This document shows positions 1-64,000 of a stretch of DNA of 64,000 nt, in pieces. The translations under genes and the position numbers were made by a program. This stretch comes from Chryseobacterium arthrosphaerae (GTDB lineage Bacteria > Bacteroidota > Bacteroidia > Flavobacteriales > Weeksellaceae). How positions within the stretch are numbered: position 1 is the stretch's first letter; each line of letters begins with the position of its first letter. Under the pieces are notes generated by a model. It was given only the letters and a program-made list of their open reading frames with translations, ran no database searches and was not told the DNA's origin. The stretch spans positions 3,362,082-3,426,081 of the forward strand of contig NZ_MAYG01000001.1 in assembly GCF_001684965.1 (NCBI RefSeq), written 5' to 3'.

Positions 1-306
1 TTTGATCATGGAATCTTTACACTCCATTATTTCTCTTTTTTGCTCCTCACTATTTTGTTGATATTCCTGCTGGGAAAACTGGCTGCGTTAACGGAAATTA
101 AAGTGATTAATGCTGTTTTGTATTTAGCAATGACAGCACTTATAATATATAGCATGGGATATTTCTTCATCGCTCACAGGCGGGTTTATCATGCACACGG
201 AATTGTAAGCTTTTTTGTTGGAATGATATTACTGATGATCAATTTCTTCGCTTTTATGTTCTTGCTTGTAGGTCTGGCTCTGATCAGTTTCATGATGATT
301 CATTAA
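1..306 (+). CDS. C-terminal part of a multi-pass membrane protein, possibly DUF3667-like
   Basis: The reading frame is open from the left edge of the window, so this is the C-terminal part of a gene that starts outside it. About 100 residues are visible. They are very hydrophobic, with three or four likely membrane helices. The piece begins FDHGIFTLHYFSFLLL, and this aromatic and His-rich segment recalls the C-terminal membrane part of DUF3667 proteins. That is recognition from memory, not a search. A TTG at 40 could be called as a start, but coding clearly continues upstream of it. A strong hairpin terminator follows the stop. Function is unknown. Confidence 0.6.
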   Translation, partial: FDHGIFTLHYFSFLLLTILLIFLLGKLAALTEIKVINAVLYLAMTALIIYSMGYFFIAHRRVYHAHGIVSFFVGMILLMINFFAFMFLLVGLALISFMMIH

Positions 307-312
307 ATAAAA

Positions 313-348
313 AATAAGGCTGTCACACTGGACAGCCTTATTTTTTTT
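313..348. terminator. Intrinsic terminator, usable on both strands
   Basis: A 12-bp perfect inverted repeat (313-324 with 331-342) encloses a 6-nt loop and has A and T runs on its two sides. It sits between convergent genes ending at 306 (+) and 354 (-). Confidence 0.85.
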
Positions 349-353
349 AATTT

Positions 354-686
354 TTATTTCCTTAATGATTTACTGCCTCTAAAGCTTGCAATAAGATAGT
401 AGGCTACAAAGACCATTGAAAATTTCAGAATGGATGGAATAGCCAACTCAAGCTTAAAGATCAAAGTTCCCACCAGAACCAGAATTCCCATCACTACAAA
501 AGACAGTCCCAATTTTTTCGGTAATGTAAAATCCGGAGTATCCAGGTAATACGCAACACCCCAGGCAGCACCAAAGGCTACTGCATAGTAAAGTTCCAGT
601 CCGATATTCTCTGAACTTAAAAAGAAATAATTGATCAGGAAACTCACTACTGTTCCCAATGCGAAATATATCAAAGCTTTTTGCAT
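354..686 (-). CDS. Small integral membrane protein of unknown function
   Basis: The 110-residue protein is predicted to have four membrane helices (about residues 5-22, 32-48, 61-77 and 84-103) joined by short loops, with a basic C-terminal tail ending KSLRK. No enzyme motif is visible and I do not recognise the family. An ATG start is used. A TAnnTTTG -7 element lies 18-25 nt upstream, which gives a short leader and supports this start. It is convergent with the truncated membrane gene on its left and divergent from the acyl-CoA mutase gene on its right. Confidence 0.75.
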   Translation of the reverse strand: MQKALIYFALGTVVSFLINYFFLSSENIGLELYYAVAFGAAWGVAYYLDTPDFTLPKKLGLSFVVMGILVLVGTLIFKLELAIPSILKFSMVFVAYYLIASFRGSKSLRK

Positions 687-703
687 GTCTGTAAAATATG
701 GTG

Positions 704-711
704 CAAAAATA
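704..711 (-). promoter_or_regulatory. -7 promoter element (TAnnTTTG)
   Basis: On the minus strand this reads TATTTTTG, an exact match to the Bacteroidota -7 consensus. It lies about 18 nt before the ATG at 686. No clear -33 TTTG is seen. Confidence 0.5.
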
Positions 712-907
712 AAGATTTTAATTTGAGTAAAGGAGGATCTGCCGATTCGTAAACAAAATCCTGCAAGTCTTTTTAATTCTGTAACTGCCGAACCTGAGGA
801 CTTTGAAATTCCTAAACCTGAAATTGGAGATATATTATTAAATAACCCAACATAAACAATTGAAAATCATAAAAATAAATTCAAACACAGGGTTGTTTTT
901 TTATTAT

Positions 908-915
908 TATATTTG
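908..915 (+). promoter_or_regulatory. -7 promoter element of the mutase gene
   Basis: TATATTTG is an exact TAnnTTTG match. It ends 27 nt before the ATG at 943. A TTG at 893 is closer than the usual -33 spacing. Confidence 0.5.
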
Positions 916-942
916 AAAACTTAGAAACTTTCTAAAATTTTT

Positions 943-3900
943 ATGGAAACCCAAAAATATACTCCAACCAATAAGGTAAGAATCGTAACAGCTGCGTCTT
1001 TATTTGACGGGCATGATGCTGCGATCAATATTATGCGTCGTGTCATCCAGGGCACAGGATGCGAAGTGATCCATTTAGGACATGACAAATCAGCAGAAGA
1101 AGTTGTAAACACAGCGATCCAGGAGGATGCCAACGCTATTGCATTAACTTCCTATCAGGGTGGTCACAATGAATATTTTAAATATATCTATGACCTGCTT
1201 AGGGAAAAAAATTCGCCACAGATCAAAATTTTCGGCGGCGGCGGCGGTGTAATCCTTCCGGAAGAAATCAAAGATCTGATGTCTTATGGGATCGACAGGA
1301 TTTATTCTCCGGATGACGGCCGTGAGCTGGGCCTTCAGGGAATGATCGATGATCTGGTACACAGATCGGATTTTGCAACAGGAAAAGATGTTACAGCAAA
1401 AGATCTGGATGATATCAGTTTTGAAAACCCTTCAAGCATCGCACAGATTATCTCCGCCGTTGAAAACTTTTCAGAAGAAAAACCTGAATTGGTAAAAGCC
1501 ATCGATGAAGAATCAAAGCACCTGAACATCCCTATTATTGGTATCACAGGTACCGGAGGAGCTGGGAAATCTTCTTTGACAGATGAATTGGTGAGACGTT
1601 TCTTACGTTCCAATACAGATAAAAAAATAGCCATTATTTCCATTGACCCTTCCAAAAAGAAGACCGGAGGAGCACTTTTAGGAGACAGAATCCGTATGAA
1701 TGCGATCAATGACCCGAGAGTCTATATGCGTTCTATGGCAACCAGGGAGAATAACGTTTCGGTTTCTCCGTTCATCCATTCCGCATTGAATGTGTTGAAA
1801 CTTGCCCACCCAGACGTGATCATTCTTGAGACTTCCGGGATCGGACAGTCCGGATCAGAGGTTTCTGATTTTGCTGATGTATCTATGTATGTAATGACTC
1901 CTGAATATGGAGCATCTACGCAGCTGGAAAAAATTGACATGCTGGACTATGCAGATCTTGTCGCTTTAAATAAATCAGACAAAAGAGGGGCACTTGATGC
2001 CCTTCAGGCGGTAAGAAAACAGTTCCAGAGAAACCACCTTTTATGGGAAAGCCCGTTAGACGATATGCCGGTATATGCAACCAAGGCATCTCAGTTTAAT
2101 GATCATGGAACAACTGAACTGTACAACAGACTTGTTTCAAAAGTCAATGAAAAATTCCCGGAATTAAGCCTAAAGACTTTTGTAGAACAGGAAGTTACGG
2201 AAGAAGTAACGATTATTCCTCCGAAAAGAGTCCGCTACCTTTCTGAAATTGTAGAAAACAACAAACAATATGATGCCAACATTGAAAAGCAGGCTGAACT
2301 GGCCAGAAAAATGTACCATATTGAAGGGGTAAAGGCTATCATTTCCAATGAAGTTTTAGAAGCTGAATATCAGAAGGCAGAAAAAGAACTTCAGCAGGAA
2401 AATATTGATTTCCTTAAAACATGGGATGATACCAAAAAGGCTTTCCATGCAGAGTTCTATTCTTATTTCGTAAGAGGAAAAGAAATTAAAGTGGAGACAT
2501 CAACAGAATCTCTATCCCATTTGAGAATTCCGAAAATTGCACTGCCAAAATATAACGACTGGGGTGACCTGATCAAATGGAAAGGCCAGGAAAACCTTCC
2601 GGGAAGCTTCCCTTATACGGCAGGAATCTATCCGTTCAAAAGAACCGGTGAAGATCCTACAAGGATGTTTGCAGGAGAAGGAGGCCCGGAAAGAACCAAC
2701 AGAAGATTCCACTACGTTTCTGCAGAAATGCCTGCAAAACGTCTGTCTACAGCATTTGATTCTGTGACATTATATGGCCAGGATCCGGCTTTACCACCGG
2801 ATATTTATGGTAAGATCGGAAATGCGGGAGTTTCTATTGCCACTTTAGATGATGCAAAAAAACTGTACTCGGGATTTGATCTGGTAAATGCATTGACATC
2901 CGTTTCCATGACGATCAACGGCCCTGCACCGATGCTATTGGCTTTCTTTATGAATGCGGCCATCGATCAGAATGTGGAAAAATACATTAAAGAGAATGGC
3001 TTAGAAGCTAAGGTAGAAGCTAAACTTAAGGAAAAATTTGACGATAAAGGTTTGGAAAGACCGAAATATAACGGTGAACTTCCTCCATCCAACAATGGTT
3101 TGGGACTACAGCTTTTAGGACTTACCGGTGATGAAGTAATTCCTGCTGATGTATATGCTGAAATCAAAGCCAAAACCATAGCTACTGTACGTGGTACCGT
3201 TCAGGCTGATATTTTAAAGGAGGACCAGGCTCAGAACACCTGTATCTTCTCTACTGAATTTGCTCTAAGATTAATGGGTGACGTTCAGGAATATTTCATC
3301 AAAGAAAAAGTAAGAAACTTCTACTCTGTTTCCATTTCCGGATATCACATTGCTGAAGCCGGTGCCAACCCTGTTTCCCAGCTGGCATTTACATTGGCCA
3401 ATGGTTTCACCTATGTGGAATACTATTTGTCAAGAGGAATGGATATCAATGATTTTGCCCCTAACTTATCTTTCTTCTTCTCCAACGGTATCGACCCTGA
3501 ATATTCAGTGATCGGACGTGTAGCACGAAGAATCTGGGCAAAAGCCATGAAACTGAAATACGGTGCTGACGAAAGAAGCCAGATGCTGAAATACCATATC
3601 CAGACTTCAGGACGTTCTCTTCACGCCCAGGAAATTGATTTCAATGATATCAGAACAACGCTTCAGGCGCTGTATGCGATCTATGACAACTGTAATTCCC
3701 TTCACACGAATGCTTATGACGAGGCGATCACAACTCCTACCGAGCAATCGGTAAGAAGAGCAATGGCGATCCAGCTTATTATCAACAAAGAGTTAGGATT
3801 GGCTAAAAACGAGAATCCGCTTCAGGGATCATTCATCATTGAAGAATTAACAGATCTTGTAGAAGAGGCCGTATACACTGAATTCGACAGAATCACTGAA

Positions 3901-4290
3901 AGAGGCGGAGTTCTGGGTGCAATGGAAACCATGTACCAGCGTTCGAAAATCCAGGAAGAATCTATGCATTACGAATGGCTGAAGCATACGGGAGAATATC
4001 CGATCATCGGGGTAAATACTTTCTTAGGAAAAGATGGTTCTCCAACTGTACTTCCAGGCGAGGTCATCCGTTCTACCGAAGAAGAAAAGCAGGCTCAGAT
4101 AGAGTTTCTTCATAACTTCCAGAAAGCGAATGAAAGCAAATCTGAAGAAGCACTGAGAACATTACAACATGCTGCCATCAACCAGCAAAACCTTTTCGAA
4201 GTGATGATGGATGCTGTGAAATACTGCTCTCTAGGACAAATCACCAACGCTTTGTTTGAAGTGGGTGGTAAGTACAGAAGAAATATGTAG
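943..4290 (+). CDS. icmF: Fused isobutyryl-CoA mutase (IcmF), adenosylcobalamin-dependent
   Basis: The 1115-residue protein should interconvert isobutyryl-CoA and butyryl-CoA using coenzyme B12, in branched-chain acyl-CoA metabolism in the cytoplasm. Domain order matches IcmF. The N-terminal B12-binding domain carries D22-G-H24-D. A MeaB-like G-protein chaperone domain has a Walker A P-loop at about 200-211 ([12 protein letters not shown]). The mutase barrel follows from about 540 to the end. Where methylmalonyl-CoA mutases have Tyr and Arg as substrate-selecting residues, this protein has F576 (MFAGEGG) and Q764 (QAQNTCIF), the isobutyryl-CoA pair. The active-site His is H802 (SISGYHI). Automated pipelines often call such proteins methylmalonyl-CoA mutase family, but the residues argue against that substrate. 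Length is normal and the gene is intact. A terminator follows. Confidence 0.93.
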
Positions 4291-4310
4291 TCGTACATTT
4301 TTTATAAATT

Positions 4311-4344
4311 AAAAACCTCAAAGAAATCCTTTGAGGTTTTTTTG
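4311..4344 (+). terminator. Intrinsic terminator after icmF
   Basis: The inverted repeat AACCTCAAAG/CTTTGAGGTT has a 5-nt loop and is followed by a T run, 20 nt after the mutase stop codon. Confidence 0.85.
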
Positions 4345-4370
4345 TTTAAAATATTAAATATCTATGTTTG
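4341..4370 (+). promoter_or_regulatory. Promoter of the Dph6-like gene (-33 TTTG, -7 TATGTTTG)
   Basis: TTTG at 4341-4344 and an exact TAnnTTTG at 4363-4370 are separated by 18 nt, close to the Bacteroidota spacing. The ATG at 4375 is only 4 nt past the -7 element, so the transcript would be almost leaderless. This rules out the TTG at 4342 as a start. Confidence 0.6.
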
Positions 4371-4374
4371 TTCT

Positions 4375-5085
4375 ATGAAACCGAAAGCCCTTTTCAACTG
4401 GAGCAGCGGAAAAGATTCTGCCCTTGCCCTTTACAGAATACTGCAGGAAGATCAATATGAAATTACCACCCTGCTGACGAGCATCAATCACGAATTCCAG
4501 AGAATTTCCATGCATGGTGTACATGTATCTCTTCTGGAACAGCAAGCCACAGCACTTGGTATTCCCCTTGTAAAAATGGAACTTCCGAAAGAGCCTTCTA
4601 TGGAGGAATATCAGGACATCATGAACAAAACAATGACAGAAATAAAATCACAGGGCATTACTCATTCTGTTTTCGGGGATATTTTCCTGGAAGACCTGCG
4701 TAAATACAGGGAAGACCAGTTGAACACCATCGGCATGCAGGCTGTATTTCCCCTTTGGAAAGAGCATACTTCCGACCTCATCCGTGAGTTTTTACATCTC
4801 GGCTTTAAAACCATTGTGACCTGTGTGAACGGAACCTATCTTGATAAAAGTTTTGCAGGCAGGATTATTGACGAAAAATTCCTTGACGACCTTCCTGAAA
4901 ATGTAGATCCTTGTGGGGAAAACGGAGAATTTCATACGTTTACTTTTGACGGACCTGTTTTCAAAAGTCCGGTCATGTTTGAAATTGGGGAAACAGTAAA
5001 GAAAACATATCCTAAACCGAAAGCAGAAGCCGGGGAAGAGGATGGAGCGTATACTTTCTGGTTCTGTGACCTGGTTTCAAAATAA
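4375..5085 (+). CDS. Dph6-like ATP-pyrophosphatase (diphthine--ammonia ligase family)
   Basis: The 236-residue protein has the N-terminal PP-loop ATPase signature WSSGKDSALALY (from about residue 7) and a later segment with GDI and EDLRKYRE typical of the DUF71/Dph6 family. Members adenylate a carboxylate or amide donor. In archaea and eukaryotes Dph6 makes diphthamide on EF2, but bacteria have no diphthamide, so the bacterial substrate is unknown and the usual product name should not be taken literally. The ATG at 4375 is preferred to an in-frame TTG at 4342 because the promoter lies between them and family members begin just before the PP-loop. It is a single-gene unit. Confidence 0.8.
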   Translation: MKPKALFNWSSGKDSALALYRILQEDQYEITTLLTSINHEFQRISMHGVHVSLLEQQATALGIPLVKMELPKEPSMEEYQDIMNKTMTEIKSQGITHSVFGDIFLEDLRKYREDQLNTIGMQAVFPLWKEHTSDLIREFLHLGFKTIVTCVNGTYLDKSFAGRIIDEKFLDDLPENVDPCGENGEFHTFTFDGPVFKSPVMFEIGETVKKTYPKPKAEAGEEDGAYTFWFCDLVSK

Positions 5086-5173
5086 TCCCACAAACCTCTT
5101 TTCGCTGCCAATTCACGAATTTCTTTTTCTGTAAGAGGATCATATAAAAATTATTCGTGAATTTGTGGGGATT
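5084..5173. repeat. Imperfect intergenic palindrome (REP-like)
   Basis: The right arm at 5153-5173 reads ATTCGTGAATTTGTGGGG. Its complement is found on the left in two pieces, AATCCCACAAA at 5084-5094 and AATTCACGAAT at 5110-5120, separated by about 15 nt. It begins at the stop codon of the preceding gene. It could fold into a long hairpin and may act as a terminator, but it looks like an interspersed element. Copy number cannot be judged from one window. Confidence 0.5.
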
Positions 5174-5327
5174 ATAATTAAGTAATCGTACACCGTAACT
5201 GCTGTCATGAAAGTTTCATTTTAAATGTAATTCATTCATAATATCCGATAGAAAAAGGGAGATTTTTCCGGTATTTAGGCATCTTAGCACACATTTTGCT
5301 TCCCTTAAGCCTTTCTGAAGATTTTCG

Positions 5328-5335
5328 TATCTTTA
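5328..5335 (+). promoter_or_regulatory. Near-consensus -7 element of the serine hydrolase gene
   Basis: TATCTTTA differs from TAnnTTTG only in the last base and lies 36 nt before the GTG start at 5372. Confidence 0.35.
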
Positions 5336-5371
5336 GGTATACCATTAACAATCTTAAAAAATAAAACACCC

Positions 5372-6478
5372 GTGATCAGAAATTTAGTATTCCTTTCCCT
5401 CATCTTCATTGTATTTTCCTGTAAGACAGAAACTCCCCAGCCTCCTTTGGATAAGAAAGCTATTGTTGATTCTACCATAACAGCCTTTCAAAAGACCTTG
5501 CTGGAACAACAGATTGATTCTGTTTTCAAAAAGTATCATTTCAATGGAAGCATTGCCGTTTTTAAAGACTCTTTACCGCTTTACAGAAAAGAAAGCGGAT
5601 ATTCTGATTTTAAAAGAAAAACCAAGATCGACAGCAATACTGTCTTTGCCATCGGATCGGTAAGTAAACAATTCACGGCAGTTCTGATCTTACTTCAGAT
5701 GGAACAGGGTAAACTGAACGTTACGGATAAGGCTTCAAAATACCTGAAGGAATTCCAGAACAAAGAATATGAAAATATAACGATTCACCAACTTCTTAAC
5801 CATACATCGGGACTGAACCTGATGGGTGGAAAACTGATGTTCAAAAGCGGTTCGGATTTCTTTTATTCGAATGACGGGTTTAATGCGCTTGGAAAAATTG
5901 TGGAAAAGGTTTCCGGCAAATCTTATGATGACAATGTTCAGGAGCTTTTTAAAAAGGCGGGTATGACTCATTCTTCTACCGGAGATATTTTTAAAGGAGC
6001 TCATTTTGCGAGTGCCTATCTGGGGAACGCCAATGCTTCCGAAGAAGTCCCGAATATGCCTAAAAGACTGGGCGGAAAAGAAATCGGAACCCCTGCCGGC
6101 GGTGTACTTTCTACCATTCAGGATCTTCATATATGGAACAATGCCCTTTATGGCGGTAAAATTTTAAAACCTGAAACACTCAAGCTGTTTATGGCCAAAA
6201 GTGCAGAAAGACGCCATGCTATTTTTGGAAAAATGGGCTATGCCTATGGAATCATGCTGAACATCGGCAAACCCAATTCTTATTTTCACAGCGGATATAT
6301 CAAGGGATCTCCATCTTTAAATATCTATTATCCTGATACGAAAACATCTGTCATTATCCTTTCCAATATAGCGGATGAGGCTAAAGGTAAAAGTATGATC
6401 TTCAAACCACACATTGAAGTGAAAAAGATTACGGATCATCTTGAAAATACACTGAATCAACTCAGATCAGCACATTAG
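5372..6478 (+). CDS. Serine hydrolase lipoprotein, class C beta-lactamase/penicillin-binding-protein fold
   Basis: The 368-residue protein starts with a lipoprotein signal (hydrophobic run then IVFSC, Cys17), so it is anchored to a membrane facing the periplasm or surface. The beta-lactamase family (PF00144) motifs are present: S96-V-S-K99 nucleophile box, Y165-S-N as the YxN box, and H306-S-G in place of KTG. This set is typical of esterases and D-amino-acid or peptide hydrolases of the family as well as of class C beta-lactamases, so resistance should not be assumed. A GTG start is used. No in-frame ATG precedes the signal peptide. It appears monocistronic, with a membrane gene pair convergent to its right. 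Confidence 0.85.
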   Translation: MIRNLVFLSLIFIVFSCKTETPQPPLDKKAIVDSTITAFQKTLLEQQIDSVFKKYHFNGSIAVFKDSLPLYRKESGYSDFKRKTKIDSNTVFAIGSVSKQFTAVLILLQMEQGKLNVTDKASKYLKEFQNKEYENITIHQLLNHTSGLNLMGGKLMFKSGSDFFYSNDGFNALGKIVEKVSGKSYDDNVQELFKKAGMTHSSTGDIFKGAHFASAYLGNANASEEVPNMPKRLGGKEIGTPAGGVLSTIQDLHIWNNALYGGKILKPETLKLFMAKSAERRHAIFGKMGYAYGIMLNIGKPNSYFHSGYIKGSPSLNIYYPDTKTSVIILSNIADEAKGKSMIFKPHIEVKKITDHLENTLNQLRSAH

Positions 6479-6577
6479 TTTTCTTTGCATTGAAGTAAAG
6501 AAGCTGGATTTTAGCAGCCATAGCATATAAAATCATGGATGGTAGTTTTTATTTGTAATTTTAGGTGTTATTCAATT

Positions 6578-7303
6578 CTAATCAGCAGCAGAGCCAAGAA
6601 ATTCCTGCATTTTTGACAGGTTTCTTTTATGGCCGTAAAAATTTAAAAGCGCAAAAACAGTCGCTGTCTGCATGATAAAGGAAAAAGGTAAACTGGAGAG
6701 AACCATTGAAATGTCAGTATAATCCGCATTTCTGAAAAAATTATAGCCATCACTTCCACTTCTCGTCACAATTTGCGACAAACCTACCGCACAGCTGATC
6801 ATTAACCCCATATTTTTCTGATACAAGGTATAAAAGCACTTTCCACTGTATTTAAAATCTGTCCGCATGTATTTCCAGATCTTAAAATTTAGAATCCAGC
6901 TAGCTGCAAGGGCTAGCAGAAACAAACCATTCAATATCCTGAAAATGACCGTATACATTTCTTCACTCTTTAAAAGATACATCAGCAGTATATTAATTCC
7001 TAAGGAGAATACACCGATCACTAAAGAGTTCCTAAGCATCCTATTATATTTCGCACTGATGATTCTTCTGGCAATCAAAGGAAGTTTTGTTGGAAAAAAC
7101 AGCCAGTAATTGACCATCTTAAACTCTCCATTCCATGATTCTTTTGCTTTTGAAAATGCCTCTTCAAAACTGAGATTTTCGTCCCACTGCAAATCTAAAA
7201 TCTGATGAATGATATGTTCCCTGATCTCCACTAAAAGATCCAGCGAAAGATTCTTTGAAACAAGATAATCTGTAATTGTGTTTTCCTGAGCCTGGGTGAT
7301 CAT
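6578..7303 (-). CDS. Multi-pass membrane protein paired with a PadR regulator
   Basis: The 241-residue protein has a soluble N-terminal helical region (about 1-70, rich in acidic and aromatic residues, with an EIREHI segment) resembling the small cytoplasmic domain in proteins encoded beside PadR regulators (HAAS/DUF1700-like). Four membrane helices follow (about 92-112, 119-138, 167-185 and 200-220). Its ATG overlaps the stop of the PadR gene by 4 nt, so the two are translationally coupled. The role is unknown. The likely idea is a membrane component whose expression is tied to envelope stress or a ligand sensed by PadR. Confidence 0.75.
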   Translation of the reverse strand: MITQAQENTITDYLVSKNLSLDLLVEIREHIIHQILDLQWDENLSFEEAFSKAKESWNGEFKMVNYWLFFPTKLPLIARRIISAKYNRMLRNSLVIGVFSLGINILLMYLLKSEEMYTVIFRILNGLFLLALAASWILNFKIWKYMRTDFKYSGKCFYTLYQKNMGLMISCAVGLSQIVTRSGSDGYNFFRNADYTDISMVLSSLPFSFIMQTATVFALLNFYGHKRNLSKMQEFLGSAAD

Positions 7304-7623
7304 ATGCTGAAGATGGTTTGAAGGTTAACCAGATAACTTTTCATTTCACTTTCCTGATCTGCCTGCTGTTTTTTCCCTTTTTCGGTCAGCAGATAGTACT
7401 TCCGGTCCCTGCCATTGATCTTCTGCATTTCAGAAGTAATCATCCCATCGCCTTCCAGTTTGTGGAGCAGAGGATAAAGGGCTCCTTCCGTCATTTCAAG
7501 CTCTCCCCGGGTAAGTTCTTTTGCCCGCTGGGTAATCTGGTAGCCATACATTTTAACCTCTTTTGAAAGCAGTTTCAAAATAATATTCTGTAAGGTTCCT
7601 TTATATAGGCTGTTCTTTTTCAT
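7300..7623 (-). CDS. PadR family transcriptional regulator
   Basis: The 107-residue protein is a short (PadR-s2 type) winged-helix repressor. It shows the usual pattern of an N-terminal helix (KGTLQNIILKLLS), YGYQI, TEGALYPLLHKLEGDGMI in the recognition helix and turn, and a GRDRKYYLLTEKG wing. It is co-transcribed with the membrane gene that overlaps it. A TAAGTTTG -7 element and an ATACAT/ATGTAT inverted repeat lie just upstream, which suggests autorepression. The adjacent divergent phosphoesterase gene could share this control region. Confidence 0.9.
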   Translation of the reverse strand: MKKNSLYKGTLQNIILKLLSKEVKMYGYQITQRAKELTRGELEMTEGALYPLLHKLEGDGMITSEMQKINGRDRKYYLLTEKGKKQQADQESEMKSYLVNLQTIFSI

Positions 7624-7633
7624 GGAATCGTTT

Positions 7634-7671
7634 TATACATTACAAACTTATGCATAATTTTCTTATGTATA
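7634..7671. promoter_or_regulatory. padR operator (candidate): Candidate PadR operator and minus-strand -7 element
   Basis: A perfect 7-bp inverted repeat, TATACAT (7634-7640) and ATGTATA (7665-7671), spans the divergent intergenic region. It encloses an exact minus-strand TAnnTTTG (7643-7650, TAAGTTTG). PadR proteins commonly bind ATGT...ACAT-type dyads, so repression by occlusion of the promoter is a reasonable inference. Confidence 0.45.
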
Positions 7672-7703
7672 TAAATTTATTTAAAAAAAAATTAAATTGC
7701 TTT

Positions 7704-8231
7704 ATGAAAAAGATGTATTTCATTGCCATCTACCCTCCTGATAACATCATTGAAGAGATAAAGGTTTTTAAAAGAGATCTGGCAACAGTCTATGATAATT
7801 CCAAAGCTTTAAGTAATGAAGCCCATATTACTCTTTTTCCTCCTTTTTCCAGAGAAGCCGAACTGGAAAATGACATCCATACTGCGTTCCGGAAGATTAA
7901 TACGGAAATGTCTCCTTTTGAGATGGAGATGAACGGTTTTGGAAATTTCCCCAATCCGAAAAACCCGGTGATTTTCGTAAAGCCTGAACCGAATGAACAT
8001 TTAACAGCTCTTTATCATCAGGTGAAGAAACAGTTTAGCTTCATGGCCTATTCATTTACTCCACACATGACTGTAGGTTACCGGAACCTGACATGGGAAA
8101 ATTATCTCCGGGCCTGGGAAGTGTATCAAAACAAGGAATACAAAACTAAATTCTTAGTCGATAAAATACTGCTACTGCGTCATGATGGCCACTGGGTTCC
8201 TATTGCTGAGAAAAAACTTGGAGAATTGTAA
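7704..8231 (+). CDS. 2H phosphoesterase (2'-5' RNA ligase/LigT-like)
   Basis: The 175-residue protein carries the two HxT-type motifs of the 2H phosphoesterase superfamily, HITLFPP in the first half and HMTVGYR in the second. These place two catalytic His residues in a pseudo-symmetric site that opens or forms 2',3'-cyclic or 2'-5' phosphodiester bonds in RNA or nucleotides. The exact substrate is unknown. The ATG at 7704 (MKKMYFIAIYPP) is chosen. An upstream ATG at 7650 would add residues from the AT-rich promoter region and would begin inside the PadR operator region. A weak terminator follows. Confidence 0.85.
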   Translation: MKKMYFIAIYPPDNIIEEIKVFKRDLATVYDNSKALSNEAHITLFPPFSREAELENDIHTAFRKINTEMSPFEMEMNGFGNFPNPKNPVIFVKPEPNEHLTALYHQVKKQFSFMAYSFTPHMTVGYRNLTWENYLRAWEVYQNKEYKTKFLVDKILLLRHDGHWVPIAEKKLGEL

Positions 8232-8234
8232 AAA

Positions 8235-8265
8235 AATAAAACCGGCTGCAATCACCGGTCTTATT
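8235..8265. terminator. Hairpin terminator between convergent genes
   Basis: The 11-bp inverted repeat (AATAAAACCGG with CCGGTCTTATT, one mismatch) lies between the stops at 8231 and 8273. Confidence 0.6.
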
Positions 8266-8272
8266 TCTAAGT

Positions 8273-9634
8273 TTATTCTTTAATAATTTTCTGTGAGATC
8301 AGGAGCGTTTTATCATCTGTGACATTCAGCAGATAATTGCCTGCCGGTGCATTTTTAATATCAACCTTTAAGGTTTCCGGGTCTTTTAATTCATATCTGC
8401 CGGAAATCAGTTTTCCGGAAGCATCATAAATCTCAACTTTTATATTTTTTGAAAAGTTCTGTTTTCCTTTAACAAAGAATTCTCCATCTGCAGGATTCGG
8501 ATAGATGCTGTATCTTCTCTCTTCTGCCTTTACTTCTGACACTTTAAGGGTAGATTTCGTCAGTGTCCAGGTGATATTGGTAAAATGAACCGTACTATGG
8601 TTGTCTACTTTCAAAAGTGGATTATTATCCGTTACCGAAAAAAGCAGGGTATTGTTACCATTATTCAGTTGAGAAGGGGTGACCGTAATGGTATTACCTG
8701 TTTCAGTAAGCGCTGTCCCGTTCAGTTTCCAGGAATTGAGTAATGTATTTGGAATGGGTAAGATTTCATTGACTGTAAAGGTAACATTGGCCGTAGCGTC
8801 CACAGAGGAAGCATTCGCAGGGGTATAAGAATCTACAGGGGATACCAGTGAATGGATTCTTTCAATAATAGCTTCTTTACACACGGAACAAAACTGCTGG
8901 TTAAGATACCTCATCTCACAGCTTTGATGCGGTCTGAACCATGTAGGGCTTTCTGCATGGGCATATATTCCGACTCCGTTCAATCCTACCCAGTTTTTCC
9001 ATTTTATGGTAGCAGGATCTGAATTCTGTGTTTTATTAGCTGATTCAAGGGATCCGGCAAACCAGTATTCATCTGCGAGTTTTCCGAATGAGTGCCCCAT
9101 TTCATGAACAACTATTTCATTGGCAGATGCATGTAAGGATGCAAAGGCATATGTTCCGCCACAACCGCCATATTCAGTAGAATTCCCTAATACATAGGTA
9201 ATGTCATAATCAGGTATATTAGCTGCCAAAACCTGCCCTACTTTATTGGTGGTATTGCTGTAGAGGCATCTGTGAACATTCACGTCAAAAGTAGATCCGA
9301 GAAAATTATTAGGATTGGTCACCGGGATTACAGGCTCTGTAACGTCTGTTGCAGTTCCCGGGTGTTTTACCCCGGATTCGGCTGAAATAACTTTCACGGC
9401 ATACGCATTAAAATAATTTTTATATTGTGTATACGGACTTTTGGTAAACAGGTAATTTACGGTTGCCTGTGCAGAGGTAACAAATGCATCCTGCTGGGTA
9501 TCGGTAAAACCGTCTCCTAAAACAGCAATAACAACCCGTTTGCTATTGTCACCGGTCTGTAAAAGCGGTACTTTTTCAAATACCTGGGCCCAACAACTGC
9601 TGCTTATAAGAAGTGATAATAAAGCTTTTTTCAT
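8273..9634 (-). CDS. Secreted M64 family zinc metallopeptidase with T9SS sorting domain
   Basis: The 453-residue protein has a Sec signal peptide (cleavage near CWAQ). Its peptidase domain of family M64 (IgA-peptidase-like) has the zinc motif H177-E-M-G-H181 followed by LADEY, and the conserved VLGDGFT near the N-terminus. An Ig-like segment lies at about 270-355. The last 75 residues (from YSIYPNPADGEFFV) form a type A T9SS C-terminal sorting domain ending in KIIKE, so the protein should be exported through the outer membrane by T9SS and released or surface-attached. The true substrate is unknown. It starts 2 nt after the stop of the small upstream gene, so the two form an operon. Confidence 0.9.
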   Translation of the reverse strand: MKKALLSLLISSSCWAQVFEKVPLLQTGDNSKRVVIAVLGDGFTDTQQDAFVTSAQATVNYLFTKSPYTQYKNYFNAYAVKVISAESGVKHPGTATDVTEPVIPVTNPNNFLGSTFDVNVHRCLYSNTTNKVGQVLAANIPDYDITYVLGNSTEYGGCGGTYAFASLHASANEIVVHEMGHSFGKLADEYWFAGSLESANKTQNSDPATIKWKNWVGLNGVGIYAHAESPTWFRPHQSCEMRYLNQQFCSVCKEAIIERIHSLVSPVDSYTPANASSVDATANVTFTVNEILPIPNTLLNSWKLNGTALTETGNTITVTPSQLNNGNNTLLFSVTDNNPLLKVDNHSTVHFTNITWTLTKSTLKVSEVKAEERRYSIYPNPADGEFFVKGKQNFSKNIKVEIYDASGKLISGRYELKDPETLKVDIKNAPAGNYLLNVTDDKTLLISQKIIKE

Positions 9635-9636
9635 GA

Positions 9637-10128
9637 TTATAGTTTTTGAGTGAATAATAACTGTACGCCTGCATCTGTTACTTTTTCTACTTTTACAAGC
9701 TGAACATTTTCAGAATAAGAAAATCTGGCGCTGAATTCCGTGCTTTGAAGGGAAGCTTTATGTCTGGAAATCCCCTCTTTTTCATATACTTCCATTACAG
9801 GATTCAAAGGGTCTTTGATAAGCTGTCTGCTCAATTCTTTACCTCCGGCCTCTGCAACGGTAATGATATAATCTCCTTTCCGGGCATCATTCCGGTCAAA
9901 AGAGGGCTGCAATTTCAGTTTTCCCTCTGAAACTTTACTGTGTTGAAGAATTACTTTTTCATGACCTGACTGATCTTTATCTGTTGTAAAGAAAAGATAA
10001 ATGATGCGCTCACTTTTGGCCGGAGCAGACAGAGATTCTTTTTCGGTCCGTTGCAGTTCCATATTTTCCTTCTGAAAGCTACAAAGCAGAAAGACGGGAA
10101 TGATTAATAAATTAAGTGCATTTTTCAT
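9637..10128 (-). CDS. Small secreted protein co-transcribed with the M64 peptidase
   Basis: The 163-residue protein has an N-terminal hydrophobic segment followed by LLCSFQ, which may be a lipoprotein box (Cys16) though FxKEN after it is not typical. The rest is a soluble, charged beta-rich domain of no family I recognise. It lies 2 nt upstream of the peptidase gene on the same strand. That spacing suggests a dedicated partner, perhaps an inhibitor, chaperone or anchoring factor. This role is inferred from position only. Confidence 0.7.
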   Translation of the reverse strand: MKNALNLLIIPVFLLCSFQKENMELQRTEKESLSAPAKSERIIYLFFTTDKDQSGHEKVILQHSKVSEGKLKLQPSFDRNDARKGDYIITVAEAGGKELSRQLIKDPLNPVMEVYEKEGISRHKASLQSTEFSARFSYSENVQLVKVEKVTDAGVQLLFTQKL

Positions 10129-10352
10129 ATTTCATTTATTTAAGGTTTCATTTTAAAGGAAAGAGGTATGAAGATGGAGTAAGGAAGTTATGAGCCTTAA
10201 GGAACGGCTTTATGTTAATTCTTATGATCCTTTTAAACCCGATGAAAACAGTTTTTTTTAAAAAAATCAGCAATTGACATATCCTGTAGTAACTCCCGGC
10301 TTCATTTTTCAATTTCCTGTCAGATATTAAAGTTAAGAAAGTTTAAGATAAC

Positions 10353-10385
10353 ACGGGATGTTTTCCGGATAATTTTCCATCCCGT
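10353..10385. promoter_or_regulatory. Inverted repeat upstream of ruvC
   Basis: The 8-bp repeat ACGGGATG (10353-10360) and CATCCCGT (10378-10385) has a 17-nt centre. It overlaps the expected -33 region of the ruvC promoter. It might be an operator, or a terminator remnant for rightward transcription. Confidence 0.3.
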
Positions 10386-10402
10386 AAGAAGTTGGAAAAT
10401 CA

Positions 10403-10410
10403 TATCTTTG
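10403..10410 (+). promoter_or_regulatory. -7 promoter element of ruvC
   Basis: TATCTTTG is an exact TAnnTTTG. The ATG at 10416 is 5 nt downstream, so transcription would start at or next to the start codon and give a leaderless message. This excludes the TTG at 10392 as a start. Confidence 0.6.
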
Positions 10411-10415
10411 CAGCA

Positions 10416-10970
10416 ATGATTTCAGAGAAAATAATTTTAGGGATTGACCCGGGAACAACGGTTATGGGATTTGGTATTATCTCCGTAAAGAAAGGTAAAA
10501 TGGAGATGGTTTCTATCCATGAACTGATCTTAAAAAAATACCCCAATCACGAAACCAAACTCAAATATATTTTTGAAAGGACGCTGTCTCTTATCGACGA
10601 ATTCCATCCTGATGAAGTTGCGCTGGAAGCTCCATTCTTTGGAAAAAATGTACAAAGTATGCTGAAACTGGGCCGTGCACAGGGTGTTGCCATGGCTGCC
10701 AGCCTTTACAGAAATATTCCTATCACAGAATATTCACCCAAAAAAATCAAAATGGCCATCACCGGAAACGGTAATGCCAGTAAGGAACAGGTAGCCGGGA
10801 TGCTGCAAAATCTTCTTAATTTAAAGGAATTTCCTACGAAATACCTGGATGCCTCCGATGGTCTCGCCGTTGCGGTATGTCACCATTTTAATTCCGGAAC
10901 GGTTGCCGATACCAAGTCTTATTCCGGATGGGAAAGTTTTTTGAAACAGAATCCGGACCGGTTGAAGTAA
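10416..10970 (+). CDS. ruvC: Crossover junction endodeoxyribonuclease RuvC
   Basis: The 184-residue protein resolves Holliday junctions as a dimer working with RuvAB. Conserved acidic residues are visible in order: the Asp in ILGIDPGTTVMGFG near the N-terminus, the Glu in VALEAPFFGKN with GRAQGVAMAA after it, and the Asp pair in LDASDGLAVAVCHHF. Length is slightly above the usual value of about 173 because of a short C-terminal tail. The ATG at 10416 is set by the promoter position. No ruvA or ruvB is nearby. A strong terminator follows. Confidence 0.93.
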   Translation: MISEKIILGIDPGTTVMGFGIISVKKGKMEMVSIHELILKKYPNHETKLKYIFERTLSLIDEFHPDEVALEAPFFGKNVQSMLKLGRAQGVAMAASLYRNIPITEYSPKKIKMAITGNGNASKEQVAGMLQNLLNLKEFPTKYLDASDGLAVAVCHHFNSGTVADTKSYSGWESFLKQNPDRLK

Positions 10971-10989
10971 TTTACCTCTTAGAATATAG

Positions 10990-11020
10990 AAAACCACTGC
11001 AAATGCAGTGGTTTTGTTTT
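10990..11020 (+). terminator. Intrinsic terminator after ruvC
   Basis: The 11-bp perfect stem (AAAACCACTGC with GCAGTGGTTTT) has a 4-nt loop and is followed by T-rich sequence. Confidence 0.85.
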
Positions 11021-11056
11021 TAATCAGTGACAAGGAATATACCTGTAATCAATCAT

Positions 11057-11560
11057 TCAGTTTATTTCTCTATTTTCTGTCACTGTAGAAAGTGTATTTA
11101 AATAGTCAGAAAATATTGCTACAGTAGTAATATCCTCATATTCTACATATGCATGGTCCATTAGCTTACATTCAGTATCCAAAAAATCAATATCGATAGA
11201 ATCTTCATAAACCTCAATGACTTTACCAATATAAACTATCTCTTCTTCACTGAGTGATAATTCACATAACAGATCTGAAGACTTAATAATTTTAAATAAT
11301 TCTTCAAAGTTATCAGGTACTCTTCCTGTGATTATATCCTTTGAACCATCAAAATATGACTGAATCTTTCCCTTCATAACTTTACTTTTAAAGTCATTTG
11401 TTTCTATAGTTACATTTTCAATTTTTGCATTATTGATGAATTTCAATCCATCTAAGACGTAATCTACCGGATTAAAAATGATACCTGTAATAGCCTTACC
11501 TTTATTGAAACTGCTGCCAATAATACTTTCATTTCGGTTCTTCAAAAAATATTCTTCCAT
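11057..11560 (-). CDS. Orphan immunity-like protein downstream of the Rhs locus
   Basis: The 167-residue acidic soluble protein has no signal or membrane segment. I do not recognise the family with certainty. Its C-terminal half (IGKVIEVYEDSIDIDFLDTE, then VEYEDITTVAIFSDYLNTL) has the beta-strand pattern of a small Sm-like barrel seen in several immunity-type proteins. AT-rich composition, position downstream of a broken toxin/immunity cassette and the lack of any toxin next to it suggest an orphan immunity gene kept from an earlier Rhs tip. It is intact from ATG to stop. Confidence 0.6.
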   Translation of the reverse strand: MEEYFLKNRNESIIGSSFNKGKAITGIIFNPVDYVLDGLKFINNAKIENVTIETNDFKSKVMKGKIQSYFDGSKDIITGRVPDNFEELFKIIKSSDLLCELSLSEEEIVYIGKVIEVYEDSIDIDFLDTECKLMDHAYVEYEDITTVAIFSDYLNTLSTVTENREIN

Positions 11561-11581
11561 ATTATTTTATTTTTTAAATCT

Positions 11582-11612
11582 AACAAGCCCATACAAAAAG
11601 TAAGGGCTTGTT
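11582..11612. terminator. Hairpin terminator of the broken cassette
   Basis: The 9-bp inverted repeat AACAAGCCC/GGGCTTGTT has a 13-nt loop. It separates the broken immunity gene from the intact orphan gene downstream. Confidence 0.5.
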
Positions 11613-11654
11613 GTTTATTATGGAATGAGCAAGGCGCTCGAACCAGTGGGCTCC

Positions 11655-11914
11655 TTATAGATTAACAGTTTTAATTATATGACAATGATATGATTCATCT
11701 TCATATGAAAAAGAAAAATACCAAACATTTCTTAACTTATCTAAAGGTGATATACCAATCTCTTCTATTCAAAAATTAAATTCATCTAAAAGATCTTCTT
11801 TAAAATCTATAAGTTCTTTATTTTCGATGTTGTTTTTTATAACATTTAATATTGCTTTTTTCGCCTGTAATATGTGCCTCCCATAAATTCAAAAATAATT
11901 GTATATAAATTCAT
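11655..11914 (-). pseudogene. Degraded immunity-like gene with frameshift and in-frame stop
   Basis: Minus-strand translation from the ATG at 11914 gives MNLYTIIFEFMGGTY. After a one-base shift it continues AKKAILNVIKNNIENKELID and then LLDEFNF, hits TGA at 11769-11771, and goes on as IEEIGISPLDKLRNVWYFSF to the end near VNL at 11655. The pieces join into one plausible protein of about 85 residues whose start (a short beta strand then GGTY) resembles small immunity proteins. It follows the tail of another coding sequence by about 30 nt, the spacing expected of a toxin-immunity pair. It is too broken to appear as one open frame. Confidence 0.6.
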
Positions 11915-11945
11915 CGCTTCTTACCTATTTCCTTTTGCGTTTCTA

Positions 11946-12060
11946 CTATGGTTTTTCTCCTGTTTCCTGCGCTTTTGCTTTCCAATGTTTTACCTGCTTT
12001 TCTAGTTGGGCTTTTAATTTATTATCTTCTTTTGTTTTATTAGGTTTTCTCGATATAGAA
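11946..12060 (-). pseudogene. C-terminal tail of a lost coding sequence, possibly an Rhs toxin tip
   Basis: On the minus strand a frame ending at tandem stops (11946 and 11943) reads as a basic helical tail with KTKEDNKLKAQLEKQ and KHWKAKAQETGEKP. There is no start codon of its own and the coding signal stops near 12060, where unrelated plus-strand remnant sequence begins. Its place directly before the broken immunity gene fits a displaced toxin C-terminus. The toxin class cannot be named. Confidence 0.45.
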
Positions 12061-12178
12061 TACTTATACAGCAGTTGGACGAGGAAGACAAAACGACCGT
12101 CTTTAAAATCATTGACAAAATGCTCACCACCAAAAAATTTAAAGACTTCTTTAATAAAATGTTGCAGTTTTATAGTAT
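12030..12178 (+). pseudogene. C-terminal remnant of an XRE-family HTH regulator
   Basis: The plus-strand frame through 12069-12150 reads QQLDEEDKTTVFKIIDKM then LTTKKFKDFFNK. This is very like the conserved C-terminal tail of Cro/C1-type regulators common in Flavobacteriia, recognised from memory. The N-terminal DNA-binding part is absent and there is no start codon, so this is a fragment. Its orientation is opposite to the Rhs operon. Confidence 0.5.
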
Positions 12179-12179
12179 A

Positions 12180-12210
12180 AAAAAACCTCGCAAAATGCGA
12201 GGAGTTTTTT
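12180..12210 (-). terminator. Terminator of the Rhs/immunity operon
   Basis: CCTCGCA/TGCGAGG with a 3-nt loop is flanked by A and T runs. It lies directly after the immunity gene stop at 12213 on the minus strand. Confidence 0.75.
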
Positions 12211-12212
12211 AT

Positions 12213-12590
12213 TTATACTTTTATAAACTTTGGGATATTACCAATGTCTACAACTATATCAACACATTCATTTTCAGTATATATTGCATAGTGTATCATT
12301 TCAACTTCATCATAAAAAGCACCTGTTTCTTTTAAAAAATCAATATAGCTGGAATTTTCAACAATATAAAAAATATTATTATCCATTATTTCAGAATTAT
12401 TTTCTATAATTCTAAAAAGTATACTTTCATCAGAAATTCTGTAAGAAAAATAACTTTCGAAAATAACCTTGTATGAGATATTATCTCTACATATTGTTAT
12501 ATGTAATCCTTCAGAATTGTTGACTATTGTATCAATGTAAAAATTCTCACTATCATCAATAAAATTCCATTTCTCAAAAATATTTTTCAT
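12213..12590 (-). CDS. Probable cognate immunity protein of the Rhs toxin
   Basis: The 125-residue, acidic, cytoplasmic-type protein has no signal peptide. Its ATG overlaps the Rhs stop codon by one base (TAATG), the tight coupling typical of a polymorphic toxin and its immunity gene. The C-terminal half contains SSYIDFLKETGAFYDE and HYAIYTENECVDIVVD, a pattern I associate with small Bacteroidota immunity proteins, but no family name can be given safely. It would protect the producer by binding the variable C-terminus of the Rhs protein. AT content is high and a terminator follows. Confidence 0.7.
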   Translation of the reverse strand: MKNIFEKWNFIDDSENFYIDTIVNNSEGLHITICRDNISYKVIFESYFSYRISDESILFRIIENNSEIMDNNIFYIVENSSYIDFLKETGAFYDEVEMIHYAIYTENECVDIVVDIGNIPKFIKV

Positions 12591-15500
12591 TATTTATATC
12601 TAATTTTTTGATACCTTCCATTTTTAATTCGTTCGATTGTTGGGTTTCCTCCATTTGCACCTTTACTTCCTGGTCTTACATTTACCCTGTTTCCATTTGA
12701 ATCTAAACCTGTTCTTCCTTTCCCAAATTTAGTATTTATTTCTTTTTCATTCTGTAGCTTTATTTTCGAATCTTGTTCCCAATCGCTTATATCTTTTTCT
12801 TTTTGGGTAGATTTCCCTTTTGTTGGGTCTCCATCTTTTGCATCATTCCACACATCATCAAAATCTTTTTCTTCTTTAGGCACTTTCACACCATTTACAT
12901 CCGTATCTTCTGCATCAGATTCAGAATTCAGATTTCTCATTCCGGCACCTGGGTCTGCAATGGTAGTGTAACCTGTGCTAGGAATTGTAAACTGGTTGAC
13001 TGTCCACCAAACTCCTGCACCTAATAGCATAAAAGCACCAACAACATCCGCAGGACCTGGAGCCGGCGAATCAAATTGAGAAACCATTAGAGCCGACAAT
13101 GCTAAACTTCCAGGACCAGAATCGCTACTTTTTGCCTTTCCAATCAAAGTAACTGTTGTACTTAAGGAGCTCCCATCTTTTGTATCAATCCAGTTTGTTC
13201 CGTTCCATATAAACTCCCCATCACTATCTTTCACTATTTCTCCATTAAAAGCTCCATCACGATTTGGATAGGCAATAATCCCAAAAGTTTCAGCCATCAT
13301 TCCTGTAGGATCAATGAACTGTATTGGGTTATTCCAAACATAACTGTATGTTTCATGAGTATATTGGCTCTTTGGGTCAATCCCCCCCCATCTGCCTAAA
13401 TCAGGCATGTAGAATCTTGCCCCATAGTCATACATTCCTGTCTCCTGAAGTTCCTTCCCGTTGTACTTGTATTGATAAGCATTCTGTGTAGTTCCATTAT
13501 AATTGTGTATCAACCCAAATGGATAATAATTGTTTATATCCAAAATTTCCCCATCTTTCCAATTGTCCATACATCCCATTTTAGGTTTGCATTCAGTCAC
13601 AATATAGCTTCTTGGCTGGATAATTCCATCTTTATTGGTATCCGAATAACTTACCCTTACATTTCCTAAGTGATCTGTAAAATTGTAAACATATTGCCCT
13701 TTAAGTGCATCAAAATACCCTTCATCTGTAGGAATAATTCTCAGCTTTACAACAGGTATTTCATTCGGATCAGGATTGTATGTTCCATCACCACTCCATG
13801 ATTCAAAATCAAATGTAGACTTATACTGAAACCCGTTTAAATAATCTACTTCGAGCTTATTTCCAAAGAACTTTTTAATCTTTGTACCATCTGCCCGATA
13901 CACATACTTAGTAATATCTGAGCTTCGGGTAATCTGTTTAGGTAAATTTAAATAATTATATTCAATAGAAGAAATATCTTTATCAGGATGTGATGTCATA
14001 TTTCCATTATCATCATATAAAAGAGTATTGGGATTTGCCAAATATGGATATCCTGATGGGTTTTGCTGTTCATCAGTTATTTTCACCAATTTATTTCCTG
14101 TATAATCATATTTTAAGTTATCTATTACCCTTGCAATATTAGTCCCAGCTAAAGCAAAGTCTGATCTTTTGAGTCTTTGGATATTCCCGTTTAAATCATA
14201 ATCAATGATCTCAAAAAATTCTTTAAAATTTTCTTGACCTGTCTTTTGATAGAATCCTGCAGAAAGTCTATTGAGATTATCATAGGAATATCCATATCTT
14301 TTCAATGGTTCATTCTCTTCTGTTAATGTTTTCCAAGATATTTCTGCAATATTACCATTGTATTTTGCTTTAACTTTCAAATCCGGATAATCCTGATTAG
14401 GAATTTCTAATCCTTCTATTTTATTATAGTTAATCTTGTACCCAAATAAATCTGTTCCTAAATTATCAGGATCATTGATCTGAGTAAGCCATCCTCTGAT
14501 ATTGTATTTATAACCTATAGTCTGTAATGGAGCTGCTATATTTATCCCACCAACTTTTTTGGTCTCAAGTTGAGATAACTCATTATATTTATTCTGCGTA
14601 AGTATCTCTACAGGATTATTATCGATTTGATGTTTATGAACAAGTAATCTATTCTGATGATCATAATCAAATGTTTCTGTGATTACTTTCTCTATATCCG
14701 TAGTAATTCTTTTATGCTTAGTTATGGTTACTTTAGGCATGCCTGAAAAATCCAAATCAGATAATACCCTTGTGTATCCTCCTAAATGGTTAATAGAGTG
14801 CGTTCCGACAACTCTCCCTTTTATGTCATAATAAGTATAATTTTTTGTCCAGTTGTCATCTTCAATATTCTTTACAAGATTCATTAAAGAAAGTCCTTTG
14901 GTGCTTCTTCCATCCGAAGAAGGAGAGCCTGTTAGAACAGTCATTTCAGGAGTATTGTCAGGGAATGCAGGATTAAAATTATAGGCAGGATAGGTATCAT
15001 AATAGTTTAAAGATAATAATGTTACCCATTTTGTGGAGTTAGGGTAAGTACTATCCGGATTATCATAATATACATTCATACCTTGCCTTTCGAAAAAAGC
15101 TGTGTTAATTCTATTAACGTTGTTTAAGCCATATCCGTTAGCAAGCCCTTGCTCCTGTAGTCTTTCACCTCCAGTACATATTCCGGTAATTGCAACTCTT
15201 CCCAATGGATCATATTTAGTATACAGCCATTGTCCTTTTTTCCTTAATTCGGCATCCTGAGTGGCAACCAATCTATCCTGTTTATCATACACCACATATT
15301 CCCATCCTTTTCCTGGAAGCTTTTTTTCAACCAAGCGGCCTCTACCATCGTAACGGTATTGATAACACAATTCATCATGTTTGACAATGTTAGAAACAAT
15401 ATCTCCTCTCATACTGGCTATAGGAGGTAATATCCAAGCCAACTGATCATATTCATTATAAACATAATAGGTGCTTGCTCCACCATCTTTTCTAACCATA

Positions 15501-16144
15501 ATAAGCTGCCCCTTCCTATTTTTAAATTCTATTTTCTTGTTTCCATCTTCATCTATTATTGTATTTTTATACAACTGATTATCTGTATACAACCAGTTCT
15601 CCCCAAGTACCGATTTTGTTGCACCATTTTCCCAGGTAGTAACTACTGTGAATTTTCTTACTTCATCAGCAACAGAAGCAGTATTATATTCGTACTTCAC
15701 GGGCTTATTGCTCCAGTCATTTCCCTCCCGAATTTGTTGTTGGATTCTGTCTAAAGGCGAATTTTCCAGGATTTTTTCTGAATAGATCTTTTCTCCCCCA
15801 TACACAGATGATGCATTTCCAAGTGGATCGGAAACAATTCCTCCATTTAAAGTTCCATTTTGTGGAACCGGCAGATAATTTTTGATCTGTCTTCCAAATT
15901 GATCATATTCAATATGAGTAACAACATCTTTTCCTTGCGGAGAAGCCTTTACGTTAGTAATTTGCTTTGACCTGCCTAATCCATCAAAATACTGTATAGA
16001 TTCAATTTGCTTGGCAGTCGTACTTGTAGTAGTTACTGACTCGAGATAAGTTCGTTTATGAATATAGTTTTCAGTCTCAGTTATTTGTGCACATACCACA
16101 TTTTTCACAAAAAACGTACAGATTAATATAAATATTTTTTTCAT
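12590..16144 (-). CDS. Rhs/YD-repeat polymorphic toxin with DUF6443 N-terminus
   Basis: The 1184-residue protein has a Sec signal peptide (ends VVCAQ). A DUF6443-type region follows at about 30-160 (IQYFDGLGRSKQ, YDQFGRQIKNYLP), then YD/Rhs repeats at about 200-860 and the Rhs-associated core at about 820-950 (TDHLGNVRVSYSD, YYPFGL, YNGKELQETGMYDYGARFY, IQFIDPTGM). The variable C-terminus is about 950-1184. It holds a Gly/Ala-rich hydrophobic stretch, an acidic linker and a basic tail with RVNVRPGSKG and NPTIERIKNGR, which could be a small nuclease-type domain, though this is only a guess. The gene is third in an operon and ends coupled to an immunity gene. No VgrG, PAAR or type VI gene is near, so export by Sec plus an outer-membrane route is likely. 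Confidence 0.88.
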   Translation of the reverse strand: MKKIFILICTFFVKNVVCAQITETENYIHKRTYLESVTTTSTTAKQIESIQYFDGLGRSKQITNVKASPQGKDVVTHIEYDQFGRQIKNYLPVPQNGTLNGGIVSDPLGNASSVYGGEKIYSEKILENSPLDRIQQQIREGNDWSNKPVKYEYNTASVADEVRKFTVVTTWENGATKSVLGENWLYTDNQLYKNTIIDEDGNKKIEFKNRKGQLIMVRKDGGASTYYVYNEYDQLAWILPPIASMRGDIVSNIVKHDELCYQYRYDGRGRLVEKKLPGKGWEYVVYDKQDRLVATQDAELRKKGQWLYTKYDPLGRVAITGICTGGERLQEQGLANGYGLNNVNRINTAFFERQGMNVYYDNPDSTYPNSTKWVTLLSLNYYDTYPAYNFNPAFPDNTPEMTVLTGSPSSDGRSTKGLSLMNLVKNIEDDNWTKNYTYYDIKGRVVGTHSINHLGGYTRVLSDLDFSGMPKVTITKHKRITTDIEKVITETFDYDHQNRLLVHKHQIDNNPVEILTQNKYNELSQLETKKVGGINIAAPLQTIGYKYNIRGWLTQINDPDNLGTDLFGYKINYNKIEGLEIPNQDYPDLKVKAKYNGNIAEISWKTLTEENEPLKRYGYSYDNLNRLSAGFYQKTGQENFKEFFEIIDYDLNGNIQRLKRSDFALAGTNIARVIDNLKYDYTGNKLVKITDEQQNPSGYPYLANPNTLLYDDNGNMTSHPDKDISSIEYNYLNLPKQITRSSDITKYVYRADGTKIKKFFGNKLEVDYLNGFQYKSTFDFESWSGDGTYNPDPNEIPVVKLRIIPTDEGYFDALKGQYVYNFTDHLGNVRVSYSDTNKDGIIQPRSYIVTECKPKMGCMDNWKDGEILDINNYYPFGLIHNYNGTTQNAYQYKYNGKELQETGMYDYGARFYMPDLGRWGGIDPKSQYTHETYSYVWNNPIQFIDPTGMMAETFGIIAYPNRDGAFNGEIVKDSDGEFIWNGTNWIDTKDGSSLSTTVTLIGKAKSSDSGPGSLALSALMVSQFDSPAPGPADVVGAFMLLGAGVWWTVNQFTIPSTGYTTIADPGAGMRNLNSESDAEDTDVNGVKVPKEEKDFDDVWNDAKDGDPTKGKSTQKEKDISDWEQDSKIKLQNEKEINTKFGKGRTGLDSNGNRVNVRPGSKGANGGNPTIERIKNGRYQKIRYK

Positions 16145-16150
16145 ATGTTT

Positions 16151-19100
16151 TTAGTTTATTGGAAAAAATAATTCGTAATTGTATGATGTATTATTCGGTC
16201 TAGAAGTACCTGAATGCGTCTTCAAAATAACATCACCATCAGATTTAATTGTATAAAAGACTTGTCCATTATATGAAGAATAATCTGCTATTGGCTTACA
16301 AGGTCCATATATAGTAGCTATTTTAACACCTGTTGTCCACGGCAAATTTGTAGAATTAGGTCCTGAAGAAAATCCAAAAGATGCCTTATAATAAGAATTT
16401 GGAGAAACAGAAACGCTTCCGCCACCAGCTATTCCAATTGATGAATTAAAATTAAGACTGCAAGACACAGGAGTACATATTCCGTTGAGATTAGCAGCAC
16501 TTTGTCCATTAATATTAATATCCTCCTGCGCTCTCTGATCTGCATCTGCCTGACTTATTGTTGAGGAATACTTGTAAGCTGGGACGATATACGTATAAGT
16601 ACTGCCTAAACTGCCAGATCCACAATCCTTAATAAAACTTTTAGTTTTTTCGCTACTATAATACTTAATTGGTGCATAGTTATATTTATAATCCTGTATA
16701 ATATTATTATTGACATCAACCACCTTTTCCAGTCTATTTCCTGCATCATATTTATAAAATGATCTAATTTTTGAAGGAGGAGACATACTTGTCATTCCTA
16801 CCAATGGATCATAAGTATATGTAGTAATAGCAACATCAAAACTATGCTGTCTGCTTTGGAAAAGGTCAAGCTTTGTTCTAAACTGATCCTCAGTAGCAAC
16901 ATCAATATCTTTGTCAGAAGCAATACTTAATGCATTACTTTCATCAGATAACATTGTCATAAAATGATCAGTACCTTTACCTTCTATTTTAGCAATAGGT
17001 AGAGTTTTATTATATCCCCATATAATTCCAACAGTGCTTCCATTTCTATTGGTATATTGGATGAGATTTCCTTTATCATCATATTTATCATATTTGATGT
17101 CTGTAATAACAGTATTACTTTCCAGGTCATAAGATATTTTAGAGCTTGGAAGAATTGAGACAGGAATATCATATTTGGTTTCCTGCTTATCTATTAATTT
17201 TCCATTTTTCTTTTTCTCAATTTCAACTGGGGTATCTAAAACGTTAGCACTGACCAATTTTGCTATATTCTTATCTTTTGCATTTCTGTAAAATTCTTCC
17301 GTGGTATCCCCTGCTGTTATTGTTTTTTTTGAGACTAATCGTGCATCATCATAATTGAAAGTATTTTCTTCTTTTATGCTACCTCCCGGAAAAAAATCTT
17401 CTTTAGTACTACTTTTAAGATTACTAAAATAAGTTAATACATAGTTAGACGCTGAATATTCATCATATCCAATGCTTTTAGCAAAATAAAAAGGTTTAGT
17501 AACTTTCAAAGAATTTCTGATTTGATAATCATAGGAATATTCTTCTTTTTTCAAGGGAGTAACCTGCCCCTCTTTATAATAATTAACAGATAACAGCTTG
17601 CCCCTTCTGTCATCAAATGATTGTATATAGGAACTTGGAAACTTCATAAATTTTATAAAATTTTTCTGTTCCTGAGTCGAAATATTCTGATCAGGACTCA
17701 TAATCTGATCAGGGTGATCATTAAAGTTAGAATACTTTTTTTCAATATACCCTTTACCTGTAGTTTCTTCAATAATTCTGGAATAACCAATAATAGCTCC
17801 TGTATTAAATCCAATACCAGAAGGAGTCTCAATATTAATAGTTTCATCAGGAGTTGTCATAAAGTTGATCTGTCCCGAAGAAGTGTTATCTTCATTAATA
17901 TATTTATATTTAATTTCTTTACTTATTGTGTTTTGAGAATCATATAATCTCATCATATTAACTCTCGTACTTCCCAATATATACTTTTCTCCTTCATACA
18001 TAAAATCATCATTCTCATAATCCAGTTCTAAAGAACCTCCAGTAGGATAAATCATTTTCTTTAACAAGCCTAATTTTGATACAGAAGATGGAGTTCTATC
18101 TATCTGAAATGAAGTAGCAAAGGCAGTTTTGTTTCTTAGTTGAAATGGTAAGATATTATCTTTAGGCAGATCAGGATAGAAATAAAATTTTGTATTTGGA
18201 TAATAACGTAAATCATTAGGATGATAATCATTTTTTGAAAAAACAACATTAGAAGTATTATTATTAAAATAACCTAAAAAATCAACTTTAGACGTATTTC
18301 TTGGAGGAAATACATTATTATCATAATAAAAAGAATAAGTACCCAAAGAAGAATCAACTACTTTTTCAAGTTTAAGTCTTTTACAATAATAATCTCCGGA
18401 TGAACAATTACCGGAATCAAAATATGAATAACTGAAATTGGCTTGCTTGATCGTATTACCATTTTTATTTTTCACCAAAATACTGCTCAAAGCATTGCCT
18501 CCATAATCAAGTCTTGTAATATCATAATTAAAATCAATAGTTTCTTTTTCCGTTATAATTTTTTTGAGTCTCTTTGCAACTAATTTCGATGATATCAGTC
18601 TGTTAAAAACCTGATCAGGAAAAGGATCACGTACAGGTCGTTTTAAGTCAAGAAAGGAAACTCCATAATTACCAAAATTTATATAGTTGAATAAGGTGAG
18701 TAAGGATAAATGTTCATAATTATTAGTATAACTTTCGTATTCAAAGTTTATTTCCTTTCCTGAGAATGGGTCTTTAATTTTGGCAAGATACCAACTGTTA
18801 ACTTTCTGAATACTATGACTTGATAAATCCTGTGGATAATCTACAATATTTGAATATTCATAATCAATAAATGTGTATAGATATCCATTATCTCCTGTTA
18901 TTTCAAATTTATCCGGCTGATAGAAAACAGTGGCACCCCCTACATTACCAAAGCTAGTGCTTTCAAAGAAACCACATGCTCTTTTAATATTCAGATTCAC
19001 GTTATTATTGAGCTTAGCATTTGAAATAAAAAAATTTGCCTTTAATTGAGTATTACTTATTCTTGTAAAATAAAATCTATCTTTAAACCCAGGTGCTTCA

Positions 19101-19651
19101 ACATAGTAAAAGTCGGGAGCCGAATCAATTAATCTATCATCATTTTCCCATATTCTATGGTTGATGCACAACTGAGAGTTAAAATCCTGTGTATCACTCA
19201 AAGCCTGCGGATAATCTGTTGACAGATAACCTCTTGACTGTCGATGCCAGGCATATGACTGCTCCGGCTCAAAACCAGGAGTAGTATAGTAGGCATATGT
19301 CTCTGTAAGATCATTCATATCATTAACTTTAACCGTTAAATTTCCTCCAGCATTTAAATTCCAGCCCAGCCCCACCGCCGTAGCAATATCAGCAGCTCTA
19401 TTTCCCTTTGTAGTATATGAAAGTCCTATAGGAATGTTCAACTTTTCGAACCCAATTGTATAAATTGGTACTGAAATATTATTTTTCCCAATAAAATCAG
19501 GTTCAGGAAAGTCAACATATCTCATCATATTTGCTACCTCAGGAGTAGCAATATTATATATTTGTTTATCTGATATATTAGACTGTGATTGATACTTTGA
19601 GATAGAAAATAATGACAGTAATAGAATAATCTTAAATCTATTTTTTTTCAT
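16151..19651 (-). CDS. Large secreted YD-repeat-like protein with DUF5977 domain
   Basis: The 1166-residue protein has a Sec signal (ends YQSQS) and then an opening typical of Rhs-locus partners (IATPEVANMMRYVDFPEP, VGLGWNLNAGGN, resembling the start of SpvB/TcB-like shells). A long beta-rich region with degenerate YD-type strands (YKYDAGNRLEKVVD at about 980) comes next. Near the end is a DUF5977 motif (YSSTISQADADQRAQEDINI, then GQSAANLNGIC). It lies 6 nt before the Rhs gene. I infer that it builds part of the shell around, or displays, the Rhs protein. DNA is AT-richer than in flanking housekeeping genes. No toxin tip is evident at its C-terminus. Confidence 0.8.
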   Translation of the reverse strand: MKKNRFKIILLLSLFSISKYQSQSNISDKQIYNIATPEVANMMRYVDFPEPDFIGKNNISVPIYTIGFEKLNIPIGLSYTTKGNRAADIATAVGLGWNLNAGGNLTVKVNDMNDLTETYAYYTTPGFEPEQSYAWHRQSRGYLSTDYPQALSDTQDFNSQLCINHRIWENDDRLIDSAPDFYYVEAPGFKDRFYFTRISNTQLKANFFISNAKLNNNVNLNIKRACGFFESTSFGNVGGATVFYQPDKFEITGDNGYLYTFIDYEYSNIVDYPQDLSSHSIQKVNSWYLAKIKDPFSGKEINFEYESYTNNYEHLSLLTLFNYINFGNYGVSFLDLKRPVRDPFPDQVFNRLISSKLVAKRLKKIITEKETIDFNYDITRLDYGGNALSSILVKNKNGNTIKQANFSYSYFDSGNCSSGDYYCKRLKLEKVVDSSLGTYSFYYDNNVFPPRNTSKVDFLGYFNNNTSNVVFSKNDYHPNDLRYYPNTKFYFYPDLPKDNILPFQLRNKTAFATSFQIDRTPSSVSKLGLLKKMIYPTGGSLELDYENDDFMYEGEKYILGSTRVNMMRLYDSQNTISKEIKYKYINEDNTSSGQINFMTTPDETINIETPSGIGFNTGAIIGYSRIIEETTGKGYIEKKYSNFNDHPDQIMSPDQNISTQEQKNFIKFMKFPSSYIQSFDDRRGKLLSVNYYKEGQVTPLKKEEYSYDYQIRNSLKVTKPFYFAKSIGYDEYSASNYVLTYFSNLKSSTKEDFFPGGSIKEENTFNYDDARLVSKKTITAGDTTEEFYRNAKDKNIAKLVSANVLDTPVEIEKKKNGKLIDKQETKYDIPVSILPSSKISYDLESNTVITDIKYDKYDDKGNLIQYTNRNGSTVGIIWGYNKTLPIAKIEGKGTDHFMTMLSDESNALSIASDKDIDVATEDQFRTKLDLFQSRQHSFDVAITTYTYDPLVGMTSMSPPSKIRSFYKYDAGNRLEKVVDVNNNIIQDYKYNYAPIKYYSSEKTKSFIKDCGSGSLGSTYTYIVPAYKYSSTISQADADQRAQEDININGQSAANLNGICTPVSCSLNFNSSIGIAGGGSVSVSPNSYYKASFGFSSGPNSTNLPWTTGVKIATIYGPCKPIADYSSYNGQVFYTIKSDGDVILKTHSGTSRPNNTSYNYELFFPIN

Positions 19652-19657
19652 TTTTGT

Positions 19658-21328
19658 TTATTTTTTTATCAGCTTAGCATTCGCTGTTTTGTTATTATCC
19701 GTTTTGATGGTCACCAGATAAGCGCCCTGTACAAGGTTCTGCGTATTGATCTTGGTCACATTATTCTTTGTCTTCAGACTCTGAAGCTGCCTTCCGCTCA
19801 TATCATACAACAGAATTTCAGCTTCTTTGAAATCAAAGCCGATTTCTACATAAGCATAATCAGATACGGGGTTCGGATAAATCTTGATATCCTGTTTTTC
19901 GATCAATTGGCTGACCTGCTTGTCTCCCAGCTTCACAATCTTCCAGTTCTCTTTCCCCAGTTCTTTGGCGCTGGTCCCGGCCAGGATAATAGAACCATCC
20001 CGGTTCAGTTTCAAATCTGAAAGTCTTTCTTCTCTCTGCCTTGATTCTCCTGCCACATGTTTTCGCCACTGCTCATTGCCATTCTGATCCAGGTACAGCA
20101 TCCAGAAGGTTTCATCATCTTTTTCTATTCTGCCTTCAGCCTGAGTGTAGCCTCCCAGCAATATTCCTGTTGTAACATCTTGACTCTTGGTTCTTGATTC
20201 CTGGCTCTTTGTAATCACACTCATTCCCATTAATACATCTCGGTTCTTGAAGGTGTAGGATTTTTGCCACTGCTCATCACCTCTTTCGTTTAGCGCGATT
20301 AACCATAAGTCAGTACCTTCTTGGGTACCTACTGTTTTGTTTCCTGATCTTTCGGATCTGGATTCGCCACCAATGATATAACCTGTGGATGTCAAAGCTA
20401 AAGTTCTGATATGGTCATCTCCTTTCCCGCCATAGTTCTTTTCCCATTCTACTTTTCCGTTCTTGTCCAGTTTTACAATCCAGTAGTCACCTTCACCGAA
20501 ATTGCTGCTGGCTTTTGGCATCTGGCTAATGGCTGTAGAGGTGGCAGATGAAAGGTTGCGGGTAGCAGTACTTATCGTTGATGATTTGCTTTCAGGGTTT
20601 CTGATACCGGAACCTGAATCACGGACCTCGGAGCTTCTGGAATAAATTCCCAGTAAGGCTCCGCCATCTTTCGTGGGAATCATTTTTTCTACTTCATCCA
20701 GACCTTTTCCACCTAAAATAAGTTGTGAGAGTTCTTTTCCATCTTTATCTAATCTTGTGATCCAAGCGTCTTTGGAACCGTAGCCTTTGGATGAGTTCTG
20801 GACATTGCCGGCAACAAAGAATCCTAAATCGGTGGCTTGAATGACTGATCGGGCTTCTTCATCTGAGGAAGTTCCTAATGTTTTCTGCCATAGTTCATCC
20901 CCAAATTCATTAAGCCTGATCAACCAGATATCGGATCCTCCTCTGGAATCCTCTTTCTTATCGAGTCCTTTCCCAGAATAAGAGGTTCCGGTCAAAAGGA
21001 AGCCTCCGTCCTGGGTGGTAACGGTGGCTGACAGATAGTCATGATTCTGCCCCGAGAAATATTTTTCCCAGACCTGATCTCCCTGCTGGTTGAGTTTTAC
21101 AAGATGGAAATCGTAACCATTATTCTGCTTTTGGCTGTTAGCTTCTGGCGACTGGCTTTTGGACTGGATAGAGCTTCCCGTGATAAGGTATTGCTGATCA
21201 ATGGTGGTGGTAACCTGGCTGAGAAAATCCTGGGTGGAGGATTGAATGTCTTTCTGCCATACCACTTCCTGGGCGGATAGCCCAAGGATTGTGCATAAGG
21301 TAAATGCACAGAGATGCTTTTTTTTCAT
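19658..21328 (-). CDS. T9SS-sorted propeller-like repeat protein heading the Rhs operon
   Basis: The 556-residue protein has a Sec signal (ends LSAQE) and six or seven repeated units of about 50-60 residues with the pattern GGF-LLTGTS...D-WLIRLNEFGDELWQKTLGG, as in secreted beta-propellers. Its last 75 residues form a type A T9SS sorting domain (IKIYPNPVSDYAYVEIGFDF, then LVQGAYLVTIKTDN and KLIKK). It is first in the operon, 6 nt before the DUF5977 gene. Several inter-strand loops carry odd Ser/Thr/Gln-rich insertions made of near-repetitive DNA (around 20175-20215, 20520-20640 and 21125-21180). Role in the Rhs system is inferred: a surface component exported by T9SS. Confidence 0.85.
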   Translation of the reverse strand: MKKKHLCAFTLCTILGLSAQEVVWQKDIQSSTQDFLSQVTTTIDQQYLITGSSIQSKSQSPEANSQKQNNGYDFHLVKLNQQGDQVWEKYFSGQNHDYLSATVTTQDGGFLLTGTSYSGKGLDKKEDSRGGSDIWLIRLNEFGDELWQKTLGTSSDEEARSVIQATDLGFFVAGNVQNSSKGYGSKDAWITRLDKDGKELSQLILGGKGLDEVEKMIPTKDGGALLGIYSRSSEVRDSGSGIRNPESKSSTISTATRNLSSATSTAISQMPKASSNFGEGDYWIVKLDKNGKVEWEKNYGGKGDDHIRTLALTSTGYIIGGESRSERSGNKTVGTQEGTDLWLIALNERGDEQWQKSYTFKNRDVLMGMSVITKSQESRTKSQDVTTGILLGGYTQAEGRIEKDDETFWMLYLDQNGNEQWRKHVAGESRQREERLSDLKLNRDGSIILAGTSAKELGKENWKIVKLGDKQVSQLIEKQDIKIYPNPVSDYAYVEIGFDFKEAEILLYDMSGRQLQSLKTKNNVTKINTQNLVQGAYLVTIKTDNNKTANAKLIKK

Positions 21329-21371
21329 TCCCGTGTTTTTTATGAGTTAACAATTAGTTTTTAAAACTTTC

Positions 21372-21379
21372 CAAATTTA
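21372..21379 (-). promoter_or_regulatory. -7 element of the Rhs operon
   Basis: On the minus strand this reads TAAATTTG, an exact TAnnTTTG, about 44 nt before the ATG at 21328. Confidence 0.5.
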
Positions 21380-21660
21380 ACATTTTTTAACGCAATATCT
21401 GACTCACATTAAGATGATTTAATATGAATTTTATCACATTTATGTGTATTTTAAATTAAATATTTCTATTTGCTGTAAAAGTATTTCAGAACGACGTCAA
21501 ACTTGTCGTATTTTTAATTAGACAATCAATTAATTAAAAAAATATCAATTAATGCTATCTCAGCAATATACTGTATGAACAGTAAAGTCAACTAGTTTGT
21601 TTTCAGTATATTACAAATAATTAAATAATTACTTGGTAAAACATAATACTATCTTTTACA

Positions 21661-21687
21661 TTGGTATGATTTTTAGTATTACATTTG
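21661..21687 (+). promoter_or_regulatory. Promoter of the DUF4407 gene
   Basis: TTG at 21661 and TACATTTG at 21680-21687 (exact TAnnTTTG) fit the Bacteroidota promoter layout. The ATG at 21703 is 15 nt further on, so the in-frame alternative start at 21685 lies inside the -7 element. Confidence 0.55.
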
Positions 21688-21702
21688 TATAAATTTTCAG
21701 GT

Positions 21703-22773
21703 ATGAAAACAAAACAACAAACTATAAATCAGGGGGATCATAAAATAAACTGGTTCCAGCATTTTCTTATGATATGTTCCGGCGGGAATATTCATATTTT
21801 AAGAAAAACTCCGAGTGAATGGAATAAATTTTCAGGGATCGGAGGGATCGTACTTTTCACTGCAGTATTTGCTACTCTGTCTGCAGGCTATGCCATGTAT
21901 ACAGTCTTTGATGATGTCTGGACTGCTATAGGATTCGGAGTTCTCTGGGGGCTGATGATCTTCAATCTTGACCGTTATATTGTCTCTTCCATCAAAAAAA
22001 CAGGAACCTGGTGGAATCAGATTCTTATGGCTATTCCCCGCTTGATCCTTGCTACATTTTTAGGAATCATTATTTCCAAACCACTTGAGCTTAAAATTTT
22101 TGAAAAGGAGGTCAATAAACAGCTGAATACCATTATTCAGAGAAATAAAAAACAGCTGCAGGGTGAAATGAGCGGAAGAATTCTCCAGCAGAGCGGGCCA
22201 TTTGAAACGGAAAAACAACAGATCTCAGAGAAAATTGCGCAATACCAGAAATCTTATGATTCCGCCTCTGTAGAACTTGAAAAGGAGATATTGGGAAAAC
22301 AATCGGGGCTTACCAGTGGAAAAGAAGGCTACGGACCTAATGCCAAACGTAAGCAGGAATTAAAAGAACAGCGCAGACAGGACCTCGAGAATTATCAGAA
22401 GCAGGCTGCACCAAGGCTGGAATATTTAGACAAAGAAATTTCCAAGGTATATACCAATCTGGAAACTGAAAGAAAATCCACAGAAACCTTTGAAGACAAG
22501 TTCAATGGTTTTGCAGCCAGACTTCAGGCACTGGATGAGCTTGGTAAAAATTCAGCCATTATCGGACTGGCAGCAGCATTTATCATGGGTCTTTTTATCT
22601 GTCTCGAGATTTCCCCGGTTTTAGTAAAGCTGATTTCCCATGTAGGACCTTATGATTATCTTTTAGAGAAAACAGAAAATGATTTCAGATTGTATTCTAA
22701 AGAAAAAATTGAAAAAGGAAATGCCCTGACCGATTTCCGGATCGAAGATTTTAAGGATAATCTGGATAAATAG
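21703..22773 (+). CDS. DUF4407 membrane protein
   Basis: The 356-residue protein has membrane helices at about 44-66, 69-90, 106-130 and 290-312. The two N-terminal pairs are separated from the last helix by a long cytoplasmic or periplasmic helical region (about 135-285) rich in Gln, Glu and Lys that is probably coiled coil (residues such as EKQQISEKIAQYQKSYDSAS). FNLDRYIVSSIKK between helices 2 and 3 is characteristic of DUF4407. The function of the family is unknown. The start is set by the promoter just upstream. It appears monocistronic, with a terminator about 100 nt after the stop. Confidence 0.85.
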   Translation: MKTKQQTINQGDHKINWFQHFLMICSGGNIHILRKTPSEWNKFSGIGGIVLFTAVFATLSAGYAMYTVFDDVWTAIGFGVLWGLMIFNLDRYIVSSIKKTGTWWNQILMAIPRLILATFLGIIISKPLELKIFEKEVNKQLNTIIQRNKKQLQGEMSGRILQQSGPFETEKQQISEKIAQYQKSYDSASVELEKEILGKQSGLTSGKEGYGPNAKRKQELKEQRRQDLENYQKQAAPRLEYLDKEISKVYTNLETERKSTETFEDKFNGFAARLQALDELGKNSAIIGLAAAFIMGLFICLEISPVLVKLISHVGPYDYLLEKTENDFRLYSKEKIEKGNALTDFRIEDFKDNLDK

Positions 22774-22870
22774 TTTATTGATGCTGGAAGTATACATAAG
22801 TACTGTTTCCCTAACCGGATTAAAATTAACCGGATCATATTTTTGATCTGTTCAAAACATAATACAACTT

Positions 22871-22898
22871 ACCTTCCTGTTTTTCGGGAAGGTTTTTA
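22871..22898 (+). terminator. Intrinsic terminator after the DUF4407 gene
   Basis: The perfect 7-bp stem ACCTTCC/GGAAGGT is followed by a T run. Confidence 0.75.
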
Positions 22899-22978
22899 AT
22901 TGATGACTTGCTAAAAATCTCCATTTAAATAATTTTAAACTTTTCCTGAAAACATTGATAAGTTGTGATAAAAAAATA

Positions 22979-22986
22979 TAAATTTG
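22979..22986 (+). promoter_or_regulatory. -7 element of the GG-leader peptide gene
   Basis: TAAATTTG is an exact TAnnTTTG, about 40 nt before the ATG at 23026. TTG triplets at 22955 and 22963 are possible -33 partners. Confidence 0.5.
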
Positions 22987-23025
22987 AGAAACAGCTATAA
23001 AGCAAAAATCAAAAAATCAATTATT

Positions 23026-23202
23026 ATGAAAAATTTAAAAAAAGTTTCAAGAGAAAGCTTAAAAAGTATTAAGGGTGGATTTAAAATGTGCAACAGCGAA
23101 TTACCGAATTTCGGATGTGGTGATGCTGAAATTTTTTGCTGTGGCCCCGGAGGATGCAGAAGAATAGCAGATCTGCCGCCAGGCTCTTGTTCTATTTTAT
23201 AA
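23026..23202 (+). CDS. Cys-rich bacteriocin-like peptide with GG leader
   Basis: The 58-residue peptide splits into an 18-residue leader, MKNLKKVSRESLKSIKGG, ending in a double glycine, and a 40-residue core. The core has six cysteines (spaced C-x8-C-x6-CC-x4-C-x10-C) and a GPGG turn. Double-Gly leaders are cut by C39-type peptidase ABC exporters. The leader style is typical of Bacteroidota bacteriocin-like peptides. Six cysteines could form three disulfides or carry a modification. No transporter, modifying enzyme or immunity gene is adjacent, so export would have to use machinery elsewhere. The ATG at 23026 is chosen over earlier in-frame codons because it starts the leader exactly. Confidence 0.75.
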   Translation: MKNLKKVSRESLKSIKGGFKMCNSELPNFGCGDAEIFCCGPGGCRRIADLPPGSCSIL

Positions 23203-23227
23203 TGACAATACCACTTGTATCTATAAG

Positions 23228-23255
23228 ACCATTGCTTCTGCGATGGTTTTTTTAT
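23228..23255 (+). terminator. Intrinsic terminator after the GG-leader peptide
   Basis: An 8-bp stem with one G-U pair (23228-23235 with 23240-23247) has a 4-nt loop and is followed by seven Ts. Confidence 0.8.
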
Positions 23256-23312
23256 TATTACTGTCTAAAAGATTCATCAATGAATTAGGAATATTTTTTG
23301 CACGTCTATCAT

Positions 23313-23510
23313 ATGCCTTCAAGTGTTGTACATCATTTCATATATTTTCCGGAAACTGAAATATTGAGAATTATATATCAGTCGGGGGCGGTATATGATT
23401 ATCTCCGGGTACCTCCCGGTATTGTCGAAAAATTCGGAAAGGCAAGATCTAAAGGGACTTTTCTGAACGCAGTGATTAAACCAAAATTTAAATTTATCAA
23501 GGTTAAATAA
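23313..23510 (+). CDS. KTSC domain protein
   Basis: The 65-residue single-domain protein matches the KTSC family pattern: an N-terminal polar start, strands with ILRIIYQSGAVYDYLRVPP, then a helix with KARSKGTFLNAVIK and a basic end. KTSC proteins are small, of unknown molecular role, and are sometimes linked to RNA or DNA metabolism. The ATG at 23313 is chosen over a TTG at 23298 on length grounds. It is monocistronic, convergent with guaB, with a shared hairpin between them. Confidence 0.8.
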   Translation: MPSSVVHHFIYFPETEILRIIYQSGAVYDYLRVPPGIVEKFGKARSKGTFLNAVIKPKFKFIKVK

Positions 23511-23512
23511 AG

Positions 23513-23540
23513 AATGCCTCCGTTTCCGAAGGCATTTTTA
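23513..23540. terminator. Hairpin between the KTSC gene and guaB
   Basis: AATGCCT and AGGCATT surround a short GC-containing loop, with Ts after it on the plus strand. It serves the convergent gene ends at 23510 and 23557. Confidence 0.65.
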
Positions 23541-23556
23541 TTAATATTTTTAATTC

Positions 23557-25017
23557 TTATAGTGAATAGTTAGGAGCTTCCTGTGTGATGATGACATCAT
23601 GCGGGTGAGATTCTTTCAATCCGCTTCCTGTGATCATTACCAGTTTGGAATCTTTTTGTAAAGCTTCAATATCTTTTGCTCCGCAATATCCCATACCTGC
23701 TCTTAAACCTCCGGTCAACTGGAAGATCACATCTTCTAATTTCCCTTTATGAGGTACTCTTCCTTCAATTCCTTCCGGAACGAATTTTTTAGCTTCACTC
23801 TGGAAATATCTTTCTTTTCCTCCTCTCTTCATGGCAGAAAGGCTTCCCATTCCCTGATAGGATTTGAATTTTCTTCCCTGGAAGATAATTTCTTCACCCG
23901 GAGCTTCATCTGTACCGGCTAATAGTGACCCCAACATTACTGCTCCGGCGCCACTTGCAATAGCTTTTACAATATCTCCTGAAAGTTTGATCCCTCCGTC
24001 AGCAATTACGGTTACATTCTGAGACTTCGCATATTCGTATACGTTATAGATTGCAGATAGCTGAGGAACCCCTACTCCGGCAACAACTCTGGTTGTACAG
24101 ATAGAACCTGGCCCTACTCCTACTTTAAGAACGTTGGCACCGGCCTTGATAAGGTCTTCTGCCGCTTCAGCTGTTACAATATTTCCTCCTACGATATCAA
24201 GATGAGGATAGGCTTTTCTGATCTCAGAAATTTTATCCAGAACTCCTTTGGAATGTCCGTGTGCAGAATCGATGGCAACAATATCAACTCCGGCCTGTAC
24301 CAAAGCTTCAATTCTGTCTAAGGTATCTTCACCTACTCCTACTCCGGCACCTACAATAAGGCGGCCGTTCTGGTCTTTATTGGCATTCGGATATTCAAGC
24401 TGGTTGTCGATATCTTTGATTGTAATCAAACCTACAAGCTTATTGTCTTTATCTACGATCGGAAGTTTCTCTACCCTGTTCTTAAGAAGGATTTCTTTTG
24501 CCTTTTCAAGGTTGGTATCTTTGTCTGAAGTGATCAGGTTTTCTTTGGTCATGATCTCCTCTACTTTCATCCCAAGATTTTCCTGATATTTTACATCTCT
24601 GTTGGTAATAATCCCGATCAGAACATTATCTGCATCTACTACAGGAAGTCCTGAGATTTTATATCTTGACATCATCTCTTTAGCCTCACCTAGAGTGTGG
24701 TCCTTAGAAAGGGTAACCGGATCGGAAATCATTCCGTTTTCGGAACGTTTTACACGGTTTACCTGTGCTGCCTGCTCAGCGATCGTCATGTTTTTGTGAA
24801 TAAAGCCCAAACCACCTACTCTTGCCAGGGCAATAGCGAGATCAGCTTCAGTAACAGTGTCCATCGCAGCGGAAACTATCGGAACATTCAGCGTGATTTT
24901 GTCGGTAAGTCTTGATTTTAATGAAACCTGGTTAGGTAAAACTTCTGAATAAGAAGGGACTAGAAGAACGTCATCGAAAGTGATGGCTGTCTCTACAATT
25001 TTGTTATGAATAGACAT
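23557..25017 (-). CDS. guaB: Inosine-5'-monophosphate dehydrogenase
   Basis: The 486-residue protein oxidises IMP to XMP with NAD, the committed step of guanine nucleotide synthesis. The TIM barrel opens with [16 protein letters not shown] and SAAMDTVTE. Two CBS domains (Bateman module) lie at about 95-205. The catalytic loop [18 protein letters not shown] contains C307, followed by the [14 protein letters not shown] and [11 protein letters not shown] segments near the flap and monovalent-cation site. Length is normal. A TAATTTTG -7 element sits 15 nt upstream of the ATG. It is a single gene with no guaA beside it. Confidence 0.96.
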
Positions 25018-25031
25018 CTTTACTTTCTTTG

Positions 25032-25039
25032 CAAAATTA
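25032..25039 (-). promoter_or_regulatory. -7 element of guaB
   Basis: On the minus strand this reads TAATTTTG, an exact TAnnTTTG, giving a leader of about 10 nt before the ATG at 25017. Confidence 0.55.
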
Positions 25040-25110
25040 GGTTATTTTGATGACATATGAAAATCCTTTTTGATAGTTTAAATAAAAATTAATAATCAAT
25101 AACTTAAATC

Positions 25111-25140
25111 AAAAAACCGCTCTTTTTTCAAGAACGGTTA
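25111..25140 (-). terminator. Terminator of the sigma-factor operon
   Basis: A 10-bp stem with one mismatch (25115-25124 with 25130-25139) is followed on the minus strand by a T run. It lies after the last gene of the operon (stop at 25206). Confidence 0.65.
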
Positions 25141-25205
25141 CGGTACAAAATAATTGATAAGTATGAAACTACTTGTTGAATATTAATTTTTCAATGGTAA
25201 ACATC

Positions 25206-25910
25206 CTATTTAATGGGATTTCCATTTTCGTCTAAATTTTCGATATGGGTATTGTTATTTTTATCAATATATAATTTTAATCTTACTTTCCCTTTAGTAT
25301 CCCGGATAAAGATTCCCACATCTCCGTTTGCTGTTTTGCCGGCAAAAAACCGTTCATTGGTTAATTTCCCTTCTTCCCTGAGTTTTGCATATGCTTTTTT
25401 GCTGGCTACAGGATCATTGAGTTTTTTCAGGGAGTCTTCAAACTTTATAATGGCTTCTAACGGAAAGTCATCCGGACGGTCCCAGAGCTTTAAACCATAT
25501 ACTCTTTTTTTATCTTTGCCCGCTTCTTCGGAATATTGCAGCTGCATAATCTGGTCTGTATTTCTCTGATCTACAGAGTATACCATTCCGGACCCTTCTT
25601 TATTCCCATCATATACAAGTCCGCCACACTCATCTCCCAGCGAATTAAAGAAAATCATCCCCGCTTCTCTTTCTCTCTGCTTCATGTTTTTATGGTTCAC
25701 CATTCCCGGATGTTGCCGTTCTTTATTACTGATCACCATTTTTAAGGTTCCGTCTTTTTCAATAATATTGATGCGTTCCACATCGATTTCCTTAAAACGT
25801 TCGTTAGCATACTGACTTTTGAATGCAAGAAAGAAAAATACTATACATACAGCCGTAAGCGAAACAGCATAGATTTTAAGGATACGGACTTCTTTTATTA
25901 GCTTTTCCAT
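25206..25910 (-). CDS. Membrane-anchored protein of unknown function, last gene of the ECF operon
   Basis: The 234-residue protein has one N-terminal membrane helix (about 12-30) and a large extracytoplasmic region. This includes a beta-rich segment (INIIEKDGTLKMVISNKER), a conserved-looking GMIFFNSLGDECGGLVYDG stretch, and a C-terminal segment GDVGIFIRDTKGKVRLKLYI similar to the start of the first, suggesting an internal duplication. I do not recognise a named family. It starts 32 nt after the DUF4252 lipoprotein gene on the same strand and is followed by a terminator, so it probably belongs to the sigma operon. Confidence 0.65.
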   Translation of the reverse strand: MEKLIKEVRILKIYAVSLTAVCIVFFFLAFKSQYANERFKEIDVERINIIEKDGTLKMVISNKERQHPGMVNHKNMKQREREAGMIFFNSLGDECGGLVYDGNKEGSGMVYSVDQRNTDQIMQLQYSEEAGKDKKRVYGLKLWDRPDDFPLEAIIKFEDSLKKLNDPVASKKAYAKLREEGKLTNERFFAGKTANGDVGIFIRDTKGKVRLKLYIDKNNNTHIENLDENGNPIK

Positions 25911-25942
25911 GCCCAGGTAGTTTAGAGGTTAAATATTTCTTA

Positions 25943-26446
25943 TTATTTGTCTGTAACAGAACTGATCATTTTTGAGAGATCATCAGGGGTAAAATTTCCC
26001 TTTACATCTACAAATACAAGATCGTCAGTACGGGAACCCAAAGTGATCAGCATATTTTTAATGGCATCACCATCCTGCTTTACCCGGATATTAATATGAT
26101 CTCCGTCATGCTGTATAGTTGCCCAGTCTTCATAACGGTTGTCATGCAGATATTGGCTGTAATCATCAAGTATTTCTTTGCTTCCGTTGGATACGGTAAG
26201 AACTTTTATTTTGGATGCTTTCTTCACCAGGTTGATCGTCTCTTCACTTTCACCTTCTTTCCGTAAAGCTTTTTTAATATACGATTTGGCCAGAACCATT
26301 GGTACATTGATACTCGTAAATTTTGCTCCTTTAAAATCGTATGCTGAATTGGAGAAAAATTCCATATTGGGCTTTTCTGAAACAATACAGGACTGAAGCA
26401 GCACCATTGTTAGAATGGTCAGAAAAATGTTGGTAAGAGTTTTCAT
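25943..26446 (-). CDS. DUF4252 lipoprotein
   Basis: The 167-residue protein has a lipoprotein signal with LLQSC (cysteine near residue 19). The mature part fits DUF4252: two similar halves with a KIKVLTVSNGSKEILDDY-like segment and an ending with LVFVDVKGNFTPDDLSKMI. The family is Bacteroidota-specific and its function is unknown. An ATG at 26506 is in frame, but that extension overlaps the upstream gene by 50 nt and puts charged residues before the signal peptide, so the ATG at 26446 is preferred. It lies 10 nt after the preceding DUF4252/GIN gene. Confidence 0.82.
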   Translation of the reverse strand: MKTLTNIFLTILTMVLLQSCIVSEKPNMEFFSNSAYDFKGAKFTSINVPMVLAKSYIKKALRKEGESEETINLVKKASKIKVLTVSNGSKEILDDYSQYLHDNRYEDWATIQHDGDHINIRVKQDGDAIKNMLITLGSRTDDLVFVDVKGNFTPDDLSKMISSVTDK

Positions 26447-26456
26447 GATTGTTTTT

Positions 26457-27743
26457 TTATTTAACTTGTCTGAGGGTGCCTCCTGAAATTTTATCCACTT
26501 TAGCATCCAGTTCAGGGTTTCCTTTCAATTTGACAGCTGCTCCTGAAGAGACTTTTATTTTCAGCTTATCTGTAACGAAAAGGGACAGGCTTGCTCCTGA
26601 TGTAGATTCTGCTACTGCTGAAGCAATTTTAAGGTCTTCCAGTTTAGTAGAAGATCCGCTATTCACGTCGATCACTGCTGATGCTGCCTGGCCGGATAAG
26701 TTAACATTGGCTCCGCTTGAAATATTCAATGCCAGTTTTGATGCTGTAAGATCTGCTTTCAAAACAGAGCCTGAACTGACATTCACCGCAGCATCCTGCT
26801 TTATATTGAAGTTCCCTTTAATAACAGACCCTGCCTCAGCTTCAATATCCATATTGTTTTCCACTACAGTATCAAGTACCGTAAAGATACTTCCCGACGA
26901 AGTTTTAACCCCGTAAATATGTGGCGAAGAAACATTGATGCTCAGATTTTTAAACCTCACATTTCGCTGCCCTTTGTTATCAATATATATTTTCAGTACT
27001 CCGTTTTCCACTTTGGTGATCACATACTGCAGTTTATCTGCATCAGCAATTACTTTTACATTTCTGTTATTCTCCTGCTTAAAGATCACATTCACTCCTA
27101 CACTGGCTTCTATTCTTGAGAATTCGCCTACATTTCTGTTGTCTCCATTCAGGTAAGAAGAGGTATTGTCTGAAGTAAGATCATTTCTCACAGAAGTTGT
27201 AACAGAATTGGTTTTAAGCTCACTTGAGTTGATGATTTTATTCACATCGGACATTTTCATTTTCCCATTGAGAATAAAGATAATGTTCTCTTCTTTAGAA
27301 TCAACGTTGAAGACTAAATTTTCCAGGTAATTATCTTTTTCTTCTTCAGCTAAGAACTTCATAGAAGTACCGTCATTGTTCATCGTCATCAGCTCATTGA
27401 AATTAAGGGATTTCAATGCTCTGTTTACCTTTTCAGATTTCTCTTCGTTCAGCTTAATATTTTCCACATTATCATCTTCAAGATCCTCCGGGAATGTTGC
27501 TTTGGGAATAATCAGAATTTTAAGACCATCCACCTCATTCAATATGGGTTTTATTTTTCCTACATAGGCATCGTTCACATCAATGGTATTCAACAGCTTG
27601 AACATGGGCTTCTTTATGTTGATGGATGTAACTCCGCCATTTTTTTCAAAATCCTGAAAAAGTTTATTTAATTTATCAGTCTGCGCCGAAGAAGTTACAA
27701 AACCGCTTAAAATTATGGCTATTATAAAAAATATTTTTTTCAT
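26457..27743 (-). CDS. Secreted protein with DUF4252 and GIN (DUF2807) domains
   Basis: The 428-residue protein has a Sec signal (MKKIFFIIAI to SSAQT). The N-terminal half (about 20-180) is DUF4252-like, ending with ENIIFILNGKMKMSDVNKII. The C-terminal half (about 205-428) is a DUF2807/GIN domain with FSRIEASVGVNVIFKQ and many repeats of the type SSGSVLKADLTASKLALNIS, which form a right-handed beta-solenoid-like stack. It lies in an ECF sigma operon. An alternative ATG at 27785 overlaps the anti-sigma gene by 26 nt and would bury the signal peptide, so it is not used. It is perhaps a periplasmic scaffold or sensor, by inference. Confidence 0.85.
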   Translation of the reverse strand: MKKIFFIIAIILSGFVTSSAQTDKLNKLFQDFEKNGGVTSINIKKPMFKLLNTIDVNDAYVGKIKPILNEVDGLKILIIPKATFPEDLEDDNVENIKLNEEKSEKVNRALKSLNFNELMTMNNDGTSMKFLAEEEKDNYLENLVFNVDSKEENIIFILNGKMKMSDVNKIINSSELKTNSVTTSVRNDLTSDNTSSYLNGDNRNVGEFSRIEASVGVNVIFKQENNRNVKVIADADKLQYVITKVENGVLKIYIDNKGQRNVRFKNLSINVSSPHIYGVKTSSGSIFTVLDTVVENNMDIEAEAGSVIKGNFNIKQDAAVNVSSGSVLKADLTASKLALNISSGANVNLSGQAASAVIDVNSGSSTKLEDLKIASAVAESTSGASLSLFVTDKLKIKVSSGAAVKLKGNPELDAKVDKISGGTLRQVK

Positions 27744-27759
27744 GGGATTGATTTGATTT

Positions 27760-28446
27760 TTAGTATTCGCTGTCAAAGTTTTCATTTTTTTGAGAAGATG
27801 CTACTGTTTTTTTAAACTCACTTCCCAATTTCATGAAGGAGTATTTCGTAACATCAATGGCTTCTTTTTCGCTGCTGATTCTTTTACCGTTTACAATGAC
27901 ATAAGAATCATCATAAGCTGTAGAATCATTCAGGTTTTTATTATTTTTAGCAGAGGTGTTGTCAACATATCTCGGCCTTGTTTCTTTTTTAAGTCTTCCT
28001 CTTTTGGGCAGAATTTCATCCAGTACATCTTTTTCTGCAACCTGGTTTTCCTGAAAAACAGAATCTTTTTTGGTTCCGGAAATAGAGTCTGTATGGTTCA
28101 CTGCTACCTGTTCCTGATGGTCACTGTTCTCTTCCAAAAATCCTGATTTCTGTTTCAGAATTTCGTTTTTCACCAAGGTTTCTCTGTCCTGCACATCTGT
28201 ACCGGTATTTTTATTATTAAAAAAGAATCCTATCCCGAAAATCAGCATTACACTGGCGGCCATCCAGAACCATTTGGGAAAAGAAGGTTTTTTCTTTTCT
28301 CCTAACGGAATAATAGGAGCAGCATCTTTCTCAGGCTCTTCACCTTCTGCCTTCTGAAGAAAATCTTCAAAGCTCCAGTCCATTTTTTCTTCCCGGATAT
28401 CCCGGAAGATTTCGTCGTATTTATCTTGTAATTGATCTTTTTTCAT
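27760..28446 (-). CDS. Putative anti-sigma factor
   Basis: The 228-residue single-pass protein has a cytoplasmic N-terminal helix region (about 1-60, with KMDWSFEDFLQKAEGE), a membrane helix at about 61-77, and a disordered charged periplasmic part. Its ATG overlaps the stop region of the sigma factor gene by 26 nt. Gene order and topology are those of an ECF sigma/anti-sigma pair. It lacks the HxxxCxxC of ZAS-type anti-sigma factors, so inhibition would not depend on zinc. The signal is unknown. Confidence 0.75.
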   Translation of the reverse strand: MKKDQLQDKYDEIFRDIREEKMDWSFEDFLQKAEGEEPEKDAAPIIPLGEKKKPSFPKWFWMAASVMLIFGIGFFFNNKNTGTDVQDRETLVKNEILKQKSGFLEENSDHQEQVAVNHTDSISGTKKDSVFQENQVAEKDVLDEILPKRGRLKKETRPRYVDNTSAKNNKNLNDSTAYDDSYVIVNGKRISSEKEAIDVTKYSFMKLGSEFKKTVASSQKNENFDSEY

Positions 28447-28930
28447 AGCTCATCAGTTGTGAGATTTGTTCTTTTACTTTTTGTCTTGCCCGCATAAGGT
28501 TTACCCTTACCGCATTTTCTTCCATTTCCAGCATTTCAGAAATTTCAGAAATATCATACTCTTCTACATCTTTCAGGTGGATCACCATCTTTTGTTTTTC
28601 CGGGAGCTGATTGATGAATCCTACAATATGTTCCTTAAGATTATCCACCTCCATGCTATAGAGCTCCGAGCGATGCAGCTGCATATCCGCAAAACCGATC
28701 TTTACATCGTGATGCTTCAGCCGGTTGAGACATTCGTTCCGGACAGACTTCAGCGCATAGGACCTGAAATTTCCAAATTGCCCAAGCTCGTCTCTCTTCT
28801 GCCAAAACTTCATCATGAGATCCTGTACCACATCTTCTGCTTCATCACTGCTCATGACGAACCGTTTCGCAAAACGATACATCTCGTCTTTGAGAATAAA
28901 CACCGTATTCTTGAAGGTTTCCTGGGTCAT
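28421..28930 (-). CDS. ECF RNA polymerase sigma factor
   Basis: The 169-residue protein has region 2 at about 5-75 (YRFAKRFVMSSDEAEDVVQD, MMKFWQKRDEL, FRSYALKSVRNECLNRL) and region 4 at about 105-160 (LPEKQKMVIHLKDVEEYDIS, EISEMLEMEENAVRVNLMRA). It directs polymerase to a small regulon, probably including its own operon (anti-sigma, DUF4252/GIN protein, DUF4252 lipoprotein, membrane-anchored protein). A perfect palindrome lies 21 nt upstream of the ATG and may be part of its control. No FecR/FecA-type transducer is nearby. Confidence 0.93.
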   Translation of the reverse strand: MTQETFKNTVFILKDEMYRFAKRFVMSSDEAEDVVQDLMMKFWQKRDELGQFGNFRSYALKSVRNECLNRLKHHDVKIGFADMQLHRSELYSMEVDNLKEHIVGFINQLPEKQKMVIHLKDVEEYDISEISEMLEMEENAVRVNLMRARQKVKEQISQLMSYEKRSITR

Positions 28931-28950
28931 GAGTTTTGTTTCTTATAGGT

Positions 28951-28965
28951 AAGACAACTTGTCTT
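28951..28965. promoter_or_regulatory. Perfect palindrome upstream of the ECF sigma gene
   Basis: AAGACAACTTGTCTT is a perfect 7-bp inverted repeat with a 1-nt centre, placed where an operator or ECF-type promoter would lie, 20 nt before the ATG at 28930. Confidence 0.4.
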
Positions 28966-28990
28966 TATAATCTATTACATCAAAAATAAA

Positions 28991-29016
28991 AAAACTTCAA
29001 AAAATTTGAAGTTTTT
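28991..29016 (-). terminator. Terminator after the GlmU-like gene
   Basis: An 11-bp stem of AAAACTTCAAA and its complement has a 3-nt loop and a T run. It follows the stop at 29030 on the minus strand. Confidence 0.75.
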
Positions 29017-29029
29017 TATTATAAGTAGA

Positions 29030-30190
29030 TTAATACGTGTCAAAAATATGCTTCAGAACAGCTTTATCCTGCTCTGTCAGTACTACTTTTCTTCTGGCCA
29101 TTGCTCTTTCTGCCACTTCATATACTTTATCCAGCTTGAATCTTTCATCATCTTTCATCCCGCCCCATGAGAAATTTTCTACAAGGTTAGGAGGAAATCC
29201 CGGCTTGAAAATATTGGAGGCTACGCCTACTACGGTTCCTGTATTCAGTTGTGTATTGATCGCCGTTTTGGAATGATCTCCCATTATAAGTCCTGCAAAC
29301 TGTAAACCGGTGTCTTCAAAGGCCTTGGTTCTGTAATTCCAGAATTTTACATTTCCGTAATTATTTTTCATGTTTGAAGAATTACTGTCCGCACCGAAGT
29401 TACACCATTCCCCGATTACTGAGTTTCCAACAAAACCTTCATGCCCTTTACTGGAATATCCGAAAATGATAATATTATTCACTTCACCTCCTACTTTACA
29501 GTGTGGCCCTACTGTAGTGGCTCCATAGATCTTTGCTCCCAGGTTAAATTTGGAATCATCACACAATGCAATAGGCCCGCGAAGATGACAGCCTTCCATC
29601 ACTTCAGTATTTTTGCCGATATATATTTTACCGGTCCTGGTATTGATGGTTGAAAACTCAATATAAGCTCCTTCTTCAATGAAAAGGTCTTTCTTATCTC
29701 CTATAAAGCCGTTGGTGGAGGATAATTCCTGTGAAGTCCTGCCTTTAGTCAGTAAATCAAAATCAAAATCAATGGCATGATGATTATAGGTAAACAGATC
29801 TTTTGGTCTTTTAAAGAACACAAGCTCTTCTTTGATATCCGTCATTTTCTCAATCTGGTTCAGAGAAAATCCTTTCATATTGATTCGGGCAGCAATCAGC
29901 TCATCTTCATATACCAGAGCTTCTCCCATTTTAAGGTCTTTGATCTGCTGAATCACAGTCTCTGTCGGGAGGAAATTCGGTACCAGGAAAAGGCTTTCTT
30001 TATCTTCCGGACTTTTAAATTTATCCTGAAGATACATTTCTGTAAAATAAGTCACCTCGGTATTTTCCAGAATTTTCTGCCATCTTTCGGAAAAGGTAAG
30101 GATTCCGCATCTCATGGCTGCAACCGGGCGGGTAAAGGTAAGCGGAAGAAAATCTTCCCAATATTGTGCATCTGAAAATACTAACTGCAT
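29030..30190 (-). CDS. GlmU-like sugar nucleotidyltransferase/acetyltransferase-fold protein
   Basis: The 386-residue protein opens with QLVFSDAQYWEDFLPLTFTR and RCGILTFSERW, typical of the Bacteroidota GlmU-family proteins in which the nucleotidyltransferase half is divergent. The C-terminal half (about 160-350) is a left-handed beta-helix of hexapeptide repeats (INTRTGKIYIGKNTEVMEGC, IYGATTVGPHCKVGGEVNNI). It may act on a sugar phosphate in cell-wall or surface-polysaccharide precursor supply, but the classical GlmU signature LAAGxGTRM is absent, so true GlmU activity is doubtful. Single gene with its own terminator. Confidence 0.8.
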   Translation of the reverse strand: MQLVFSDAQYWEDFLPLTFTRPVAAMRCGILTFSERWQKILENTEVTYFTEMYLQDKFKSPEDKESLFLVPNFLPTETVIQQIKDLKMGEALVYEDELIAARINMKGFSLNQIEKMTDIKEELVFFKRPKDLFTYNHHAIDFDFDLLTKGRTSQELSSTNGFIGDKKDLFIEEGAYIEFSTINTRTGKIYIGKNTEVMEGCHLRGPIALCDDSKFNLGAKIYGATTVGPHCKVGGEVNNIIIFGYSSKGHEGFVGNSVIGEWCNFGADSNSSNMKNNYGNVKFWNYRTKAFEDTGLQFAGLIMGDHSKTAINTQLNTGTVVGVASNIFKPGFPPNLVENFSWGGMKDDERFKLDKVYEVAERAMARRKVVLTEQDKAVLKHIFDTY

Positions 30191-30245
30191 GATTCAGTTT
30201 TAAGTTTAAGGTTTAAAATTCAAGGTTAACAAATTTACAATAAAA

Positions 30246-30272
30246 AAAGTCTCCCAAAAATTGGAAGACTTT
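30246..30272 (-). terminator. Terminator of rpmE2
   Basis: A 12-bp stem with one mismatch is followed by a run of seven Ts on the minus strand, about 25 nt after the stop. Confidence 0.75.
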
Positions 30273-30294
30273 AATATTTTAATTGTACAAAAAA

Positions 30295-30546
30295 TTACTT
30301 AGCAAATTTTTTGTATTTGTTCATGAACTTATCAACTCTACCTGCAGTGTCAACTAGTTTCACTTTACCAGTGTAGAAAGGGTGAGAAGTTGAAGAGATT
30401 TCCATTTTGATTAGTGGGTACTCCTGTCCTTCGAACTCGATAGTGTCTTTTGTTTCTGCAGTAGACTTGCAAAGAAACACCTCGTCGTTACTCATATCTT
30501 TGAAAACAACAAGTCTATAATTTTCTGGGTGAATTCCGTTTTTCAT
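30295..30546 (-). CDS. rpmE2: 50S ribosomal protein L31, type B
   Basis: The 83-residue protein starts [20 protein letters not shown] and carries [11 protein letters not shown] and the C-terminal [11 protein letters not shown], all standard for L31. It lacks the CxxC zinc pairs of type A and has the longer insert of type B, the zinc-independent form. The ATG at 30546 gives the family start. A further upstream in-frame ATG would add a long unrelated extension across the promoter. An excellent promoter lies upstream with a leader of about 65 nt. Confidence 0.95.
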
Positions 30547-30618
30547 AATACAATTTTTAAAAAAATTAAAGTTTGCTTTCGAAATAGTAATGGATATTTC
30601 TCTGCTAATTTTAGGTTG

Positions 30619-30649
30619 CAAAAGTACAACATTTTTTCTAATTTCCAAA
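30619..30649 (-). promoter_or_regulatory. Promoter of rpmE2
   Basis: On the minus strand TTTG (30649-30646) and TACTTTTG (30626-30619) are separated by exactly 19 nt, a full match to the Bacteroidota -33/-7 promoter. The leader would be about 65 nt. Confidence 0.7.
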
Positions 30650-30698
30650 TACCCTATTCAATATTTTTTTATTGATAAGAAATTTAAAGTATTTTCGT

Positions 30699-30706
30699 TA
30701 AATTTG
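30699..30706 (+). promoter_or_regulatory. -7 element of the beta-helix lipoprotein gene
   Basis: TAAATTTG is an exact TAnnTTTG, 24 nt before the ATG at 30731. Confidence 0.5.
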
Positions 30707-30730
30707 AAACCTACTTAAACTTTAATTTCA

Positions 30731-32140
30731 ATGAAATTCAAATTATTACTGGCTTTTTCTTTCTGGATGCTCCTGGTAGCAGTATCATGTAATAAGGATG
30801 ATATTACTTTTGATGCGCCTTCACAGCAATTGAGTTTTTCAAAAGACACGGTATTCTGTGATACGGTTTATCATCAGGTACGTTCAGAGACCTATGTTGT
30901 AAAAGTATATAATAATGAGGATAAGGATATTCTGATCCCAAGAGTGAATCTTGAGAAGGGAGCTACTTCATTATACAGAATCAATGTAGACGGAAAACCG
31001 GGATATGATTTTAAGAATGTTCCTCTGAGAAAAAAAGACAGTCTTTATATTTTTGTTGAAATAGCGCCTGAAGCTACCGGGCCTGAAGCTATTGCTGAAG
31101 ATAAAGTTATTTTCACAGGTCCTGCCGGGCAGCAGCATGTGACTTTATTCTCTGTAGTACAGGATGCTGAGTTTTTTATCCAGACTCCTACCAATCCGAA
31201 TGTGATTTCCAGCTCTACGACATGGAGTGACAATAAGGCAAAGATCATCTACGGGGACCTTACCATCAATCCTAGTGTGACACTGGACATTGATCCCGGC
31301 ACCAAGGTATACTTCCATAAAAACAGCGGAATGAAGGTTTCTTCCGGAGCGGTCTTAAATATCAACGGAACTCTGGATAAGCAGGTGATCATCCGTGGAG
31401 ACAGAAATGATCCTTATTATGATACGATTTCCAAAAACTGGAATGCCATCAGAATGGAAAGCAATTCTATTCTTAATATGACCCATGCAAGACTTTTCGG
31501 CGGAACAAGAGGACTTGATATGAGACAGAATACTGCCAATATCAGCAACTCATTCATTCATACTTTCTTTGAATACGGAATTTATGCCGTAGGTTCTACA
31601 GTGAATGCCAGCAATCTTGTGATGAACAATTGCGGATTATCATGCGTGGGAATCTTCAAAGGAGGGAAACATAGCTATACCCATGCTACGATTGCCAATT
31701 ATTCCAAGACGATGAACTCATTTGACAGAAAAGGCATCTTTGCAACCAATGAATGGAAGAATGATGCAGGACAAACGGAACAGGGCGCTCTACAGCAGCT
31801 TAATATAAGAAACAGTATTGTTTACTCTGACAGGGACAACGCTATTCATTTTGAACAGACGCCGGGCCAGCAGTTTGAGTTTCTCATCCAGAACTGTCTG
31901 TTAAAATATTCAGGAACATCTGAAGCCGGTTTCCCTTTTGACAATAATGTAAATGTAGTACAGAGCATCAAAAACGAAGATCCGCAGTTTGTCAATTACT
32001 TTATGGCTAAAATGAACCTAAGGGTAAAAACAACTTCGCCGGCAAAAGGAAAAGGAAATACCACTGTAGCCGGAAGCGTACCTTTTGATATCGTGAATGT
32101 ATCCAGAACTGCCAGTCCTACCCTTGGAGCTTATCAATAA
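30731..32140 (+). CDS. Right-handed beta-helix lipoprotein
   Basis: The 469-residue protein has a lipoprotein signal (LLVAVSC, Cys20). An Ig-like N-terminal region (about 30-140) is followed by a parallel beta-helix region (about 160-440) with turns such as INGTLDKQVIIRGDRNDPYY and ILNMTHARLFGGTRGLDMRQ and repeated asparagine-rich strands. Such proteins are often polysaccharide-binding or lyase-like, but no catalytic set is evident. Its stop codon overlaps the ATG of the MazG-like gene by one base, so the two are translated together, although a functional link is unclear. Confidence 0.8.
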   Translation: MKFKLLLAFSFWMLLVAVSCNKDDITFDAPSQQLSFSKDTVFCDTVYHQVRSETYVVKVYNNEDKDILIPRVNLEKGATSLYRINVDGKPGYDFKNVPLRKKDSLYIFVEIAPEATGPEAIAEDKVIFTGPAGQQHVTLFSVVQDAEFFIQTPTNPNVISSSTTWSDNKAKIIYGDLTINPSVTLDIDPGTKVYFHKNSGMKVSSGAVLNINGTLDKQVIIRGDRNDPYYDTISKNWNAIRMESNSILNMTHARLFGGTRGLDMRQNTANISNSFIHTFFEYGIYAVGSTVNASNLVMNNCGLSCVGIFKGGKHSYTHATIANYSKTMNSFDRKGIFATNEWKNDAGQTEQGALQQLNIRNSIVYSDRDNAIHFEQTPGQQFEFLIQNCLLKYSGTSEAGFPFDNNVNVVQSIKNEDPQFVNYFMAKMNLRVKTTSPAKGKGNTTVAGSVPFDIVNVSRTASPTLGAYQ

Positions 32141-32466
32141 TGGAAATTACCCAATTACAGCAGCAGGTCGATGAGTGGATCAAAACCATCGGCGTAAGAT
32201 ATTTCAATGAGCTGACCAATATGGCCATGCTGACGGAAGAAGTAGGTGAAGTGGCCAGAATTATTGCCAGAAGATATGGCGAGCAGAGCGAAAAGGAAAG
32301 CGACAAAAACAAAGACCTTGGAGAGGAGCTTGCTGATGTGCTTTTTGTAACCTTATGCTTAGCCAATCAGACAGGAGTGAATCTGCAGGATGCCTTTGAC
32401 AGAAAAATGAAGATCAAAACGGATCGTGATAAGGACCGGCATCAGAATAATGAAAAATTGAAATAA
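32140..32466 (+). CDS. MazG-like nucleotide pyrophosphohydrolase
   Basis: The 108-residue protein has the all-alpha NTP-PPase (MazG-like) metal-binding motifs: EEVGEVAR in helix 2 and EELADVLFV in helix 4. It should hydrolyse a nucleoside triphosphate, probably a non-canonical one, to the monophosphate and pyrophosphate. The single-domain form is usual for this subgroup. The start overlaps the upstream stop (TAATG), and the next gene (aroA) starts about 200 nt later with no clear terminator between. Confidence 0.87.
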   Translation: MEITQLQQQVDEWIKTIGVRYFNELTNMAMLTEEVGEVARIIARRYGEQSEKESDKNKDLGEELADVLFVTLCLANQTGVNLQDAFDRKMKIKTDRDKDRHQNNEKLK

Positions 32467-32663
32467 TCATAAAGCTGGGTCTGCCTGTATTGGCCGTTTT
32501 TTATTTAGGAAGATGCTAAAAGGCATTGGTGGAATTCAGAATTAAAAAATACGATGAAAAGAACTCTTGTTCTGTTCAGATGGCTCTTCCCCCAAAATTG
32601 AAGGAAGAATTAAAATAATACAACTTTAACAGACTGCAGGTCTTTAAAAATAGAAATGAAATA

Positions 32664-33887
32664 ATGAAGAAGCTGGAAAAATCAACATTAATCGGAAATA
32701 AAACAGTACAGATCAGCGGTTCGAAGAGTATTTCGAATCGTTTATTGATTCTGGAAAGTCTGTTCAGTACTATAAAAATCGGGAATTTATCCAATTCTCA
32801 GGATACCCAATTGCTAAAGAAAGCATTATCTGAGACTACAGATGTTGTAGATATTCACCACGCCGGAACTGCCATGCGTTTCCTTACCTCCTATTATTCT
32901 ATTCAGGAAGGAAAAACAACAGTGCTTACAGGCTCCGGAAGAATGAAGGAAAGACCGATCAAAAATCTGGTAAGCGCCCTGAAAGATCTTGGTGCTGAAA
33001 TCGAATATATGGAAAATGAAGGCTTTCCGCCTTTGAAAATTACAGGAAAAAAGATTACAGAGACATCAGTACATGTTCCTGCGAATATTTCAAGCCAGTT
33101 TATCACTTCCCTGCTTCTGATTGCAGGTAAACTTGAAAACGGACTGGAAATTAATCTTGTGGGAGAAGTGACTTCCAGATCTTATATTGAAATGACGCTT
33201 GATATTCTGACCAGATTCGGGATCAGAAACAGCTTTGAAGGAAATACGATCAGAGTAGAACCGTTTATGGATGATCATTCATCACCAGTCAGCTATGAAG
33301 TGGAAAGTGACTGGAGCTCGGCCTCTTACTTCTACTCCATCTGTGCTTTGGGAAGGGAAACCATTCACCTGAAAAGCTTTTACAGAGAATCTACCCAGGG
33401 AGATTCAGCCATTGCAAAAATTTATGAAGATTTCTTCGGGATCAAAACTGTTTTCTCCGAAGATGAGCATAAAATAACACTGGAACCTCAGCAGGATTTT
33501 TCATTTCCTGAAAAGATCGTTCTGGATATGAACAACTGTCCGGATATTGCCCAGACATTATGTGTAACTGCTGCGGCATTAAAAATTCCTTTTGAGATTT
33601 CAGGACTGGGAACTTTAAGGGTAAAAGAAACCGACAGGCTTCAGGCTTTATATAATGAACTGAAAAAACTGGGAGCTGAAACAAAAATCACTGATCTGAC
33701 CATAGAATCTGTGAGCTTCGGAGAACCGGAAGATAATATTTCAATCAAAACGTATCAGGATCACAGAATGGCGATGAGCTTTGCTCCGTACTGCCTGATC
33801 GGGGAGCTCAATATCGAGGATGAGGATGTGGTGGAAAAATCATATCCTATGTTCTGGAATGATCTTGCCGATATAATGACGAATTAA
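32664..33887 (+). CDS. aroA: 3-phosphoshikimate 1-carboxyvinyltransferase (EPSP synthase)
   Basis: The 407-residue cytoplasmic enzyme joins phosphoenolpyruvate to shikimate-3-phosphate in aromatic amino acid synthesis. Motifs in order: SGSKSISNRLL (substrate and PEP-binding Lys and Ser/Arg), HAGTAMRFLTSYYS in place of the usual NAGTAMRP, RPIKNLV, SSQFITSLLL, then NNCPDIAQTL, KETDRLQAL and DHRMAMSFA. The NAG to HAG change and the loss of the usual Gly-Pro after the Arg put it among the divergent Bacteroidota forms. Intact and of slightly short length. Confidence 0.94.
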   Translation: MKKLEKSTLIGNKTVQISGSKSISNRLLILESLFSTIKIGNLSNSQDTQLLKKALSETTDVVDIHHAGTAMRFLTSYYSIQEGKTTVLTGSGRMKERPIKNLVSALKDLGAEIEYMENEGFPPLKITGKKITETSVHVPANISSQFITSLLLIAGKLENGLEINLVGEVTSRSYIEMTLDILTRFGIRNSFEGNTIRVEPFMDDHSSPVSYEVESDWSSASYFYSICALGRETIHLKSFYRESTQGDSAIAKIYEDFFGIKTVFSEDEHKITLEPQQDFSFPEKIVLDMNNCPDIAQTLCVTAAALKIPFEISGLGTLRVKETDRLQALYNELKKLGAETKITDLTIESVSFGEPEDNISIKTYQDHRMAMSFAPYCLIGELNIEDEDVVEKSYPMFWNDLADIMTN

Positions 33888-33966
33888 TATAAAAAGCTGA
33901 TGATATGGTAATCTGAAATGCATCTTTTCAGATTACTGTATTATCTTCCATACACCCAACCCAATC

Positions 33967-34455
33967 ATGAAAAAATACCTTCTTCTGTCTGCTTTTGTAT
34001 TTCCATTGTCCCTTTGGGCACAATACCTGTTTCCCAATGAAGAAATCATCTATTCTTTTGAAACCAAAAATGGAAAGAAAATGACCCTGGTAAAAGATAA
34101 AAAAGAGGCATATATTCAGTAGCGTTTCGGGAGCAAGAATCGTGTAGAAATGGAATATCCTTCGGAAAGGACAGAAGAAAGCTGGAAAAAATTCAAATAC
34201 AATTCCTATTACCGAGGAGGCGGAAAACAGAATGCAGGAATGTCTCTCAATTATCTGACATTTACCAACAATGGTTATCAATATCAAATATTCAAAACGT
34301 ATCAGGCGGAAGATGAATCTTATTCTACGGGAGTTACCGTAACGGATGCCAAAGGTAAAGAAACAGATATTGACGGAATATACAAGACAATAAAAGGCTG
34401 CCTGTGCCGTCTGGATGATTCTCACCTGATTCTCAAAGAAGATACGGGATTATAA
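33967..34455 (+). pseudogene. Secreted protein gene interrupted by an in-frame TAG
   Basis: From the ATG at 33967 the frame gives a signal peptide (MKKYLLLSAFVFPLSLWAQ), then EEIIYSFETKNGKKMTLVKD and KKEAYIQ, a TAG at 34120-34122 (codon 52), and then continues without interruption as RFGSKNRVEMEYPSERTEES to a stop at 34455 (163 codons in all). Similar Bacteroidota secreted proteins have a Tyr at this place (YxxYRFG), so a single base change TAC or TAT to TAG explains it. Everything else is intact, so the break is recent, a sequencing error, or readthrough. Function is unknown. Confidence 0.75.
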
Positions 34456-34473
34456 TTTACCTTGATCACCCAT

Positions 34474-35154
34474 ATGAAAAAGCTGTTTTCGTTCATTGCT
34501 TTCACACTGATCATTAGTTCTCATGCCCAGACCCTGAAAGATTTTTCAGTTCCGAAAGGATATAAGAAAATTTCTGAAGCAAAGGGCGATCTTGATAAAG
34601 ATGGCAGGGATGAAACAGTAATGGTATTCAATACTGATATAAGAGCTTCCAAAGAAGAATATCCTGAAGCAGATTACAAAAGGGTGCTCTATATTCTTAA
34701 AAATACAGCCAACGGCCTTAAGGTATGGAAAGAAGCTTCCGGATTTCTCATTTCCAGTGGAATGGGCTTCAGTCCTGAATACAACGGGCCTCCCGAAATT
34801 TCCATAAAAAACAACGTTTTGGCAATACGCCAGGAATTGGATACCAATTCCAGACATACCCTGGCTTACAGGCATACTTTCAGATTTCAGAATAATGATT
34901 TTTACCTGATCGGTTCACAGGAAAATTTTGATGACACCTGTGAATTCAACATCCTTCATGAAGTGAATTTCTCAACAGGAAAAGCTATTGTGGATGAACA
35001 ATATTACCCATGCTTCGAGGGAGATAAAGCGCCTCAGGAAAATTTCTACAAAGCTTTTACTCATAAATTTAAGCATCTTATAAGAATGACTGACTTCAAA
35101 ACCGGTGAAAATGAGTTTCCTGTTCCCGGTTCAAAGCGGTCTTTTATTTTCTAA
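34474..35154 (+). CDS. Secreted protein of unknown function
   Basis: The 226-residue protein has a Sec signal ending SSHAQ and a soluble beta-rich domain. Near the N-terminus EAKGDLDKDGRDETVMVFN resembles a single FG-GAP-like or EF-loop calcium repeat. The rest includes NGPPEISIKNNVLAIRQE and RHTFRFQNNDFYLIGSQEN, a pattern found in many small secreted Bacteroidota proteins. It starts 18 nt after the interrupted gene, so the pair may have been an operon. The ATG at 34474 begins the signal peptide; an upstream TTG is not needed. Confidence 0.7.
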   Translation: MKKLFSFIAFTLIISSHAQTLKDFSVPKGYKKISEAKGDLDKDGRDETVMVFNTDIRASKEEYPEADYKRVLYILKNTANGLKVWKEASGFLISSGMGFSPEYNGPPEISIKNNVLAIRQELDTNSRHTLAYRHTFRFQNNDFYLIGSQENFDDTCEFNILHEVNFSTGKAIVDEQYYPCFEGDKAPQENFYKAFTHKFKHLIRMTDFKTGENEFPVPGSKRSFIF

Positions 35155-35265
35155 ATAGCTTCACGCTGTCTTTTAAAACAAGTTAATCTTCCCTTAAAGT
35201 TAAATTAACTCCTCATAACTTGATATATTCTTATTTTTAAGTGACAATAAAAATAAAATAAAACT

Positions 35266-36261
35266 ATGTTTAAACACAGCATGAGACGTTTAACAGCAAT
35301 CAGCCTTGGTATTGCTGCTGCAAGTCTGTTACTTTCCTGTTCCAACGACAACATTCTTGAAAGAGATTCCAATGAAACGGTTATAGCTTCAGGAAAAGCA
35401 AATCTTAAAGCGGCTTTGGTTCCTGTTGCCATGAACAGCTGGATGGCTAATCTTCAGGACAATATTTCCATTTCAAAAATTTCCATTCCCGGAACGCATG
35501 ATTCAGGAGCTCGTGTAGATGCCCCTGTTGTATCAGGTACGGCAAAAACACAAGACCTCAGCATTGCTGAACAGCTGGATGCGGGAGTCCGTTTTCTGGA
35601 TATCCGCTGCAGGCATATCGACAACTCTTTTACCATCCATCACGGAGCAATTTACCAAAAACTGAATTTTGATGATGTACTTAATGCCTGTTATGCTTTC
35701 CTGAACAGCCATCCGTCTGAAACAATTATCATGTCTGTAAAAGAAGAGTATGACGCTTCCAATACGACAAGAAGTTTTGAGCAGACTTTTGATTCCTATG
35801 TTCAGAAAAATTCTGCCAAATGGGACCTGGGCACTACCATTCCCAACCTTGGCGATGTAAGAGGAAAGATCAAATTATTAAGGAGATTTTCTGCGAACAC
35901 GGCTAAAGGAATCAATGCTACATCATGGGCAGATAATACCACTTTTGAAATTAATAATTCTGCGGCACAGCTTAAAGTTCAGGATTATTACAAGGTAACC
36001 AATAATGATGATAAATGGAACGGAATACTGAACCTTCTGAATGAAGCAAAAAATGATACCACCGGGAAGCTTTTCATCAACTTCACAAGTGGTTACAAAC
36101 CTGGAATTTTTGGAATCCCAAGTATTCCTACCGTTTCCAACAGCATTAATCCTAAGCTGAAAACATTCTTTCAAAACAATACCAAAGGGACTTACGGAAT
36201 TATGCCGATGGATTTTGTCAATGCCGAACTGTCTGAGCTGATTGTAAAGACCAATTTCTGA
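35266..36261 (+). CDS. Phosphatidylinositol-specific phospholipase C lipoprotein
   Basis: The 331-residue protein is predicted to cleave phosphatidylinositol to diacylglycerol and inositol cyclic phosphate. It has a lipoprotein signal (LLLSC, Cys25), so it is attached to the cell envelope. PI-PLC X-domain features are SISKISIPGTHDSG with H78 as the general base, FLDIRCR, and HHG with H126 as the general acid, followed by PSETIIMSVKEEYD. Start may be the ATG at 35266 or the one at 35281. Both keep the signal. It is monocistronic, with a strong terminator. An organophosphate-enzyme cluster follows to the right. Confidence 0.9.
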   Translation: MFKHSMRRLTAISLGIAAASLLLSCSNDNILERDSNETVIASGKANLKAALVPVAMNSWMANLQDNISISKISIPGTHDSGARVDAPVVSGTAKTQDLSIAEQLDAGVRFLDIRCRHIDNSFTIHHGAIYQKLNFDDVLNACYAFLNSHPSETIIMSVKEEYDASNTTRSFEQTFDSYVQKNSAKWDLGTTIPNLGDVRGKIKLLRRFSANTAKGINATSWADNTTFEINNSAAQLKVQDYYKVTNNDDKWNGILNLLNEAKNDTTGKLFINFTSGYKPGIFGIPSIPTVSNSINPKLKTFFQNNTKGTYGIMPMDFVNAELSELIVKTNF

Positions 36262-36283
36262 TCAATTTTTGTTAGATATATTT

Positions 36284-36316
36284 AAAGGCTGTCTCCCCAA
36301 CGAGAGACAGCCTTTT
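36284..36316. terminator. Intrinsic terminator after the PI-PLC gene
   Basis: A perfect 12-bp inverted repeat (36284-36295 with 36304-36315) has an 8-nt loop and is followed by T-rich sequence. Confidence 0.85.
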
Positions 36317-36362
36317 TATTTTTAATTTTAAATATCCGGCTTTTAAAAATAGTAGATTTTCG

Positions 36363-36433
36363 CTTACTGATTGATCAGATTTTTTAAAGCACATGATCTG
36401 CGTAATCTCCAAAATCTGCGAGAGTTTAAACTA
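36363..36433. repeat. Interspersed intergenic repeat fragment
   Basis: The stretch contains ATCTGCGTAATCTCC and AAATCTGCGAGAG, a degenerate tandem of the ATCTGCG.AATCT type that is often scattered between genes in Chryseobacterium and related genomes. This is recognised from memory and not checked for copy number. It lies beside the stop of the alkaline phosphatase gene. Confidence 0.4.
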
Positions 36434-36445
36434 ATACTCAATACA

Positions 36446-38269
36446 TTATTTCCGGATTCCGTAAGCCTCCATAATTTTATTGAAGATCTCTGTATTTTCA
36501 AACAATCCGGTGAACTCTTTAGAATTAGGACCATAAGCAAAAACACTTGACGGAATGGAAGTATGATCATTGGTACTGAAATTTCCGAATATCCATCCTT
36601 CTTTAAGGTTTCCGTCCAGAAGGGTCAACCCTCCGGTTTCATGATCACCCACAACAATCACTAAGGTTTCTTTATTTTCATCAGCAAACTTCATCGCTTT
36701 TCCTACCACATGATCAAAATCCAGAAGCTCTGTTACCAGCTGCTCAATATTGTTGCTATGGCCTCCGCCATCTGTCTGGGAAGCTTCCACCATCATAAAA
36801 AATCCTTTTTTATTATTTTTCAGATCATTTAATGTAAGATCAAAGGCATCAGCCAGCCAGTTTCCTCTTTGAGACACCCGTTGTGAAGCCAGCGGATCGA
36901 TGATCAGCGTACGGTTAGTGATTTTATTCACCGATTTCAGATCCTGATATAAATCTATTTTGGTCTCTTTAAATTTCAGCAGGTTCTCCTGGGTAAGGCC
37001 GCTTGTGGGTCCACCGATCAGAATTTTCGTTTTGGAAGCTGCAAAATCTTTCAGGATGGGCTCAGAGCTGTTTCTGTTATCAGAATGGGCATAGAAATCT
37101 GCCGGAGTAGCATCTGTTACATCTCCAGTCGAAATCAACCCTGAAACCAATCCTTTATCTGCAATGATGTCCGGAATCTGTGCCAGCGCCTTCCCCATAT
37201 GATCAACTCCTACAAATGTATTTTTGGTTTTTACTCCGGTTGCAAATGCGGTAGATCCCGGTGCTGAATCGGTAATGTAAGCATTGGAAGAATTGGTTTT
37301 GGATAAGCCTGTAGATTTCATGTTGAAAACATTCAGCTTTCCTTTATTGGCTGTAAAAGCAGCGTAATATTGGGGTAAAGAGGTTCCATCCGGTATCAGA
37401 AGGATGACATTCTTTACTTTTTTGCTGACGCCGTCTGTTTTATAGGTTGGGGTATACACAGGATACTCCTTTGTATTTTTATAGAAATTTTTCGGAATGG
37501 CATTCATGAATTTTTTAAGATCAGGAATATGGTCTGTATTGATATAGTCTACTCCAAGATCCATAAGGTTTACCCATGCATTAGGAAAATCCGGAGCTCC
37601 GTAGAAGCGCATTGGCTTCTGTTGGGTGTGCGCTTTCTCCACTGCCTGTTTTATTTTTTCTGTTTCTTCATCTCTTGGAATTCCTTTTCCATTCCACTTT
37701 ACCAGTCCCGGGAGATCTGCACTGAACATTCCGATTCTTTTCAGCTGATCTGTTGAATAGTTTTGATCCAGATCGCCATCGAAATAAAGATAACTCGGAT
37801 AGTTTTTAAAATCTGCCGGCTGAGGTCTTCCTCCTGTGATCACAATTTTAATACCTGAATTTCCGGTAATTTCCGGGTATTTTTTCAAGGTATTGACTAA
37901 AATACTCAGCGCTGTCTTATAGTCCTGTTTGATATCAATCAGCAGTTGCAGCTTTTTACCGGCATCGGGATAAATGTTTCCTTTATTCAGCTTAATCTGT
38001 TTTGAAATATTGTCAAGATAAAGATTTTCCAGTGTTCTGTCTGATGACAGTTCTTTTTCCGTGTGGGCTACCCAAAGTTTACCTTTTACCGGGTACACAT
38101 CTGCTTCAATGGAACCGAAATTTGCATAATAAGCCTGCCAGAAAGGAATTTCCTGCATGTAATCATTATGTGAATGTGCATTTCCCACATTATAATTCAG
38201 ATAATTCTGTGCCTGATTCTGAGAAAAAACAGCTAAGGCCATTACAGCCAATATTTTTGATAGTTTCAT
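36446..38269 (-). CDS. GDPD/PI-PLC-like and alkaline phosphatase fusion protein
   Basis: The 607-residue secreted protein has a Sec signal (ends SQNQAQ). The N-terminal half (about 25-265) is a phosphodiesterase-like TIM barrel with NAHSHNDYMQEIPFWQAYYA, GSIEADVYPVKGKLWVAH and a later INTDHIPDL, as in glycerophosphodiester phosphodiesterase-like domains. The C-terminal half (about 290-607) is an alkaline phosphatase with LIPDGTSLPQYYA, the nucleophile region TDSAPGSTAFATG, DVTDATPADFYAHSDNR, HSNNI and VVGDHETGGL. Together they could release phosphate from phosphodiesters in two steps. It is downstream of a SusC/SusD pair on the same strand, with a terminator in between. The ATG at 38269 starts the signal peptide. 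Confidence 0.9.
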   Translation of the reverse strand: MKLSKILAVMALAVFSQNQAQNYLNYNVGNAHSHNDYMQEIPFWQAYYANFGSIEADVYPVKGKLWVAHTEKELSSDRTLENLYLDNISKQIKLNKGNIYPDAGKKLQLLIDIKQDYKTALSILVNTLKKYPEITGNSGIKIVITGGRPQPADFKNYPSYLYFDGDLDQNYSTDQLKRIGMFSADLPGLVKWNGKGIPRDEETEKIKQAVEKAHTQQKPMRFYGAPDFPNAWVNLMDLGVDYINTDHIPDLKKFMNAIPKNFYKNTKEYPVYTPTYKTDGVSKKVKNVILLIPDGTSLPQYYAAFTANKGKLNVFNMKSTGLSKTNSSNAYITDSAPGSTAFATGVKTKNTFVGVDHMGKALAQIPDIIADKGLVSGLISTGDVTDATPADFYAHSDNRNSSEPILKDFAASKTKILIGGPTSGLTQENLLKFKETKIDLYQDLKSVNKITNRTLIIDPLASQRVSQRGNWLADAFDLTLNDLKNNKKGFFMMVEASQTDGGGHSNNIEQLVTELLDFDHVVGKAMKFADENKETLVIVVGDHETGGLTLLDGNLKEGWIFGNFSTNDHTSIPSSVFAYGPNSKEFTGLFENTEIFNKIMEAYGIRK

Positions 38270-38332
38270 TTTGTTGATCTTTTGTTTACAGGTAGAATAC
38301 AACGCTTTACAATCTGCTCATACTACCTTTGA

Positions 38333-38371
38333 AAAAACCATATCACCGCAGAAATTCCTGCGATGATATGA
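38333..38371 (-). terminator. Terminator between susD and the phosphatase fusion gene
   Basis: A 13-14-bp imperfect stem (around 38338-38351 with 38357-38371) is followed on the minus strand by a T run. It could act as a partial attenuator between susD and the phosphatase gene. Confidence 0.6.
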
Positions 38372-38394
38372 TGGATTATCTATAAGATTAAATT

Positions 38395-39903
38395 TTACCA
38401 GCCTTCATTTTGTTTAATAACTCCATGACTGTTGACGATTTCAGCCTGTGGAACTGCCCAGACATTATGTATGGCCGGATTAAAGTTTCTTGCTGCCCAG
38501 ACCACCTGTCCGTTGATACCATGCAGAGGCTTCGCATACGTTGCCTGTGCATCTCCCCAACGTACAAGATCCCTGTGTCTGTCTGCCCACTCACCTGCCA
38601 GCTCGCAACGTCTTTCATGTTTCAGGTCTGCCATTGTACATCCGTTTTTCGGAGACAAGCCTGCACGGGTTCTGATCATATTGATTTCCTGGTCAGCCGG
38701 TTTCCCCTGCATCAGTAAAGCTTCTGCCTTGATCAGGATCACCTCAGCATAACGCATGATAGGAACTGCAAGATCTGTACACGGATAATCACCATTGGCG
38801 CTTACGTGGCCGCTGTTCAGCTGATATTTGAAGGCATCCATATATTTGTTAAACTGATATCCGGTAAGGGAATTGGTAGAAGCATATGTTCTTTCCTTTC
38901 CGTTAAAGGTAAACTTGTCTCCAATTTTAAGAATGGTCGTGCTTCTTCTCTGATCTCCGGTTTCATATTCATCATATAATTCTTTTGTAGGCTGAAAATA
39001 TCCCCAGCCATTGTACTCTCCCCATCCTTTATTTTCAAGCATTACCCCCGGAAGGATACTGCCCACGGCGTTAAATTTCGGAGTACTTGGTATAGACCAG
39101 ATATATTCTGAACTATAATTATTTTCAGCTTTGAAAACATCAGCATAGTTATTCAGCAGGTTTCTGTTTCCTTTCGTCATTACTTCATTCGCCCAGTATT
39201 CTGCATTCTTCCAGTCTTTCATAAACAGGTATACCTTTGCCAATAACGCCCATGCTGCTGCTTTATGAGGCCTCCCGTAATCTTTGGCAGGAAGCTCTGC
39301 CTGGGTAGGTAATAATTCTGCTGCTTTTTTCAGGTCATTCACAATATAATTGTAGTTTTCCATAACATTGGCAGTTCTGGGAATAGGATTTGGATTAGGT
39401 CCCTGCGTACGGTCCACAATCGGGATACCTGCTTTTTCATTTCCATAGGAATAAGCCAGCTCAAAGTACATCCTGCTGCTCATAAACAGAGCTTCCCCCA
39501 CATACTTGTTTTTCACAGCCTGTGAAGCCTGAATATTATCGGCATTGCGGATAACACTGTTGGCAACTCCTATCACGGAATATCTTTTGTTCCACTGGGT
39601 TTCCAGATCGCCTGCGGCAATGTAATTACTGCTGAAGTTCTTCACATTATCTGCTTCACTTTTTGATCTTCCGGTCACCATATCGTCACTGGCATTAATG
39701 AACCAGAAAAAACCTCTTCCATAAAATTCACTGTCGGAAAGCGGTCTGTACATCGCATTGGCTCCTGTGATCAGGTCATTTTCTGTTTTCCAGAAGTTGG
39801 CTTCTGTAGGCGTTCCTTCAGGGTCTATATTAAGCTCGTTGGTACAGGACAGCATTACTGCGGATATTCCTGCTGCTAAAATTATGGTATTGAAAAATTT
39901 CAT
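38395..39903 (-). CDS. SusD/RagB family substrate-binding lipoprotein
   Basis: The 502-residue surface lipoprotein has a signal ending VMLSC (Cys20). It is a SusD-like helical protein with TPR-like segments: EANFWKTENDLITGANAMY, then RMYFELAYSYGNEKAGIPIV, AAAWALLAKVYLFMKDW, and near the end the conserved IRTRAGLSPK, LKHERRCELAGEWADRHRDL and the last lines of the family. It caps the TonB-dependent SusC barrel encoded 26 nt upstream. The ligand is unknown, but neighbours are phosphatases and phospholipases. Confidence 0.93.
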   Translation of the reverse strand: MKFFNTIILAAGISAVMLSCTNELNIDPEGTPTEANFWKTENDLITGANAMYRPLSDSEFYGRGFFWFINASDDMVTGRSKSEADNVKNFSSNYIAAGDLETQWNKRYSVIGVANSVIRNADNIQASQAVKNKYVGEALFMSSRMYFELAYSYGNEKAGIPIVDRTQGPNPNPIPRTANVMENYNYIVNDLKKAAELLPTQAELPAKDYGRPHKAAAWALLAKVYLFMKDWKNAEYWANEVMTKGNRNLLNNYADVFKAENNYSSEYIWSIPSTPKFNAVGSILPGVMLENKGWGEYNGWGYFQPTKELYDEYETGDQRRSTTILKIGDKFTFNGKERTYASTNSLTGYQFNKYMDAFKYQLNSGHVSANGDYPCTDLAVPIMRYAEVILIKAEALLMQGKPADQEINMIRTRAGLSPKNGCTMADLKHERRCELAGEWADRHRDLVRWGDAQATYAKPLHGINGQVVWAARNFNPAIHNVWAVPQAEIVNSHGVIKQNEGW

Positions 39904-39929
39904 TTTTTTACTTTTTAAATTATTTTAGG

Positions 39930-42818
39930 TTACAATCCCACTTCCACTCCGAAAATAAATGAACGGGCCTGAGGGTATCTTCCGGTATCCACACCATAAG
40001 TATCCATTCCTACTTCAGGATCAAACCCAGTATATTTGGTAATGGTAAACAAGTTATTGCTTGTCACGTATACCCTTACTTTATTGACATTAAGCTTATT
40101 ATAAAGTTCTTTTGGTAACGAATATCCTATTGTAAGGTTTTTCAGTCTCAGGTAAGAACCGTCTTCTACATAGAAATCCGATACTTTTGAATAGTTGCCG
40201 CTTGGATCCCCATGCACAAGCCTTGGAATATCAGTGTTGGTATTCTGAGGAGTCCAGGCATTCAGGATGTCACGGTCCATATTATAGTTCTGTCCTGTAC
40301 CTCCTGGATTTAAAGAAATAAACTTCATCCCGTTGAATATTTTGTTTCCATACACTCCCTGGAAGAACAGGTTAAGATCAAAATTTTTCCAGGTCATGTT
40401 GTAGGAAAGTCCGTAAGAGAATTTAGGATAAGGATTTCCAAGGTTTACAAAATCATTGTTATTCAGTGTTCCAGTATTTCCGTCTTTCTTCAGGAATTTA
40501 ATGTCTCCCGGTTTAGCATTTGGCTGGATCAGGTTTCCGTTGGCATCTCTATAGTTGTTGATTTCTTCCTGCGTCCGGAAGATTCCATCAGTTTTATAAC
40601 CGTAATAAGAATAAAGGGACTCTCCCACTTTTACACGGGTAGGTTTCAATACTCCACGAACATTATTGCTGTTGATAAAGATCTCATCCACAGTCGCCAA
40701 CTGCTTCACCGTATTTTTTAGTTGACTGAAAGTTGCCCCGATTGAATACGTGAAATCTCCTGACTTCTTCCCATTGTAATTTATTCCCAATTCATAGCCC
40801 TTATCCTGAAATAAACCGGCATTTACATATTGATCAACCAGTGTTGCCGTACTGGAAAGGTTGACATTGAAAATCTGATCTGTTGAATTTTTCACGAAAT
40901 AATCAAACTGTAAAGAAAGGCTGTTGTGCAGGAACGAGGCATCTACCCCAAAGTTGGTCTGCTCAGATTTTCCCCACTTTATATCAGCATTCGGAAGCGT
41001 TGTAGAATAATAAGCAATATTTTGGGTTGGATCCTGTCCGAAAATGACATTGTTATATCTTATCATTAATGGATTCACTGCCTGATAGGAGGCTCCGCCA
41101 AGATTTCCTAAAATCCCGTAGCTTCCTCTCAGCTTCAGGCTTGAAAGCCATGAAATATCGTTCAAAAAATTCTCTTTGGAAACCACCCATCCCCCGGAAA
41201 CGGAATAATAGTTGGCAAACTGGTTATGTCTTGCAACCAGAGAGGTTCCGTCCCTACGCCCCAGTAAACTGATGATATATTTCCCGGCATAGTCATAGTT
41301 GACCCTGCCCAGATAGGATATCAGAGCCTGCTGGTATTTGTAACTGTAAACTTCTTTGTTGGTATCTGCTGCATTCTGAAGATATCTGAAAGTTTCCGCC
41401 TCACTTCTGAAATCAAAGGCCTTTGCACTGAATCCTTCTTCTGTGGTTTTCTGAAAAGTAAACCCTGCAAGGAAATCAAAATTGTGCTTACCGGCTGTTA
41501 ATTTGTACGTAAGGAGCTGCTCTGCAAGAGAGGTTGACAGGGTGTTAGACTGATATTCCAGACTATTGGTATCGAATATTTTTCCTACTTCCAATACTCT
41601 TGGGGTAAATTCTTTGATGTTTCCTATCCTGAATGTCTGGGAAAAGTTAGAACGGAATTTCAGGTCTTTCAGCAAGGCTACTTCTATGTACGGATTGATC
41701 AGAATCTCATGGGTTGGGTTCTGAATGCTGATCCTTTTAAGATAGGCAACAGGGTTGATCATATCACCGTATCCTCCCGCCACATCAATAGGCAGTCCTG
41801 AGAAAGCTCCCGTTGGCGTATATACCGGAACATTCGGCGGATAATACATTGCTGCAACCAAAGCTCCGGTATAGCCGTTCTTGGTATTGGCCGTATTCCC
41901 TGCAGAATAATTATAATACATATTTTCTCCGATGGTAAGCCAATCTTTGACTTTATGCTCAGAGTTTACTCTGAAATTATACCGTTTTGCCTGAGTATTC
42001 AGTAAAATCCCTTCAAGATTCCTGTGGTTCATTCCTACAAAAAATCTGGATTTTTCGCTTCCTCCACTAAGGTTTACATTATACTCCTGAACAGATCCCG
42101 TACGGAAAATCTCGTTCATCCAGTTGGTTCTGGTGATTCCTCCGTCAGCATATTTTTCAGCATTGAAGGCTAAAGGAAGGCTATTCAGTTTTCCTGCATT
42201 ATCATACGCCTGGCGCATTACATCCTGAAATTCAGCGGCATTTAGGGATTCTTTCAGTCTCCATGCCTGGTTGGTTCCGTATTTGACATCAAAATCTACG
42301 GTTAAACTTCCTTTCTTACCTCTTTTTGTTGTAATAAGGATAACCCCTCCTGAAGACCTCGCCCCGTAAATAGCGGCAGAAGCATCTTTAAGGACAGAAA
42401 TATCCTGGATATCATTAGGATTAATAGAAGGTGTTCCATTAAAAACAACTCCGTCTATCACATAAAGAGGTGTTTCTCCGTTTACCCCACCCAAACCACG
42501 GATGTTCACTTTAGGAGAACCGTTGGGATCACCTCCTTCATTCACCACTGTGACTCCGGGAGCTTTCCCCTGAAGCACTTCTCCTACTCCGGATAGGGAC
42601 CTGGAAGTAAGTTTATCCAGTGAAGCCTCCGAAACAGCACCGGATACTTTAGATTTTTTCTGCGTTCCGTATCCTACAACAACAATCTCGTCGATGGATT
42701 TTTCATTCAAACTGTCTTTTTTCTGAGCGAGGAACAGCGGTGAAGCTGATATTGCCCCAATAAGTAATACCCTACCCGTTAAATAAGTGACTGAGACAGG
42801 GACTTTAAATACATTCAT
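39930..42818 (-). CDS. SusC/RagA family TonB-dependent outer-membrane transporter
   Basis: The 962-residue protein has a signal region at 1-32 (ends LFLAQ), a TonB box region at about 42-58 (IDEIVVVGYGTQKKS), a plug at about 60-170 (LQGKAPGVTVVNEGGDPNGS, IDGVVFNGTPSINP, SAAIYGARSSGGVILITTKR) and a 22-strand barrel to the C-terminal GVEVGL. It lacks the N-terminal carboxypeptidase-regulatory-like domain present in many SusC proteins. The ATG at 42818 is chosen because the longer frame uses a TTG at 42842 that is part of the -7 element. It is coupled to the susD gene 26 nt downstream. Confidence 0.93.
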   Translation of the reverse strand: MNVFKVPVSVTYLTGRVLLIGAISASPLFLAQKKDSLNEKSIDEIVVVGYGTQKKSKVSGAVSEASLDKLTSRSLSGVGEVLQGKAPGVTVVNEGGDPNGSPKVNIRGLGGVNGETPLYVIDGVVFNGTPSINPNDIQDISVLKDASAAIYGARSSGGVILITTKRGKKGSLTVDFDVKYGTNQAWRLKESLNAAEFQDVMRQAYDNAGKLNSLPLAFNAEKYADGGITRTNWMNEIFRTGSVQEYNVNLSGGSEKSRFFVGMNHRNLEGILLNTQAKRYNFRVNSEHKVKDWLTIGENMYYNYSAGNTANTKNGYTGALVAAMYYPPNVPVYTPTGAFSGLPIDVAGGYGDMINPVAYLKRISIQNPTHEILINPYIEVALLKDLKFRSNFSQTFRIGNIKEFTPRVLEVGKIFDTNSLEYQSNTLSTSLAEQLLTYKLTAGKHNFDFLAGFTFQKTTEEGFSAKAFDFRSEAETFRYLQNAADTNKEVYSYKYQQALISYLGRVNYDYAGKYIISLLGRRDGTSLVARHNQFANYYSVSGGWVVSKENFLNDISWLSSLKLRGSYGILGNLGGASYQAVNPLMIRYNNVIFGQDPTQNIAYYSTTLPNADIKWGKSEQTNFGVDASFLHNSLSLQFDYFVKNSTDQIFNVNLSSTATLVDQYVNAGLFQDKGYELGINYNGKKSGDFTYSIGATFSQLKNTVKQLATVDEIFINSNNVRGVLKPTRVKVGESLYSYYGYKTDGIFRTQEEINNYRDANGNLIQPNAKPGDIKFLKKDGNTGTLNNNDFVNLGNPYPKFSYGLSYNMTWKNFDLNLFFQGVYGNKIFNGMKFISLNPGGTGQNYNMDRDILNAWTPQNTNTDIPRLVHGDPSGNYSKVSDFYVEDGSYLRLKNLTIGYSLPKELYNKLNVNKVRVYVTSNNLFTITKYTGFDPEVGMDTYGVDTGRYPQARSFIFGVEVGL

Positions 42819-42839
42819 GACATCCTTTTTGATTAGATG

Positions 42840-42847
42840 CAAAATTA
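42840..42847 (-). promoter_or_regulatory. -7 element that sets the susC start
   Basis: On the minus strand this reads TAATTTTG, an exact TAnnTTTG whose last TTG would be mis-called as a start codon. The true ATG is 21 nt downstream at 42818. Confidence 0.6.
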
Positions 42848-43134
42848 GAACAGCTCTTTCCCTCGCCTCATTAAGATTTTCTTATGTTTTTATTAAGAAT
42901 CTTTAGCTTTTTGCATACTCCTCCTACCACAATCAAAAATTAAACCACTGTTTTTCAACACAATAAACAAATAAAGTAATCATTCCGTTTTTATCCGAAC
43001 TATTATTTTATGTTAAGTTTGTTTTAAGTTTATGATCCGTCGGAGACAATAGCTACGAAGGATAAAGGCTTATCAGTGATCAGATTAAAACTATTTTCGG
43101 AGATAATAAATAACAGACTTCATTTTTCTTTTTT

Positions 43135-43142
43135 TACATTTG
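43135..43142 (+). promoter_or_regulatory. -7 element of the SDR gene
   Basis: TACATTTG is an exact TAnnTTTG, 25 nt before the ATG at 43168. Confidence 0.5.
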
Positions 43143-43167
43143 CTGAAATTAAAATTGTACAGATCAA

Positions 43168-43962
43168 ATGACCATTATCATTACAGGAACCTCATCAGGA
43201 ATCGGATTTGCATTAGCCGAATATTTTGGTAAAAAAGGGCACAAAGTATACGGATTAAGCAGGAAATATACAGAGAGTCAGTATTTCAAATCGATCCCAA
43301 CTGATGTTACCGATAACACTGCTGTTCAGAATGCTATTGCCGGGGTTTTACAGTCAGAAAGCAGAATTGATGTACTGATCAACAATGCGGGAATGGGAAT
43401 GGTAGGAGCTGTAGAAGATTCTACAAAGGAAGACATCCTGAAATTGTTCAGCCTGAACCTCGCAGGTGCCGTTCAGATGATGAGTGCTGTTCTTCCGAAA
43501 ATGCGTGAAAATAAATTTGGAAAGATCATCAATGTTTCCAGTATCGGGAGTGAAATGGGTCTTCCTTTCCGTGGGTTTTATTCTGCTTCAAAATCTGCTC
43601 TGGATAAGGTGACTGAAGCCATGAGGTATGAAGTGTATCCATGGAATATTGACGTTTGCTCACTGCATTTAGGGGATATTAAAACCAATATTGCAGAAAA
43701 CAGGGTGATCGCTCAGGTTTCCCAGCCTTATCAAAAGGTTTTTGATAAAGTATATGCCCTGATGAATGCTCACGTGGATGAAGGGACAGAGCCCCTGGAA
43801 GTGGCAGAATACATTGAAAAGCTGCTGGGGAAGAACAAATGGAAAGCCCATTATTATTTTGGTAAATTCGGACAGAAGATCGGAGTTCCGTTAAAATGGA
43901 TTCTTCCGCAGGGCATTTATGAGAATTTAATGAAGAAGTATAATAAACTGGATAAAAATTAG
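43168..43962 (+). CDS. Short-chain dehydrogenase/reductase
   Basis: The 264-residue cytoplasmic oxidoreductase has a classical SDR fold: the cofactor loop TGTSSGIG at residues 6-13, NNAG at about 75, the catalytic Ser in INVSSIGS and the YSASK motif (Tyr and Lys about 30 residues later). There is a basic residue after the second strand (GLSRKY), which leans toward NADP, but this is not decisive. Substrate is unknown. It lies between a SusC/SusD pair and an outer-membrane barrel and is not clearly co-transcribed with either. A repeat element follows its stop. Confidence 0.88.
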   Translation: MTIIITGTSSGIGFALAEYFGKKGHKVYGLSRKYTESQYFKSIPTDVTDNTAVQNAIAGVLQSESRIDVLINNAGMGMVGAVEDSTKEDILKLFSLNLAGAVQMMSAVLPKMRENKFGKIINVSSIGSEMGLPFRGFYSASKSALDKVTEAMRYEVYPWNIDVCSLHLGDIKTNIAENRVIAQVSQPYQKVFDKVYALMNAHVDEGTEPLEVAEYIEKLLGKNKWKAHYYFGKFGQKIGVPLKWILPQGIYENLMKKYNKLDKN

Positions 43963-43979
43963 TTGATTGATAGGACGCA

Positions 43980-44094
43980 TTGTCATTCTGAAGGGAATGA
44001 AATGCTGTGAAGGATCTTTTTGTATTTTTATAAAAATTCTTCATTCCGCTGCGGAACTGTGTTCGTAAGCATTGATGTATATTCAGAATGACAA
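43980..44094. repeat. REP-like palindromic element with 13-bp perfect terminal inverted repeats
   Basis: TTGTCATTCTGAA (43980-43992) and TTCAGAATGACAA (44082-44094) are perfect inverted repeats at the two ends of a 115-bp stretch. Inside are AAGGATCTTTTTGT and ATTCTTCATTCCGCTGC. Elements opening with TGTCATTCTGAA are common between genes in Bacteroidota genomes. It overlaps the 5' end of the following open reading frame. No transposase is encoded, so it would be mobilised in trans or be immobile. Confidence 0.65.
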
Positions 44095-45700
44095 ATTGAA
44101 ATTACTTTTAAAAATATTTTTTGTACTGTTCTGCGTTTTTACCCAAGCGCAGAAAAAGCAGTATTGGCTGATCGATACGGAGACCAAGGTCAAAAAAAAG
44201 GTAAAAGATTCGGTTTCTGCCGTAAAGTTCCTGGATTCACTGGCACAGAATAATTATTTTTTCACACAGCTGAAAGAGGTCAGAGTAAAAGGGGACAGTA
44301 CAGAAATTTTTTATGATAAAGGAAAAAACTTCAACGAAACCTATGTTGATCTTTCAGATTCCATTGCCCTGAAATTAAAAATCAGGAAAGATTTTTTCAC
44401 TAAAAATTTAGACTCTACCAAGAAAAGCATCAACAAAAGCTATATTGATGACGGATATTCTTTCAGCAGGATCAAATCCAAATACAAGGGTCAGAAGAAC
44501 GGCTTTCCCATCGTAGAGCTGGATATCAATAAAAACGATAAAAGAACGATCGACGGTTTTGTAGTCAAGGGATATGAAAAGGTTCCTAAAAGGTTCATCA
44601 AAAACCTGGAAAAGGAATTCAAAGGAAAAAATTATGATGAAAAGAATCTTCTGGCCATCAACAAGAACTTTCAGAGCCATCCTTTTCTGACACTGGAACG
44701 GCAACCGCAGACCCTGTTCACCAAAGATTCCACGAATATTTACCTGTTTCTCGAAAAGAAAAAGACCAATACTTTTGACGGGGTCATAGGTTTTGGAAAT
44801 GACAAAACAGAGAAGTTCACCTTAAACGGAACCATGAACGTCAATTTCAGGAATATGTTCAATGGTTTTGAAACCATCAATCTTTACTGGCAGAGAAACC
44901 CTGACAAAGGACAGAATTTTGACCTTCAGGTGGATATTCCCTATCTTTTTAAATCGAACGTAGGGATGAATGCCAAGGTGAATATCTACAGACAGGATTC
45001 AACATTCGCCAATGTAAAATTCCTTCCCGCTTTTTATTATCACATCAATAACCGTAACAAAATCGGGCTAAGGGGAACCTTAGAAACCTCAACCATTATT
45101 GATTCCTTATACGTTCAGGGGAAAGATTATAATAAAAGGGGGATCGGGATCTGGTATGAAATGACAGAGCCTACCGATATTGACCTTTTTCTTTACAAAA
45201 CAAGGATCAATGCCGGATATGATTTCCTGACAACCACTTATTCCAAAGACAATACCAAAGCCACACAGAATCAGTTTTATTTCTTCGGTGAACACAATTA
45301 TAATATCTCCGGCAACCATTTCCTGAACATAAAAGCAGAAGGTGCCATGATGGATTCTAAGGTAGAGTTTTCTGCCAATGAATTATACCGTTTCGGGGGC
45401 TGGAATTCTATGCGGGGATTCAATGAGAACTCTCTGGCCGCTGATTATTATTATTACGGAAGTTTAGAATACCGGTACCTCATAGGCAATCAGGCATTTT
45501 TTGATGTCTTCGGACAATACGGACAGCTCAATAACAAATCACTCAAGGTAAAACCCAAACTCTACAGTGTGGGACTCGGTTTCAATTTCTTTATCCCGAT
45601 CGGGCTGATGAGCTTCCAGCTGTCGAATGGTAATGAGTTTGGAAATCCGTTTAAATTCAATGATATTAAAATCCATTGGGGAATCCTGAGCAGGTTTTAA
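44075..45700 (+). CDS. Omp85/BamA-like outer-membrane beta-barrel protein
   Basis: The 541-residue protein has a Sec signal (hydrophobic run ending FTQAQ), a region that includes a single POTRA-like domain (about 165-230, RTIDGFVVKGYEKVPKRFIK), and a C-terminal 16-strand barrel with the Omp85 signature in ELYRFGGWNSMRGFNENSLA, ending in SRF-COOH, the usual outer-membrane sorting end. This suggests a BamA/TamA-like role in protein or lipid insertion, but it is too short for BamA itself. The ATG at 44075 and the first six codons lie in a REP-like repeat. An in-frame TTG at 44096 just after the repeat is an alternative start. Confidence 0.8.
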   Translation: MYIQNDKLKLLLKIFFVLFCVFTQAQKKQYWLIDTETKVKKKVKDSVSAVKFLDSLAQNNYFFTQLKEVRVKGDSTEIFYDKGKNFNETYVDLSDSIALKLKIRKDFFTKNLDSTKKSINKSYIDDGYSFSRIKSKYKGQKNGFPIVELDINKNDKRTIDGFVVKGYEKVPKRFIKNLEKEFKGKNYDEKNLLAINKNFQSHPFLTLERQPQTLFTKDSTNIYLFLEKKKTNTFDGVIGFGNDKTEKFTLNGTMNVNFRNMFNGFETINLYWQRNPDKGQNFDLQVDIPYLFKSNVGMNAKVNIYRQDSTFANVKFLPAFYYHINNRNKIGLRGTLETSTIIDSLYVQGKDYNKRGIGIWYEMTEPTDIDLFLYKTRINAGYDFLTTTYSKDNTKATQNQFYFFGEHNYNISGNHFLNIKAEGAMMDSKVEFSANELYRFGGWNSMRGFNENSLAADYYYYGSLEYRYLIGNQAFFDVFGQYGQLNNKSLKVKPKLYSVGLGFNFFIPIGLMSFQLSNGNEFGNPFKFNDIKIHWGILSRF

Positions 45701-45952
45701 GAAGAAAAAAGAGGGAAGACTGAAATATGTATTTCCCAGCTTTACTATTTGTTTTCTGAGCGGTCCTAATATCCAAAATAACTTCCTGATTCCAGCTTCC
45801 TGCCTTATTATTAATAACTATATAATAAAAGAAAAATCCCTATACAAAGGTCATTTCCCGCTTTACTTTTTTATTAATTATCCCTGTTAAAAAATATTAA
45901 AATCGTATTTTTATTTTAACATCGCATTAAACTTTACGTAATAGTGCCCGGC

Positions 45953-45960
45953 TAAATTTG
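45953..45960 (+). promoter_or_regulatory. -7 element that sets the second susC start
   Basis: TAAATTTG is an exact TAnnTTTG. Its TTG (45958) would be mis-called as a start. The true ATG is 12 nt downstream at 45973, giving a leader of about 6 nt. Confidence 0.6.
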
Positions 45961-45972
45961 CATTCAAAAAAA

Positions 45973-48900
45973 ATGAAGAAAACTTTAGCTACATTTGCAG
46001 TTTTTTTACTTCCCTTATATATTACAGCTCAAGAGGTTGCCATCTCCGGAAATGTAAAATCTGAAAGCGGCACGAGTGTTTCCGGGGTAAATATTACGGA
46101 TAAAAATACTGGAAAGACCACTACGACAGATGAAAATGGTAATTTTACCATTACAGCCAATCCGAAGGACATTCTTGAATTCTTTGCTCCTGATTTTTCT
46201 GTATATACCGTTGAGGTTTCTTCAAAAAGGCAGTATTCCATTGTTTTGACAAAGACGCATGAAAAACAGATCGAGGGAGTAGTAATTACCGCACTGGGAA
46301 TTGCCAAAAAGAAAGAAAAGATAGGCTATGCCACTCAGGAAGTAGGCACAAAGCAATTCGAAACAATCACTACACCAAGTATCGGTAATTTGTTTTCAGG
46401 ACAGGTAGCCGGTCTGAATGTTTCCAATCCTACAGGGATGCAGCAGGCACCTCAGTTTACATTAAGAGGAAACTCCAATCTGGTTTTTGTTATTGACGGA
46501 GTGATTGTAGACAAGGAGGTTTTTCAGAATTTAGATCCTAATAATATTGAAAATATCAACGTACTGAAGGGGGCTACCGCTTCTGCATTATACGGATCAA
46601 GAGGCCGTTACGGAGCCGTTCTGATCACAACAAAAAGTGCAAAAAAGAAAGGTTTTTCCGTAGAGTTTTCTCAAAATACCATGATTACGGGAGGCTTTAC
46701 CAATCTTCCGAAAACCCAGACAGAATACGGAAACGGTTCCCACGGAAAATATGAATTCTGGGACGGAGCCGATGGCGGGGTGAATGACGGAGATATGATC
46801 TGGGGGCCCAAATTTGTTCCGGGGCTTCAGATTGCTCAATGGAACAGTCCGATCAGGGATAAAGTTACCGGACAGGTTATTCCATGGTATGGAGCCGTGA
46901 CAGATACTCAGTACAATGATAAATCAAGGTACGAAAGGGTTCCCATTGACTGGACTTACCATGATAATTTAAAAACATTTTTAAAGCCTGCAGTGATCAA
47001 CAATAATAATTTTGCGATCAGCTACAGATATAATAAGGATACTTACAGACTTTCAGGGAACTTCATGAACTATGATGACAGGGTTCCTAATTCTTACCTT
47101 CAGAAGTATGGCATCAACTTCGCCTCTGAAAATCATCTCGGAGAGAAATTGATCTTTGATACGAAATTCAATTACAACCAGGCTTTCACACCGAATATTC
47201 CCAACTATGATTATAATCCGAGCGGACATATGTACACGATCCTGATCTGGATGGGAGGAGATGTAGACGGAAGAGCACTGAAAAACCATATGTGGGTTCC
47301 CGGAAAAGAAGGAAGGTCTCAGGCCAACTGGAACTATGCCTGGTACAATAACCCATGGTTCGGAGCTGAATATTATAAAAACCAGAACAGGACCAACATT
47401 ATCAATGCTCAGACTGGATTAGAATATAAAGCTACAAAAGATTTCTCCGTAAAAGGTAAAATATCAATTGTTGAAAACCACGTCAAAAGAGAAACCTTGA
47501 GCCCATACTCTTATTTCAACTACAGTGCTCCGAGAAGCGGGGGCTATATTCTGAAAGATAATAAAACCTGGAACCTCAACTACGATGTACTGGCAACCTA
47601 TAAGAAGAAAATATCTGAGAATTTTGATATTGCCATCAATGCCGGAGGTTCAACCTTTTATTATAAAAACAATATCAATGAAACGTCCACAGACGGTTTG
47701 AAAATTCCGGAAGTGTATACATTTGAAAACTCTATCGGAGCTTTAAAAAAATATACTTACCTGAAAGAAAAGCTGATCTACAGTGCCTATTCAACGATTG
47801 ACATCGGACTGTACAATGCTTTTTTCATCAATATTTCCGGGCGTAATGACTGGTCTTCCACACTTCCTAAAGCCAACAGGTCCTACTTTTATCCTTCTGC
47901 ATCGGTGAGTGCCGTGATTTCCAACCTTGTCAAACTCCCGGAGTCTGTTAATCTACTGAAACTTTCCGCTTCATGGGCGAAAGTAGCCTATGACTTCCAG
48001 CCTTATTCCATCAGAAATTATTACCTGAACAATAAAGGAATCACGTTCAACGGTAATCCTACGTTTTACTACCCTACCATCCTGAATGTTGAAAATTCTT
48101 TGAAACCGGAGCAGACAAAGTCTTATGAGCTGGGGCTGAGTGCAGGATTTCTCAATAACAGAATTACTTTAGACGCCACTTATTTCAGAACCCTGGATTA
48201 TAATAATATTCTGGAGTTCCCAAGTGCAGAATCTTCAGGTTTTACCTCACAATATGTAAACGGTAATGAATACACTACAAAAGGATTTGAAATCTCCCTT
48301 GGTCTGGTTCCTGTAAAAACGGCTGACTTTACCTGGAAAACTTTGATCAACTGGAGTACATATGAGCAAAAGCTGACTTCCATCTATAATAATATGCCGA
48401 ATTACAAGAATATCAAACTGGGCGAAAGAATGGACAGCTATTATGACTACACATGGCAGAAGTCTCCGGACGGCAAAGTGATCCTGGATGCGAAATCAGG
48501 AATGCCGACAAGGGCAAACACACCAAGCAATCTGAGGCATTTCAACCCGGACTGGACTTTCGGTTTCAACAACACTTTCAAATACAGAAAACTGTCTCTG
48601 AATATCGGAATTGATGGAAGCATCGGCGGCGTCATGAGATCTCAGGTTGTAGAAAAAATGTGGTGGGGAGGAAAACATCCTAATTCTGTAGCCTACAGGG
48701 ATCTTGAATATGCAACTCCGGGAACTTACTATTTTGTACCGGATGGAGTTAATTACAATCCTTCTACAGGTCTTTATACACCGCATACCAAAGCCATAAG
48801 CTTCCAGGACTGGGCGCAAAACTACCCGTATCAGGCAAGGGTAACACAGGATGAAAGTGAAGAGTTTGCCAATGTATTCGACAGGACTTTTATCAAGCTA

Positions 48901-49131
48901 AGGTCTGTAACATTAGAATATGATTTCTCTTCATTACTGAATCCTAAAGGAATGGTAAAAGGTTTCACTGCTAATATTTCCGCCTATAACCTGGCCATGT
49001 GGAAAAAATCGAAAAATCTTTATTCCGATCCGGATTTCCAGATCAGATCAGGAAGAACGGATGATATCACGAATGACATACAGGATCCGTCAAGCAGATG
49101 GTTTGGAATAGGGTTTAATCTTAAGTTTTAA
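45973..49131 (+). CDS. SusC/RagA family TonB-dependent outer-membrane transporter
   Basis: The 1052-residue protein has a Sec signal (ends YITAQE), an N-terminal carboxypeptidase-regulatory-like domain at about 22-100 (ISGNVKSESGTSVSGVNITD, GNFTITANPKD), a plug with IEGVVITALGIAKKKEKIGY, LFSGQVAGLNVSNPTG and VIDGVIVDKEVFQNLDPNNI, and a long barrel ending WFGIGFNLKF. Start is fixed by the promoter. It is followed after 19 nt by a susD gene and then a phosphocholine-specific phospholipase C, so a phospholipid-derived ligand is plausible but not proven. Confidence 0.94.
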   Translation: MKKTLATFAVFLLPLYITAQEVAISGNVKSESGTSVSGVNITDKNTGKTTTTDENGNFTITANPKDILEFFAPDFSVYTVEVSSKRQYSIVLTKTHEKQIEGVVITALGIAKKKEKIGYATQEVGTKQFETITTPSIGNLFSGQVAGLNVSNPTGMQQAPQFTLRGNSNLVFVIDGVIVDKEVFQNLDPNNIENINVLKGATASALYGSRGRYGAVLITTKSAKKKGFSVEFSQNTMITGGFTNLPKTQTEYGNGSHGKYEFWDGADGGVNDGDMIWGPKFVPGLQIAQWNSPIRDKVTGQVIPWYGAVTDTQYNDKSRYERVPIDWTYHDNLKTFLKPAVINNNNFAISYRYNKDTYRLSGNFMNYDDRVPNSYLQKYGINFASENHLGEKLIFDTKFNYNQAFTPNIPNYDYNPSGHMYTILIWMGGDVDGRALKNHMWVPGKEGRSQANWNYAWYNNPWFGAEYYKNQNRTNIINAQTGLEYKATKDFSVKGKISIVENHVKRETLSPYSYFNYSAPRSGGYILKDNKTWNLNYDVLATYKKKISENFDIAINAGGSTFYYKNNINETSTDGLKIPEVYTFENSIGALKKYTYLKEKLIYSAYSTIDIGLYNAFFINISGRNDWSSTLPKANRSYFYPSASVSAVISNLVKLPESVNLLKLSASWAKVAYDFQPYSIRNYYLNNKGITFNGNPTFYYPTILNVENSLKPEQTKSYELGLSAGFLNNRITLDATYFRTLDYNNILEFPSAESSGFTSQYVNGNEYTTKGFEISLGLVPVKTADFTWKTLINWSTYEQKLTSIYNNMPNYKNIKLGERMDSYYDYTWQKSPDGKVILDAKSGMPTRANTPSNLRHFNPDWTFGFNNTFKYRKLSLNIGIDGSIGGVMRSQVVEKMWWGGKHPNSVAYRDLEYATPGTYYFVPDGVNYNPSTGLYTPHTKAISFQDWAQNYPYQARVTQDESEEFANVFDRTFIKLRSVTLEYDFSSLLNPKGMVKGFTANISAYNLAMWKKSKNLYSDPDFQIRSGRTDDITNDIQDPSSRWFGIGFNLKF

Positions 49132-49150
49132 TTAAAAGCACTTCAATACA

Positions 49151-50668
49151 ATGAAAAATAGTATATACACAAAAGGATTCAGTCGCAGAACGGCAAAAGC
49201 ACTGATAAGAACGGTAATCGCTGCCGGATTTCTGTCATTGGCCTCCTGTGAGTCTAACCTTGATAAGATCAATGAAAACCCTAATGACCAGGCAAGCATT
49301 GATCCCAAATATCTTCTGACTTATGCATCAAAAGAAACCTTCCAGGTGAACGGCGATAATATGTACGCTTCAAGAATGATGATCGGTACTGATGGAGAAA
49401 ATACGTATCAGTACATGAAGTGGAATGATACTTCTTTTGAGGTCTATACGAAAGCGATTCTGAATACGGTAAAAATGATGCAGGAAGCTGAAAAGATCAA
49501 TAATAAAAATTATATAGCGATTGGCAAATTTTTAAGGGCTTATCATTTCTTCAATATCAGTTTGAAAGTGGGAAGCGCCCCATATTCGGAAGCCGTAAAA
49601 GGTGAATCCGGAATTACCCAGCCGAAGTACGACAGTCAGGAAGCCATCATGGCCGGAATTTTATCAGAGCTGAAAGAAGCCAATGACCTCATCAATACCA
49701 GTGATAAAATTGAAGGGGATATTATCTTCAAAGGAGATGCTTCGAAATGGAAAAAGCTGATCAACTCCTTCCGCCTGAAAATCCTGATCACCCTTTCTAA
49801 AAAGACTACGGTAGGAAACTATACTGTGGCTACAGAATTTGCATCTATTGCGGGAAGCCAGCCTCTGATGACTTCAATTGCCGATAACGGAGAGCTAAAA
49901 TTTGCAGATGCTGCAGACAGCAGATATACCATGTTTAATAACAGCGGATACGGATCTAGTTTATATATGGCTGATTACTTCATCAACCTGTTTAAAGAAA
50001 GACAGGATCCCCGCTTATTTACTTTTGCTGCCCAAACTACCGGTGCGAAGGAAGCAGGAAAGCCTATTACAGATTTTTCCGGATACAATGGCGGAAACCC
50101 TACTTCACCTTATTCTGATAATGCCGCCCTGATCACGGCAAAAAATATTTCAAAGGTTAACGACCGTTTCTATAAAGATCCTACCAATGAGCCTTCTTCT
50201 GTATTAAGCTATTCAGAGCTTGAGTTTATTCTTGCTGAAGCAGCCGCCAGAGGATGGATTTCCGGATCTGCAAAAACACATTATGACAATGCCATCAAAG
50301 CCAGTTTTAATTTTTACCAGACGTATGTGAAAAATCCGGGACAGTATTTTACAGGTTTTGATGTGAACCAGTATCTGACGACTCCTTTAGTGGTTTATAA
50401 TGATACAGACCCATTGCAGACCCAACTGGAAAAAATCATGACTCAAAAGTACATGACCATGTTTCACCAGGCACAATGGACTTCTTATCAGGATTATTTA
50501 AGAACCGGATATCCGAATTATCCTTTAAAAGCCGGAGTTCCCGCTCCGTTCAGGTTCAGATATCCGCAATCGGAATACAGCTATAACAGCAATAATTTAA
50601 AAGCGGCCCTTGCGGCCCAATACGGAGGAAATGACAATATCAACTCCAAACCGTGGTGGTTACAGTAG
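49151..50668 (+). CDS. SusD-like surface lipoprotein
   Basis: The 505-residue protein has a signal with SLASC near residue 33 (a longer than usual basic N-terminus, MKNSIYTKGFSRRTAKALIR). The mature part follows the SusD-like pattern of the 'SusD_like_2' type: NLDKINENPNDQASIDPKYL, NYIAIGKFLRAYHFFNIS, and a C-terminal LEKIMTQKYMTMFHQAQWTS that closes with a proline-rich basic RFRYPQSEY and NNLKAALAAQYGG. It would bind the ligand taken up by the SusC encoded 19 nt upstream. A hairpin follows before the phospholipase gene. Confidence 0.9.
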   Translation: MKNSIYTKGFSRRTAKALIRTVIAAGFLSLASCESNLDKINENPNDQASIDPKYLLTYASKETFQVNGDNMYASRMMIGTDGENTYQYMKWNDTSFEVYTKAILNTVKMMQEAEKINNKNYIAIGKFLRAYHFFNISLKVGSAPYSEAVKGESGITQPKYDSQEAIMAGILSELKEANDLINTSDKIEGDIIFKGDASKWKKLINSFRLKILITLSKKTTVGNYTVATEFASIAGSQPLMTSIADNGELKFADAADSRYTMFNNSGYGSSLYMADYFINLFKERQDPRLFTFAAQTTGAKEAGKPITDFSGYNGGNPTSPYSDNAALITAKNISKVNDRFYKDPTNEPSSVLSYSELEFILAEAAARGWISGSAKTHYDNAIKASFNFYQTYVKNPGQYFTGFDVNQYLTTPLVVYNDTDPLQTQLEKIMTQKYMTMFHQAQWTSYQDYLRTGYPNYPLKAGVPAPFRFRYPQSEYSYNSNNLKAALAAQYGGNDNINSKPWWLQ

Positions 50669-50695
50669 AAAAAACTGATTATTTTTTATATAAAC

Positions 50696-50736
50696 AAAGA
50701 AATCGCAGGAAAATCCTATTAACTTGCGGTTTCTTT
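50696..50736 (+). terminator. Hairpin between susD and the phospholipase gene
   Basis: A 14-bp stem with two G-U pairs (50696-50709 with 50723-50736) has only a modest T tract after it. It is perhaps an attenuator that lowers expression of the phospholipase gene relative to susCD. Confidence 0.55.
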
Positions 50737-50752
50737 CTTATTACGACTGAAC

Positions 50753-53098
50753 ATGAACAGAAGAGAATTTTTAGAAAAATCAAGCATTTTATTAGCGGGA
50801 TTGGGAACTTCAAGTGTTCTTCACCCTTCTATTTTAAAAGCATTGGCTATTGAACCGGCTGCCCAGTCTACTTTTTATGATGCAGAACATGTGGTCATCC
50901 TTATGCAGGAAAACCGTTCGTTTGATCATGCTTTTGGAGCCCTTAAAGGAGTCCGTGGATTTTTAGATAAAAGAGCTTTTATAAAACCGGACGGACATTC
51001 CGTTTTTTTTCAGAAGGATAATACGGGGAAATATGCCGCTCCTGCCCGCCTGGATCTGAGAAATACCAAATCTACGTGGATGAGCTCCCTTCCCCATTCA
51101 TGGGAAAACCAGCAAAATGCCCTGAATAAAGGAAAATATGATCAATGGCTTCAGGCAAAAGCTTCCGGAAATAAAGATTATAAAAATATTCCGCTTACAT
51201 TGGGATATTATAACCGCGAAGATCTTCCTTTTTATTATCAGCTGGCAGATGCCTTTACCATATTCGACCAGTATTTCTGCTCTTCACTTACGGGGACTAC
51301 TCCCAACCGGCTATTCCTTTGGTCCGGAACTTTGAGAGCACAGCAAAACGGAAAAGTGAAAGCCAACGTTGTCAACGAAAATATTGATTATGATAAGGCC
51401 AGACAGGCGAAATGGAAAAGTTTTCCGGAAATTTTAGAAGAGCAGAATGTTTCATGGAGAATTTATCAGAATGAAATCAGCCTTCCTAAAGGAATGTCCG
51501 GAGAACAGGAAGCCTGGCTGAGCAATTTTACAGATAACCCTATTGAGTGGTTTTCAAAGTTCAATGTTAAATTCTCAAAGGGATATCATCAGAATATTCC
51601 TAACCTCATTGAAAGACTGAAAAAGGAAATTGAAAAAAATCCTAAGCAGAAGGAAAGGCTGGAAGCCATGATTGCAGAACTGAAGGAAGATGAGGTAAAA
51701 TACCATCCGGATAATTATTCAAAACTTTCGAAGGAGGAGAAAAATCTTCATGAAAAGGCATTTACCACCAATTCCGGCGATCCGGATTACTGGAACCTGG
51801 AAACCGGAAAGGATGAAAACGGGGAAAGACTGGTAGTTCCTAAGGGAGACGTACTGTTCCAGTTCCGTAAAGATGTGGAAGAAAAAAAGCTTCCGCTGGT
51901 GTCATGGCTTGTGGCCCCCGAACATTTTTCTGATCATCCGGGATCTCCATGGTATGGAGCGTGGTATATTTCAGAAGTTTTAAATATCCTGACCAAAGAT
52001 CCTGAAACCTGGAAGAAGACCATTTTTATCATCAACTATGATGAAAATGACGGTTATTTTGATCATGTACTTCCTTTTGCCCCTCCTTTAAATCCGAGCC
52101 AGCCGGTAGATATGAACGGAAAAGAGGGAGTGGAATATGTAGACCGTTCCCAGGAATACATGTCTGATCCTTCTCTGAAAGATTATGAAAAAACTGAAGG
52201 TACCGTAGGCCTTGGCTACAGGGTGCCTATGATCATCGCATCTCCATGGACGAAAGGAGGGTTTGTGAACTCTGAGGTATCCGATCACACTTCTGTACTT
52301 CAGTTTCTGGAGAAGTTTATTATGAAAAAATTCAGCAAGGATGTTCATATTGACAATATCAGTGACTGGAGAAGGGCTATCTGCGGAGACCTGACTTCAG
52401 CATTCAACAGTCCGAATGTGAAAGCCCCGCAGATGAACTATCTAAACCAGAAAGATTATGCCAAAACCATCAATGCTGCCAGAAACAAACCGGTACCGGA
52501 TCTGAAATGGTATTCAGAAAACGAGCTTAAGAACAATTTGCTTGAGATCCAGGAAAGGGGTATGAAACCTTCCCATGCGCTTCCTTATAATTTCCATGTC
52601 AATCTGGAAGGGAAAGAGATAAAGATGACCAATTTAAAAGAGAACGGTGTTCCTCTGCTGGTTTATGACAGAGCACGGTTTAATACGGATAATTATCATT
52701 TCTCTTATGCTTTGTATTCAAAACAGGAACTATCCCATGCTGTGCACTCAGGGGCTTATGATTATGAAGTTTTCGGGCCCAACGGATTCTTCCGAAAGTT
52801 TAAAGGAAATGCTGATCCGGATCTGGAAATCATTCTGGTCAATACTATTTCAAAAAACCAGGTGGAACTGATCATCAGAAACAATAAGAAGAAAAATATT
52901 TCTGTAGTACTGGAAGACCTCTACGGGAAAACAAAAAAAACAATAGCGTTGCAGAAGCCTGAGGAAAAAATAGCTTTTGACCTCAATAACAACAAAGGCT
53001 GGTACGATTTTAACATTACAGCGGGCGACCATCAGTGGCACTTTGCGGGAAGAATAGAGACCGGTAAAATTTCCGTTTCTGATCCGCACTGGGCATAG
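50753..53098 (+). CDS. Phosphocholine-specific phospholipase C
   Basis: The 781-residue enzyme is predicted to cut phosphatidylcholine and similar lipids to diacylglycerol and phosphocholine. It starts with a twin-arginine (Tat) signal, MNRREFLEKSSILLAG. The phosphoesterase domain (about 40-555) has VVILMQENRSFDHAFGALKG, FDQYFCSSLTGTTPNRLFLW, VSWLVAPEHFSDHPGSP and NYDENDGYFDHVLPFAPP, plus a late SPWTKGGFVNSEVSDHTSVL. Two C-terminal DUF756 beta-sandwich domains (about 595-680 and 700-781) follow. Length and layout match the non-haemolytic PLC family. It is third in line after susC and susD, separated by a hairpin. A strong terminator follows. Confidence 0.95.
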   Translation: MNRREFLEKSSILLAGLGTSSVLHPSILKALAIEPAAQSTFYDAEHVVILMQENRSFDHAFGALKGVRGFLDKRAFIKPDGHSVFFQKDNTGKYAAPARLDLRNTKSTWMSSLPHSWENQQNALNKGKYDQWLQAKASGNKDYKNIPLTLGYYNREDLPFYYQLADAFTIFDQYFCSSLTGTTPNRLFLWSGTLRAQQNGKVKANVVNENIDYDKARQAKWKSFPEILEEQNVSWRIYQNEISLPKGMSGEQEAWLSNFTDNPIEWFSKFNVKFSKGYHQNIPNLIERLKKEIEKNPKQKERLEAMIAELKEDEVKYHPDNYSKLSKEEKNLHEKAFTTNSGDPDYWNLETGKDENGERLVVPKGDVLFQFRKDVEEKKLPLVSWLVAPEHFSDHPGSPWYGAWYISEVLNILTKDPETWKKTIFIINYDENDGYFDHVLPFAPPLNPSQPVDMNGKEGVEYVDRSQEYMSDPSLKDYEKTEGTVGLGYRVPMIIASPWTKGGFVNSEVSDHTSVLQFLEKFIMKKFSKDVHIDNISDWRRAICGDLTSAFNSPNVKAPQMNYLNQKDYAKTINAARNKPVPDLKWYSENELKNNLLEIQERGMKPSHALPYNFHVNLEGKEIKMTNLKENGVPLLVYDRARFNTDNYHFSYALYSKQELSHAVHSGAYDYEVFGPNGFFRKFKGNADPDLEIILVNTISKNQVELIIRNNKKKNISVVLEDLYGKTKKTIALQKPEEKIAFDLNNNKGWYDFNITAGDHQWHFAGRIETGKISVSDPHWA

Positions 53099-53121
53099 AA
53101 AAACCAATCAATAACTCAAAC

Positions 53122-53152
53122 AAAATCCTGTACCCACCTGTGCAGGATTTTT
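53122..53152 (+). terminator. Intrinsic terminator after the phospholipase gene
   Basis: A 12-bp stem with one G-U pair (53122-53133 with 53140-53151) is followed by Ts. Confidence 0.8.
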
Positions 53153-53285
53153 CATATAATTCACTATATGATTATCAAATATATTACATTATAGGAATCA
53201 AATAATCACTGATATAAAAATTATACTATATTTTTTTCACAATATGCTGAATTTTATTATATTCACTTAACTAATTATCAGCATC

Positions 53286-53861
53286 ATGAAAAAACTAAAA
53301 TTAACGATTGCATTATCATTTTTAGCAGCTGGAATATCCGGAAATCTAAGTGCGCAGGACACAAATACTGACAGCCATACAATCACGATTTCTATTCCTA
53401 AAGTTGCACTGGTAGACATTGAGCCTTCAGCTACAAAAAACCTTGTTCTTGGATTCACAGCACCTTCAGAGGCTGGAAATCCTGTTGTGGCAAGCCCGGC
53501 CAATAATAGCTTATGGCTTAACTATTCATCAATCAAATCCGGTTCTGATACCCGTAATGTAACGGTAAAACTCAATGCCCTTGTTCCCGGAGTTGATATT
53601 CATGTAACAGCTGCCGCCCCTACAGGAGCTGGTGGAGGAACACTGGGCACATCTGCAGGATTGCTTACATTAAGCGCCGCAGATCAGACTATTATTTCGG
53701 GGATAGGAAGTGCTTACACAGGTAACGGAGCCAATAACGGACACAATCTTACGTACGCTCTTGCTGCAGGAAGCGGCCCCGGAGGAGTAGCTAACTATGC
53801 AGATCTACAGGTTACAGCAACCACAACAGCTACAGTAATTTATACGATATCAGACAACTAG
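53286..53861 (+). CDS. Secreted fibre-subunit-like protein (major subunit candidate)
   Basis: The 191-residue protein has a Sec signal ending GNLSAQD. The mature chain is beta-rich and low in charge. It shares with the protein at 57489 a set of conserved blocks: IPKVALVDIEP, GFTAPSEAGNP, GAGGGTLGT, IISGIGSAYTGNGANNGH and a C-terminal strand ATVIYTISD. The final alternating hydrophobic strand resembles the donor or acceptor strand ends of pilins and of spore-coat-U-type proteins, a comparison from general pattern only. It is the first gene of a five-gene run that also encodes a chaperone-like and an usher-like protein. A hairpin lies between it and the next gene. Confidence 0.65.
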   Translation: MKKLKLTIALSFLAAGISGNLSAQDTNTDSHTITISIPKVALVDIEPSATKNLVLGFTAPSEAGNPVVASPANNSLWLNYSSIKSGSDTRNVTVKLNALVPGVDIHVTAAAPTGAGGGTLGTSAGLLTLSAADQTIISGIGSAYTGNGANNGHNLTYALAAGSGPGGVANYADLQVTATTTATVIYTISDN

Positions 53862-53891
53862 AATTAACAACCATTCTATTCTGCATTTCAA

Positions 53892-53930
53892 AAACAAGAA
53901 GAAATTGTTAAGCAGTTTCTTCCTGCTTTT
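53892..53930 (+). terminator. Hairpin within the fibre operon
   Basis: A 12-bp imperfect stem (around 53896-53907 and 53912-53924) follows the first subunit gene. It could be a partial terminator or an mRNA stabiliser that gives more of the major subunit than of the assembly genes. Confidence 0.4.
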
Positions 53931-53960
53931 GTATTATTAATGATTTAACCTAGATTTTAT

Positions 53961-54764
53961 ATGATGACAAAGCGTATTCTTCTTTTGATCGCCTTTATGT
54001 TGCAGTTTGGATTTTTGCATGCCGGTATTGTGGTTCTCAACGGTCTTACGCATTCCTATAAAATAGAAAACGGGAAAGTTTACAAGGGAAAAGTAGCCAT
54101 TGAGAATACAGCCAATACTCCTCAGAGTGTAAAATTATTTTTACAGGACTTCACCTACCATGCTGATGGCACCATCCATTATACTGCATTACAGACCAAT
54201 CAGCGCACCAATGGAAACTGGATTAAGCTGAATACCAATCTTGTCACCCTGAAGGCCAGAGAAAAAACGGAGGTATTGTATGAAATCACCGTTCCTTATG
54301 AGGTCAAATCTCCCGGCAGCTACTGGAGTGTGATCATTGTAGAACCTGTAGATGACATAAAGCCCAGCGACAATAAACCAGGAGTAAATATTACCTCTGT
54401 GATTCGCTATGCGATTCAGGTCATTACAGACATTGAAACGGAAAAAGCGAAACCGGAACTTAAATTCGAAAGTGTAAAAGTAGAAAAGGAAGAAGGAAAA
54501 AAAACTGTAAAAATTGCCATAGCCAATCATGGAAATCTTTACTGTAAACCAACGGCATCCATTGAAATCTATCACCGCAAGACCGGGGAAAAAGTCGGAA
54601 CTTACTCCAGTTTAACCATGGGATTGCTGCCTTCTACCTCCAAAATTTTCCCTATTGATATCAGTAAATTACCCCCGGATAAATATACCGCTACGATAAT
54701 AGCCACAGATGAAGAAGACAATGCCTTTGCCCTGAATGTGGAACTAGAAGTAAAAAATGATTAA
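53961..54764 (+). CDS. Chaperone-like two-domain Ig-fold periplasmic protein
   Basis: The 267-residue protein has a Sec signal ending FLHAG and two predicted Ig-like domains (about 22-145 and 160-265). The first carries KGKVAIENTANTPQSVKLFL and KAREKTEVLYEITVPYEVKS. The second carries KTVKIAIANHGNLYCKPTAS and ends with an ALNVELEVK strand. The size, pair of Ig domains and place next to a large outer-membrane protein recall PapD/FimC chaperones or the DUF916 group, but the sequence is not close to classical PapD (no obvious conserved Arg/Lys pair). It overlaps the next gene by 8 nt. A role in protecting and delivering the secreted subunits is inferred. Confidence 0.6.
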   Translation: MMTKRILLLIAFMLQFGFLHAGIVVLNGLTHSYKIENGKVYKGKVAIENTANTPQSVKLFLQDFTYHADGTIHYTALQTNQRTNGNWIKLNTNLVTLKAREKTEVLYEITVPYEVKSPGSYWSVIIVEPVDDIKPSDNKPGVNITSVIRYAIQVITDIETEKAKPELKFESVKVEKEEGKKTVKIAIANHGNLYCKPTASIEIYHRKTGEKVGTYSSLTMGLLPSTSKIFPIDISKLPPDKYTATIIATDEEDNAFALNVELEVKND

Positions 54765-57492
54765 AACCTGGACATTATTTATCATCCTGTTATTATTCCC
54801 GGTATCTACTTTTTGTCAACAGCAGTCAGAACGACTGATCAGTAAAAAAGATAGCTTAATGCCAGGAATGTCTACTTCTGTTCCTTTTACATTGGAAAAC
54901 AGCTCGGCTGAAAACAAAAACTACGATATTTCGGTTACGACCTCAAGTCCTCACATCACTCCTATCCTGGCAAAAGGAAAATTCCAGGTTCCGCCTTATG
55001 AATCTTCCGTATATCCGGTTCCTTTACGTATTGCCGCAGAAACAGCTCAGGGAGAGTATTCGGTAACGCTGAATATTACAGACCTCAATACCGGAACTGC
55101 TTTTTCTAAAAAAGTACCGGTAACAGTCTCCGGAAACAGAAAATTCTCACTGACCACATTGGATTCACCTGAATTTATAAGGGCTGGAGAAACCATCCGG
55201 TCGTCCTTTCTTTTAAAAAATAACGGCAACATAACCGAAACCCTTATCCTGGAAAGTAAGTCTGCGATTATTGATCACGATCCGTCTGTTACCCTTGGAC
55301 CGAACGAATCCAAAGTAATTACAATACACAAAGTAACGAATGCTGAGCTTAAACAGAATGAATTTCAGAATCTGAACCTTTTGGTCTATTCAAAAGATAA
55401 TCCGAAAGAAAATCAAAACCTCTATGTGAGTACTCAGGTGATATCGGTAAAACCTGCCAACAGCGATATTTACCACAGGCTACCCGTTGCAGCCTCATTA
55501 TCTTTCATTGGAATGAAAAATATGGGGGTTTATAATGATGGCTTCCAGGGCGAGCTTTATGGCAAAGGAACATTGGATCAAGAGAATAAAAATCAGATTG
55601 AATTCCATGCAGCCACCCATAATCCTATAGAATTCAACACGTTTACCCAATACGAAGAGTATTTTATCAATTATAAAAGGGAGCGCTTTTATGTGCATCT
55701 TGGAGATAAAACCTATTCTTCCTCTTATTTGACTGAGTTTGCGAGATACGGCCGGGGAGCGGAAATCCGGTATGATTTCAATAAAGTAAGTCTGGGCGGC
55801 TTTTATAACCATCCCAGATTTTTCCGTGATATTAAAGATGAATTGAATTTCTACTCAACTTTCAGGATCCGTAAAGAATCAGAAATCTCGGTGGGGTATC
55901 TGTACAAAACACCGCGAAAGGCAGAAATGTATGACAGAAATACAAGGTTGGATTCTGATGCCCACCTTCCTTATACCAAGGGAAAATTCAAGATCTCAAA
56001 AAACATTACTCTTTCCGGGGAATTTGCCTACAGCACTACCAAAGCAACCCATGGAACAGCTTATATGCTTCAGTCTGATATCAATTTGGAAAAACTCAGC
56101 GGAAGTTTGATGTATATGAAAGCAAGCCCCATGTTTGCCGGATATTTTACCAACACCCATACTTTTAACGGAAATATTCAATACAGGTTATCAAAGAAAA
56201 TCAGTGTAATGGCCACCTATACCCAGGATGCCAAAAATTTCGAAAGAGATACATTATTTTTAGCAGCACCCTACAGGCAATACTTACAGTATGGTGTGCA
56301 GTACAAATACCTGCCCAATGGATTTGTAATGTTTAATAACGGTTATCAGAAATATCAGGACCGCCTGGAGCCCAGACAATTTGATTATTACGAGCGGTTT
56401 TTCAGGATGAGTCTGAATCAGAAGATCGGAATATTCCAGGTCAATCTTGAGGGGCAAATTGGAAATACAGACAATTATCTGACGGGATTCAGCGGCAATT
56501 CCAGCTTTTATTCTGCCAATCTTTCATTTGAAAAATTCAGAACATCATTTAATGTATTCGGAAGTTACGCCATTACTTCCCGGTACCAGCTGCAAAATCA
56601 GAAACAGCTTTATTACGGGGCCAGGATCTTCAGTAGGTTCTCTGATAAGACGAGCTTAAGTATCTTTTATCAGAATAATTATATTCCTGAGGAGTATTTC
56701 AAAGACAGAAACCTGTTTGAGCTGCTGTTTCACCAACAGTTATTTCCGGGAAATGAACTGGATCTTTCAGGCAGGTATTCTTTGCAACGGGGTGAAATAG
56801 GCAATAAAGATTTTATATTTTCAATGCGGTATACCTGGCGTCCTGATATTCCGGTACAGAAAGTGGCAGAATACGTTTCCTTATCAGGGAATGTGCGTAA
56901 TCTTGGGATCAAAAGAACAGAGGGAGTAAGACTGATGCTTGGGAGCTATTTATCCATCACAGACAAAGAGGGTAATTATGCATTTAAAAATGTTACTCCG
57001 GGAAGTTATTTTCTGGAAATAGACCGGTCAACAACAGAAATCAATGATATCCCGACTTCGGCTTTTCCTGTAGCTTTAGCGCTCGCTGATAAAGAAAACA
57101 TTTATAATTTCGGATTAACTACCGCGGCCAATGTACAAGGGCATATCCGGCTGACAGAATCGGATCCCGAAGCACCAACGATTCAAAAGGGTAAAAATAA
57201 AAAGGAAAGTATCATTCTGGAAGCTGTCAGTAATGAGCAGACCTATCGTAAGATCTGTTTCATAGGGGAAGATTTTGATTTTACCTATCTGCGTCCCGGA
57301 GACTGGACGGTTAAAGTCTACCGGAATGGTCTTGACAAACGGTATAAGATTTCAACGGATAAATTTGAATTTACCCTGAAGGCTGCAGAGACCAAAAAAC
57401 TGAGTATTCAGATCGTCAGACATCAGTTAGAAATCAAATATCAGCAGGAATCCCTGAAAGTAGGATATAATGAAATAAAAGGCAAGAAATGA
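54757..57492 (+). CDS. Large outer-membrane usher-like protein
   Basis: The 911-residue protein has a Sec signal ending TFCQQ and three recognisable zones. Residues about 25-235 are two Ig-like segments similar to NEW3-type domains (SVPFTLENSSAENKNYDISV, IRSSFLLKNNGNITETLILE). Residues about 240-715 alternate short aromatic strands (FEVAYSTTKATHGTAYML-like, FNGNIQYRLSKKISVMATYT) and look like an outer-membrane barrel. Residues about 720-905 hold carboxypeptidase-regulatory-like domains (YVSLSGNVRNLGIKR, SITDKEGNYAFKNVTPGSYF) that resemble the C-terminal and plug modules of fimbrial ushers. It overlaps the chaperone gene by 8 nt and the next subunit gene by 4 nt. The role is inferred from layout and context. 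Confidence 0.6.
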   Translation: MIKTWTLFIILLLFPVSTFCQQQSERLISKKDSLMPGMSTSVPFTLENSSAENKNYDISVTTSSPHITPILAKGKFQVPPYESSVYPVPLRIAAETAQGEYSVTLNITDLNTGTAFSKKVPVTVSGNRKFSLTTLDSPEFIRAGETIRSSFLLKNNGNITETLILESKSAIIDHDPSVTLGPNESKVITIHKVTNAELKQNEFQNLNLLVYSKDNPKENQNLYVSTQVISVKPANSDIYHRLPVAASLSFIGMKNMGVYNDGFQGELYGKGTLDQENKNQIEFHAATHNPIEFNTFTQYEEYFINYKRERFYVHLGDKTYSSSYLTEFARYGRGAEIRYDFNKVSLGGFYNHPRFFRDIKDELNFYSTFRIRKESEISVGYLYKTPRKAEMYDRNTRLDSDAHLPYTKGKFKISKNITLSGEFAYSTTKATHGTAYMLQSDINLEKLSGSLMYMKASPMFAGYFTNTHTFNGNIQYRLSKKISVMATYTQDAKNFERDTLFLAAPYRQYLQYGVQYKYLPNGFVMFNNGYQKYQDRLEPRQFDYYERFFRMSLNQKIGIFQVNLEGQIGNTDNYLTGFSGNSSFYSANLSFEKFRTSFNVFGSYAITSRYQLQNQKQLYYGARIFSRFSDKTSLSIFYQNNYIPEEYFKDRNLFELLFHQQLFPGNELDLSGRYSLQRGEIGNKDFIFSMRYTWRPDIPVQKVAEYVSLSGNVRNLGIKRTEGVRLMLGSYLSITDKEGNYAFKNVTPGSYFLEIDRSTTEINDIPTSAFPVALALADKENIYNFGLTTAANVQGHIRLTESDPEAPTIQKGKNKKESIILEAVSNEQTYRKICFIGEDFDFTYLRPGDWTVKVYRNGLDKRYKISTDKFEFTLKAAETKKLSIQIVRHQLEIKYQQESLKVGYNEIKGKK

Positions 57493-58016
57493 TTCTCATA
57501 CGTTCCATATTATTAACAGCATCTTTGATGATCTCCGGTATAGTGTACTCCCAGTCCACCGTTACCTTCACTTTACCTGTGGTGACTTTAATGGACATAG
57601 AGCCTGCAGGAAATATCTCCCTGAACTTCACCGCCCCTACTGAGGCAGGAAATCCTCTTGGTAACCCGGCTCCCAACACATCAAAATGGATCAATTATAC
57701 TTCTGCAATTGCCGCCGGAGGACTTCCCAGAAAAATCACAGCCGCTCTTCTTAATTCGGGTATCCCCGGCGTGAATATCAGATTGCAGGCTGCAGCAGCT
57801 TCCGGAGCCGGAGGAGGTACATTAGGAACACCTTCAGCACAGGTTACCCTTACCACGACTCCTGTTACGATCATAAGCGGAATCGGAGGAGCATACACGG
57901 GCAATGGAGCTAATAACGGGCATCGTCTTACGATTTCCCTGGTTCCGGGTACTTATGCCAACTTATTAGCACAGACCAATACAACGGTTACAATCGTCTA
58001 TACCATCACAGAATAA
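57489..58016 (+). CDS. Second fibre-subunit-like protein, paralogue of the first
   Basis: The 175-residue protein has a Sec signal ending VYSQS. It aligns over almost its whole length with the protein at 53286 through LPVVTLMDIEPAG, NFTAPTEAGNP, GAGGGTLGT, IISGIGGAYTGNGANNGH and VTIVYTITE. It starts 4 nt inside the usher-like gene (ATGA overlap), so it is translationally coupled to it. It is likely a second or minor subunit. The mature parts are short on Lys and rich in Gly, Ala, Thr and Asn. Whether it is exported to the surface is unknown. Confidence 0.65.
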   Translation: MILIRSILLTASLMISGIVYSQSTVTFTLPVVTLMDIEPAGNISLNFTAPTEAGNPLGNPAPNTSKWINYTSAIAAGGLPRKITAALLNSGIPGVNIRLQAAAASGAGGGTLGTPSAQVTLTTTPVTIISGIGGAYTGNGANNGHRLTISLVPGTYANLLAQTNTTVTIVYTITE

Positions 58017-58025
58017 AACTGAAAC

Positions 58026-58604
58026 ATGAAAATGAACAGCTACTTTCCCGGAAACAATTACTTAAAAAGAAACCTATTTATGTTTCTTCTGATCATAAGC
58101 AGTTATCTGAAAGCACAGGTAGTAATGGTCTCCGGAGACTGGGCAGCTACTATACCTGCGATCACCGAAGCCGGCAGTAATTATGCAGGAACTTACAGTA
58201 ATGCTTCCATTCCCACGACGGCGATAACACTATCCACTACATTATCCGGGAATTTTCTCAATGTCCTTGCAGGAAAAGGTGCAAAAATGACCATGCGTTA
58301 TACTTCCAATGCCTGGAACAGTTCTTTAGGTCTTTCTGCAAGACGAACAGGGCCAACAACAGGTACCATTTCAGGCGTGTGTTTGCTGTGCTCAGCTACC
58401 ATCAGTGGAGGCGACACCTTCATTCCTATAGATTCGAATTCAGATACCACTTTCTTCAATTTAAATTTTGCAGGTGTTTTAGGAATAAGCAATACGGCAA
58501 ATTTCTCGGATATCAACCTGATCTTACAGCTATCCGGTGTTTCTGTTACCATTCCTGCCGCCAACTACAGTGCCCGCATAATTTTCACTGTAGTCTCCAA
58601 CTGA
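58026..58604 (+). CDS. Secreted protein closing the operon, tip-adhesin candidate
   Basis: The 192-residue protein has an N-terminal hydrophobic signal (ends YLKAQV, after a somewhat long N-region MKMNSYFPGNNYLKRN) and a beta-rich mature chain that is not closely related to the other two subunits. Its ending, SANYSARIIFTVVSN-like, keeps the final strand pattern of the subunits. A CLLC pair near the middle could form a disulfide, unlike the Cys-free subunits. It is last in the operon, 9 nt after the paralogue, with a terminator after it. Placement suggests a tip or anchor protein. Confidence 0.55.
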   Translation: MKMNSYFPGNNYLKRNLFMFLLIISSYLKAQVVMVSGDWAATIPAITEAGSNYAGTYSNASIPTTAITLSTTLSGNFLNVLAGKGAKMTMRYTSNAWNSSLGLSARRTGPTTGTISGVCLLCSATISGGDTFIPIDSNSDTTFFNLNFAGVLGISNTANFSDINLILQLSGVSVTIPAANYSARIIFTVVSN

Positions 58605-58665
58605 TCATATTGACAATGGAAGCCTGAAGATACTTGGTAAAGTTCTGCAGGCCAATAGCATAAAA

Positions 58666-58702
58666 AAACAAATCCTTTTCAAGTTTTGAAAAGGATTGTT
58701 TA
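58666..58702. terminator. Bidirectional terminator between the fibre operon and the third susD
   Basis: A stem of about 13 bp (AAATCCTTTTCAA and its complement) has A and T runs on its sides. It lies between convergent stops at 58604 (+) and 58714 (-). Confidence 0.8.
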
Positions 58703-58713
58703 TACTTAAGATT

Positions 58714-60609
58714 TTAATGTTTCGCCCACCAAAGAGGGGTTAATACTGCGTCAGCACCACCCAACAGCTGGACGGCCTGATCATATCCGGTCTGATCAGT
58801 GTTTCTGAAAATGCTCGGATATCTCAATCTCTGAGGGAAATTCTGGACAGAATTGGTCATATAGTTCCCTGAATTCAGATTAGGAAGATTAACCAATGGC
58901 GTTTCTATTGCAGGATTTTCCATGAAAGGCAATCCCAGTCTTCTATGATCATTCCAGGATTCTAAAGGTAGCCATGGCATATTAGCCAGATACTTCTGAG
59001 TAATGATCTTCGTTAATTTATCATTTTTAAATGATCCGTTTTTATAGATTGTATTTACAGGATATTTGATGTCTACTGAAATTAAATTACCTGTAACCGG
59101 GTCTTTATACTTCATGGTATGGCTTACCCCAGGTTCTGTGGTATGAGAATAAGAAACAGATGTTCCGTCCCTGTTATAATCTGTTGAAATGATATACTGA
59201 CCATAAAACTGAGAAACTCCGTTATACGCAAAGCTATCCTGTATTCCCTTATTATAAGCAGCTTCATCACTCATGGGAACAGACCATCCTTTCAGCGCAG
59301 CTTCAGCCATCAGGAAATAGGTTTCCCAGCTTGCGAAGAAAATTCTGGAATTGGTTCCCTCCCTGTATTGTTTTCCTAAAGCAGGCATACAGCCGATCAC
59401 CCCTCTCAGTCCGTTTCTTTGTCCTTTTACACCCCAGTTTCCTATTGTGGTCGTATTCCAGGTATTTACCGTATTGATGGTAATTTTAGACCCATTGGCA
59501 AAGGTAAGATCCCCCTTATTGGTAGAAGCCAGATTATTGTATTTTGGATAAAAAGAATAAATAGGACTTATAAAATCTCCTGGAATATAGAATGTTTTAT
59601 AGGCTCTGGGATCTATTTTATTGGGTAAACCATCTAACCAATATCCTGCACTTGGGTCATTGGTCATTGTTGAGAACTGTTCATCATATTTTATTCCGAT
59701 ATAATCTGAAGCTTTCACTGCGGTATGCTGGGCTGCCGGTAATTGTTCTGTAGAATTTATTCCTCCAAGCCCTATATACATATTATTAAGTGTTGCAGAC
59801 AGGATCTGGGAATTCCATTCTCTGGACATCACTCCCGATAGAGGATTCCATCCTGTATCTTCCTTAACTTTAAAGTTATCATCACTTGTACTGATCAGCA
59901 TATTAGAATTAGCCGCCTCTTCAAACTCTGCTTTTGCTTTTGCCGGATCCACTTCTGAAATCCTCATGGCAATTCTCATCCGCATAGAATTAGCATACTT
60001 TACCCATTGCCCCCATTTAAAGGAATAAGCCATATCAACTGCATTAGGGTTTGAAGGAACAGGCTGGCTGACATCCATTTTAGCAGCAGCATCTTTCAGT
60101 TCATTCAAAATAAAATAATACACTTCTTTTTCAGAATTAAACCCCGGATTAACCCCTTTAAATGCCTGAATAGGCTGTGGCCCAAAATTATCAGAAAACT
60201 CACTCATCAAATAAGCCCTCCAGATTCTGGCAGTCTGAATAAGATTTTCATAATAAGGTTTACCCTGACCTATTGCTTTTTTCTCATTGGCAATTTCAAT
60301 AGTAGCGTTGGCGTTATTCAGCCATTCGGAGATCCCTTTCCAATATTCTACAGTCCAGGAGTCGTCATAGGAACCGCCTGCAATTCCTGTTGACAGGTGC
60401 TGTCGTGCTGCGGTCTTCCAGTAAAGAACAAAGGTACGTTCTGCAATATTGGGATCCTGCTGTGCTCCCAGAATAGAATTATTTAAAAAATATTCAGGCT
60501 CAGCTCTATTAATATCTACTGAAAACGGATCATTATTAATGTCTTCAAAATCATTACAAGATGTACTAAATGCCGCCAGTGCAATGAGAGATAAAATATA
60601 TTTTTTCAT
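58714..60609 (-). CDS. SusD-like surface lipoprotein
   Basis: The 631-residue protein has a lipoprotein signal (STSC, Cys18). It is SusD-like with the pattern of the longer subgroup: DFEDINNDPFSVDINRAEPE, ARIWRAYLMSEFSDNFGPQP, WGQWVKYANSMRMRIAMRIS and a C-terminal ITQKYLANMPWLPLESWNDH followed by RLGLPFMENP. Length is above the common 500-550. It is co-transcribed with the susC gene 16 nt upstream and ends at a shared terminator. The ligand is unknown. Confidence 0.9.
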   Translation of the reverse strand: MKKYILSLIALAAFSTSCNDFEDINNDPFSVDINRAEPEYFLNNSILGAQQDPNIAERTFVLYWKTAARQHLSTGIAGGSYDDSWTVEYWKGISEWLNNANATIEIANEKKAIGQGKPYYENLIQTARIWRAYLMSEFSDNFGPQPIQAFKGVNPGFNSEKEVYYFILNELKDAAAKMDVSQPVPSNPNAVDMAYSFKWGQWVKYANSMRMRIAMRISEVDPAKAKAEFEEAANSNMLISTSDDNFKVKEDTGWNPLSGVMSREWNSQILSATLNNMYIGLGGINSTEQLPAAQHTAVKASDYIGIKYDEQFSTMTNDPSAGYWLDGLPNKIDPRAYKTFYIPGDFISPIYSFYPKYNNLASTNKGDLTFANGSKITINTVNTWNTTTIGNWGVKGQRNGLRGVIGCMPALGKQYREGTNSRIFFASWETYFLMAEAALKGWSVPMSDEAAYNKGIQDSFAYNGVSQFYGQYIISTDYNRDGTSVSYSHTTEPGVSHTMKYKDPVTGNLISVDIKYPVNTIYKNGSFKNDKLTKIITQKYLANMPWLPLESWNDHRRLGLPFMENPAIETPLVNLPNLNSGNYMTNSVQNFPQRLRYPSIFRNTDQTGYDQAVQLLGGADAVLTPLWWAKH

Positions 60610-60625
60610 GATGTTATTGTTAAGG

Positions 60626-63529
60626 TTAAAATCCTAATGTAATGGAAAATAAATACGATCTTGTGGTAGGAAATGAAAGGTTTTCGAACCCTACAGCATT
60701 GGAATTGATAGCAAATACAGACTCAGGATCTATTCCTTTGGCTTTGCTGTAGATCATCCATACATTGTTTGCTGTAAAAGAAATTTTAGCACTTTGTAAT
60801 GCTAATTTTTCAAAAATACTTTTCGGAAAGTTATAAGACAGTTGAATATTTCTCAGCCTGATATTGGTAGCATCATAGATATTCTGTTCTGTAATACCTA
60901 AATTCCCTGCCGTTACAGCCGCCCAATAATCCTGTTGTGTGATTTCTTTTGTATTGGCAGTAAAGGCTCCATTCTGCTGCACTACCGCATCGAGAACAAA
61001 ATTATCTCTTCTTCCGCCAGGAGCTGTATCTGCTGCCAGCCCTGCTTTCTGTAATGCTGATTGTGTTGATGAATAAAACTTCCCACCGATTCTTCCGTCA
61101 ATAAGGAAAGAAATTCCAAAATTCTTATATACAAAGCTATTGGTGAATCCAAATAAAGCCCTTGGCGTCTGATCTCCCAGATAATACTGTTCAGCAGTGG
61201 CCTGAGGCAAGCCATTCTGTCCTACAATAAGTTTTCCATAGTGCGGGCTGTTAGGATCTTCCACTCTTAAAAATTTTGTTCCGTAAATAGATCCGTAAGG
61301 CATCCCCACTTCTGCAAAGAAGCCGACATTATCAAACCCTCCTAAAGGGTATTTTAAAACCTCTCCGTCAATTCTGTCAATTACACTTTTTAATTTAGAG
61401 AAATTGGCATTCACATTCCATGTAAAATTCTCTTTTTTAACAATATCAGTATTGACAACCACTTCGATCCCACTGTTACTAAGCCCTCCTGAACTTATTT
61501 TTCTATACTCATATCCGGAAAGTGGATTCATAGGTAAATCTATCAGCTGATCTGTTGCTGTATTTTTGAAATAACTTACATCCAGAGAAACCCTGTTAAA
61601 GAATTTAAGATCTGCCCCTACTTCAAAAGTCTTAAGTTTCTCCGCATGCAGATTCGAATTATAAAGGATTTTCTTTCTGCCAAGAATGGCACCCCCATTC
61701 GGATCTGCGCCCAGTTTATAAGTATTGTATAGCTCATACGGATTCAAAGAGTTCCCGGTTATTGCATAAGCAGCACGAAGTTTGGCAAAAGTTAATACTT
61801 TCGAAGTATTCCCATTCAGTTTGTTCAGCATTTCCGTTAAAACCAAAGAGGTACTTACTGAAGGGTAAAAATAGGATCTGTTTTCAATCGTTAATGTAGA
61901 AGACCAATCGTTTCTTGCAGTCGCATTAATGAACCAGTAACCATCATAATTAATCTCAGCAGAAGCAAACACTGAATTGATCTTCTTCCAGAAATCGATC
62001 TCATTATTTGCAATACCTGCAATATCACTGGTATTATTTACACTGAAGACATTCGGAACGATCAGGTTTTGAGTACTGAAATAAAGCGCTTTGGTTCTGG
62101 TTTCCATCATTTGCCCGTAAACAGAAACTGAACCGCCCCATTTCCCCAGTAAATTATCTTTTTTAGCAGTAAGACTTGCAATATAATTATTCTCATAAAA
62201 CTTTTCCTCACTGGTTGCATACGCATTTCTGCGGGAAGACCCTGTCCATACCCTTGCATCTGCATTCAGTGCATAAAAGTCTGTTCCCAGTCTGACATCT
62301 CCGCTCAACCAATCATTAAATTGATATTTAAGATAACCGTTTAATAAGAAACGGTCTTTTTTATCAGCATTAAGCCCATTATAAGCTGACCAGTAAGGAT
62401 TAATCCCGTTAGGAGTTATCCAACGCGACTGCACATCATTCTGCATCTGTCCCTGTTGGTAATCTCTTATATCTATATTCTGAGGCATGAGAAGAATATT
62501 AGGATAGTAATTACCATCTCCCCTACCTCCCGAAGGTCTGTTTTTAGCCTTTGTACTTATATATTGAACTTTGACTTCAGAGGTCCACCTTTTATTCGCT
62601 CCAAAATTAGAGTTCATTTTCGCCATAAAATTAAATCGCTCAAACCTGGAGTTCGGAATCTGGCTATTATCATTTAAATAGTTGGCTGAAGTATACAGAC
62701 TGGTACCTTCGCCCAAGTTTTCCTGAAAACTTAAAGTATGCTGTGAATTAATTCCTGTCTTAAAGAAATTTTTCAGATTATCATACCGCTTCATATCGGA
62801 TCCTTCAAAAGCAGGTCCCCATGAGCTTGTATTATCGCTATTTGCAGGATTTACGGTACCGTTCAACCCTAATCCGAAACTATCCTGCATATCCGGTTTC
62901 ATAAAAATGGTTTCGAAGCCTAAACTTGTAGAATAAGTAATTCCCAGCCCTCCTTTTCTTTTTCCGGTCTTGGTAGTGATCAAAATAACCCCGTTTCCCC
63001 CTCTTGATCCATATAAAGCTGAAGCGGCCCCGCCCTTAAGCACTGATATACTTTCTATATCATCTGCATTAATATCTGCCAATCCATTTCCCATATCTAA
63101 GTCAGGATTCCAGAAATCATTATTATAGTATCCATCATTCTGCTTAGCTTTCGAGCCAGCGCTATTACTCAAAGGTACCCCATCTACTACAATAAGAGGC
63201 TGATTATCCCCTTTAAGCGAATTAAACCCTCTAAGATTTATCTTAGATGAAGAGGCAGGCCCAAAACCTCCTTTTACCACCTGAAGCCCGGCTACTTTGC
63301 CCGCTAATGCATTTGTAACATTCGTTTCTTTTGCATCCACCAATGTTTGACCTTTCACATCCTGGAAAGAGTATCCCAATGTCTTTTTCTCCTTTTTAGC
63401 ACCATAAGCCGTTACAACAATCTCATCAATTTTTGCAGCTTTGGTAGAATCTGTATTTTGCCCATGCAAAGCGTTCAGACCTAAAAATAAAGATGGGAGA
63501 AGTCCAATCTTAATTATTAATTTATTCAT
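60626..63529 (-). CDS. SusC/RagA family TonB-dependent outer-membrane transporter
   Basis: The 967-residue protein has a Sec signal ending ALHGQN and a TonB box region at about 35-50 (IDEIVVTAYGAKKEKKTL). The plug contains ALAGKVAGLQVVKGGFGP, INLRGFNSLKGDNQPLIVVD, LKGGAASALYGSRGGNGVIL and the barrel ends YLFSITLGF. It lacks the carboxypeptidase-regulatory-like N-terminal domain, like the SusC at 39930. A TATATTTG -7 element lies 20 nt upstream of the ATG. It is first gene of the pair with the susD-like gene 16 nt downstream. Confidence 0.93.
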   Translation of the reverse strand: MNKLIIKIGLLPSLFLGLNALHGQNTDSTKAAKIDEIVVTAYGAKKEKKTLGYSFQDVKGQTLVDAKETNVTNALAGKVAGLQVVKGGFGPASSSKINLRGFNSLKGDNQPLIVVDGVPLSNSAGSKAKQNDGYYNNDFWNPDLDMGNGLADINADDIESISVLKGGAASALYGSRGGNGVILITTKTGKRKGGLGITYSTSLGFETIFMKPDMQDSFGLGLNGTVNPANSDNTSSWGPAFEGSDMKRYDNLKNFFKTGINSQHTLSFQENLGEGTSLYTSANYLNDNSQIPNSRFERFNFMAKMNSNFGANKRWTSEVKVQYISTKAKNRPSGGRGDGNYYPNILLMPQNIDIRDYQQGQMQNDVQSRWITPNGINPYWSAYNGLNADKKDRFLLNGYLKYQFNDWLSGDVRLGTDFYALNADARVWTGSSRRNAYATSEEKFYENNYIASLTAKKDNLLGKWGGSVSVYGQMMETRTKALYFSTQNLIVPNVFSVNNTSDIAGIANNEIDFWKKINSVFASAEINYDGYWFINATARNDWSSTLTIENRSYFYPSVSTSLVLTEMLNKLNGNTSKVLTFAKLRAAYAITGNSLNPYELYNTYKLGADPNGGAILGRKKILYNSNLHAEKLKTFEVGADLKFFNRVSLDVSYFKNTATDQLIDLPMNPLSGYEYRKISSGGLSNSGIEVVVNTDIVKKENFTWNVNANFSKLKSVIDRIDGEVLKYPLGGFDNVGFFAEVGMPYGSIYGTKFLRVEDPNSPHYGKLIVGQNGLPQATAEQYYLGDQTPRALFGFTNSFVYKNFGISFLIDGRIGGKFYSSTQSALQKAGLAADTAPGGRRDNFVLDAVVQQNGAFTANTKEITQQDYWAAVTAGNLGITEQNIYDATNIRLRNIQLSYNFPKSIFEKLALQSAKISFTANNVWMIYSKAKGIDPESVFAINSNAVGFENLSFPTTRSYLFSITLGF

Positions 63530-63549
63530 ATATATACAATGATTTAACG

Positions 63550-63557
63550 CAAATATA
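63550..63557 (-). promoter_or_regulatory. -7 element of the third susC
   Basis: On the minus strand this reads TATATTTG, an exact TAnnTTTG, 20 nt before the ATG at 63529. Confidence 0.55.
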
Positions 63558-63662
63558 ATATTTTAACAGTATTTAATACCGTATTGATAAAAAATAAAGA
63601 ATATAATATAGATACTATTGATATAATGATAGTTAACCTAACAAATAATAAATAAATTAAAT

Positions 63663-63779
63663 ATGATGATGAAAAAAATGAGATTGTTAAATGCAAAAAA
63701 ACTGATACCACATGACCTATATTGTGCAATCAGTGGCAAGTTAATAGAACAGCAAAAGAGTAAGGTTCAGAGTTTCTGA
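63663..63779 (+). CDS. Possible 38-residue peptide
   Basis: ATG-started frame reading MMMKKMRLLNAKKLIPHDLY, then CAISGKLIEQQKSKVQSF. It has a basic start and a C-A-I-S-G-K stretch that recalls GG-type leader ends, but it lacks the double Gly and a clear core. No good -7 promoter is seen. It may be a remnant of a peptide gene or chance. Confidence 0.25.
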   Translation: MMMKKMRLLNAKKLIPHDLYCAISGKLIEQQKSKVQSF

Positions 63780-63875
63780 AAAAGGAGATAAAGAATTGAG
63801 TGGCTTAGAAAAGTAAGAAGAAGAAGAGAAAAAATAAAGAAGACCTATGAGAACTTCTTGGGATATAAAACAAAA

Positions 63876-63908
63876 AAAAATCCTTTATCGTTATGATAAA
63901 GGATTTTT
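63876..63908 (-). terminator. Terminator of the rRNA operon
   Basis: A perfect 14-bp stem (63876-63889 with 63895-63908) has a 5-nt loop and an A run that gives a T run on the minus strand, 16 nt beyond the 5S 3' end. Confidence 0.8.
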
Positions 63909-63923
63909 AAAAATAAAATAAAA

Positions 63924-64000
63924 ACTGGCGGCGGCCTACTCTCCCGCGTTAGCAGTACCATCGGCGCTGGTGGGCTTAACTTCTGTGTTCGGAATGGGAA
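63924..64000 (-). rRNA. rrf: 5S ribosomal RNA, 3' part
   Basis: The plus strand reads as the complement of a bacterial 5S 3' region (CTGGCGGCGGCCTACTCTCC, then ACCATCGGCGCTGGTGGGCT). In RNA sense this contains the conserved GTTAAGCC and GATGGTACTGC elements. The 5' part runs off the right edge, so 23S and 16S genes should lie to the right on the minus strand. Confidence 0.93.

Follow-up and report, generated by a model that had tools for sequence, protein, structure and literature searches.

Gene order, conservation and spread of the operon

Five open reading frames lie together on the plus strand of the window (the whole stretch of 64,000 nucleotides that was analysed), at the positions that an earlier, sequence-only reading of this DNA had given for them. 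Gene A (53286-53861; 191 aa) encodes a putative major fibre subunit, pilin-like and with a signal-peptide-like N terminus; gene W (53961-54764; 267 aa) a putative periplasmic chaperone of the WxLIP (DUF916-DUF3324) family; gene U (54757-57492; 911 aa) a putative usher, an outer-membrane protein; gene B (57489-58016; 175 aa) a putative minor subunit paralogous to A; and gene C (58026-58604; 192 aa) a distant relative of A and B, putatively the tip or terminal subunit. The tight plus-strand operon described in that reading is borne out by the junctions: a 99-nt gap between A and W is followed by overlaps of 8 nt and 4 nt and a gap of 9 nt. All five products have signal-peptide-like N termini, as read from the sequence.

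Behind A lies a terminator-like hairpin (53898-53922, plus strand), which could make the four genes behind it less strongly expressed than A. Nine such terminator-like sites were counted in 53090-58800, compared with 4.6 (sd 2.1) in shuffles. A comparable hairpin occurred no more than 100 nt past A in 61 of 84 loci, compared with 467 of 1680 mononucleotide shuffles, which preserve single-base composition only, the loci themselves being related. A hairpin at this place would suit an abundant first subunit.

Conservation of the gene order had been set as a test of the earlier proposal. Scanning with profiles of the five families, we found the order A-W-U-B-C in 84 of 90 loci, more than chance would give; the loci were collected through U, come mostly from one genus and are related to each other, some being duplicates (L034 and L132 are apparently one contig). 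In L150, one of the 84, A is cut off by the contig end. Among the other six, the operon is cut by a contig end in L036 and L140; W is split over two reading frames in L075 and L149, the latter also beginning at a contig end; B and C are fused in L127; and the operon has been lost from L153. This last region (G349:C1:2433000-2446000), from a genome of the same genus, retains a fragment matching U positions 806-876, which lies in a 122-aa open frame downstream of a phospholipase-like gene. An open reading frame further along resembles what we take to be ribosomal RNA read as protein.

U was matched in 36 of 59 genomes, comprising 34 of the 36 genomes of the same genus (this one included) and 2 of the 23 others. 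A sample of 395 genomes from across the class had 69 with a match to U at E 0.001; most of U was covered in only four of them (this genome, G247, G348 and G189), and the remaining matches were partial, chiefly to the C-terminal part. The best 80 of 104 relatives were titled Chryseobacterium (77), Elizabethkingia (2) and Weeksellaceae (1). Many of these draft contigs stop no more than about 2 kb past U, which suggests a repeat there. The same five-gene order recurs at a U identity of only 21-25% in L035, L151 and L150 (with A cut in L150). Among the open-licence papers listed, we saw none that describes this system.

W as a WxLIP protein and its indirect link to pilus chaperones

W matched the Pfam families WxLIP_HBD (PF11797; E 8.4e-10, above the cut-off) and WxLIP_PGBD (PF06030; E 2.2e-4, below the cut-off). 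Both are Ig-like families, in agreement with the earlier description of an Ig-like two-domain product; the accompanying statement that the operon matches no named system does not hold, since Pfam, the W family members and a PDB profile search all identify W as WxLIP. WxLIP_HBD and WxLIP_PGBD were found at E 0.1 or better in 17 and 15 of 20 W members, and in only 3 and 4 of 14 members of a more diverse set, in which seven matched the generic fn3_5. In the PDB, the W profile matched only two sequences, both EfmWxLIP1 (E 4.6e-12 over 215 positions spanning both domains), and the profile of the diverse set matched EfmWxLIP1 at E 6.6e-8. As judged from sequence, W belongs to the WxLIP family, with both domains in order. 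The W of one locus (L036:333-1499) carries a long, acidic, serine-rich insert between its two domains.

PapD-type chaperones anchor the subunit through a basic residue. We propose Arg149-Tyr150 of W (codons at 54405-54410, plus strand), a candidate picked out by hand, as the counterpart of that residue. The pair is invariant in 20 of 20 and 14 of 14 aligned W proteins, and of 91 W frames, a number that includes the halves of two split genes, 87 contain the Arg-Tyr motif.

According to the WxLIP paper (PMC10599100), Gram-positive WxLIP proteins have a proposed role in fixing WxL proteins on peptidoglycan, and an AlphaFold2 prediction has a WxLIP strand filling a gap in WxL and completing its sandwich; as given there, the mechanism in Gram-positive bacteria rests on predictions. 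The terms chaperone, usher, donor and Bacteroid were searched for in the main text of that paper and do not occur there. The homology of W to these WxLIP proteins is a point for reading the operon as a Gram-negative WxL-like system. In that case W would hold A, B and C in the envelope, either at the peptidoglycan or on the outer membrane's inner face, U would serve as an anchor or as a pore for secretion, and a fibre would not be made. We consider this unlikely. A transmembrane helix was not seen in W, for which the maximum 19-residue hydropathy past residue 60 was 1.31 (88 W proteins), and the C-terminal transmembrane helix expected of WxLIP was not seen in these 88 by hydropathy.

A cluster elsewhere in the same genome also speaks against WxL-like anchoring. 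Searching the phylum with W gave matches in 40 of 395 genomes at E 1e-8 and, in this genome, a second W-like gene (region L240, G000:C1:686000-700000, cluster at 3654-11766). The cluster opens with four small secreted proteins, of which three are nearly identical; the W-like protein follows, then an usher-like protein of 935 aa and finally a protein of 477 aa. Residues 347-477 of the last resemble the small proteins of the cluster (97.8%, E 8e-13), which by analogy would be the layout of a two-domain tip adhesin; it is these tandem near-identical proteins and the two-domain terminal protein that count against the WxL-like reading. The U search gives a single match in this genome, the second, distant usher type being beyond its reach. 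The A-W-U-B-C type is thus not confined to one place: other members of the phylum have chaperone-usher pairs related to it, and this genome has a second pair besides that of the operon.

The second chaperone type connects W to the chaperones of pilus assembly. W profiles compared with six E. coli chaperones scored 2.6% and 5.1%, so that the PapD/FimC type is not directly recognisable in W, and PapD_N appeared in one of 14 W proteins (L193, E 0.007), below its cut-off. By contrast, a profile of 15 second-type chaperones (A21) scored 99.9% against W (E 4.4e-35) and 96.7% against the six E. coli K-12 FimC-type chaperones (E 4e-10, 214 columns) in hhalign-type profile comparison, in which E-values and percentages are uncalibrated against any database. 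Subsets scored 93.0% and 85.7%, and W and the second type combined scored 93.9%. All 20 column-shuffle controls remained below 0.5%, and a comparison with an unrelated Ig pair, for which the N-terminal part of U served as a single sequence, gave 1.4% and 0.1%. Among the six second-type chaperones scanned, three matched WxLIP_PGBD and two PapD_N (below its cut-off) at E 0.1 or better; the W-like protein of L240 lies above the WxLIP_PGBD cut-off (32.3 versus 27.3 bits). Against the PDB, A21 matched EfmWxLIP1 at E 1.8e-6 and, far more weakly, the FaeE chaperone (E 1.3). These profile comparisons indicate that W is homologous to the PapD superfamily through intermediates; we call the link indirect because W alone scores so low. 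On the strength of these profile comparisons and of predictions, it is almost as likely as not that Gram-positive WxLIP, W and PapD/FimC form one superfamily, that Bacteroidota hold a large unrecognised chaperone-usher branch with its own usher family, and that the Gram-positive WxL system is an usher-less relative that has kept strand donation by its chaperone-like protein.

We examined how often W and U occur together in 14 regions selected via U matches and 20 selected via W matches. By profile, both genes lay within the same few kilobases in 12 of the 14 and 11 of the 20 (23 of 34 in total). Five further W-selected regions have an open reading frame of 994-1491 aa adjoining W; it is related to the second usher type (hhalign 98.4%) and was not recovered by the iterated U profile. 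With hhalign-level matches included, 16 of the 20 W-selected regions hold both. The contig of L203 stops within U, and the W of L202 is divergent; in some W-U regions a small or 340-aa secreted protein lies between the two genes. No W was found by profile in L199 and L201, and L250 does not hold both genes. Three regions of one genus (g238; L248, L249 and L255) have W and similar neighbours, with neither U nor a small secreted partner found by profile; this genus accounts for five of the 40 W-holding genomes, and the three regions read have W without U. The occurrence of W without U in some genomes is a point for WxL-like anchoring rather than fibre assembly.

Predicted structure of U and the nature of the small proteins

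The model of U (pLDDT 75.9, pTM 0.50) contains a beta-barrel, the feature on which the sequence-only reading had staked its account of the 54757 product. In the secondary structure of the model, two N-terminal Ig-like domains (54871-55443, plus strand; residues 39-124 and 130-229), a split that is our own reading of the model, precede the barrel (55486-56838, plus strand; residues 244-694). The C-terminal beta region (56881-57420, plus strand; residues 709-888) was read as two carboxypeptidase-regulatory-like domains, the model being poorly ordered across much of 700-815. At E 0.1 or better, CarboxypepD_reg matched each of the 12 U members scanned; its match in the U of the window fell below the Pfam cut-off. 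Of the three modules proposed earlier, the Ig-like N terminus and the barrel are thus found in the model, and the C-terminal matches are present at sub-cut-off strength.

Ushers have a barrel of 24 strands, into which a plug is inserted, and domains on either side of it. By comparison, the model of U, at a pTM of 0.50, has flanking domains and a barrel in which we counted 26 strands, without an inserted plug domain. Foldseek placed FimD (3rfz_B) at E 1.6e-9, and FimD/PapC were the best full-length outer-membrane matches of U, with low TM-scores. Sequence comparison with FimD/PapC gave 5.5-6.1% for U and 0.8% for the second usher type by hhalign, and the usher Pfam family is absent from the 11 Pfam matches of the window U at E 1. 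The parallel to ushers drawn earlier holds for the predicted barrel size and flanking domains; a plug was not seen in the model, nor was homology to E. coli usher sequences found.

Porins also match the barrel of U, and the operon is flanked, at 45958-53098 and 58714-63529 of the window, by a phospholipase C gene (PF04185, PF05506) and by pairs that by eye are SusC/SusD-like. Both observations would fit U as a SusC/porin-type transporter, with W and A-C as the binding proteins of a nutrient system. We regard this as extremely improbable: the neighbours differ around the five genes in L035, the SusC-like proteins of the window scored 27% and 4% against two U profiles, and the iterated U profile at E 1e-4 drew in no other open reading frame of at least 700 aa in the regions and the window, SusC-like ones included.

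Distant U proteins (the diverse set A14, with L191-L193, L195, L196, L198, L200 and others) are 955-1340 aa long. The U of another locus (L151:6135-9212) has 1025 aa, and its additional N-terminal stretch starts lipoprotein-like. Among ten aligned members of the diverse set, the C termini carry SPOR in three and LysM in one, domains that could possibly anchor these proteins to peptidoglycan. Such contact would speak for a WxL-like system. Against such a system, A, B and C lack a WxL match in Pfam, as do nine A/B and six C members at E 5, and A is predicted to be pilin-like.

The two glycine-rich proteins are related, as had been proposed, with A and B 50% identical (alignment A3). The predicted fold of A, the one small protein that was folded, is pilin-like rather than enzyme-like, with middling scores, and 13 of the 14 top VIA-align rows are chaperone-usher pilins; an enzyme fold would have spoken against the earlier proposal. 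No homology to E. coli pilin sequences was found by profile comparison, and A, B and C match no Pfam family. B has a C-terminal tail at a fixed distance in 84 of 88 cases, and A shares the same fixed tail. The A/B profile scored 87.7% against that of C by hhalign. C holds a C-x-x-C pair; at least two cysteines are present in 85 of 88 C proteins, and a distant copy, in L035, has no cysteine.

The operon holds only one A gene, and in L127 the fusion, in which C follows B with no internal signal peptide as read from sequence, is a two-domain secreted protein. Both would suit a U that exports or displays single adhesin subunits or short oligomers, with no long fibre. We think this highly unlikely, as A stands first with its own hairpin, the arrangement that an abundant subunit would have, and as the paralogy of A and B and their common fixed tail suit polymerisation.

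Proposed pathway and comparison with known systems

The gene order, the family of W, the predicted barrel of U, the predicted pilin-like fold of A and the homology, at the profile level, between the wider chaperone family and the chaperones of E. coli form the computed basis of our reading. From it we infer fibre assembly, together with signal-peptide cleavage, strand exchange, transport through U and the roles of A, B and C. Most likely, the operon assembles a surface fibre by a chaperone-usher pathway of a divergent kind. The signal peptides of A, B and C would direct them into the periplasm, where each would be a subunit with an incomplete beta-sandwich. Every subunit would be capped by W, a soluble WxLIP protein of two Ig-like domains, which would probably supply a strand and grip the fixed strand at the C terminus of the subunit. 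The W-subunit complexes would then pass to U, an outer-membrane barrel flanked at both termini by beta domains, Ig-like or similar. U would replace W by the N-terminal strand of the subunit that follows and let the polymer out through its pore. A would be the bulk subunit because it is the first gene and has a terminator-like hairpin behind it, and B and C would be minor or tip subunits.

If this reading is right, a textbook assembly pathway would extend to a major phylum, the Bacteroidota, with a chaperone from a family so far known in Gram-positive bacteria, in a group thought to make pili differently. It would also suggest a function for operons whose subunits match no Pfam family and explain WxLIP as a chaperone-like strand donor; W and a subunit make a directly testable chaperone-subunit pair.

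The phylum is known for type V pili (FimA/Mfa1 of Porphyromonas), whose subunits are lipoproteins. The operon would share with them surface fibres in the same phylum. Unlike these subunits, none of 86 A proteins has a lipobox-like motif (among 88 B and 88 C proteins, the loose pattern matched eight and ten), and A, B and C have no fimbrillin family among their Pfam matches at E 1. Type V pili, plain WxL anchoring and a SusC/porin transporter were all considered and rated low.

With CS1-type (alternative) ushers, the shared feature is CooC_C, the C-terminal domain of CS1-pili formation, found in one of ten U members (E 1.3e-5). The EcpC comparison (3.1%), W against EcpB (2.6%) and the EcpA comparison (0.6%) do not count as matches; the second chaperone type scored 55% against EcpB.

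With Gram-positive WxL/WxLIP clusters, the operon shares W, a family member over both domains. It differs in having an outer-membrane U, in the unseen helix of W and in A, B and C without WxL in Pfam. A WxLIP strand completing the WxL sandwich, as in the AlphaFold2 prediction of PMC10599100, would work like a pilus chaperone.

The operon most probably works in the manner of a chaperone-usher pathway. Shared with that pathway are the chaperone superfamily (through the second cluster type), the predicted pilin-like fold of A and a predicted barrel with beta domains on either side, whereas the operon lacks usher and pilin sequence homology, has no plug in the U model and uses WxLIP as its chaperone. 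Because usher sequence homology was sought and not found, and the chaperone superfamily is shared through the bridge only, we class the operon as a divergent variant rather than a plain member of the pathway. Its gene order resembles that of the type 1 (fim) operon of E. coli K-12, subunit-chaperone-usher-minor subunits, with fimI lying between fimA and fimC in E. coli.
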